A program made the position numbers and the translations under genes. Shown here in pieces: positions 1-37,619 of a stretch of DNA of 37,619 nt. Under the pieces are notes generated by a model. The model ran no database searches. It was not told the DNA's origin and was given only the letters and a program-made list of their open reading frames with translations. Position 1 is the stretch's first letter. The number at the start of each line of letters is the position of its first letter. The stretch comes from Citricoccus sp. CH26A (GTDB lineage Bacteria; Actinomycetota; Actinomycetes; Actinomycetales; Micrococcaceae), in contig NZ_AFXQ01000027.1 of NCBI RefSeq assembly GCF_000224415.1, forward strand, positions 1-37,619. The letters run 5' to 3'.

Positions 1-600
1 GGGGTACAGCGGAGGGGACAGGGGCAACTGACCGGCCAGCACCTCGGCCACGTCCTCCACCTGGTGGCCCTTGACCGCGGAGACGGGCACGACGGCGGCG
101 AAGCCGGCCCCGCCGTTCTCCGGGCCCAGGACCTCGTCCCCCAGCGCCGTGACGGCCAGCAGCTGCTCGGCGACCTGGTCCGGCTTCACCTTGTCCGTCT
201 TGGTCACCAGCGCCACGACCGGGCGGCGGTTCAGCAGGGCCAGCTGGCCGGCGATGTAGCGGTCCCCCGGCCCGATCCTCTCGTCCGCCGGGATGCAAAA
301 CCCGACGGCGTCGACCTCGCCCAGCGTCTCGGCCACCAGGTCGTTGAGCCGCTGGCCCAGCAGGGTCCGTGGCCGGTGCAGCCCGGGGGTGTCCACCAGC
401 ACCAGCTGGAAGGAGTCCCGGTGGACGATGCCGCGGATGGTGTGCCGCGTGGTCTGCGGCTTGGAGGAGGTGATGGCCACCTTCTCCCCCACCAGGGCGT
501 TGGTCAGCGTGGACTTGCCGGCGTTGGGCCGCCCCACGAGGGAGACGAATCCGGCCCGGAAGCCCTCGGGTACCGCGGTGGGGTCGAGCAGGTTGGTCAT
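1..600 (-). CDS. era: GTPase Era (partial, N-terminal 200 residues)
   Basis: Era is a Ras-like GTPase with a KH domain that binds 16S rRNA and helps mature the 30S subunit. Only the GTPase domain is present, because the gene runs off the left edge and the KH domain is missing. Visible motifs are the P-loop GRPNAGKST at about residues 23-31, a switch II DTPG, and TKTD in the G4 position, where TKTD for NKxD is common in Era. The ATG at 600-598 overlaps the TGA of the upstream CorC-like gene (ATGA), so the two are probably translationally coupled. It is the last visible gene of the minus-strand hrcA-dnaJ-rsmE-phoH-ybeY-corC-era cluster, an order usual in actinobacteria. Confidence 0.96.
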   Translation of the reverse strand, partial: MTNLLDPTAVPEGFRAGFVSLVGRPNAGKSTLTNALVGEKVAITSSKPQTTRHTIRGIVHRDSFQLVLVDTPGLHRPRTLLGQRLNDLVAETLGEVDAVGFCIPADERIGPGDRYIAGQLALLNRRPVVALVTKTDKVKPDQVAEQLLAVTALGDEVLGPENGGAGFAAVVPVSAVKGHQVEDVAEVLAGQLPLSPPLYP

Positions 601-1949
601 CGGGTCTCCCGGTATGCGTGGGCGTCGTTGTGGTCGTCCTCGGCCTGAGGTGCCGGCACCAGTTCGGTGCCCGGCCGGCGTCGGGGTCCGGCGGTGTCCC
701 GGACGATGAGACGGGCGACGCGGTTGCGCCGCCCCTCGAGGGACTCGGCGGTCAGTTCGATGCCCTGCACGGTCACGCACGAGCCCTGGATCGGGACCCG
801 GCCGAGGGTCTTGGCGAGCAGGCCGCCGACGGTGTCGATGTCGTCCTCGTCATCCAGGTCCACGCCGAACATCTCGGCGAAGTCGTCGATGCCCATGCGG
901 GCGTCCACCCGGAAGGTCCCGTCCTGGAGGGGTTCGACCTCGGGCCGGTCCTGCCGGTCGTACTCGTCGGAGATCTCCCCGACGATCTCCTCGATGAGGT
1001 CCTCGAGCGTGACCAGTCCGGCGGTGCCGCCGTACTCGTCGACCACGATGGCCACGTGCTTGGACTCGCGCTGCAGTTCCGGCAACAGGGCGGAGACCTG
1101 CTTGGACTCCGGGACGAACCGGACATCGCGGGCCACGGGGTCGACGGGCGCGGTCTGGTCCACGTCGCCGTCGGGACCGCGGTGCAGGGCCCGGGCGACG
1201 TCCTTGAGGTAGACCATCCCGAAGACCTCGTCGGCGTTGTCCCCGATCAGCGGGATGCGGGAGCAGCCCGAGCGCAGGAACAGGTTCATCGCGTCCTCGA
1301 GGGAGGTGCCCGTCTCCATCGTGACGATGTCGGTGCGCGGGACCATGACGGTCCGCACGAGCGTGTCTCCCATGTCGAAGACCGACTGGATCAGTTCGGC
1401 CTCGGAGTCCTCCAGGACGTCGGCGTCGTTGGCGCGGGCCACGAACTCGCGGAAGTGCCGCTCCTCGATCTCCGCGGCCTCCTCCTCCTCGTCCTCCGAA
1501 CGGGGCCCGGGCGCGGCGAACCGGGCCGGGAGCGGGCCGAGCAGCGCGGTGAGGAACCGGACGAGGCCGGCGGTACGCTGGGCTGCGGCCACCTCGTGCC
1601 GCGTGCCGACCTGGCGCGGGGAGAGCACCACCAGCAGCAGTGCCACCAGGCCCATCAGGACCGTGGACACCACCGCGGTGATCCATACGACCCCGATCAG
1701 CGAGTGGATGAACAGGGTGCCGGCGACCGCCGCGGTGGTCTCGGCGAACAACCGCCAGAACCGCAGGGCGTGCAGGTGCTCGGGCAGGCGGGCCATCACG
1801 GTGAGGATGGGGCTGCGCGGCCGCCGCAGGGCGATGCCCTCGGCCTCCTTGCGGGACAGGTAGCCCAGGGACGTCTCGGCCACGGCCAGCGTCCAGGTCA
1901 GGAGCAGCAGCAGCGCCAGCAGCACCGCCAGCAGGGTGGTGGTCAGCAC
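597..1949 (-). CDS. CNNM/CorC-family (hemolysin C-like) membrane protein with CBS pair
   Basis: Membrane protein of about 450 residues with the layout of the CNNM/CorC (HlyC, TlyC) family, implicated in divalent cation (Mg2+/Co2+) transport or its regulation. An N-terminal CNNM (DUF21) region has hydrophobic segments at about residues 1-20 and 60-110. It is followed by two CBS motifs (about 200-330, including the VMVPRTDIV segment) and a C-terminal CorC_HlyC domain with the typical DDEDDIDTVGG stretch. The start is GTG at 1949, 3 bp after the ybeY stop, and the end overlaps the era start. Placement between ybeY and era is standard for actinobacteria. The transported substrate cannot be read from sequence. 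Confidence 0.92.
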   Translation of the reverse strand: MLTTTLLAVLLALLLLLTWTLAVAETSLGYLSRKEAEGIALRRPRSPILTVMARLPEHLHALRFWRLFAETTAAVAGTLFIHSLIGVVWITAVVSTVLMGLVALLLVVLSPRQVGTRHEVAAAQRTAGLVRFLTALLGPLPARFAAPGPRSEDEEEEAAEIEERHFREFVARANDADVLEDSEAELIQSVFDMGDTLVRTVMVPRTDIVTMETGTSLEDAMNLFLRSGCSRIPLIGDNADEVFGMVYLKDVARALHRGPDGDVDQTAPVDPVARDVRFVPESKQVSALLPELQRESKHVAIVVDEYGGTAGLVTLEDLIEEIVGEISDEYDRQDRPEVEPLQDGTFRVDARMGIDDFAEMFGVDLDDEDDIDTVGGLLAKTLGRVPIQGSCVTVQGIELTAESLEGRRNRVARLIVRDTAGPRRRPGTELVPAPQAEDDHNDAHAYRETR

Positions 1950-1952
1950 GGC

Positions 1953-2415
1953 TCAGTCCTCGGTGGGATCGGGCGCCGGGCGGCCGAGGTAGTCCCCGAG
2001 CAGCCGGGCCTGCAGGCCGAACATCTCGGCGCGGTCCTCGGGCTCCTCGTGGTCGAAGCCGAGCAGGTGCAGGATGCCGTGGGTCAGCAGCAGCAGGATC
2101 TCGTCCGACGTCGGGTGCCCGCCGCGGGCGGCCTGCACGGCCGCCACCTGGGGGCAGATGACCACGTCGCCGAGCAGTCCCTCGGGGCTCGGCGCCTCGG
2201 GGGTGCCCGGACGCAGCTCGTCCATGGGGAAGCTCATCACGTCCGTGGCCCCGGGCAGGTCCATCCACTCCAGGTGCAGCTGCTCCATGGCCGCCTCGTC
2301 CACGCAGATCACGGAGAGCTCGGCCCCGGGGTGGACGTGCAGTCCGGCCAGCACGGACCTGGCCAGTCCCAGCAGTGACTCCTCGTCGACGGCCACGCCG
2401 GACTCATTGACGATC

Positions 2416-2426
<11 letters not shown>
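1953..2426 (-). CDS. ybeY: Endoribonuclease YbeY (rRNA maturation factor)
   Basis: A 157-residue single-domain zinc metalloprotein of the UPF0054/YbeY family, involved in 16S rRNA 3' end maturation and ribosome quality control. The signature HGILHLLGFDH (H-x3-H-x5-H) at about residues 115-125 gives the three zinc-binding histidines. Length is normal for the family. The ATG at 2426 lies 11 bp inside the end of phoH, so translation is probably coupled. phoH-ybeY adjacency is one of the most conserved gene pairs in bacteria and supports both calls. Confidence 0.97.
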
Positions 2427-3405
<979 letters not shown>

Positions 3406-3451
3406 GGCGGGGGGTTCAGCTCCTGCTGTGGTGGGTGGCTCTGGTGGAAGT

Positions 3452-4252
3452 CTACGACCGGGACCCGAAACGTCCCAGCAGTTGCTGGACGACGGCGGTC
3501 GCCGCGGGACCCGCGGTGGAGGACCGCAGCACGTTGCGCCCCAGCAGGACGGGCACGGCCCCGGCCCCGGTGAGCGCCGTGAGCTCGGCCGGGCTGATGC
3601 CACCCTCGGGGCCCACGACCATCACGATCCGGTCCACGGACGCGGCCCCGGCGGCCACCTCGGCCACCGCCTCACCGAGGGGGGCGTGCGCCTCCTCGTG
3701 GAGGACCAGCACCAGCGCCCCGGGCCCGCAGACCGACGCGACCCCGACGCCGTCGAGCAGCTCGCGGGCCTCCGGCACCCGGGTGCGCCGGGCCTGCTTC
3801 GCGGCCGCCAGCAGGGCGGCCTCCCACTTGGCGAGGGCCTTGGCCGTCTTGTCGGTCCGGGTGCCCTTGCCCGGCTTCCCGCCCGTCCACCGCACGATGG
3901 AGCGCTCGGCCTGCCAGGGATGGACCGCGTCCAGCCCGAGCTCGGTACCGGCCTGGACGGCCATCAAGTCCCGGTCGCCCTTGGCCAGTGCCTGCACGAG
4001 GACCAGTTCCGGACGCGGCGCCGGTTCGTCCGTGACGGACTCGGCGGTCGCCTCCAACCGGTCGGGGGCGGCGGTGACGACGGTGGCCGTGACCCGGCGT
4101 CCGGAGCCGTCGGCGACGTCGAGCGACTCCCCCGGGCCGAGCCGCATCGACTGGGCGGCGTGTCGGGCCTCGGCGCCGGTGAGCAGGACGGCCTCACCGG
4201 GCGCCGTGGAGGCCAGCGAACCGGCGTCGAGGTAGAACAGCGGGTTGCTCAC
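3452..4252 (-). CDS. rsmE: 16S rRNA m3U1498 methyltransferase RsmE
   Basis: A 266-residue SPOUT-class methyltransferase of the RsmE family, which methylates N3 of U1498 in 16S rRNA using S-adenosylmethionine. The N-terminal part has the PUA-like start, with HAAQSMRLGPGE matching the usual H-x-x-x-V/M-L/M-R pattern. The C-terminal knot contains the VVGPEGGIS loop and ends with the LLGRNVLRSSTAGPAA segment, both diagnostic. It starts with GTG at 4252, 10 bp after dnaJ, consistent with cotranscription. The dnaJ-rsmE neighbourhood is common in actinobacteria and firmicutes. Confidence 0.96.
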   Translation of the reverse strand: MSNPLFYLDAGSLASTAPGEAVLLTGAEARHAAQSMRLGPGESLDVADGSGRRVTATVVTAAPDRLEATAESVTDEPAPRPELVLVQALAKGDRDLMAVQAGTELGLDAVHPWQAERSIVRWTGGKPGKGTRTDKTAKALAKWEAALLAAAKQARRTRVPEARELLDGVGVASVCGPGALVLVLHEEAHAPLGEAVAEVAAGAASVDRIVMVVGPEGGISPAELTALTGAGAVPVLLGRNVLRSSTAGPAATAVVQQLLGRFGSRS

Positions 4253-4262
4253 GGGTGATGGC

Positions 4263-5396
4263 TCACAGGTTCTTGAGGTTGTCCCGCAGCTTGGAGAACA
4301 GCCCCCGGTGCTCGGTGCTGCCGTGCACGGCCTCCTCGCCGCGGGCCATCGCGAGCTCCGCGAGCAGTCGCCGCTGCTCGTCGTCGAGCCGGGTGGGGGT
4401 CTCCACGCGCAGGGTGACCTTCAGGTCCCCGCGGCCGGAACCGCGCAGCCGTCCGACGCCCAGGCCCTTGAGCACCTGCACCTCACCCGACTGGGTGCCC
4501 GCCCGGACCGGGACCTGCTGTTCACCGTCGAAGGTGTCCAGCGTGAGCTCGGTGCCCAGGGCGGCGGCGGTCATCGGCACGGTCATGGTCGCCAGCAGGT
4601 CATCGCCGTCCCGCGTGAACACGTCGTGGTGGCGGACGTCGATCTCCACGTAGAGGTCACCGTTGGGGCCGCCGCCCGGGCCGGCCTCCCCCCGCCCGGC
4701 CAGCTGGATGCGAGTACCGGTGGCGACGCCGGCGGGGATCTTGATGGTCAGGGACGCGCGGTCGCGCACGCGGCCCTGGCCGTTGCACTCGCGGCAGGGA
4801 TCCGGGATGACGGTGCCGAAGCCCTGGCAGGCCGAACAGGTCTCGGCGGCCATCACCGTGCCCAGGATGGAACGGACGGGGCGGCGGATGGCGCCCTGGC
4901 CGTGGCAGATGGAGCAGGTCTCGGGGTGGGTGCCGGGCCGGCAGCAGGAGCCGTCGCACTCCGGGCAGACCACCGCGGTGTCCACCTCGAGGGTCTTGTC
5001 CACGCCGAACACGGCGTCCACCAGGTCGATCCGCGCGGTGATCAGCGCGTCCTGGCCGCGGCGGGACCGGCTCGCCGGGCCACGCCCGCCGCCGCCCATG
5101 CCGCCTCCGCCCCCGAAGAACGTCTCGAAGATGTCCTGGAACCCGCCGAAGTCGCCCCCGCCGAATCCGCCCATGCCGCCGGTGCCGTTCTCGTGGCCGG
5201 TCGCGTCGTAGTTGCGCCGCTTGTCCTCGTCCGAGAGCACCTCGTAGGCGCGGGTGACCTCCTTGAACTGGTCTCCGGCCTCCGGGGCGGGGTTGACGTC
5301 GGGGTGGAGCTTGCGGGCCAGCTTGCGGTAGGCGCGCTTGATCTCCTCGGCAGAGGCGTCACGGCTGACGCCGAGGACCTCGTAGTGGTCTGCCAC
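4263..5396 (-). CDS. dnaJ: Chaperone DnaJ (DnaJ2 type)
   Basis: Full-length type I Hsp40, 377 residues, co-chaperone of DnaK. The J-domain occupies about residues 1-70 with HPD at 31-33. A Gly/Phe-rich linker follows (about 75-115), then a zinc-finger domain with four Cys repeats (about 143-205) and the C-terminal substrate-binding domains. The first Cys repeat reads CPECDGSC rather than CxxCxGxG, a minor deviation at its last position; the other three are canonical. The GTG start at 5396 lies 58 bp after hrcA. An hrcA-dnaJ pair away from dnaK-grpE marks this as the second actinobacterial DnaJ, controlled by HrcA through the CIRCE site upstream of hrcA. Confidence 0.97.
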
Positions 5397-5454
5397 GGTG
5401 TGGGGTATTCCTTCCGGACGGGATTCGTGTTCGGGTCTGGGGCGACCCGGCGGT

Positions 5455-6468
5455 CTACTGGGACAGGATCCTGGACAGGTAGCGGGCGATGGCGCGGACC
5501 GCGGTCATCGTGCCGGGGTAGTCCATGCGGGTGGGTCCGACAACCCCGAGCTTGGCGCCGGCCCCGGGCCCGTAACCGGCCGCGATGACCGAGGTCTCGG
5601 CCAGCGAACCGGTGTTCTCGGACCCGATGCGCACGCTCAGGCCCCGCACATCCTGCTCCATCTCGGTCAGCAGGCGCAACAGCACGACCTGCTCCTCGAG
5701 TGCCTCCAGGATGGGGCCGATCGAGTACGGGAAGTCCCCCGGCGACCGGGCCAGGTTGGCCGTGCCGGCCATGATGATGCGGTCCTCGCGCCGGGCGGCC
5801 AGCAGCTGGTCCAGCTGGCCCGCCAGGACGCCCGCCAGTTCCCGGTCCTGCTCCGGCACGGTCGCCATGGCGGCCCGGAGTCCGTCGGCGGCCTGGACGG
5901 GGGTCAGCCCGTCGAGGTGGCGCAGGAACAGCTGCTTCAGGGCGTTCAGGGAGGTCTCCGAGACGTCCTGCTCGGTGGTCACCGCGCGCTGGTCCACCTG
6001 CCCGGAGGACAGGATCACCACCGCCAGGACGCGGCGGGGGGCCAGGGCGACCAGCTCCAGGTGCCGCACGGTGGAGGAGTCCAGGTGCGGGTACTGCAGC
6101 ACGGCCACCTGGTGGGTCAGCTGGGAGAGCAGCCGGACGGTGCGGGACATCATCTCGTGCAGGTCATCGGAGGAGTCCAGCAGGGTCTGCACGGCCCGGC
6201 GCTCCGCGGCCGAGAGCGGCTTGACCTCGGAGATCTGGTCCACGAAGACGCGGTAGCCCTTGTCCGTGGGGATGCGACCGGCCGAGGTGTGCGGGGCCAC
6301 GATCAACCCCTCGTCCTCCAGTGCGGCCATGTCATTGCGTACGGTCGCCGAGGACACGCCCAGCTGGTGGCGGTCCACGAGGGCCTTGGAGCCGACCGGT
6401 TCCCGGGAGGCCACGTAGTCCTCCACGATCGCCTGCAGCACCTGCATGCGGCGCGGTTGCTCGCTCAT
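5455..6468 (-). CDS. hrcA: Heat-inducible transcription repressor HrcA
   Basis: Repressor of class I heat-shock genes, which binds CIRCE operators. The 337-residue protein has an N-terminal winged-helix domain ([20 protein letters not shown] at about residues 25-44) followed by the GAF-like HrcA domain. The open frame continues upstream to 6540, but the start chosen is the ATG at 6468 because a GGGAGG Shine-Dalgarno lies just upstream. The longer version would also include the CIRCE operator at 6521-6547 in the coding region. The gene heads the minus-strand cluster and is probably autoregulated. Confidence 0.96.
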
Positions 6469-6520
6469 CTCACCCTCCCGTCGTCGGTCAGTGGTGCACC
6501 GGCTCGTCCCGGTCATGCAC

Positions 6521-6547
6521 TTAGCACTCGTCGAGTTCAAGTGCCAA
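6521..6547 (-). promoter_or_regulatory. CIRCE operator upstream of hrcA
   Basis: On the minus strand the site reads TTGGCACTT-N9-GAGTGCTAA. The CIRCE consensus is TTAGCACTC-N9-GAGTGCTAA, so the hrcA-proximal arm is perfect and the distal arm has two mismatches. It sits 53 bp upstream of the hrcA start. TTGGCA in the distal arm could also serve as a -35 box, with a weak CTAAGT -10 17 bp later, so HrcA bound here would occlude RNA polymerase. The promoter assignment is inference; the operator is seen directly. Confidence 0.9.
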
Positions 6548-6678
6548 GTCTAATACCTCTGTCCAGTCCGCTCCCGGTCCCGCCCGCCACCCCGGTCGTG
6601 TCCGCGCCGTACCGCTCCGTCCACGGCCCGGTTCACGCCGGGCGCGAGCCGTTCCCCGGGTTCTCCGGGCCGCCTTGC

Positions 6679-6684
6679 TAGCGT
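6679..6684 (+). promoter_or_regulatory. Candidate -10 element for the DUF3097 gene
   Basis: TAGCGT ends 8 nt before the ATG at 6693. With initiation 6-8 nt after a -10 box the transcript would start at or almost at the start codon, so a leaderless mRNA is plausible. No good -35 hexamer is visible. Confidence 0.4.
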
Positions 6685-6692
6685 CGGGGCCC

Positions 6693-7577
6693 ATGGAATG
6701 GAACAGCTGGGGACCCGGCACCCTGGACGGCGGCTTCCGGCCGGCAGCCCGCGCCGTGCCGGAGGTCCCCGCGGACCGTGGCATGGTCCTGGAGGACGCC
6801 GGCACGGGATTCACCGGGGCCGTCCTGCGAGTGGAGAAGTCCGGCGGGGTGCACCTGGTGGTGCTGGAGGACCGCAGGGGCCGGACGAAGTCCTTCCCGC
6901 TGGGCTTCGGTTTCCTCGTCGACGGCGACCCGGTCCAGGTGGTGCCCCCCGCGCCTACCGCGCCGGGCCGCCCGCTCGGGGTGACGGGCAAGGCCCTGCC
7001 GGCCAGGACGGCGTCGGGATCCGTGCGGGTGGACAACGCCCGGGCCCGCACCGCGCGCGCCTCCCGCATCTGGGTGGAGGGCCTGCACGACGCCGAGCTG
7101 GTGGAGAAGGTCTGGGGTGAGGACCTCCGGCTGGAGGGGATCGTCGTCGAGCCCCTGCACGGTGTGGACGACCTCGCCGGCGCGATCGCCGACTTCTCCC
7201 CCGGGCCGCAGCGCCGGCTCGGGATCCTCGTGGACCACCTCGTGTCCGGGTCCAAGGAGGAGCGCATCGCCGCGGAGGCGATGCGGGTGCCCGGGGCGCG
7301 CGGCAACGTGCTGATCGTGGGCCACCCCTACGTGGACGTGTGGCAGGTCATCAAGCCGGCCGTGCTGGGCATCGAGGCCTGGCCGGTGGTGCCCAGGGGC
7401 CAGGACTGGAAGACCGGCATCCTCAAGGGCCTGGGCTGGCCGCACCGGACCAAGGAGGACGTCGGCCTCGGCTGGAAGCGGCTACTCTCCCGGGTGCGCA
7501 CCTATGCCGACCTCGAGCCCGCCCTGCTGGGCCGCGTCGAGGAGGTCATCGACTTCCTCACCGCCGTGGGCGACTAG
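6693..7577 (+). CDS. DUF3097 family protein
   Basis: A 294-residue soluble protein matching the actinobacterial DUF3097 family, a conserved family of unknown function. Recognisable segments are FPLGFGFLVDGDPV, ARTARASRIWVEGLHDAELVEKVWG (described here by its key WVEGLHDAELVEKVWG part), LGILVDHLVSGSKEERIA and NVLIVGHPYVDVWQ. The WVEGxHDAELVE segment recalls toprim-like or primase-associated folds, but I would not assign activity. The frame opens at a TTG at 6675; ATG 6693 is preferred because a candidate -10 lies immediately upstream of it. It lies divergent to hrcA, its common position in the Micrococcaceae. Confidence 0.88.
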   Translation: MEWNSWGPGTLDGGFRPAARAVPEVPADRGMVLEDAGTGFTGAVLRVEKSGGVHLVVLEDRRGRTKSFPLGFGFLVDGDPVQVVPPAPTAPGRPLGVTGKALPARTASGSVRVDNARARTARASRIWVEGLHDAELVEKVWGEDLRLEGIVVEPLHGVDDLAGAIADFSPGPQRRLGILVDHLVSGSKEERIAAEAMRVPGARGNVLIVGHPYVDVWQVIKPAVLGIEAWPVVPRGQDWKTGILKGLGWPHRTKEDVGLGWKRLLSRVRTYADLEPALLGRVEEVIDFLTAVGD

Positions 7578-7593
7578 CACCGGCGGATATCCA

Positions 7594-7609
7594 CGTAGGA
7601 TGTCCTACG
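7594..7609 (+). promoter_or_regulatory. Inverted repeat with -10-like core upstream of the DUF4870 gene
   Basis: CGTAGGA-TG-TCCTACG is a 7-bp perfect dyad with a 2-bp centre. It embeds TAGGAT (7596-7601), a good actinobacterial -10 match, about 50 bp before the GTG of the next gene. It may be a promoter, an operator or both; no -35 box is obvious. Confidence 0.35.
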
Positions 7610-7650
7610 GAATCCGGCGTAGTACCCCCACTCCCGAGAGGCAGAAGGAC

Positions 7651-8082
7651 GTGTCACAGCAGCAGCCCAGCGGTCCTCACCGCCAGCGTCCGGTCGGCGC
7701 GCCCCGGCGCGACCAGCACCTGCAGGGCTCCCCTGCCAAGGCCGCACCCCTGACGCCCGCGCAGGACCGCCAGTGGGCCACCCTGGCGCACTTCGGCGGC
7801 ATCCTGGGCTTCGTCCCCTCCCTGGTGATCTACCTCGTCTTCCGCCACCGCGGGCCCTTCACGGCCCAGGAGGCCAAGGAGGCGCTGAACTTCACGCTGC
7901 CGCCCACGGTGCTGGCGATCGTGGCGAACCTGCTGGCCCTGATCCCCGTGGTCGGCGGCGTCTTCGGGATCATCGCGATGCTCATCTGGCTGTTCATGAC
8001 CATCTCCGGGCTGGCCGCGGGCATCCACTGCAACAAGGGCCGGCCGTACCGGTACCCGTTCAACCTGCGCCTGATCCAGTAG
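7651..8082 (+). CDS. DUF4870 domain-containing membrane protein
   Basis: A small membrane protein of 143 residues. A Gln/Pro-rich hydrophilic N-terminus of about 40 residues precedes a DUF4870 domain. The domain shows the family hallmarks: QWATLAHFGGILGF, a first membrane segment near 50-68, QEAKEALNF, two further hydrophobic segments, and the C-terminal GRPYRYPFNLRLIQ (family pattern YPF.LRL). The function of DUF4870 proteins is unknown. The start is GTG 7651, chosen because the domain starts well downstream and a purine-rich AGAGGCAGAAGGA precedes it. The frame itself is open from 7504, inside the upstream gene. Confidence 0.9.
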   Translation: MSQQQPSGPHRQRPVGAPRRDQHLQGSPAKAAPLTPAQDRQWATLAHFGGILGFVPSLVIYLVFRHRGPFTAQEAKEALNFTLPPTVLAIVANLLALIPVVGGVFGIIAMLIWLFMTISGLAAGIHCNKGRPYRYPFNLRLIQ

Positions 8083-8169
8083 GCCCGTCCGTCCGTCCTC
8101 ACAGGACATGTCCGGCGCGGGACCGCACCGGATGGGTCCCCTCGGCAATGACGAACCGGTGGGGGCGCC

Positions 8170-9450
8170 TCAGAACCCCGCCAGCCGCCGCACGATCGCG
8201 TCGTCCAGCAGGCGGCCCTGCAGGGTCGGGATGATCCGGCCGGCCAGCGCGGCCCGGCCGTCCAGCAGGCCCTCGGCGATCATCGCCGCGATCTCACCCC
8301 GGGCCTGGGCGCCGCCGTCCGGCGCCACGTCCAGGACGCTGGTCTCCAGGCCCTCCGACAGCCGGACCCCGAGCATGACGCGTTCCAGGAACCTGGCCTC
8401 GGCATCGGGTTCCTCCCGGCCCACGGAGGGCGACACGCCGGTGGCCAGTCGCTGGGCGTAGGCGGCCGGGTGCTTGGCGTTCCAGAACCGGACGCCGGCG
8501 AGGTGGGAGTGGGCGCCCGGGCCGGCACCCCACCAGTCCTGGTCACGCCAGTAGGCCATGTTGTGCCGGGCACGGTGCATGCCCTCGTCCTGCGGGTCCA
8601 GGGCCCAGTTGGAGATCTCGTACCAGCGGTAGCCGGCCTCGGCGAGCAGGCGCTCGGCCAGCAGGTACTTGTCCGCCTGGTCGTCGGGGTCGACGTCGGC
8701 CTGGACGCCGCGCTTGACCGAGGACCCGAACTTGGTGCCCTCCTCCACGATCAGCGAGTACGCGGAGACGTGGTCCGGCCGCAAAGCCAGCGCCGCCTCC
8801 ACCGTGGTCCGCCAGTCCTCCAGGGACTCCCCCGGCGTGCCGTAGATGAGGTCCAGGGACACCTCCAGGCCCGCGTCCCGGGCCCACCCGACGGCGGACG
8901 GCACGTTCTCCGGGCGGTGCGTGCGGTCCAGGGTGGCCAGCACGTGGGGCACCGCGGACTGCATGCCGAAGGACACGCGAGTGAAACCCCCGGCGGCCAG
9001 TTCGGCCAGCGACCGCGCGGTGACCGAGTCCGGGTTGGCCTCGGTGGTGACCTCGGCCCCCGGTGCGAGGCCGAAGACCTCGCGGGCCCGGCCGAGGATG
9101 CCGACCAGGTCCGCGGCGGGCAGCAACGTGGGGGTGCCGCCGCCGAAGAACACGGTCTCCAGCTGCCGTGCCGGCACGCCCGAGGCGGCCAGCACCCCGG
9201 CGGCGAAGTCGAGCTCGCCGGTCACCGTGCCGGCATAGCTGGAGCGGGACGCCCCGGGACCCAGGTCCTCGGCGGTGTACGTGTTGAAGTCGCAGTACCC
9301 GCAGCGGACCTCGCAGAACGGCACGTGGACGTACAGGCTGAACGTCCGCGGCGCGCCGGCGGACTCGGCCTCACGCACTCGACGGGCGACGTGCGCGGGC
9401 AACCGGCCGTCGTCGGGCGCGGGGTCACCCTCGGGAAGGATGGAAGGCAA
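8170..9450 (-). CDS. hemW: Radical SAM heme chaperone HemW
   Basis: A 426-residue radical SAM protein related to oxygen-independent coproporphyrinogen III oxidase and now classed as the heme-trafficking protein HemW. The [4Fe-4S] motif CEVRCGYC (CxxxCxxC) at about residues 48-55 lacks the extra residues of true HemN. FFGGGTPTLL, a SAM-binding GGTPT segment, and the HemN C-terminal domain follow. The start is TTG at 9450, 31 bp downstream of lepA, so the two are probably one transcript. lepA-hemW adjacency is widespread in Gram-positive genomes and favours HemW over a biosynthetic enzyme. Confidence 0.94.
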   Translation of the reverse strand: MPSILPEGDPAPDDGRLPAHVARRVREAESAGAPRTFSLYVHVPFCEVRCGYCDFNTYTAEDLGPGASRSSYAGTVTGELDFAAGVLAASGVPARQLETVFFGGGTPTLLPAADLVGILGRAREVFGLAPGAEVTTEANPDSVTARSLAELAAGGFTRVSFGMQSAVPHVLATLDRTHRPENVPSAVGWARDAGLEVSLDLIYGTPGESLEDWRTTVEAALALRPDHVSAYSLIVEEGTKFGSSVKRGVQADVDPDDQADKYLLAERLLAEAGYRWYEISNWALDPQDEGMHRARHNMAYWRDQDWWGAGPGAHSHLAGVRFWNAKHPAAYAQRLATGVSPSVGREEPDAEARFLERVMLGVRLSEGLETSVLDVAPDGGAQARGEIAAMIAEGLLDGRAALAGRIIPTLQGRLLDDAIVRRLAGF

Positions 9451-9481
9451 GCGGTACTACTCTCCTACTGCGATGTGCTGG

Positions 9482-11341
9482 CTACTTCTTGGCGCCGGTC
9501 TCGGAACCCGCGCCCTCGGAGGACAGGGCGGCGATGAAGGCCTCCTGGGGGACCTCCACCCGGCCGACCATCTTCATACGCTTCTTGCCCTCCTTCTGCT
9601 TCTCGAGCAGCTTGCGCTTGCGGGAGATGTCACCGCCGTAGCACTTGGAGAGCACGTCCTTGCGGATCGCGCGGATGTTCTCGCGGGCGATGATGCGCGA
9701 GCCGATCGCGGCCTGGATCGGCACCTCGTACTGCTGCCGGGGGATGAGCTCCTTGAGCTTGCCCGTCATCATCACCCCGTAGGAGTAGGCGTTGTCCTTG
9801 TGGGTGATGGAGCTGAAGGCGTCCACCTGCTCACCCTGGAGCAGGATGTCGACCTTGACCAGGTCCGCGACCTGATCACCGTCGGTCTTCCACTCCAGCG
9901 AGGCGTAGCCCTTGGTGCGGGACTTGAGCTGGTCGAAGAAGTCGAAGATGATCTCCGCCAGCGGGATCCAGTAGCGGATCTCCACCCGCTCCTCGGAGAG
10001 GTAGTCCATGCCGCGCATCTGCCCGCGCTTGCCCTGGCACAGCTCCATGACGGCACCGATGAACTCCGAGGGGACGATGATCGTGATCGAGGCCATCGGC
10101 TCACGGACCTCGTTGATCTTGCCCTCGGGGAACTCGGACGGGTTGGTCACGGTGATGACCTGCCCGTCCTCCCGGGTGACCTCGTAGACCACGTTCGGTG
10201 CGGTGGAGATCAGCGCCAGGTCGAACTCGCGCTCGAGCCGCTCGCGGATGATCTCCAGGTGCAACAGGCCCAGGAAGCCCACACGGAAGCCGAAGCCCAG
10301 GGCCACCGAGGTCTCCGGCTCGTAGACCAGGGCCGCGTCGTTGAGCTTGAGCTTGTCCAGCGCGTCGCGCAGCACCGGGTAGTCGGAGCCGTCGATGGGG
10401 TACAGGCCGGAGAACACCATCGGCTTGGGGTCCTCGTACCCGCCGATGCGCTCCGTGGCCGGCTTGGCCGCCGAGGTGACCGTGTCACCGACCTTGGACT
10501 GGCGCACGTCCTTCACGCCGGTGATCAGGTAACCCACCTCGCCCACGGCCAGGCCCTTCGAGGGGATCGGCTCCGGCGAGGACACGCCGATCTCGAGCAG
10601 CTCGTGGGTGGCGCCCGTCGACATCATGGTGATCTTCTCCCGCGGGGAGAGCCTGCCGTCCACCACGCGCACGTAGGTGACCACGCCGCGGTAGGTGTCG
10701 TAGACGGAGTCGAAGATCATGGCCCGGGCCGGACCGTCCGTGTTCCCCTGGGGGGCCGGGATCTCGGCCACGACGCGGTCGAGCAGGGCCTCCACGCCGA
10801 CGCCGGTCTTGCCGGACACGCGCAGGACGTCGTCCGGGTCGCAGCCGATCAGGCCGGCGATCTCGGCCGCGTACTTCTCGGGCTCGGCCGAGGGCAGGTC
10901 GATCTTGTTCAGGACCGGGATGATCGTCAGGTCGTTCTCCATGGCCAGGTACAGGTTGGCCAGGGTCTGCGCCTCGATCCCCTGCGCGGCGTCCACCAGC
11001 AGGATCGCCCCCTCGCAGGCGGCGAGGGACCGGGAGACCTCATAGGTGAAGTCCACGTGCCCGGGGGTGTCGATCATGTTCAGCGCGTAGTCGGCGCCGT
11101 CGACGTTCCACGGCATGCGCACGGCCTGGGACTTGATCGTGATGCCGCGCTCGCGCTCGATGTCCATCCGGTCCAGGTACTGGGCCTTCATGTCCCGGGG
11201 CTGGACCACGCCGGTGGACTGCAGCATGCGGTCGGCCAGGGTGGACTTGCCGTGGTCGATGTGCGCGATGATGCAGAAGTTACGTATCACCGCCGGATCG
11301 GTGGCGGCGGGCACCGGGGCGTGGATCGCCATGGGCGACAC
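9482..11341 (-). CDS. lepA: Elongation factor 4 (LepA)
   Basis: Translational GTPase EF4, about 619 residues, which acts on the ribosome during initiation and back-translocation. Motifs include AHIDHGKST (G1), [10 protein letters not shown] (switch I), DTPGHVDF (G3) and NKIDLP (G4). The LepA-specific C-terminal domain ends with [20 protein letters not shown]. The frame is open upstream to 12118, but that stretch lies opposite the divergent PemK gene. GTG 11341 is preferred because GAAGGA lies 8 nt upstream and the resulting N-terminus ([15 protein letters not shown]) looks like actinobacterial homologues. ATG 11347 and ATG 11332 are alternatives. Confidence 0.96.
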
Positions 11342-11479
11342 GGGCATCTTCCTTCGACTGGGGAACGTGGGCGCGCCTGGCGGGACCAGGCGGGACTGGC
11401 TCCCCATTCTTCCATGTTTCCCGCCACGGATCCGCTTCGATGCGACGCGCTCGTTCCCCGCGCCGTGGACACCCGTTGG

Positions 11480-11485
11480 TAGGTT
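11480..11485 (+). promoter_or_regulatory. Candidate -10 element for the PemK/MazF-like gene (leaderless)
   Basis: TAGGTT is followed by exactly 6 nt and then the ATG at 11492, which places the expected transcription start on or next to the start codon. There is no convincing -35 hexamer. Confidence 0.45.
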
Positions 11486-11491
11486 CGTGCC

Positions 11492-12139
11492 ATGGCCCTG
11501 AACCTGAACCGCCTGCTGTCCGCCGGCCGCGCGGTGGCCCGCCTCGTCCGGGACGTCCGGCGTTCCACCGCGCCCTCTCCCGGACGGCACGACGACGGCA
11601 CCGGCCCCCAGCGCTCCCGCCCCCAGCCCAGCCTGCCCGGGTCGCGGCAGGGTTCGACCCGTCCGGCCCAGCCCCGGGCCGTCCCGGGCGGTGCGCGACC
11701 GGGCGGTGCGGCCGGCGTCGGGCCTGCGGGTGAGGTCCTGGACTACCCGGGTGACTTCCACGGCCGGGCCAGGGTGGAGTACGACCCGGTCCCCGGCCCC
11801 GAGGCCGGACCGGGCGAGATCGTGTGGACGTGGGTGCCGTTCGAGGAGCTCGACGGCCGGGGCAAGGACCGCCCCGTCCTGGTGGTCGGCCGCAACGGTG
11901 ACTACCTGCTGGCCGCCCAGCTCACCACACGGGACCGCAACAACAGGGTACGGCGCGACCGGGACTACATCGACATCGGCACCGGCCCGTGGGACTCGAG
12001 GGGCCGGCCGTCCGAGGTGAAGCTGGACCGGATCCTGCAGGTCAGTCCCCGCGACGTCCGGCGGGAGGGTGGGGTGCTCCCCCGGAGCGCGTTCGAGACG
12101 GTGGCCCGCGGACTCCACGACCAGAACGGGTGGTCGTGA
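11492..12139 (+). CDS. PemK/MazF-family protein, solitary
   Basis: A 215-residue protein. The first 95 or so residues are Arg/Pro/Gly-rich and probably disordered. The C-terminal half resembles the PemK/MazF fold: [24 protein letters not shown] matches the family pattern of an initial strand, a Pro and a K-x-RPVLVV strand (key residues KDRPVLVVG). [10 protein letters not shown] and a later [11 protein letters not shown] strand correspond to the remaining core. No antitoxin gene is adjacent: the neighbours are lepA and rpsT. This conserved actinobacterial chromosomal family is thus more likely a domesticated nuclease-fold or RNA-binding protein than an active toxin-antitoxin pair. That is inference. 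Confidence 0.8.
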
Positions 12140-12145
12140 TAGACT
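12137..12145 (+). promoter_or_regulatory. Extended -10 promoter for rpsT
   Basis: TG-a-TAGACT (TG at 12137-12138, TAGACT at 12140-12145) is a good extended -10 element. The TGA stop of the preceding PemK-like gene is the same TGA that forms the extension. It would give an rpsT leader of about 125 nt. Confidence 0.55.
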
Positions 12146-12278
12146 AACCAGCTGTGTGTCCGCGCAGGTCGACGGGCACTCCCGGAACGGCTTTCCATGG
12201 CATCCCCACGCCTCTCAGTCGCCGGATCCGGGAATATCCCTCACCGACCAAAGTCAGAAGCAACAGAAAGACTCTTTC

Positions 12279-12545
12279 GTGGCCAACATCAAGTCCCAGA
12301 AGAAGCGCATCCTCACCAACGAGAAGGCTCGCCAGCGCAACGTCGCCGTGAAGTCCGAGCTGCGCACCGCCATCCGCGCGGTGGACAAGGCCGTCACCGC
12401 CGGTGACCAGGCCGCCGCCGCCTCCGCCGTCGCGCTGGCCAGCAAGAAGCTGGACAAGGCCGTCAGCAAGGGCGTCATCCACAAGAACCAGGCTGCCAAC
12501 CGCAAGTCCGGTATCGCCAAGCGCGTGAACAAGATCAGCGCCTGA
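12279..12545 (+). CDS. rpsT: 30S ribosomal protein S20
   Basis: An 88-residue basic, helical protein that binds 16S rRNA in the bottom of the 30S body. The N-terminus [20 protein letters not shown] and the C-terminal [17 protein letters not shown] are both characteristic of S20. The start is GTG at 12279. The open frame extends back to 12069, but homologues begin at ANIKSQ. The Shine-Dalgarno is weak (AGAAAG), and a leader of about 125 nt separates promoter and start. This fits the known autogenous control of S20 in other bacteria, although no specific leader fold was worked out here. Confidence 0.97.
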
Positions 12546-12580
12546 TCCTCACGCTGCGCCGGCGCCCCGCGCCAGGCACC

Positions 12581-12610
12581 GAGGCCCCCGTCCCATCGGA
12601 CGGGGGCCTC
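12581..12610 (+). terminator. Strong hairpin terminator between rpsT and holA
   Basis: GAGGCCCCCGTCC-CATC-GGACGGGGGCCTC is a perfect 13-bp stem with a 4-nt loop, 36 bp after the rpsT stop. There is no U-tract, which is common in high-GC actinobacteria. Since holA converges from the other side (ends 12699), it may act in both directions. Confidence 0.85.
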
Positions 12611-12698
12611 GTGCGTTCAGCGGACGCTGCTGTCCAGTGCGCTGCAGGGTGTCACCGGTCGGTGCGCCGCAGGGCGCCGCGCCGTCAGCGCCGTGTTG

Positions 12699-13712
12699 TC
12701 AGCGCCGGGCGGTGAGGGCGATGCGGGTGACGACGCGCTCGACGGCGTACTCGGCGTCCTTGGCCAGTCCCTTGGCCTCGGCGTCGGCCTGCGCGACCCA
12801 CTCGATGGCGGCCGCGATGGTCGCGGGATTCCAGAACCGGACGGTCTCCGCGACGCGCTTGGCCTGCCAGGGGGCCATTCCCAGGACCTGGGCGACCTGG
12901 CCCTGCGAGATGCGGGCGTCGACGATCCGGGCGATCTGCCGGGTCTTCATGGCCAGGGCTCCCGTGATGGCCGGTGCGGAGACCCCGGTGGCCAGGGCGT
13001 GCCGCAACAGGGCGGTGGCCTGGCCGGCCCGGCCCTCGATGGCCGCGTCGGCGACCCGGAAGGCGGTGGCCTCGACCCGTCCGCCGTAGTACCGGTCCAC
13101 GACCTGGGTGGTCACGGTCCCCTCGGTGTCCGCGGCCAGCTGCTGACAGGCCACCGCGAGGTCGGTCAGCGATCCACCCGTGGCGTCGATGAGGGACCGG
13201 ACGGCCTCCTGGTCGATCGACCGGCGCCGGGACCGGAACTCGCCGACGACGAAGTCGGCCTTGTCCGCGTCGGACTTGATGGGCTGGCACTCCACCAGCA
13301 CCCCGGACGAGGTGACCACGTCCAGCAGCCTCTTGCCGCGGTTGCCTCCGGTGTGGCGCAGGATCAGGGTGACGTCGTCGGCGGGAGCGGCCACGTAGTC
13401 GAGGCAGTCGGCCAGGAACGCCTCGTTCATGTCCTGCAGGCCCTCGGCCAGGACGATCTTCGCCTCGCCGAACAGGGACGGGCTGGCCAGCATGGACAGT
13501 TGTCCGGACTGGTAGTCGGCGGCATCCAGCCGGTGGAGCTCCAGGCCCGGGTCCGCCTGCCGCAGCGCCGCCCTGACCCGGTCCGTGACCCGGGTGGCGA
13601 TGAAGTCCTCGGGCCCCTTCAGGAGCATGAGGGGAGCCGGTTCCACGCGTCGCCAGTCGGTGCCGGAGGTGGTGGATCGGCGAGAGCGGCTGGGGGCGGG
13701 CATGCGTGTCAT
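12699..13712 (-). CDS. holA: DNA polymerase III subunit delta
   Basis: Clamp-loader delta subunit, 337 residues, which opens the sliding clamp for loading onto primed DNA. The LMLLKGPEDFIATRV start, the DVTLILRHTGG segment, ATGGSLTDLAVACQQLA and the C-terminal helical collar with LRHALATG, LAMKTRQIARI and APWQAKRV fit the actinobacterial HolA family. The ATG at 13712 overlaps the comEC stop (ATGA), indicating coupling; an internal ATG at 13703 is an alternative start. The comEA-comEC-holA order is standard in actinobacteria. Confidence 0.95.
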   Translation of the reverse strand: MTRMPAPSRSRRSTTSGTDWRRVEPAPLMLLKGPEDFIATRVTDRVRAALRQADPGLELHRLDAADYQSGQLSMLASPSLFGEAKIVLAEGLQDMNEAFLADCLDYVAAPADDVTLILRHTGGNRGKRLLDVVTSSGVLVECQPIKSDADKADFVVGEFRSRRRSIDQEAVRSLIDATGGSLTDLAVACQQLAADTEGTVTTQVVDRYYGGRVEATAFRVADAAIEGRAGQATALLRHALATGVSAPAITGALAMKTRQIARIVDARISQGQVAQVLGMAPWQAKRVAETVRFWNPATIAAAIEWVAQADAEAKGLAKDAEYAVERVVTRIALTARR

Positions 13713-16312
13713 CCTACCGGGACGGTGCCCGCCGCCCGGCCGGTCACCGCGGGTGCGAACTGGCCGGTCACGGTCGGCACCAGCTGCCCGTCGCGGAGCG
13801 AGACGACCGTCGTGCCGTGCTCATCGGTGCGCACGACCGGGCCGTGCCGCTGGAGCTCGGTGATGACGGACGGATGCGGATGTCCGTAGCTGTTCTCCCG
13901 GCCGACCTGCACCACCGACAACGCCGGCGTCAGGGAGCGCACGAGGTCGTTCCCACCGTTCCTGGCCCCGTGGTGGCTCACCTTCAGCACGTCCACCGTC
14001 TCCGGGAACACTCCCTGGCGCAGCAGCGCGCCGGTGGCCTCTTCCTCCATGTCCCCCGTGAGCAGGACGGTGTAGGACCCCTGAGGCGTGTGCGCGGTGG
14101 CCGCCATCTGCAGGGAGGCATCGTTCTCGTCGCCCGCCTCCGAGTCCGCGGCCAGCACCTCCCAGTCCACCCGCCATGCCGACGCCGGCTCACCCACCGT
14201 GCCGGTCTCCCCCACCTCCGGCCGGCGCGCACCGGCGGGGGTGCGGGCGCCTCCGGCGCCCTCGGTGGCAGATCGGTCCTGGTGGTCCACTGCGCCCGGT
14301 CCACCGGTCCCGGGGGTGGCCATGGTCGAGTAGAGGACGGCAGCAGGCTGGCAGCACTCGGCGAGCGCGGCGGCGGAGCCTGCATGGTCCTGGTGCAGGT
14401 GGGACAGCACGAGCAGGTCGATCCGTTCAACGTCGAGGTGCCGGAGGCAGGACGTCGCCGCCCCCGGGTCCGGGCCCGTGTCGACCACCATCGCCGATCG
14501 CCGCCCGGTGCGCAGGACCAGCATGTCCCCCTGGCCGACGTCGCAGGCGGCCAGGGACCAGTCCCGCGGGACGGGCCCGGTCGGTGGGGAGACGACGAGG
14601 GCCAGCTGACTGCCGACGGCGGCGCACACGAGCGTCCACGCCGCGGCCAGCGACCACCGCAGGGTGCGGGAGGACGGGGACCCACGCGGAACCGGACCGG
14701 CGGGGATCCGGCGCACGCGGGCGGGCCGTGTGCGTTCCCATCGCAGCAGCAGCCAGAGCAGGGCCAGGGCCGCGAGCACGTGTAGTGCCACGAGGGCTGC
14801 CCCGAGCGCTCCCACGGGCCAGGGATGGAGCGCTCCCGGCAACGACGACAGGGCACCGGCGATCCAGCCGATCCCTGCCGCGGGCCAGCCGATCAGCCAG
14901 AACACGGCGGAGGCCAGGCCGGGGAGCGGCACGGCGATGATGGCAGCCACCGTGCCCGGCACGGTGATGAGTGGGACGAGGGGTGCGGCGAGCAGGTTGG
15001 CGGGCACCGCATAGCCGCTGAGCGTGCCCGCGATCCCCACCAGCACCGGCTGGCAGGCGACCTGGGCACAGACGGTCACCGCGAGCGCGGCGCCGATCGT
15101 CCCGGCGACCGGGCCGGGCAGTATCCTCCCGAGCGTGGCGGTCAGCCACTGTTCCACCGGCCGTGCGGCCAGGACGATGCCCGCAGTGGCTGCCAGGGAG
15201 AGCTGGAATGCCGGTTCGGAAGCCAGTGCCGGTTGCCAGCACAGCAGGACACAGCCGGCCAGGCACAGCAGCGGCAGGGCCTGCCGTCCCCGCCCGAAGA
15301 ACACCGCCCAGGCGCCGATCCCGCCCATCACGGCGGCCCGGATCACGGAGGGTTCCGGGCCGACGATGACGACGAAGACGACCAGAATCCCCAGGACCGC
15401 GCCCAGCACCACCGGGCGACGGATCCGTAGGGTGCGCAGGCTCATCATGACGGCGCCGGCCAGGAGGGTGCAGTTGGCCCCGCTGACGGCGGACAGGTGA
15501 CTGAGCCCGGAGGCCTTCATCGCCTCGTCCAGTTCCGGGTCCTGGACGGACCGGTCCCCCAGGACGAGTCCTGGAAGCAGCTGCGGCGCGGCGCCCACGC
15601 TGCCGGCCGCCGCATTGCGGACCGCTGCTCGCACCACCTCGCGCCCCGTGCTCCCGCCCGTGCCGCTCTCCGCGCCTATCCCACCGTTGTGGTCCGGGCA
15701 TGACCCGGCATCCGGGCCGGTGCGGGCACGAGCGAACACCGTGGTGCCGGACGGCTCGAGATCGGCCGTCAGGCATACCCGTGTGCCAAGCTCCATACCG
15801 TCCCACTCCGCATCCCCGGAGACGACGACCTCGGTGCCCTCTGGCACGGTCCGTACCGGGTGTCCGAAGGCGTCCAGGGCGACGGTGACGTGCCACCGGT
15901 CCCCGAAGGCCCCCGGGGACTTCACCGCCCCATCCGTCGCCCGACCGGAGAGGCGCACCGGCTGGCCCGCGGACACCGCGTCCTCCCAGCCGGAGGCCTT
16001 CACCGGGGCCCGGTCCCCGACGGCCTGCACTGCGGCGATGGCCGCGACCCACAGCGCACAGGCGGTGAGCGCCGTCAGGCTCACCAGGGCCACACGCCCA
16101 CTGCGCGCAATGGCCACCAACAGCACCGTGACCGCGGCGGCCGCCACTCCCAGGCCCCACGGCAGCACCTGCACCCACTCATACGGGAGGACCGGAACGG
16201 CCAGACACGTCACCAGCGTCAGCAGCAGGGCCGGCACGAGCCGCACATCGACCGGCCCGGGCACCGGTCCGGCGGTCGGGGACCTCACCGGCCGTCCAAC
16301 CCGTCGGGCCAC
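13709..16312 (-). CDS. comEC: ComEC/Rec2-family competence DNA channel
   Basis: An 867-residue polytopic membrane protein expected to form the inner-membrane channel for transformation DNA. The N-terminal part has several membrane segments and a DUF4131-like soluble region. A ComEC competence domain with SHLSAVSGANCTLLAG follows (about residues 270-285). A C-terminal metallo-beta-lactamase domain starts at AACDVGQGDM and carries SHLHQDHAG, which gives the HxHxDH metal site, and a later LKVSHHGARNGG. All expected metal ligands look present, so the nuclease-like domain is probably active. It starts with GTG at 16312, 88 bp after comEA. Its completeness suggests, but does not prove, natural competence. 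Confidence 0.94.
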   Translation of the reverse strand: MARRVGRPVRSPTAGPVPGPVDVRLVPALLLTLVTCLAVPVLPYEWVQVLPWGLGVAAAAVTVLLVAIARSGRVALVSLTALTACALWVAAIAAVQAVGDRAPVKASGWEDAVSAGQPVRLSGRATDGAVKSPGAFGDRWHVTVALDAFGHPVRTVPEGTEVVVSGDAEWDGMELGTRVCLTADLEPSGTTVFARARTGPDAGSCPDHNGGIGAESGTGGSTGREVVRAAVRNAAAGSVGAAPQLLPGLVLGDRSVQDPELDEAMKASGLSHLSAVSGANCTLLAGAVMMSLRTLRIRRPVVLGAVLGILVVFVVIVGPEPSVIRAAVMGGIGAWAVFFGRGRQALPLLCLAGCVLLCWQPALASEPAFQLSLAATAGIVLAARPVEQWLTATLGRILPGPVAGTIGAALAVTVCAQVACQPVLVGIAGTLSGYAVPANLLAAPLVPLITVPGTVAAIIAVPLPGLASAVFWLIGWPAAGIGWIAGALSSLPGALHPWPVGALGAALVALHVLAALALLWLLLRWERTRPARVRRIPAGPVPRGSPSSRTLRWSLAAAWTLVCAAVGSQLALVVSPPTGPVPRDWSLAACDVGQGDMLVLRTGRRSAMVVDTGPDPGAATSCLRHLDVERIDLLVLSHLHQDHAGSAAALAECCQPAAVLYSTMATPGTGGPGAVDHQDRSATEGAGGARTPAGARRPEVGETGTVGEPASAWRVDWEVLAADSEAGDENDASLQMAATAHTPQGSYTVLLTGDMEEEATGALLRQGVFPETVDVLKVSHHGARNGGNDLVRSLTPALSVVQVGRENSYGHPHPSVITELQRHGPVVRTDEHGTTVVSLRDGQLVPTVTGQFAPAVTGRAAGTVPVG

Positions 16313-16400
16313 CGCGTCATCGTCGTCACCGGGCCGGATGCGGTAGGACCGGCCCGGGGGCGCCCGCGACCCCGGTGCTGGGGCCGCCCTCGTGGTCGTC

Positions 16401-17237
16401 TCACCAGCTGACGAGTCCGTCGAGGCGTTCCATCATGGCCGGTCCGATGCCGGACACCGCGTCCAGGTCCGCCAATGATCCGTAGGGTCCGACCTGCTCA
16501 CGGTGGTCGACGATCCTGCCGGCCAGCGCGGGTCCGATGCCGGGCAGCTGTTCGAGCGCGGCGGCATCCGCCGTGTTGACGTTGACCGTGCCGCTCGGGG
16601 AACCGGAACCGCCCGAGGCCTCGTTCACCGGCTGTCCCCCAGGACCGTCACCGGGTTCCATCCCACCGGTTGCCAGCGGGGTGTCCGGCCCGGGCACGAG
16701 GATCTGGCTGGCGTCCACGGCCGGTGCGGCGAGGTTCAACAGGTCGAGTCTCGCCCGCGTCGTCGACCCGCCGGCGGCATGGAGCGCGTCGGCCACGCGG
16801 GAACCGGGCGGCAGCTCCACGAGCCCCGGTTCGTGGACCTCTCCCGCCACGTGCACGATCACGGCCCCGGAGGCGGTGGCTGCCGTGCCGTCGTCCTGGT
16901 CAGTCGGTGACGGCCCGGCGCCTGGCAGGCCGTCGTCCGGTGGTCCGGGCACCGCCGTGGCCGAGGGGGCGCGGTCCGTGCCCGCCTGCCGCTCAGCGTC
17001 CTCGCCCTCACGGTCGGGATGTCCCTCCCGGCTCTCGAGGGCGGCGGCCTGTGGTGCCGGGGTACCCGTCGGCCCGGTCGGTGACACCAGCCAGCTGACG
17101 GCCCACCACGTGGCCGCGAGCACCGCCAGCAACAGGACGGCTGAGGTCACGACGCGCCCCCGCCACAGGGGGGCCACCGGAGGCGGCTGCTCCCAGTCCC
17201 CCGTCACGGGGGCATCGTGGTGGCTGTGGCGTCCCAT
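16401..17237 (-). CDS. comEA: ComEA family DNA-binding protein
   Basis: A 278-residue membrane-anchored DNA receptor of the competence machinery. It has a basic N-terminus, a single membrane segment at about 29-51, a Pro/Gly/Asp-rich linker, an SLBB-type domain (VIVHVAGEVHEPGLVELPPG, about 125-185) and a C-terminal tandem helix-hairpin-helix (VNVNTADAAALEQLPGIGPA and VSGIGPAMMERL). These are the standard ComEA parts in order. It lies directly upstream of comEC on the same strand. The ATG is at 17237. Confidence 0.95.
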   Translation of the reverse strand: MGRHSHHDAPVTGDWEQPPPVAPLWRGRVVTSAVLLLAVLAATWWAVSWLVSPTGPTGTPAPQAAALESREGHPDREGEDAERQAGTDRAPSATAVPGPPDDGLPGAGPSPTDQDDGTAATASGAVIVHVAGEVHEPGLVELPPGSRVADALHAAGGSTTRARLDLLNLAAPAVDASQILVPGPDTPLATGGMEPGDGPGGQPVNEASGGSGSPSGTVNVNTADAAALEQLPGIGPALAGRIVDHREQVGPYGSLADLDAVSGIGPAMMERLDGLVSW

Positions 17238-17305
17238 GGCTCCACCCTCGCCCGGCGAAACGGGCCCACGGGCACGTCAGGGTCACGGGCGGGTGCGACA
17301 CGCCG

Positions 17306-18289
17306 TCAGGAGGCGGGTTGTGGAGTGGGCACGGGGTTCAGCGTGACCCCGAGGGCCCCCAGCCCCAGGTGCGCGGCCAGCACCGCGGGGAGCCGGATCA
17401 CCGGCACGGGCATCGCGGACAGGCTCTGCAGGCGCCCGGCCAGTTCGTGGGCGGCCTCCTGGTTGCCGAAGCCGTGGACCGCGATGCGCTCGGAGGGCCC
17501 GGGCGTGTCCGAGTCCTGCGCCGCCTCCCGGACCAGTTCGACCAGACGCTCCGTCGCCCGGGCCGTGGTGCGCGGCCGGTCGACGAGGGAGACCACCCCG
17601 TCCTCGAGCGTGAGCACCGGCTTGACGTGCAGCAGGGACCCCAGCAGGCCCGCCACCGTCCCGATCCGACCGCCCCGGCGCAACTGCTCCAGGTTGGGCA
17701 CGGTGAAGAACACCCCGGCGTCCTGGCTCGCCGCGTCCACGGCGGACACCAGCTGGTCCGGGGCCACGCCGAAGCCCGCCCCGATCACGGCGTCGATCAC
17801 CACCGTTCCGAGGGCGAACCCGGCCGTGTGCGAATCGACCACCGAGACGGGGATGAGGGACTCCCGCGCGGCCAGCCGCGCCGCCTCCACGGTCCCGGAC
17901 AGCCTGCCGGACAGGTGGACGGAGATGATCTGCTCGAAACCGGTCTCGGCCAGCGACTGGTACACGGCACTGAACGCACCGGGTGAGGGCCGCGAGGTCC
18001 TCACCGGTGTCCCGGCTGCCAGCGCCAGGGGCAGCTCCCGCAGCAGGTCGGGAGTGCCGTCCGTGTAGATCTGGTCACCGATCATCACCGGCATGGGCAC
18101 CTGGCGCAGGCCACGCGCCAGCGGGTGGGCGAGCACCTCAGCCGGGATCGAGGCCGAGGAGTCGGTGACGATCGCGGTCCGTCCCTTCCGCGGCGGACGG
18201 AGTCCGAGCCGGACCCGGCCGCTCTGGGCGGCCCGCAGCTGGCGGATCCGGACGAGCATGGCGGCCTGCCAGTCGGCGATGTCGACCAC
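17306..18289 (-). CDS. DegV family fatty-acid-binding protein
   Basis: A 327-residue DegV-fold protein. This family binds a fatty acid between its two domains; in firmicutes, FakB members present the acid to the kinase FakA. AIVTDSSASIP, PMPVMIGDQIYTDG, TSRPSPGAFSAVY, ISVHLSGRLSGTVEAA and VDSHTAGFALG are the characteristic blocks. The frame opens at TTG 18304, but GTG 18289 has AAGGGAG 5 nt upstream and gives a better start. No fakA-like gene is adjacent. It follows leuS on the same strand, separated by a strong hairpin, so it is probably transcribed separately. Confidence 0.92.
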   Translation of the reverse strand: MVDIADWQAAMLVRIRQLRAAQSGRVRLGLRPPRKGRTAIVTDSSASIPAEVLAHPLARGLRQVPMPVMIGDQIYTDGTPDLLRELPLALAAGTPVRTSRPSPGAFSAVYQSLAETGFEQIISVHLSGRLSGTVEAARLAARESLIPVSVVDSHTAGFALGTVVIDAVIGAGFGVAPDQLVSAVDAASQDAGVFFTVPNLEQLRRGGRIGTVAGLLGSLLHVKPVLTLEDGVVSLVDRPRTTARATERLVELVREAAQDSDTPGPSERIAVHGFGNQEAAHELAGRLQSLSAMPVPVIRLPAVLAAHLGLGALGVTLNPVPTPQPAS

Positions 18290-18329
18290 GCGCACTCCCT
18301 TCAACGCCCGACGGTTCCGGCTTCAACCT

Positions 18330-18363
18330 AGGCGACCCGGGGCACCACGGCCCCGGGTCGCCT
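18330..18363 (-). terminator. Hairpin terminator downstream of leuS
   Basis: A 14-bp perfect GC-rich stem (18330-18343 with 18350-18363) and a 6-nt loop lie 10 nt after the leuS stop on the minus strand. There is no U-tract beyond two T residues. The position directly after leuS and before degV supports a terminator. Confidence 0.85.
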
Positions 18364-18373
18364 GCTCTGGGTC

Positions 18374-20908
18374 TCAGATGACGATGTTGACCAGCTTCGG
18401 CTCGCGGACGATGACCTTGCGGACCTCGGCCCCGTCGAGGACGCGCTGGACGGCCTCGGACGCCAACGCCAGCGCCTCCAGGTCGGCCGCGGAGATGTCC
18501 ACGGCCACCTCGAGGCGGTCCCGGACCTTGCCCTTGACCTGGACCACGGCGGTGGTGGTGTCCTCCACCAGCAGCGCCTCGTCCACGGCCGGCCAACCGG
18601 CCCGGGCCACCGAGGGCTCGTGGCCCAGCCGGGCCCACATGTCCTCGGCGGTGTAGGGGGCGAACAGGCTCAGCAGCACGGCCACGGCCTCCACGGCCTC
18701 CCGGACGGCGGGGTCGCCCGCGCCGGCACCGGAGTCGATCTCCTTGCGGGCGGCGTTGACCAGCTCCATGGTCCGGGCGATGACCACGTTGAACTTGTGC
18801 TCGTCCAGCAACCGGGCGGCATCCGCCACCGTGCGGTGGGTGACCTGGCGCAGGGACTTCACGCCGCCGTCGGGATCCGTGCCCGGTGCCGCGCCGGCGG
18901 ACTGGACGTCCTGGGCCAGCCGCCACGCGCGGGCCAGGAACTTGGCCGAGCCCGACGGCGAGACGTCCGCCCAGTCCACGTCGTCCTCCGGCGGGGAGGC
19001 GAAGATCATCGTCAGGCGCACCGCGTCCACGCCGAAGGTGTCCAGCTGCTCACCGAGGTCCACCCCGTTGCCGAGCGACTTGGACATGGCCTTGCCACCG
19101 TTGAGCACCTGGCCCTGGTTCAGCAGCGCCTTGAACGGCTCGGTGAAGGACACCAGGCCCATGTCGTAGAGCGCCTTGGTGAAGAACCGCGAGTAGAGCA
19201 GGTGCAGGATCGCGTGCTCCACGCCGCCGACGTACTGGTCCACCGGCAGCCAGCGGTCCACGGCGTCACGGTCGAAGACCTGGGTGTCGTCGTGGGCCGA
19301 GGCGTAGCGGATGTAGTACCAGGACGAGTCCACGAAGGTGTCCATGGTGTCGGTGTCCCGCAGCGCGGCGCCACCGCACGACGGGCACGTGGTGTTGACC
19401 CACTCCTCGATGCCGGCCAGCGGGGACTTGCCCTTCGGCGCCAGCTTCTCCCCGGTGACGTCGGTCGGCAGCAGCACGGGCAGCTGGTCCTCCGGCACGG
19501 GGACCTCGCCGCAACCGGCGCAGTGCACGATCGGGATGGGTGCACCCCAGAACCGCTGGCGGGACAGCAGCCAGTCCCGCAGGCGGTAGTTCACGGTGCC
19601 GCGGCCGGTGCCCCGGCCGTCCAGGATCTCGATGGCGCGGCTGATCGCGGCGGTCTTGTCCAGGCCGTCCAGCTCGCCGGAGTTCACCAGGGTGCCGTCC
19701 CCGGTGGTGGCCACGCCGGACACCGCCGGGTCCTCCTCACCGGTGTCCACGACCATGCGCACGGTCAGGTCCATGGCGCGGGCGAATTCCAGGTCGCGCT
19801 GGTCGTGGGCGGGCACGGCCATGATGGCGCCGGTGCCGTAGTCGGCCAGGACGTAGTCGGAGGCCCAGATCGGCAGTCGCTCGCCGTTCAGCGGGTTCAC
19901 GGCATACCGGCCCAGGAACACCCCGGTCTTGGAGCGTTCGGTGGACTGCCGCTCGATCTCCGAGACGTGCGTCAGTTCCTCGCGGTAGGCCTCCAGGGCC
20001 TCTCGGTGCTCCGGGTCCACCAGCTCCAGGGCCAGGTCCGCGTCCGCGGCCACGACCATGAAGGTCGAGCCGAACAGCGTGTCCGGGCGGGTGGTGAACA
20101 CGGTGATCGACTGACCGGGCTGACCGTTGCGCGCCTCGACCTGGAAGTCCACGTGGGCGCCCTCGGAGCGGCCGATCCAGTTGCGCTGCATCGCCAGCAC
20201 GCGATCGGGCCAGTGGCCCTCCAGCTCGGACATGTCCTCGAGCAGGCGATCGGCGTAGTCGGTGATCTTGAAGTACCACTGGTTCAGGGACTTCTTGGTC
20301 ACCTGTGTGCCGCAGCGCTCGCAGGCGCCGTTGACGACCTGCTCATTGGCCAGCACCGTCTGGTCCTTCGGGCACCAGTTGACCGGGGAGTCCTTCCGGT
20401 AGGCCAGGCCCTTGGCGTAGAACTGCTGGAACAGCCACTGGGTCCACCGGTAGTACTCGGGGTCGGAGGTGTGCAGCTGGCGGGACCAGTCGGTGGAGAT
20501 CGCGTAGCGCTGGAACGAGGACTTCTGCGTCTCGATGTTCCGGTAGGTCCACTCGGCCGGGTGGGCGTTGTTCTTGATGGCGGCGTTCTCCGCGGGCAGC
20601 CCGAAGGAGTCCCAGCCGATCGGGTGCATCACGTCGTAGCCGAGCTGCGTCCAGTACCGGGCGACGACGTCGCCCATGGCGAAGGCCTCCGCGTGGCCCA
20701 TGTGCAGGTCACCGGACGGGTAGGGGAACATGTCCAGCACGTAGCGGCGCTCCGCGGACCCGTCGTCCAGCGGCGCGAAGGTCTCGTGCTTCTCCCAGTA
20801 ACCGCCCCAGCGGTCCTCTAGGGCCCGGAACGAGTACTCCTCGGGCGCGGCCTGGGTGGCCTGCCCCGTCACGGGGTCCTGGGGAGTACCTTGCGCTGCC
20901 TGGCTCAC
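18374..20908 (-). CDS. leuS: Leucine-tRNA ligase
   Basis: Class Ia aminoacyl-tRNA synthetase charging tRNA-Leu, 844 residues. The HIGH motif appears as HMGH in [14 protein letters not shown] (near residue 60) and KMSKS as AMSKSLGNG. Between them are a zinc-site CP1 region ([13 protein letters not shown] with CERCGTQ), the editing domain ([14 protein letters not shown]) and a CAGCGEVP zinc cluster. The reading frame runs on upstream to 22399 inside glpK, but the protein starts at GTG 20908 with AGGAC close upstream, where family similarity ([17 protein letters not shown]) begins shortly after. It is complete, with no sign of damage. Confidence 0.97.
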
Positions 20909-20997
20909 GGAAGTCCTGTCCTTGAAGTGCGGGGGAAACGGGGTGTCAACATCACGACGCCGGCCCGTCAACCGGGCGCTCGACGCGCCCGTCCATC

Positions 20998-22527
20998 CTA
21001 CTCCGGCGCGCCCGGCGTCCAGTCCAGTGAGCGGTCGACGGCCCGGGCCCAGTGCTCGAGCAGGTCGTCCCGGTGTCGGGCGTCCATGCGCGGTTCCCAG
21101 CGGGCGTCCTCGCGCCAGAGTCCGGCCAGTTCCTCCAGGCCCGACCACACGCCGGCGGCGAGTCCCGCGGCATGGGCGGCCCCGACCGCCGTCGTCTCCA
21201 CCTGTTCCGGACGCACCACCGGGACGCCCAGGATGTCGGCCTGGAACTGCATCAGGTCGTCGTTGACGGTCATGCCGCCGTCCACCCGCAGTTCCTCGGG
21301 ACGCTGGCCGGTGTCCGCCACCACCGCCTCCAGCACGTCCCGCGACTGGTAGGCGGTCGCCTCCAGGGCCGCCCGGGCCAGGTGTCCCGCCGTGGCATAA
21401 CCGGTCAGTCCGGCGATCAACCCGCGGGCGTCTGGACGCCAGTAGGGCGCGTAGAGACCGGAGAACGCGGGCACGAAGTAGACGCCCCCGTTGTCCTCCA
21501 CGGTGCCCGCGAGCGCCTCGACCTCGGCCGAGGTGCGGATGAGGCCGAGGTTGTCCCGCAGCCACTGCACGAGCGAACCGGCCACGGCCACGGAGCCCTC
21601 CAGCGCGTAGGCGGCCGGCGCGTCCTCCACCTGGTAGGCGACCGTGGTGACGAGTCCGTGGGAGGAGGGCTCCGCCGTCGTGCCGGTGTTCTGCAGCATG
21701 AAGCATCCCGTGCCGTAGGTGTTCTTCACGTCCCCGCGGTCGAAGGCCGCCTGGCCGAAGGTCGCCGCCTGCTGGTCGCCGAGGATGCCGCAGACCGGGA
21801 CGCCGTTCAGCGGTTCGGCCCCCACGATGGTGCCGAGCTCTCCCACCGACGGATGGATGCGGGGCAGCATCGAGGCCGCCAGGTCCGGGTCGATGCCGAA
21901 GACCGACGCGAGGTCCTCGTCCCAGTCGAGGGTGTCCAGGTCCATGAGCAGGGTGCGCGACGCGTTGGTGACGTCCGTGGCGTGGACTCCGCCGTCCGTG
22001 CCACCGGTGAGGTTCCACAGCAGCCAGCTGTCGATGGTGCCGGCGCGCAGGCGGCCGTTGCGGGCCAGGTCGGCGGCCTCGGGGACGTTCTCCAGCATCC
22101 AGGCGATCTTGCCCGCGGCGAAGTAGGAGGCCAGGGGCAGTCCCGTGCGCGCGCGGACCGCGTCCTCGTGTCCGTCGGAGCGGAGCCGGCCCATCAGGGC
22201 GTCGGTGCGCGAGTCCTGCCAGACCAGGGCCCGGTGGACGGGCCGGCCGGTGACCGAGTCCCACAGGACGGTCGTCTCGCGCTGGTTCGTGATCCCGACG
22301 GCGGCGATGTCCCCCGGGCGCATCCGGGCGCGGGTCAGTGCCAGGCCGCTCAGCTCCCGGGTGTTCTCCCAGATCTCCACCGGGTCGTGTTCCACCCACC
22401 CCGGGCGCGGGAAGTGCTGGCGGTGCTCGCGCTGGGCACTGGCGATGATGGTGCCGGACTGGTCCATCACCACGACGCGGGTGGAAGTGGTGCCCTGGTC
22501 GATGCTGATCACGGCGCTGGGAGGCAT
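20998..22527 (-). CDS. glpK: Glycerol kinase
   Basis: A FGGY-family carbohydrate kinase that phosphorylates glycerol to sn-glycerol 3-phosphate; 509 residues, the usual length. The N-terminal phosphate-binding [28 protein letters not shown], the [12 protein letters not shown] segment typical of GlpK, and [12 protein letters not shown] are all present, followed by the FGGY signature-like [19 protein letters not shown] (key GGM..ND.LMQ). The ATG is at 22527. No glpF or glpD lies beside it. It is divergent to the DUF6318 lipoprotein gene. Confidence 0.96.
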
Positions 22528-22705
22528 GGCGGCAGGATACCGGCTGTGGACAGGGCGGACAGCGGATGGGGCGGCTGTGTTTGAATGTCGAGTGTGGCCT
22601 GGGACACGGGATGACTAGGCTCTTTGAACTGCTGTGGGGATGGCAGGCCGGGGCGTGCGAGCGCGGCTCCGGTGGCTGGCCTCGTGGCCTGACGGGGGTT
22701 CCTCC

Positions 22706-23422
22706 ATGACTGAACGAGTGAGCACGTTGCTGATGAGTCGCCGGGCCGCGCGGGCGGGTGTTGCGGGGGCGGTACTGGCCCTGGCGCTGACCGCTTGCGG
22801 CAGTGGTGCCGACGATCCGGACACCGGCGCTCCGGTGAGCACAACCTCGGCATCGAGCGAGGCCGTGCCGGAGCCGAGCGCATCCGAGGACGCGAAGGAC
22901 TCAGCAGCGCCCTCGGGGTCCTCAACGGCGTCTCCTGACGCGACGGAGGGCGAGTTCGTCCCGGCGTCCTCCGACGGGCCCGCCCAGAACGTGCCGGTCC
23001 CCGAGATGCCGCCTGCCGCCAAGGAGCAGACCCAGGAGGGCCTGGAGGCCGCGCTGGAGTATTGGTGGGAAGCGGAGCGGTACCTCAAACTGACTGGCGA
23101 CCCTGACCCACTGCGAGCAGTCTCAACCGATGACTGTGCCTTGTGTGAAGAGTTGATCAAGAACTGGCCAGCAATTTATAAGGCTGACGGTTGGGCAGAC
23201 ATAGGAGACACAGAAATGGAGGTCGCATTTAGTTCGCTCGATAACAACAATCTCGGTGGACGGGCGATCTTGATGGTTTCGGAGGCGCCCGGTGAGGTCT
23301 ACCGGCCCGACGGTTCAAGGGTGAAATCGGCTTCGGGTGATGGCAGCAAAGACGTCGGCTGGGGCGCCGGCGCCAGATACTCCGGCGGGCAGTGGCAGAT
23401 CGAAGCCATGAGCGTGCAATGA
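22706..23422 (+). CDS. DUF6318 family lipoprotein
   Basis: A secreted lipoprotein of about 238 residues. A twin-Arg-like basic N-terminus (SRRAARAG) precedes a hydrophobic stretch and the lipobox LTAC, so the mature protein starts at that Cys. A Ser/Thr/Ala-rich linker follows. The DUF6318-like domain begins near [13 protein letters not shown] and contains [31 protein letters not shown] and a CALC pair. Function is unknown. Upstream starts exist (frame open from 22634); GTG 22718 is an alternative. Its stop overlaps the next gene's ATG (ATGA). From about 23085 onward the codon use becomes clearly lower in GC than in its own first half. Confidence 0.85.
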
Positions 23423-24039
23423 AGACTGTAGCTCTGACCAGGTTGTTGGTTGTATTTACAATTTCTGCACTGCTGGCCCCTAGTCCATTTACGGCTGTTG
23501 CCGATATTGACGATCCGTTCAGCCGCATTAAGGCCAATACTGGAGATGCCAGTGCGGGTTTAAGAGTCGAGAAGGATCAGGCCGCTGGTGATGAGGTTGT
23601 GGACCTTGACAGTTCGGAATCATCTGAGTCCATTTCGAGGTCCCCAGCGAATACCGAGCCCAAGTCGCAATATGTAGAGCTACTTCAGCCTTTTTGCCTC
23701 GGGGGGCATGAAAACGACGGAACAGGGTACATCGACTGCTTCGAAATGGAGCAGACCTTATGCACCCAGGCTGGAAGCCAGTACGTCATCCGGGCACGCT
23801 ATGAACCTGCTGATCCCACCAACTCGTTACAGCGCTTCGGACAACCGTTCTGCTCCGAACCGTCGGACCCGGTCATCAGTGACCCAGCAGAGGCCGAACC
23901 GGAGGCTCCACCGATGCCCGTCGTGACGCTCGCTGACTTCCGGCGTCTGGACATCGCCCCCTCGAAGATCAAGTCGGACTCCGGCGGGTTCGGACTGATC
24001 CGGGCCAACGCCAACTTCGATCACACGCTAACCCGCTAA
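23419..24039 (+). pseudogene. 5' part of a secreted PKD-domain protein gene, interrupted by the element
   Basis: This frame encodes a signal peptide ([19 protein letters not shown], cleaved near FTAVAD), an acidic Ser-rich stretch and a Cys-containing region (QPFCLGGHEND, DCFEMEQTLC, QPFCSEP). It ends with TLADFRRLDIAPSKIKSDSGG-like sequence (key PVVTLADFRRL) leading to GLIRAN. The chromosomal part ends at 24009; the last residues before the stop at 24039 are read from element DNA. Joined to 35967-36371 it would give about 331 residues (197 + 134) with a C-terminal PKD domain. The truncated 206-residue product may still be made and secreted. It is coupled to the upstream lipoprotein by ATGA. 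Confidence 0.88.
24006..24034 (+). other. attL: left junction of the element
   Basis: CAAC (24006-24009), then one mismatch and CCAACTTC (24011-24018), match the right junction. The inner arm TCACACGCTAACCC (24021-24034) is the exact inverted repeat of 35938-35951 at the right end. Distance from the centre of CAAC to the arm is 13 bp. Confidence 0.85.
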
Positions 24040-24173
24040 CGGGACGCATGGTCGGTGGCTGGAGGTTATTCAGGTACACAGAAACGGGGTCTCACCTGCG
24101 CACGAGGCTCTGCAAGTATTAGAAGCCTGTACTGCTTGCACCTACCTGACGGGCGATAGGAAGGGGTCTCGTC

Positions 24174-24938
24174 ATGATCAGCTTCAATACTTGGTGCTCG
24201 CAACCGGCGTTGACATCGCACCAGATGCACCGGATCGGCATGCTTGAGGCTCACGATGAAGCTACTGGCGTGGCGCTCATAACTGAGATGCTTCCCAATG
24301 CTTATGCTGACACTCCGGCGCTCGCGTTCGTCGCCGAGCGGCGTGGCAAGTCCGGAGTGGCGGCGTTTCTCCGCGACCGCTTGCCCGCGGAAAAGGGCGC
24401 TCGATCGGGCGACATGGGCGAGATTTTGGCGACCGCCTATCTCTACGAGGAGCGCGGTTACGTCGTCGGGCCTAGCCGGCTGATTGACCGTGACCACCAA
24501 GAGTGGGCGATGAGGGGCGATGACGTCCTCGCCGCTCGGGTCGGAGCCAACTCAGAATTGTATTTGGTTAAGGGCGAGGCCAAGAGCGCCGTCAAGCTCG
24601 GTGCAGCAACGGTTAAGGCTGCCCGGGAAGGGCTCGCCCGTAACGAGGAGATGCCGTCCCCTCACTCCTTGTCGCAGTTTGCTGTCCGACTGCTGAAGTC
24701 GCCAGACATCGCGGTTGGCGAGGCGGTGCTCGATGTGCAACTTACCGGCGGCTTGAGGCCGCACCAGGTGGGTCACCTGATGTTTCTCTTCACAAGCAGT
24801 GATCCGAGTGCGCATGTACTCGCAGACCTAAACGCCTACGAGGGTGTAGTGAGACAGCTGATCATCACCCTGCGGGTCAGGGAACACCAGAAATTCATCC
24901 GTGACGCCTACGACGGAGTGGTTGCTGATGTCCCGTAA
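24174..24938 (+). CDS. hamA: Hachiman anti-phage protein HamA (DUF1837 nuclease)
   Basis: A 254-residue protein matching HamA, the DUF1837 effector nuclease of the Hachiman defence system. The central SGDMGEILATAYLYEERG (about 78-95) is the family block, with E83 a likely active-site residue. RGDD (114-117) and GEAK (134-137) then provide the D...E-x-K pattern of a PD-(D/E)xK-like nuclease. In characterised Hachiman systems HamA is held by HamB and cuts DNA when the helicase senses damaged or invading DNA. The ATG at 24174 has AAGGGG 7 nt upstream. The gene overlaps hamB by 11 bp. The catalytic residues look intact, so it is probably functional. Confidence 0.9.
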   Translation: MISFNTWCSQPALTSHQMHRIGMLEAHDEATGVALITEMLPNAYADTPALAFVAERRGKSGVAAFLRDRLPAEKGARSGDMGEILATAYLYEERGYVVGPSRLIDRDHQEWAMRGDDVLAARVGANSELYLVKGEAKSAVKLGAATVKAAREGLARNEEMPSPHSLSQFAVRLLKSPDIAVGEAVLDVQLTGGLRPHQVGHLMFLFTSSDPSAHVLADLNAYEGVVRQLIITLRVREHQKFIRDAYDGVVADVP

Positions 24939-27900
24939 CTCTGATGAATTAGCCCGCCAGCTCGCCGCTGTCATCGATCCAGACTTCCGTAATCGCCTCC
25001 TCGCGCGAGGACAGGCCCAGTCGATGATTCGTCGCTATGGCATCCTTCCGGAGGGTTCACCCGAGTTCAGCCCCTTTCTGGACGCTGACCTCCTCAACTA
25101 TGGCTACGCACTGCTCACCAACGGATTGGAGTTACTCGAGGAACTGGAGAGAGACGATGACGTTGAGAATAAAGCAAGCAGTCAGACGGAGGTCGCTCGT
25201 CACGCGTTCATACAGAGTTCGTACGCCTTAGAAGCGGCAACTCGAAATGCCGCAGACGCCCCCGACAACATGTTTCACCGACTCATTGCGGGTGCGGGCA
25301 GCCATCTCGGTGGATACGCCGCTCGCGCCTTCTCACTTACGGAGAGTAGTCGGGAGTCAGGCCAGCTCACGCCTATGGAACTCACACTAGCGGACCTGAT
25401 GATGCGCGATCTTGACGCCATAGAGGAACGAACAAGACTGCTGCGCTCTTCCGCAGCAGTCACGGATGACTCTCTGCTCGCTTCCCTCTCCAGCGGCGCC
25501 GACAACGATGCGGTGCGTCGGCTCGGCCCCGTTGCCCTACTACTAAGCGAGAACTACCTCTCAGCAGTATCCTTAGCGTTGTTTGCGATTGAAGTCGGCG
25601 ACCGCGAGCTCCTGGCCGCAGCCCTGGAGGAAATCGCTTTGGGCGAGCAAGCCTCAATGGAAGTAAATGCTCCTGGTCCTTGGTGGGTCTACCGACTCAC
25701 CCGCCGGATGCTCAGCGACCTTAACGACACCAGCATCGGCAGAAACATTCCAGACGTCCCGCCAACAGGTCGAGATGACGAAGTACCTCGCTGGCGGTAC
25801 CTGCGAAGCACCTTCATCGAGACGCTTTTGGGACGACGAAGGTCCGAGATCGACCTGTGGCCCTCGCAGCTCAACGTTGTGGAACGGATCTTCGCCGACT
25901 CTCGCGACCTCGTCGTCGCACTTCCCACGAGTGCTGGCAAGACCCGAATTGCCGAGTTGGCCATCTTGACCTGTCTGGCGCAAAGGCGGCGTACGGTCTA
26001 TGTCACCCCGCTCAGGGCGCTCTCTGCCCAAACTGAAAAAATCCTAGCCCGCACATTCGGCCCACTCGGCGTGCGGGTGTCGTCGCTGTACGGAAGTATG
26101 GGGATCAGCGAGTTAGATGATGACATGTTGCACTCGAGCGACATCGTGGTCGCTACCCCCGAGAAGCTGGACTTCGCGCTCAGATCTGATCCCTCCGTTC
26201 TGGACGATGTCGGCCTGATAGTTCTCGACGAGGGCCACATGATCGGCGCTTCCGAGCGTGAGGTCCGATACGAGGCCCAGATCCAGCGGCTCCTTAGGCG
26301 CCCGGACGCCTCGACGCGACGGATCGTCTGCTTGTCCGCCGTGTTTCCCTCCGGCGCAGAGTTGGAGGACTTCGTCGCCTGGATAACTAAGGACCAGCCC
26401 GACGGACTGCACCAAGAAACTTGGCGTCCAACTCTCCAGCGATTCGGCCTAGTTGAGTGGCGTGACGATCACGCGGGGTTGGCAATCACTCTCGGATCAG
26501 ATCAGCCGTTCATCCCTCGCTACGTCGAGGCGAAGCAACCGACCGGAAGGCGGCGGAACCAGTTCCCCCAGAACCAGCGTGAGCTTGTGATCGCGACGGC
26601 GTGGCGTTTGGTTGAAGAGGGTGAGACAGTTCTCGTCTTCTGCCCTCAACGCAACTCAGTCGAACCGTATGCGCGTGAAATTCTACGACTCCACAAGCAA
26701 GGCCTCATCAGCTCCGTCCTTCCCGATCATGTCAATCTGAGCGGTGTGCTCGCAGTAGGAAAGGAGTGGTTCGGTGTCGATCATCCGCTCTTGAAGTGCC
26801 TCGAACTGGGTGTCGCTATTCACCACGGAGCCTTACCAAGCCCGTTCCGCAGAGAAGTGGAGAAGCTTCTCCACGAGGGCCAGCTGAAGGTGACTGTTGC
26901 CTCGCCAACGCTCGCTCAGGGCCTCAACCTATCGGCGTCGGCCGTGTTATTCCACCAACTCCGGCGGGGAGGAGACCTGCTCAAGGGTGCAGATTTTTCG
27001 AATGTGATTGGCCGGGCCGGGCGCGCATTCGTCGACACAGAAGGACTCGTGCTCTATCCAATCTTCGAGCAACGACAGCGCCAACGGCGGCGACAACGGC
27101 AAGATTGGCTCCAATTGACTCAGGGCGACGGAGGCAAGGCGCTCAATTCCGGCCTCATTGAAGTTGGCTCTGCCCTGCTCCGCCGCATGTACGTCTCGCG
27201 CGGAGCCGGGCCCATTGAACCTTTTCTGGAATATCTCACAGGGGCCCCGAACTGGAGCCTTCCCATCCTGCAACATGAATCGGAGGAGGAACAAGCAACA
27301 GCCGCCACCACATGGACATCCAACCTTTCACTACTCGACATCGGTCTTCTCAGCATCATCGGAGACGGCGCTTACGATGCAGACCCCGATGCTGCTACGC
27401 AGGTGATCGCTGATGCTCTAGTTGGATCGCTGTGGGATCGTCAGCTACGCCGGCATGACGCTGATGTGGCGTCAGCCGCTCGCCAGTTGATAGCGGCCAG
27501 AGTCCGACATCTATGGCGAACGTCCACGCCTTCCCAGCGACGCGGCTGGTACCTCGCTGGACTAGGCGCCGACGCCGGGCTCAAGTTGTCTGAAGTATCT
27601 AAGCAAATAGTCGACCAAATAGAGCGGGTCGAAATCGCCCTCGCCGATGAGGATTATGTCCTAGCGTCTGACGGGCTCGTCCAAATCGCTACCACAATCT
27701 TCGGGCTCGACACCTTTACGCCTAAAGTCGAAGTCGTTGACTGGAAGGCCGTGCTCCGTCGATGGGTCCACGGGCTGAGCCTGTCAGACCTTTCCGGAGA
27801 TCAAATCGCTAATGCACAGTTCATCGAATCCGATCTGATCTATCGCTTGGTCTGGGGCATGGAAGCCGCCAGGGTTTTTGAGGCGGCCCAGGGCAACATC

Positions 27901-28446
27901 TTGGCTGAAACGCTGAACGGTACCGCCGTGACAGCAATCGAGACAGGTACTTTTTACTGGTCCGCTTCGGTGCTCATCCGGTCCGGATTCGATCATCGCC
28001 TTGCAGCGGTAAACGCCGTCACAAGCACTGGAGCGGACTTCAACTCGGCGGTCGACATGCGTCGATGGATCCGCGAACTCCCTCCCTGGTACGCCGACAA
28101 TAAATCGTGGCCGAGCCCTGAATCACGGCCGGCATGGGAAGAATTCGTGTCACACAACCGTCAATCTCTCCACCGGCAATGGAGGCGCAAACATCTGAAC
28201 GTCTCAGCTGTAACTTGGTACGGCGACGTACCTTCCCCAAGAGCCTGGCTCCGCATTACGGCCCTTGACGCGGGAACCGTCCAGATCTGGTCCCCCGGGT
28301 TCGACCTCCTCGGCGAGGCCGCGGTCGAGTTGAACCCCAAACCACGGGGGGTACTTCGCGCGCAACGTCTCGCTAGCACGCTGGGCATTCGTTTGTTGTA
28401 TCGGGGACCCGGTGATCTTTTACCTTCCGAAGTGACCAAGGGTTAG
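24928..28446 (+). CDS. hamB: Hachiman anti-phage helicase HamB
   Basis: A 1172-residue superfamily 2 helicase of the Ski2-like type. It has a helical N-terminal domain of about 300 residues, then Walker A PTSAGKT (333-339), DEGH (434-437), SAV (470-472) and motif VI GRAGR (695-699). A long C-terminal region of about 450 residues has no motif I recognise. Next to hamA this defines a complete Hachiman operon. HamB translocates on DNA and controls HamA. The frame opens at GTG 24901, but ATG 24928 with GGAG 9 nt upstream is the better start. GC content is well below that of the flanking chromosome. No frameshift is visible. Confidence 0.9.
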   Translation: MSRNSDELARQLAAVIDPDFRNRLLARGQAQSMIRRYGILPEGSPEFSPFLDADLLNYGYALLTNGLELLEELERDDDVENKASSQTEVARHAFIQSSYALEAATRNAADAPDNMFHRLIAGAGSHLGGYAARAFSLTESSRESGQLTPMELTLADLMMRDLDAIEERTRLLRSSAAVTDDSLLASLSSGADNDAVRRLGPVALLLSENYLSAVSLALFAIEVGDRELLAAALEEIALGEQASMEVNAPGPWWVYRLTRRMLSDLNDTSIGRNIPDVPPTGRDDEVPRWRYLRSTFIETLLGRRRSEIDLWPSQLNVVERIFADSRDLVVALPTSAGKTRIAELAILTCLAQRRRTVYVTPLRALSAQTEKILARTFGPLGVRVSSLYGSMGISELDDDMLHSSDIVVATPEKLDFALRSDPSVLDDVGLIVLDEGHMIGASEREVRYEAQIQRLLRRPDASTRRIVCLSAVFPSGAELEDFVAWITKDQPDGLHQETWRPTLQRFGLVEWRDDHAGLAITLGSDQPFIPRYVEAKQPTGRRRNQFPQNQRELVIATAWRLVEEGETVLVFCPQRNSVEPYAREILRLHKQGLISSVLPDHVNLSGVLAVGKEWFGVDHPLLKCLELGVAIHHGALPSPFRREVEKLLHEGQLKVTVASPTLAQGLNLSASAVLFHQLRRGGDLLKGADFSNVIGRAGRAFVDTEGLVLYPIFEQRQRQRRRQRQDWLQLTQGDGGKALNSGLIEVGSALLRRMYVSRGAGPIEPFLEYLTGAPNWSLPILQHESEEEQATAATTWTSNLSLLDIGLLSIIGDGAYDADPDAATQVIADALVGSLWDRQLRRHDADVASAARQLIAARVRHLWRTSTPSQRRGWYLAGLGADAGLKLSEVSKQIVDQIERVEIALADEDYVLASDGLVQIATTIFGLDTFTPKVEVVDWKAVLRRWVHGLSLSDLSGDQIANAQFIESDLIYRLVWGMEAARVFEAAQGNILAETLNGTAVTAIETGTFYWSASVLIRSGFDHRLAAVNAVTSTGADFNSAVDMRRWIRELPPWYADNKSWPSPESRPAWEEFVSHNRQSLHRQWRRKHLNVSAVTWYGDVPSPRAWLRITALDAGTVQIWSPGFDLLGEAAVELNPKPRGVLRAQRLASTLGIRLLYRGPGDLLPSEVTKG

Positions 28447-28755
28447 TTGTCTCCGCATCGAAGTTTCTATCGTCCACGAGGACAATCGGGAGCGGGTAGG
28501 AGACCGGAGAAGATAGGGACCAACTACAGGTAGCGACGAAGTCTCCCAGATTCAGGTCGAAAAATTCCGCTCCGCGGACACGCCCACCCCGCCCCGTCGT
28601 AGGTTCGCGGCGTCTCAAGCTACTGACATGAAGACTCCAGGGCACCGCGATTGGAGGTTTGGGCGGGGACACGCGAATATGGGCCTGTGACACAACCCAC
28701 CAAGTCAAGTGAGAAGTCCAATCCCCACGGATCGCAGAGCACCATTGAGGGGCGC
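28447..28755. other. Gap between hamB and the DUF2971 gene
   Basis: No convincing gene or terminator was found here. A minus-strand frame (28373-28786) stays open across it but overlaps the hamB 3' end, has no clear ribosome binding site and resembles no known family. The promoter of the DUF2971 gene should lie here. Confidence 0.4.
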
Positions 28756-29802
28756 ATGCACACGATCCAGGGAAAATTTCGAGCAAAGCTTAGCTCGCCA
28801 CCCATCCCATGGAGTATCACGGATGACTTCCTGCCGTCATTGCTACATCACTACACCACTGTCGACGGGCTGCGGGGCATCACCAAGAGCAACGCACTTT
28901 GGGCCTCTGACCCTAGGTATATGAACGATGCATCAGAGCTCACTTACGCGGCGTCACTCATTGATGGCATTGTCAAGGAGGCTTACCAAAGCTTGGATGA
29001 CGACCGTATCCATCGTCTAGTGCCATATCATTCCGGCATCGCCAATGGGTTCGGGCAAGGGGCTCGTCCATTCATCGCATGTCTGTGCGAAAAGGGTGAC
29101 CTACTTTCACAATGGCGTGGGTACGGCGTGGATACGGCACCGGTTTCCTTGGGAATGAGTTTACTTCAGATGAACTACCCTGATGGATTACCTCCCCGAA
29201 CCATTCTCCGCAAAGTCATCTATAGCAGGGATCAGCAACACAGATCGGTCAAATGGATCACTGAATCATGGTTCCAGATTATTGCGTCGGTGTTAGACCG
29301 AACGAAGGGTGCTTCAATCGGCGAGTGGTTCCGCCCCCTGGCAATTCAGGAACTTCAGCAAGCCTTGGCCGTGCATCATTTGTGTTTCAAGCATCCCTCG
29401 TTTGAGGAAGAACAAGAGTGGCGACTGATCAGGGTGGTAGACGTAGAGGAAGATTCCCGTCTACGCGATGGTCGTCGGCAAGAAGTGGAGGGAGTCGCTC
29501 AGAAGCGGACCGATAAGGCCGGAAGTGAGACGCCTGAACCTGCAACCGATGGTAGCGGTGCCCCGAACGACATTGTTGACGTTCGTTTTCGCCAGTCATC
29601 ACTTGGCCTTGTTCCGTACGTGGAGATCCCGCTATTAGATACGGAAGGTAATTTCGACGGACGACTTCCATTGTGGCAAGTAATCCAAGGTCCTACGTCG
29701 CATCCGGAACTTGCGCTGGACTCGCTACGGATGTATCTGAATTCCTGTGGATACGGAGAACCTACAGAAGTACTGCCTTCCGACATACCTCTGCGGTGGT
29801 AG
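28756..29802 (+). CDS. DUF2971 domain-containing protein
   Basis: A soluble protein of about 349 residues showing the DUF2971 pattern: LHHYTTVDGLRGI (29-42), LWASDPRYMNDASE (48-61), CEKGDLLSQWRGYG (111-124) and FEEEQEWRLI (216-225). The molecular function of the family is not established. Its members occur often in defence and mobile-element contexts. The HYTT start and late conserved EEEQEW glutamate could suggest an ADP-ribosyltransferase-like fold, which is my inference only. ATG 28756 follows GAGGGG at close spacing; GTG 28687 and TTG 28651 are possible longer starts. The stop lies 5 bp from the converging gene at 29808. Confidence 0.75.
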   Translation: MHTIQGKFRAKLSSPPIPWSITDDFLPSLLHHYTTVDGLRGITKSNALWASDPRYMNDASELTYAASLIDGIVKEAYQSLDDDRIHRLVPYHSGIANGFGQGARPFIACLCEKGDLLSQWRGYGVDTAPVSLGMSLLQMNYPDGLPPRTILRKVIYSRDQQHRSVKWITESWFQIIASVLDRTKGASIGEWFRPLAIQELQQALAVHHLCFKHPSFEEEQEWRLIRVVDVEEDSRLRDGRRQEVEGVAQKRTDKAGSETPEPATDGSGAPNDIVDVRFRQSSLGLVPYVEIPLLDTEGNFDGRLPLWQVIQGPTSHPELALDSLRMYLNSCGYGEPTEVLPSDIPLRW

Positions 29803-29807
29803 CTCAG

Positions 29808-30065
29808 CTACCCATGCCCCTTGGTCGCCGCATTTGACGGCTTGGGTGTGATACCCATGGCGCCAGTCGTCGACTCACTGGTTCTTGCCATCTGTCGACG
29901 GCGAGCAATCAGCGACAACCGCTGAAGTGCAGTTGAGGTGAGGTGCGGTCTAAATGCCTTGGTGGATGGAGAATCAGAATTGGACGAACCAGAGGGGACG
30001 CATACTTGCTGAACCAGAGGACGTAGTGCTTCCTCTTTGGTCCGCTCCCCAATCATCCCGACCAC
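29808..30065 (-). CDS. Hypothetical small protein (85 aa)
   Basis: I do not recognise this product. It is basic and largely polar, with a helical-looking start (MVGMIGERTKEEALRPLVQQ) and no membrane segment. Support comes from a strong Shine-Dalgarno (AAGGAGAAGGAG, about 4 nt before the GTG at 30065), its position 47 bp downstream of the 214-residue gene on the same strand, and a stop only 5 bp from the stop of the converging DUF2971 gene. An ATG three codons in is an alternative start. It could also be a chance frame. Confidence 0.45.
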   Translation of the reverse strand: MVGMIGERTKEEALRPLVQQVCVPSGSSNSDSPSTKAFRPHLTSTALQRLSLIARRRQMARTSESTTGAMGITPKPSNAATKGHG

Positions 30066-30112
30066 ACCACTCCTTCTCCTTGGCCAGTCGTCTCAAGTAC
30101 ACTCGCAGCCGA

Positions 30113-30757
30113 TCAAACCTTCTCGTGCCAGTCGGGTACAAATGGTTCTATCAAATGGCCCAAGTTGTAGCGGACGAGAAAGTTACCTACCGCCTGCTGG
30201 TACAGCCAGCTGATGTCCCACATAGCTAAAGCTAGGTTTCCGGTGGTAACCGTCGATTCACTGGGAGCGAGTACACCGGAGGCTTCAACGTGCCAGAGCT
30301 GCCCGTGCACGACGGCGCTGTATAGACGCCACCACGACGTCGTCCGCAAGCGGATGAGGTTAAGGTCGTACTGAGGGCAGTCAAGCTTTCCGCACTCGCA
30401 GTTTCCCTGAGCTACCAGACAATCTAGGCAGTCCTTGAGCATCTTCGATTCTGAGGCAACGCGGGGGCGCTTGGGCCGCGGGCCTACCTCCTCCCCCAGC
30501 AGGCTCCTCTGCTCCCAGAGGGCGTCCTCGTATTCCCACCGGTCCTTCGCGAACAGCTTCACGGCCCTCGCATTCCTCTCTTCACGGTTCTCAGGGTGAA
30601 GGACATATAGCGCCTTGAAGGAATAGAGCAATGCACCCCGGAGGAGTTGCTCGATAGGGACTGGCCCCATCGGATGGGGAACTAGTTCGGCTACCGCCTG
30701 GAGAGACCGCGTCGCCGAATGAAGGAACTGATTGACTTGAAGGGTGTAAATATTCAC
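30113..30757 (-). CDS. Hypothetical protein with Cys cluster (214 aa)
   Basis: No family was recognised. The protein is mainly helical. It has a cysteine cluster C110-x2-C113-x6-C120-x-C122-x4-C127, which may bind zinc, followed by a WWRLYSAVVHGQLWHV segment with a conserved-looking Arg...His pattern like that seen in some all-helical HEPN- or AbiV-like proteins. That likeness is weak and is not a function call. It starts with GTG at 30757, overlapping the TGA of the upstream 56-residue gene (GTGA), which is strong evidence for coupled translation. It lies inside the defence part of the element. Confidence 0.68.
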   Translation of the reverse strand: MNIYTLQVNQFLHSATRSLQAVAELVPHPMGPVPIEQLLRGALLYSFKALYVLHPENREERNARAVKLFAKDRWEYEDALWEQRSLLGEEVGPRPKRPRVASESKMLKDCLDCLVAQGNCECGKLDCPQYDLNLIRLRTTSWWRLYSAVVHGQLWHVEASGVLAPSESTVTTGNLALAMWDISWLYQQAVGNFLVRYNLGHLIEPFVPDWHEKV

Positions 30758-30924
30758 CCCCGGTCATCAAGCAAGGTGCCCGCCCGGTCGAGGAAGGCTT
30801 CACCGGAAGATTGCCAGACGTCCTGCAATTTCGAGATATGGCTTTTACCCCAAGCGATGCGCCCGAGAGCGTTGAACATGTAGAACTCATATTCGGAATC
30901 CGTCTGCTCATTGTTCGAGTTCAC
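30754..30924 (-). CDS. Hypothetical small protein (56 aa)
   Basis: An unrecognised acidic, polar small protein (starts with NSNNEQTDSEYEFYMFNALG). The frame is open from TTG 30948, but GTG 30924 has AAAGGTGG upstream and is preferred. Its stop overlaps the start of the 214-residue gene, so it is the first gene of a coupled pair. Its size and position would suit a partner, inhibitor or antitoxin of the larger protein, but this rests on layout only. Confidence 0.55.
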   Translation of the reverse strand: MNSNNEQTDSEYEFYMFNALGRIAWGKSHISKLQDVWQSSGEAFLDRAGTLLDDRG

Positions 30925-31338
30925 CGTGTCACCACCTTTTGGACTCAAAAGAGTGCCCCCTTGATGTGCCTAAAGTGTGGGAGCTTGTAGCCCAGCCCCC
31001 CGCCGGTTATGGATCTTGCCAGATCGGCTGGCGGTTCGCCTCAAACGAGATCCGGCCTGGAGCTGGTACATGTCCGGAAGCCGCTGGGCGCCATCTGGAG
31101 GGCCCATGAGGGTCCGTGGCCCCTGGAGTGCATCACAGTTCCAACAGAGCCTTAGATCCGCACAGGGAGGCTGCCGGCGGGCACTGGTGTATGCTCGGGC
31201 CGTGATCAACACCCCCATCCCCGAAGGGTTTACCGGAATGCATAGCCCACGTTTCTACTGAGGTTCAACCTCAATAGCTGTGTGGGCTTTGAATTAACGG
31301 TAAGGGCATGTCTGTGCCCGATGATCAAAGGAGATTCA
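30925..31338. promoter_or_regulatory. Divergent intergenic region with structured leader before the coiled-coil gene
   Basis: About 410 bp without a firm gene. On the plus strand TATGCT (31190-31195) is followed by 6 nt and GTG 31202, which opens a 19-codon frame ending at 31261. The stop TGA forms the first bases of a perfect dyad TGAGGTT-C-AACCTCA (31259-31273). A small hairpin GGGCA-N6-TGCCC (31304-31308 with 31315-31319) then precedes the Shine-Dalgarno AAGGAG and GTG 31339. Longer frames at 30977-31261 (plus) and 30970-31218 (minus) overlap each other and were not accepted as genes. Confidence 0.45.
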
Positions 31339-32037
31339 GTGATTGAATCCACTACGCCCAAGCTGTCCGAAATCACGCCTGAGGAGACGCCCGAGCTGAT
31401 CGCCGCCCGAGAGGAGCTGGCCCAGGCTGCGGAGCAACGGGACCAGGCCGAGGCTGTGCTGGAGCAGAGGCGCACAGAGCTGAACACTCAGGCCGCCAAG
31501 GTGAACGCTCTGCGGCAGGCCGTCCAGGCCGGGGACACCGAGGCCGCCATCGTGGAGCCGGGCGAGTACCGGGAGCATCAGGCCATGGCCCAGCAGGTCT
31601 CCGACCTCCAGCGTGCGGTCACCGCACGGCGCCGGGCTGTCCGCGTGGCGCAGTCCCGGCTGACCGTGGCCATGGCAGTGGCCGGCATCGGGGGCATTGC
31701 GAACGATGATGAGCAGGCCCGGATCGCAGCCGAGCTGTCCCATGCCGTGAAGCTAATCCTCCGTCCCGTGCTGCAGCGGATCCAGGAATCGGACCGGAAC
31801 ATCTACGCCACCATGGAGCGGGTCAAGGGCCACGTGCGGGAGGTCCCCGGCCTGTCCATGATCGGACTGTCGGACCGTCCCAGCGGATTCGCCTACCGGG
31901 ATCAGGTCTTCAACCCCCACGGGGAGACGCGGCTGAAGGGCCTGTTTGATCGGGCTTGGTCCAACGCCCAGGCGGAGCTGATCCAGGAACGGAAGCAAGC
32001 TCAAGAGCAGGCACGGGAGCAGGCCCAGCAGGGCTGA
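31339..32037 (+). CDS. Hypothetical coiled-coil protein
   Basis: A 232-residue protein without a recognised family. About residues 15-115 form a long predicted coiled coil rich in Ala, Glu, Gln and Arg heptads. A middle region with AVAGIGGIANDD and an Arg/Lys-containing RPVLQRIQESDRNIYATM stretch follows. The C-terminus is a Gln/Glu/Ala-rich helix (QERKQAQEQAREQAQ). The start is GTG 31339, with AAGGAG 5 nt upstream; the frame opens earlier at 31282. GC content is higher than in the ham genes. A role in DNA packaging or regulation cannot be told from sequence. Confidence 0.8.
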   Translation: MIESTTPKLSEITPEETPELIAAREELAQAAEQRDQAEAVLEQRRTELNTQAAKVNALRQAVQAGDTEAAIVEPGEYREHQAMAQQVSDLQRAVTARRRAVRVAQSRLTVAMAVAGIGGIANDDEQARIAAELSHAVKLILRPVLQRIQESDRNIYATMERVKGHVREVPGLSMIGLSDRPSGFAYRDQVFNPHGETRLKGLFDRAWSNAQAELIQERKQAQEQAREQAQQG

Positions 32038-32201
32038 CCCATCCCCGGGGCATTAGGGCCTTGGGAAGTCTGGGGGACTCCGCTAGGGCTCCGTCCCGGG
32101 CACGCACCCCCTCGTTCCTTCGGGGAAAGAGTCCACGGGTCTAGGCCAGGCGGCGCCCTGCCCGTTCCCAGCCATTGTGCGGGGAATCGACAGACGTCCG
32201 C

Positions 32202-32229
32202 TTGGCCGGACCCGGGACCTTGGTACATT
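32202..32229 (+). promoter_or_regulatory. Candidate promoter for the HNH gene
   Basis: TTGGCC (32202-32207) and TACATT (32224-32229) are spaced by 16 bp, 26 bp before the ATG of the HNH-like gene. Both hexamers are moderate matches to sigma-A boxes. Confidence 0.35.
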
Positions 32230-32255
32230 TTCGAGCCGGTCCAGGAGGCCAGGTC

Positions 32256-33257
32256 ATGAAGTCTCTGGGCATGTGCACGGCGGTCCGCAAGGCCGGTCCG
32301 TGCGATCGTCCGGCCACTCGCCGCAGGGTGCTGCATTTCCATCGGGAGCCGGTCTGCGGGACGTGCTATCGACGGATCTACCGGCAGAACACGGTGGAGT
32401 GTTCGGCGTCAGGATGCACGGTCCGGCTCTACCCCCGGTCCAACAAGGGCAGGACCGTGCCGGCGCCATGGTGCCGGGACGACGAGCACCGGGCGCTGTC
32501 GGTGGAGGTGCTGGGAGAGTCTGGCCGGGAAGAGGTCAAGCGGGAGTTCGTCGCCAGGATCGAACCCGACTGGGAGACCGGTTGCTGGAAGTGGGTTGGC
32601 AAGATCCAGGGAGGATACGGCCGGTACCGGTCCACGCCGAAGCTCACCGGGGAGTGGGTGGCCCATCGTATGGGCTACCACTTGTTCGAGGAAGGCCATG
32701 AGATTGGTCAGGAGCTGGATCACCGGCATGGCAGTGCCTACGGGGCGGGACCACTGTGCGTCTCTCCGTTGCACCTCCAGCCGGTCACCCAGGAACGGAA
32801 CATCGAGCTGCGGGACCTGCGACGTGCAGACCCATTGGGCTACTGGTACCGGCCGGAGGAGTCCGGGGAGATTCGCCTGTCGTTGATGGTGTTCGCTGGG
32901 TTGAACGGCCTGCCGTTGAAGACTCCCGAGCTGGACTACTCGGCCTCGTGGGACCCCAACAGGAAGCAACCGGCAGGAACCGAATCCGGGGTGCCGGCAC
33001 CCATCGTTCCCGAGGCACCCGCCGGGGTCGCGCCGGCCGAGCCGCCCGAGGTGGACCGGGCCGGGTTGCGGATGTCTGCCCGCATCTTCGAGGAGCTGAA
33101 GCTGTCCCCGCTGGAGGCGCGGGTTTTGCGGGTCTGGTTTCGCTGGCCCGTCTGGAACCGACGCTTCATGCGGGGGTGGGGGCAGGGCGTGCTGCTGGAA
33201 CCGGAGGATCGGCAGGTGGGTATTTCCTCTGGTCAGCAAAGGAACGGCGGGCTTTAA
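32256..33257 (+). CDS. HNH endonuclease-like protein with Cys-rich N-terminus
   Basis: A 333-residue protein. The N-terminal part has cysteines C7, C16, C34, C37, C49, C54 and C73 that could form zinc ribbons. An HNH_3-type core follows: GCWKWVGKIQGGYGRY (109-124), VAHRMGYHLFEEG, ELDHRHG (D155, H156) and CVSPLHLQPVTQERN (C168, H173, N182). This matches phage-type HNH nucleases with the ELDH...CVNPxHLxPVTxxEN pattern. The C-terminal third is Pro/Ala-rich, then basic and helical. The ATG at 32256 has AGGAGG 7 nt upstream. Such genes are common on phages and integrative elements, where they may nick DNA or aid packaging; the exact role is open. Confidence 0.82.
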   Translation: MKSLGMCTAVRKAGPCDRPATRRRVLHFHREPVCGTCYRRIYRQNTVECSASGCTVRLYPRSNKGRTVPAPWCRDDEHRALSVEVLGESGREEVKREFVARIEPDWETGCWKWVGKIQGGYGRYRSTPKLTGEWVAHRMGYHLFEEGHEIGQELDHRHGSAYGAGPLCVSPLHLQPVTQERNIELRDLRRADPLGYWYRPEESGEIRLSLMVFAGLNGLPLKTPELDYSASWDPNRKQPAGTESGVPAPIVPEAPAGVAPAEPPEVDRAGLRMSARIFEELKLSPLEARVLRVWFRWPVWNRRFMRGWGQGVLLEPEDRQVGISSGQQRNGGL

Positions 33258-33622
33258 AACCCGTGCCCGACCAAGGTCGTATCCACGTGCGGTAGTGACC
33301 GATGGGCGCCAAGGGGTATCCCCCACCCTTGCTTGTCGCCGCCGACTCTGCAGGGCGGTCTGGCCGCACGAGCTGGAGGACTACGAGGACTGCGTATGCC
33401 GGATCGAGAGTGCATGGAACCAAAAGAATCCCCCGAAACTACCCGAGGACCCACTCCGCGAACGGCAGCAAAAGATCTGGGCCGCCATCGTCATCATTAT
33501 GGTGAAGAGGAGCGCCCACGGAGCCGCCGACCAGAGTTACATGTTCAAGTCAAGGCTCACGGCGAAGGGCGGTCATCAGCCCTTGGTGTACACGAAGGGG
33601 TCCCTACTTGTACACTGGGTGG
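33258..33622. other. Gap between the HNH gene and the resolvase gene
   Basis: No firm gene here. A plus-strand frame from GTG 33295 to 33690 has a protein-like middle (HELEDYEDCVCRIESAWNQ) but overlaps the resolvase start by 68 bp and lacks a ribosome binding site; it may be a gene remnant. Near the right end are two copies of KTGTACAC (33586-33593 and 33608-33615), centres 22 bp apart, just before the resolvase ATG. Confidence 0.35.
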
Positions 33623-34312
33623 ATGACAACCCCTCACACCGCTCCCGGCCAGCCGCTCCGCGTGCTGGGGTACGTTCGCGTCTCTACTGACAAGCAGGAC
33701 ATAGGCCCGGAGGTCCAAGTGGCTGCCCTCCAGGCTGAAGCAGAGCGCCACGGCTGGGGGTTGGAAATACGCAGGGAGGATGCCGCCAGTGCAAAGTCTC
33801 TGGAGGGGCGTCCCGTGTTGGCTCAAGTGTTGGCCGACCTCAAAGCACGTCGGGCCGATGCGCTGGCCGTGTCCAAGCTGGACCGGCTGAGCCGCGACGT
33901 GGCCGACTTCGCTGGGATCATGAAGCTGGGCCAGCGGCAGGGCTGGGCCGTCGTAGCACTAGACCTAAACGTGGACACCACTACCCCCACCGGCGCGGCC
34001 ATGGCTCAAGTGACCATGACGTTCGCTGAGCTGGAGCGTAAGAGGATCGGCGAGCGCACCCGCGATGGCATGGCCAAGATCAAAGAACAGACGGGAAAGC
34101 ACATGGGGCGGAAGGCGGAACTTCCCCTAGAGACGGCTCTTTACGTCAACGAGTTGAAAAAGCAGGGCCTATCCCTGCGGAAGATCGCGGACCGGCTCAC
34201 CGTCGAGAATGTGGCCACCGCCAGCGGAGGTAAGTGGCACGCTTCAACCGTGAAGGCCGTGCTGGAATCGGTCACCCTGGCTCGCGCACTTCGGAAGCTG
34301 GAGGAGCCCTGA
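33623..34312 (+). CDS. Resolvase/invertase-type serine recombinase
   Basis: A 229-residue small serine recombinase. The catalytic domain occupies about residues 12-155, with GYVRVSTDKQ carrying the nucleophile S21, and SKLDRLSRDVADF supplying the conserved arginines. A C-terminal helix-turn-helix (LSLRKIADRLTVENVATASG, then W-x-x-STVKAVLE) should bind DNA. It is much shorter than the integrase next to it and lacks its zinc ribbon, so it belongs to the resolvase/invertase class. The ATG 33623 is chosen over TTG 33608. It may resolve dimers, invert a segment or regulate; no partner sites besides the KTGTACAC repeats upstream were found. Confidence 0.88.
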   Translation: MTTPHTAPGQPLRVLGYVRVSTDKQDIGPEVQVAALQAEAERHGWGLEIRREDAASAKSLEGRPVLAQVLADLKARRADALAVSKLDRLSRDVADFAGIMKLGQRQGWAVVALDLNVDTTTPTGAAMAQVTMTFAELERKRIGERTRDGMAKIKEQTGKHMGRKAELPLETALYVNELKKQGLSLRKIADRLTVENVATASGGKWHASTVKAVLESVTLARALRKLEEP

Positions 34313-34405
34313 CGACCACAGGATCGCTTCTAACGGCGCCTATTGCCGCCTACGGTCAGAAACCGCTCGACAAGGAATAAGGCTTTGAAATCGCGTCCTA
34401 GCACC

Positions 34406-35923
34406 TCACGTCCACACGGGGAGACCATTGGCGGCACCTGCCCCGTCTATGTCTTCACGCGAGAGCGGACCCGGCCCAATCGTGTTCGACTTCAGGACAA
34501 CCACCACCCTGTCCCCAAGGTCTGTTCGAGCGTTGCCCCACCCGGGCCAACAAACAACATTCATGTACTGACGGAGAAAGTCACGCTGCTCGTCGATAGG
34601 GAGTCCAGCGAACCGCTCGAACATCGCAGAGGACTCATCCACCGCCTCAACCTCGGGGGAAGAAGGGAGCACCGGGACAGCGGTGGATAGTTCGTTCAGC
34701 CTGTCCCGCTTCTCATTCATCTGAACTTCTAGCGCCGTCGAGGTCTTGGAAAGCACTCCCTCAGAGAGTCCTCCGTTCGCGTACATGCGAACGACTTCAT
34801 CGAGCCGAGCCGCGAGCGCCGCCAACTCCGATTCCAGGTTGGCTCGTTCAGTGACAACCTCTTCGCTCACCCGCATACGGTCTGCCTGGCGCTCGACGAA
34901 CGCGTACAACGCCGCTGCAACGCGGCGAACCAGCAGGTCAAGGCCATCTCTGATGATGGCCACATGCCCAGGCCCCTGAACCTTGCACCGATAGACCGGC
35001 ACCACCTTGCCCCGAGAACCTACAGACGAGGCATACAGCAGCGCGCCACACCAGCACTGTGCAATCCCCGAGAGAGGATGCTTCGGCTTATTGGTCGGTG
35101 CACGGCGCCGGGAGGGGTCGGACAGCACCGCCCGCACACCCCGCCATAGGTCGACCGACATAATCGCGGGCCAGGGCCCCGGCACACCTTCCAGCGCATG
35201 ACCTTGATGAACCGCAAACCCCGCATTGGCTGGCCGCTTCAAGACGTTCCGCACCGAGGTCTGCGTAAACGGTGCACTCCTACTGCCAGTCCACCCCTGG
35301 TCATTCCATCGGCGCATGACCACACCCACGGATACCCCCGCCAACACGTCACGCGCTGCTTGTTCCACAGCTTGCGCCTTCTCCTGGTCGACTACCCGTG
35401 ACACCTTTCCGTGCTCGTCGAACTCCACTTTCCAGCCGAAGGGAACCGGACCGCCGTGGTATCCGCCGGAACGTGCCAGCTGGGCGAACTTGTCTCGGAG
35501 CCGCTCAGCCTTCACATCGGATTCGAACTCGGAGAACTGAGCCATAACCCCGGCATTGAGGCGACCGGCTGAAGTCGAAAGATCAATTACTCCCCCGCCC
35601 TTCACGGCAATCGTGGAGATGCCCCGCTCACCGCCGCACGCGTCAACGTAAGTGGACAGATCAGCAACGCGACGGTACAGCCTGTCCACCTTGTAGACCA
35701 GAACCGTAGAGACCTCCCGCGCTCGCAGACGAGCCAGCATCTCCTCGTAGGCCGGACGCGGCTTCCCGGAAAATGCCGAAATGTCGTTGTCTGCAAAAAC
35801 TTCCACCACCATCAGGCCGTGTCGGTCGGCATAGTCCCGGCAGATCGCCTCCTGCCGCTGGATGCCCAGCTCGTCCCCGGAGCGGTCAGACGAGATGCGG
35901 GTATAGATGAATGCCGTGGTCAT
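34406..35923 (-). CDS. Large serine recombinase (site-specific integrase)
   Basis: A 505-residue large serine integrase. The N-terminal resolvase domain (1-145) has YTRISSD with S11 as likely nucleophile and YKVDRLYRRVADL arginines. The recombinase domain lies at about 155-265 (GGPVPFGWKVEF, NVLKRPANAGF). A zinc ribbon has C290, C292 and C313. A coiled coil at about 345-420 (ERANLESELAALAARLDEVV) is the type that controls integration versus excision. The ATG at 35923 is only 14 bp from the inverted-repeat arm of the right junction, typical for an integrase next to its att site. AGGA lies about 7 nt upstream. It converges with the small resolvase gene. No excision factor was recognised. Confidence 0.95.
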   Translation of the reverse strand: MTTAFIYTRISSDRSGDELGIQRQEAICRDYADRHGLMVVEVFADNDISAFSGKPRPAYEEMLARLRAREVSTVLVYKVDRLYRRVADLSTYVDACGGERGISTIAVKGGGVIDLSTSAGRLNAGVMAQFSEFESDVKAERLRDKFAQLARSGGYHGGPVPFGWKVEFDEHGKVSRVVDQEKAQAVEQAARDVLAGVSVGVVMRRWNDQGWTGSRSAPFTQTSVRNVLKRPANAGFAVHQGHALEGVPGPWPAIMSVDLWRGVRAVLSDPSRRRAPTNKPKHPLSGIAQCWCGALLYASSVGSRGKVVPVYRCKVQGPGHVAIIRDGLDLLVRRVAAALYAFVERQADRMRVSEEVVTERANLESELAALAARLDEVVRMYANGGLSEGVLSKTSTALEVQMNEKRDRLNELSTAVPVLPSSPEVEAVDESSAMFERFAGLPIDEQRDFLRQYMNVVCWPGWGNARTDLGDRVVVVLKSNTIGPGPLSREDIDGAGAANGLPVWT

Positions 35924-35937
35924 GACTAGATCCTACA

Positions 35938-35978
35938 GGGTTAGCGTGTGAAGAGTACTCGTCAACACCAACTTCTAT
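35938..35978 (+). other. attR: right junction of the element
   Basis: The element arm GGGTTAGCGTGTGA (35938-35951) is followed by 11 bp, CAAC (35963-35966), one mismatch to the left junction and CCAACTTC (35968-35975). PKD gene sequence continues from here. The centre of CAAC is 13 bp from the arm, the same distance as at the left end. Confidence 0.85.
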
Positions 35979-36371
35979 GCCACCGAGGAGCCCCAGACCC
36001 TCAACACCACCATGCTGGGCCAGCAGGTCGCCATCCAGGCGATCCCGGTGCAGTGGACGTTCACGTACGGCGACGGCACCGCCCCCTTGGTCAGCACCAC
36101 TCCGGGCGGTCCGCAGCGCGAGTTCAACCAGGAGACCACCACGTCCCACGCCTACCAGCAGACCGGTACCTTCCCGGTCACGGTGGCCACCGCCTACCGG
36201 GGACAGTTCTCCGTCAACGGTGGCCCCTGGATCGCCATTCCCGGCACCGCCAGCGTGCCCAGCACCCCGGTTGAGGCCGACATCTGGCGATCCGAGGCCA
36301 AGAACGTCGCCGAGGACTGCCATCAGAACCCCGACGGCTGGGCGTGCGCCAACCCCTTCATCGAAGACTGA
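35967..36371 (+). pseudogene. 3' part of the interrupted PKD-domain protein gene
   Basis: These 134 codons plus stop encode TNFYATEEPQTLNTTMLGQQ, then a PKD domain (VQWTFTYGDGTAP, TSHAYQQTGTFPVTV) and a C-terminal tail with two Cys (EDCHQNPDGWAC). PKD domains are Ig-like folds of extracellular proteins. There is no start codon with a ribosome binding site, so the fragment is probably silent while the element is in place. In frame it continues exactly from the 5' part at 24009. Codon use is high-GC like the chromosome. Confidence 0.88.
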
Positions 36372-36427
36372 CCTGCCGCCCCACGACGATGCCGGTGGAT
36401 GAGGCGCTGGGCCCCTCGACCCCGCTG

Positions 36428-36835
36428 CTAGCGCAGGGCACCGGCTCCCTGGAGGTCGCCGTCCGGTCGTCCCGCCGCTGCCCGGCCGTCGACCGCGATC
36501 CCCGAGCCTGCGCGTCCGTCGCTCGGGCGGACGTCAGAGGAGACGCCACGACCGAGCCCCGCCCGGGGCCGTGGTTCCCGATGGCGCAGGTACATCGCGA
36601 GCATGAAGGCCGAGGTCAGGAGGTAGAAGCCATGCAGGGCCCAGATGGGACCGGTCGGCAGGCTGAACACGTAGACGGAGTGCACGACGTTGCCGAGGTT
36701 CGCCAGCAAGAGGTTGCCCAGACTGTACGACGCCAGGTCCCGGGTCCGCACGGCCTTGATCAGCATCGGCAGCACGCTGCCGACGAAGACGATGGAGGAG
36801 ATCACTCCCGCCAGTACCGCCAGGTCGAAGTCCAT
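36428..36835 (-). CDS. Small PQ-loop/SemiSWEET-like membrane protein
   Basis: A 135-residue protein with three membrane segments in its first 85 residues (about 5-25, 38-57 and 62-82). The pattern SVLPMLIKAVRTRDLASYSLGN resembles the PQ-loop of SemiSWEET-type transporters, which have three helices and dimerise. The 50-residue C-terminus is Gly/Arg/Ala-rich and probably disordered. The substrate is unknown. The ATG is at 36835, and the gene is divergent to the alpha/beta hydrolase gene. Confidence 0.75.
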   Translation of the reverse strand: MDFDLAVLAGVISSIVFVGSVLPMLIKAVRTRDLASYSLGNLLLANLGNVVHSVYVFSLPTGPIWALHGFYLLTSAFMLAMYLRHREPRPRAGLGRGVSSDVRPSDGRAGSGIAVDGRAAAGRPDGDLQGAGALR

Positions 36836-36988
36836 GGTCGTCGTCGCTCTCCAGATCGGCTGATGCTTCCGGAACCCACGCTAGGAGTCCGCCTCGAGCG
36901 TCGGATCGGGCGAATCCCCCATCTTCATCGGCCGACGATGGGGTGTTTGACCTAGTCCCCCGTTCGCCGTCTGACACCGACGGATCGG

Positions 36989-36994
36989 TAGGCT
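36989..36994 (+). promoter_or_regulatory. Candidate -10 element for the hydrolase gene (leaderless)
   Basis: TAGGCT is followed by 6 nt and the GTG at 37001, the same layout as before the PemK-like gene. No clear -35 box. Confidence 0.4.
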
Positions 36995-37000
36995 GACCGT

Positions 37001-37619
37001 GTGAACACCGAGCGGACCCCAGGCGGCAGACGCCCCCTGCCCATCCGGTGGAGGGATCGCCTCCTCGTCCCCCCGGCCCCGCGCGACACCGCGGTGATCA
37101 CCGGCCACCGGGCGAGGACCCCGGAACGGCGGATCGTCGAGGTGCCGGACCCCGTCTCAGGCCGCGCCACCCCGATCGCCGTCTGGCACTACGCGACGGA
37201 ACCCCGCCAGGGCGCAGAAGGACCCACCACACCGGTGGTCATGATCCACGGGTTCCGCGGCGATCACCATGGGCTGGCGCTGCTCGCCGACTGTCTCCCG
37301 GAGATGGAGTTCTACCTCCCCGAGCTGCCCGGGTTCGGGCACTCCCCCGCCTTCCCGGACGCCGAGCACACCGTCGCGCACTACGCCACGGCCGTGGCCG
37401 CTGCGGTCCAGACGCTGGGCCTGGTCCCGATACCCGCCACCGGGCGCCCGGCCACGGCACCGGAGGCGGCGGCCAGACCCGTGCTCCTCGGTCATTCCTT
37501 CGGGTCCGTGGTCGCGTCGCACCTGGCCGCGGAGCAGCCGTCGCGATGGAGGGAGCTCATCCTCGTCAATCCGATCTGCGAACCGGCCCTGTCCGCCGAC
37601 GGCACCCGCTCAGAACGCA
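37001..37619 (+). CDS. Alpha/beta fold hydrolase (partial, cut by the right edge)
   Basis: The first 206 residues of an alpha/beta hydrolase. VVMIHGFRGDHHG (HGF oxyanion-hole loop) is at about residues 80-92. PELPGFGHSP is the usual segment before the cap. LLGHSFGSVVA supplies the GxSxG nucleophile elbow (serine in GHSFG). The catalytic Asp and His should lie beyond the window. An N-terminal extension of about 60 residues precedes the core. The substrate cannot be inferred. The start is GTG 37001, chosen because the reading frame opens there with a -10 box just upstream. Confidence 0.88.
   Translation, partial: MNTERTPGGRRPLPIRWRDRLLVPPAPRDTAVITGHRARTPERRIVEVPDPVSGRATPIAVWHYATEPRQGAEGPTTPVVMIHGFRGDHHGLALLADCLPEMEFYLPELPGFGHSPAFPDAEHTVAHYATAVAAAVQTLGLVPIPATGRPATAPEAAARPVLLGHSFGSVVASHLAAEQPSRWRELILVNPICEPALSADGTRSER

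Follow-up and report, generated by a model that had tools for sequence, protein, structure and literature searches.

A serine-integrase element with a Hachiman system interrupts the PKD-protein gene of a conserved DUF6318-PKD pair in Citricoccus, and many related integrases lie inside Tad/Flp-pilus genes and comM

In Bacillus, the skin element interrupts sigK by means of its integrase, and precise excision restores the gene. Large serine recombinases (LSRs) also commonly integrate within genes, and their excision requires a directionality factor. In other phyla, elements are found in competence genes, and the parts of two reports available to us argue that this protects them from removal by transformation (PMC4774983, PMC12637031). 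According to the sections of Croucher et al. (2016; PMC4774983) that we could consult, integrase families target the transformation genes comYC, comFA, comM and comK, orthologous sites are reused across species, and single genes have been hit convergently; the comM product acts on DNA after its import, and the comK prophage of Listeria interrupts a protein-coding gene that precise excision would restore. The terms tad, Flp, Actinobacteria, Micrococc and serine are absent from the main text of that paper. Transformation of M. luteus requires comEA, comEC and almost every tad gene that was tested, in the portions of the reports that were accessible (PMC4322843, PMC8467076); the main text of the former does not contain the word PKD. 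The integrases described here resemble those of the competence-gene elements in that orthologous sites are reused and one gene is hit convergently, and many of the relatives lie in homologues of transformation genes; the element described here, like the comK prophage, interrupts a protein-coding gene that precise excision would restore. In contrast to the elements of Croucher et al., the recombinases are LSRs, and the targets are Tad/Flp-pilus genes of the Micrococcaceae and a gene without known function. The tad genes essential in M. luteus, as far as that source could be read (PMC4322843), are homologues of those hit by the related LSRs.

The window, by which we mean the whole stretch of 37,619 nucleotides analysed from Citricoccus sp. 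CH26A, carries two half-genes on the forward strand, an N-terminal part at 23419-24009 (197 codons) and a C-terminal part at 35967-36371 (134 codons and stop), which flank an element of 11,957 bp. Joined in frame at a shared CAAC, they give one open frame of 331 amino acids that aligns with intact homologues through the joint. The initial annotation had proposed a site-specific insertion into a single gene encoding a PKD protein, and both points are borne out, the C-terminal part containing a PKD domain (Pfam E 4e-5; score 23.9 bits, cut-off 23.5). A DUF6318 gene (22634-23422, forward strand; PF19843, E 2e-35) lies immediately upstream, and its stop codon overlaps the ATG with which the PKD gene begins. 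Judged by eye, the DUF6318 product is lipoprotein-like and the PKD protein has a signal peptide. A DUF6318 match lies 5' of the PKD gene, at a distance of up to about 2.1 kb, in 19/19 neighbourhoods in the family (L091-L109); the same search found none at four PKD-like loci outside the family (L074-L077). The PKD gene of this conserved pair has been broken by site-specific insertion of an LSR element with Hachiman cargo. A homologue search found no second PKD copy in the window's own genome. The AlphaFold model of one homologue (L072) is confident for the C-terminal domain only (mean pLDDT 61), and Foldseek matched no PDB structure at E<=0.001. A literature search returned no paper on DUF6318.

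Analysis of the element's ends showed the attL/attR layout expected from a serine integrase, namely a short common core with symmetric attP arms. The core, CAAC, is present in attL at 24006-24009 and in attR at 35963-35966; the two ends then differ at a single base (G at 24010, A at 35967), after which CCAACTTC is common to both. Because Thr (ACx) follows CAAC in all six aligned loci of the same genus (L003-L008), the A at 35967 must be the host base and the G at 24010 must come from the element, which places the crossover within CAAC. The attP arms are a perfect 14-bp inverted repeat, at 24021-24034 in the left and 35938-35951 in the right element end, centred symmetrically on the AA of CAAC, with the attP symmetry centre between 24007 and 24008. 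When the two 60-bp ends were base-shuffled 20,000 times, a symmetric run of at least 10 was seen in 0 shuffles, and an inverted run of at least 10 in any register in 36. The crossover at CAAC that had been claimed earlier therefore agrees with both the host base and the symmetric repeat. The G+C content is 60% in the element versus about 70% in the flanks.

The empty site could be compared directly with uninterrupted genes. Among 197 genomes of the family, 182 contain a match to the C-terminal 134 residues of the PKD protein and 15 contain none; within the genus, seven of the eight genomes contain one, namely that of the window and six more. These six further genomes hold nine PKD copies, whose frames are all open and 331 to 409 codons long, and six homologues, one per genome, align without a gap through the joint. 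The predicted junction ...GFGLIRAN/TNFYATEEP... corresponds to GFGLIRAH/TNFYATEER in G119 and to GFGLIRGN/TNFFATEED in G034, G082 and G102; the usable rows of this alignment exclude L014, L021, L019 and L023, none of which is of the same genus. In G119 (C-terminal part 91% identical) and G060 (80%), syntenic sites have the two parts contiguous within an unchanged order of flanking genes, as the empty-site join proposed in the initial annotation would have it. These neighbours, which we take to be leuS, glpK, the DUF6318 gene and an alpha/beta-hydrolase-like frame, are ordered as in the window. For the C-terminal part, the nearest named records come from a Micrococcus sp. MAG, at 91%, and from Micrococcus terreus, at 70%. 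Three other PKD copies (L066, L067, L068) are apparently broken by stops or frameshifts, without any element. A large insertion was also considered for the short-frame PKD copies of G188, G094 and G038 and was rejected, as their frames contain stops or frameshifts and the DUF6318 match is found about 0.5-1.1 kb 5' of them.

The integrase, a protein of 505 amino acids (34406-35923, reverse strand), has Pfam Resolvase (PF00239; E 3e-30) and Recombinase (PF07508; E 1e-10) domains and matches the PHROG integrase family (E 4e-93); together with the attL/attR core and the symmetric attP arms, these features identify the element as an LSR element. The gene is read inward from the right end, starting 42 bp from the core, and its product shows a CxC...C pattern at residues 290-313, with no Pfam match for a zinc ribbon. 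HamA (24174-24938) and the HamB helicase (24901-28446), both on the forward strand, overlap and are strongly matched by PADLOC models (E 3e-78 for HamA; 1426 bits for HamB); the Pfam HamA match (E 0.011) is below cut-off. This arrangement of a HamA (DUF1837) protein adjoining HamB is that of Hachiman, and an anti-phage role is predicted from homology; the window's copy differs from the known system in being carried by an LSR element. At E<=1e-200, HamB has three other matches among 396 genomes of the order, to which it is 46% identical, and it is 43.4% identical to the best plasmid copy among the matches listed. Further forward-strand genes encode a DUF2971 protein (28651-29802; Pfam E 8e-8), an HNH-endonuclease-like protein (32175-33257; PHROG HNH endonuclease E 4e-16, no convincing Pfam match) and a small serine recombinase of the resolvase/invertase type (33608-34312; Pfam Resolvase E 5e-37). 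The other frames of the element are unassigned. A prophage or ICE was considered and rejected, since no structural, lysis or conjugation genes were recognised among the element proteins searched in Pfam (8), PADLOC (8) and PHROGs (7), small ORFs being outside these searches.

No close relative of the integrase was confirmed in genome_contigs or viral_contigs, and the 824 matching phage records are all below 60% identity, the best among the matches listed being 31.6%. The closest LSR relatives, in G024 (41%) and G058 (40%), belong to elements of about 5.1 and 6.7 kb. Compared with the window's element, the resolvase, whose gene lies beside the LSR in G024, is 63% identical in G024 and 31% in G058, and the HNH-like protein 30% and 33%, respectively. 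The G058 element also encodes a TIR protein that matches the PADLOC TIR-TM model. A core of LSR, resolvase and HNH-like protein is recognisable in the three elements, two of which carry putative defence cargo. An HTH_17-type excisionase motif is present in the G024 element.

We then analysed the genes into which related LSRs are inserted. In G024 and G058, tadA is cut, the LSR starts about 40 bp further on (...LDMLIALNSGLP and ...LNSGFP), and the remainder of tadA resumes at the element's far end; such resumption, which marks full interruption, was checked in these two genomes only. The cut falls at one and the same LNSG motif of tadA in G024, G058 and G121. Besides the window, 47 relatives were found at E<=1e-30, a threshold fixed before the flanks were read. 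Nine were unclassified (L044 and L047, which have no usable flank, and G140:C36, G046:C10, G196:C60, G185:C14, G004, G036:C13 and G117:472445), leaving 38 with a usable fetched 5' flank. Tad/Flp-pilus genes, comM or PKD were the targets, with the LSR in or beside them, in 27 of these: tadA, tadB or tadC in 19, a cut flp-type pilin in three, the side of tadE in one, comM in three and PKD in one. The flp calls denote a pilin-like motif (for L038, Pfam DUF4244 at E 0.004, below cut-off); at L039 tadE starts about 150 bp from the integrase and may itself be intact, and at L043 homology stops about 205 bp from the integrase. The sites of the other 11 were different genes or unidentified. Sites of this group include an SDF symporter and LysE.

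For comparison, we used 48 distant LSRs of the family, obtained from 60 places in a longer LSR list after removal of 11 belonging to the 38 and of L121, which has no flank. Two of these are near a tadE-like gene, 200-310 bp away. The same test, which can miss the N-terminal parts of comM and PKD, placed no member of this set within a Tad, comM, comEC or PKD gene; queries for DUF6318, PKD, comEC and the comM C-terminus were run against its full flanks. The automatic test alone, with test genes picked after the first flanks had been seen, gave 25/38 versus 2/48 (Fisher, 4e-10). It missed L117 (PKD) and L046 (comM N-terminus), and adding these two, recognised by eye, gave 27/38 versus 2/48 (2e-11), the distant set having been read by eye less. 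Counting three near-copies (L048-L050) once gave 25/36 versus 2/48 (9e-11). On an 86-row LSR tree of a quick kind, with long branches flagged, the target label changed 10 times, compared to a shuffled mean of 23.1, and 0/500 shuffles were as low. The window's integrase falls in a starred clade of 15 rows, 12 of which, its own included, carry the label; L046 was scored as 'other' on this tree and was later shown to be in comM. Taken together, these results place the integrase in a clade with many members inside Tad/Flp-pilus genes (tadA, tadB, tadC, flp) and comM.

The PKD gene has been hit in another genus as well. In G138, a DUF6318 gene and a PKD gene that breaks off at ...GFGYVDRH precede an LSR (C36:114284-115516), and the PKD remainder, HTHIYAEVEEQ..., is found on contig C12 after sequence unlike the homologues; with the halves on two contigs, the element ends are known separately and not end to end. 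In that genus, intact relatives have the sequence GFGY[LVR]N[RQ]H[TV][NH]... here, and the cut matches that in the window to the codon, lying in a CACA that both share. The G138 LSR and the window's LSR belong to different starred groups of the tree, the sister of the former being an LSR inserted in tadB in the same genome. Related integrases therefore use orthologous sites in several species, as seen for the LNSG motif of tadA and for the PKD codon in G000 and G138.

We looked for a link between the PKD gene and the Tad and com genes across the family. In 19 neighbourhoods from the family, stretches of 16-19 kb containing the PKD gene showed no detectable Tad gene, so that close linkage is not general; the two genomes searched from genus g27, G027 and G055, both have tadA slightly beyond this range, with 11.8 kb between it and the PKD gene. 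A PKD match is absent in 7 of the 10 genomes, out of 197, with weak or absent tadA (no match at 1e-40, or only a match weaker than 1e-50), compared to 8 of the 187 others (p 3e-7). The value becomes 2e-7 if PKD is counted as present in G143, where the only trace is a weak 26-residue match at a contig end. For genomes without any tadA match, PKD is absent in 4/6 versus 11/191 (p 3e-4). The co-losses are confined to three genera, and thus represent few independent events, with small genomes over-represented. Eight genomes have tadA without a PKD match, and three (G001, G168, G033) have PKD with tadA absent or weak. A similar test with comEC was uninformative because its homologues occur in 197/197 genomes; in G060, of the same genus, comEC is in two distant pieces. 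Two open frames on the same contig as the element, both on the reverse strand, are presumably comEC (13709-16312, 867 aa) and comEA (16401-17237, 278 aa), the latter with homologues likewise placed in G119 and G060. In the window's own genome, the tad cluster (C57) consists of open frames throughout, and comEA and comEC are open likewise.

Since the enzymes of its relatives often insert into pilus and uptake genes, the interrupted gene may belong, unrecognised so far, to the uptake machinery, and the PKD protein may have a role in DNA uptake. We consider it somewhat probable, taking the explanation as a whole, that the element blocks transformation by way of the PKD-DUF6318 pair, which would be an uncharacterised part of, or an accessory to, the Flp-pilus DNA-uptake apparatus. 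The serine-integrase element is inserted in the PKD gene and breaks it. By analogy with the elements in comYC, comFA, comM and comK, this would block natural transformation, so that the window's element may disable DNA uptake as is thought of the comYC, comM and comK insertions. The block would in turn shield the element from replacement by homologous DNA taken up from outside, and the Hachiman cargo could pay its way as phage defence. The proposition that the pair is a component of Flp-pilus DNA uptake, and that the integrase clade is specialised on disabling transformation, with the window's element a member that also carries phage defence, is held more tentatively, at a little under an even chance.

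The initial annotation had taken the element for a reversible on/off insertion comparable to those in comK and sigK. The precise attL and attR, the intact-looking LSR and a joined frame that matches intact homologues would all suit an element that is excised under some condition to restore the PKD gene. However, a scan for the HTH_17-type excisionase motif, the only search made, recognised no directionality factor in the element (a weak absence, such factors being diverse), the only genome found with the element has it integrated, and the other PKD insertion, in G138, carries a different LSR. In comparison with the comK prophage and the sigK skin element, any regulated excision would be conjectural here, and phage structural genes were not recognised among the element proteins searched. 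We therefore regard a programmed switch as very improbable and drop the sigK part of the comparison; the part that stands is the likeness to elements that inactivate transformation genes, which fits best with relatives in Tad-pilus and comM genes and with a second LSR at the same PKD codon.

Loss of the PKD gene may also simply be tolerated, because three other copies look broken. The LSR lineage would then use conserved coding stretches of dispensable genes as a neutral safe harbour, and a PKD protein unrelated to uptake would be lost without harm. The broken copies without an element, the 15 of 197 genomes without a PKD match and the commonness of gene-internal LSR integration are consistent with this, but the strong concentration on Tad and com genes relative to other LSRs of the same genomes is not, nor is the hitting of PKD at one codon by two LSRs of different clades, and we think such neutrality unlikely. 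We give still less credence to the removal of phage receptors, in which Tad pili and the PKD surface protein would be eliminated to exclude competing phages. Targets that are mostly surface structures, the defence cargo of the window's element and the TIR-TM match in G058 would fit, but the two-piece comEC of G060 is left unexplained, as are the three hits in comM, whose product works on DNA that has already been imported, in the part of the source available (PMC4774983).

The reading that we prefer thus remains a block of transformation through the PKD pair. Elements that disable competence are already known as a kind; what seems to be new is the Tad/Flp pilus of Actinobacteria as their target, an LSR clade that acts on it, and a candidate component in the form of the PKD pair. 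No report of LSR insertion in actinobacterial tad genes was among the literature matches listed, in a search with subscription papers and preprints largely outside its scope. Elements that knock out transformation genes have been known from streptococci, Bacillus and Listeria, and some proteobacteria, and a clade of serine integrases appears to do likewise to the Tad/Flp pilus of Actinobacteria, which is a different uptake machine. If this is true, the integration sites of these elements would amount to a natural genetic screen, and a gene that is hit repeatedly, such as PKD, would be a candidate uptake gene.

Host sequence after the CAAC crossover core is copied at the end of the element (GCCAACTTC vs ACCAACTTC; window 24010-24018 and 35967-35975, respectively), and this near-identity beyond the core exceeds the length required by a serine integrase core. 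No convincing family match was found for two of the element's frames, one of 214 aa (window 30113-30757, minus strand) and one of 251 aa (31282-32037, plus strand).

The closest relatives of the large serine recombinase (LSR) of this element are encoded by elements that sit in tadA, a Tad/Flp-pilus gene. The element in genome G058 (~6.7 kb) encodes a TIR protein (locus L080:14837-15712) matching the PADLOC TIR-TM model (E 3e-62), and that in G024 (~5.1 kb) encodes a 68-aa HTH_17 protein (L079:6112-6318), possibly an excision factor, for which the window has no recognised counterpart.

In two genomes of genus g27, 11.8 kb separates tadA from the PKD gene (PKD gene and tadA at C1:1066545 and 1078708 in G027, and at C1:539510 and 526801 in G055). 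The PKD homologues of G188, G094 and G038 (L066, L067 and L068) are pseudogene-like, with a stop or frameshift, and carry no large insertion.

In G060, of the same genus as the window, comEC, a DNA-uptake gene, occurs as two pieces ~82.7 kb apart (L063 and L180; C1:1548279-1549169 and C1:1631856-1633613), which suggests a large insertion in this gene. An LSR lies between both pieces, at 1558788, away from the edge.
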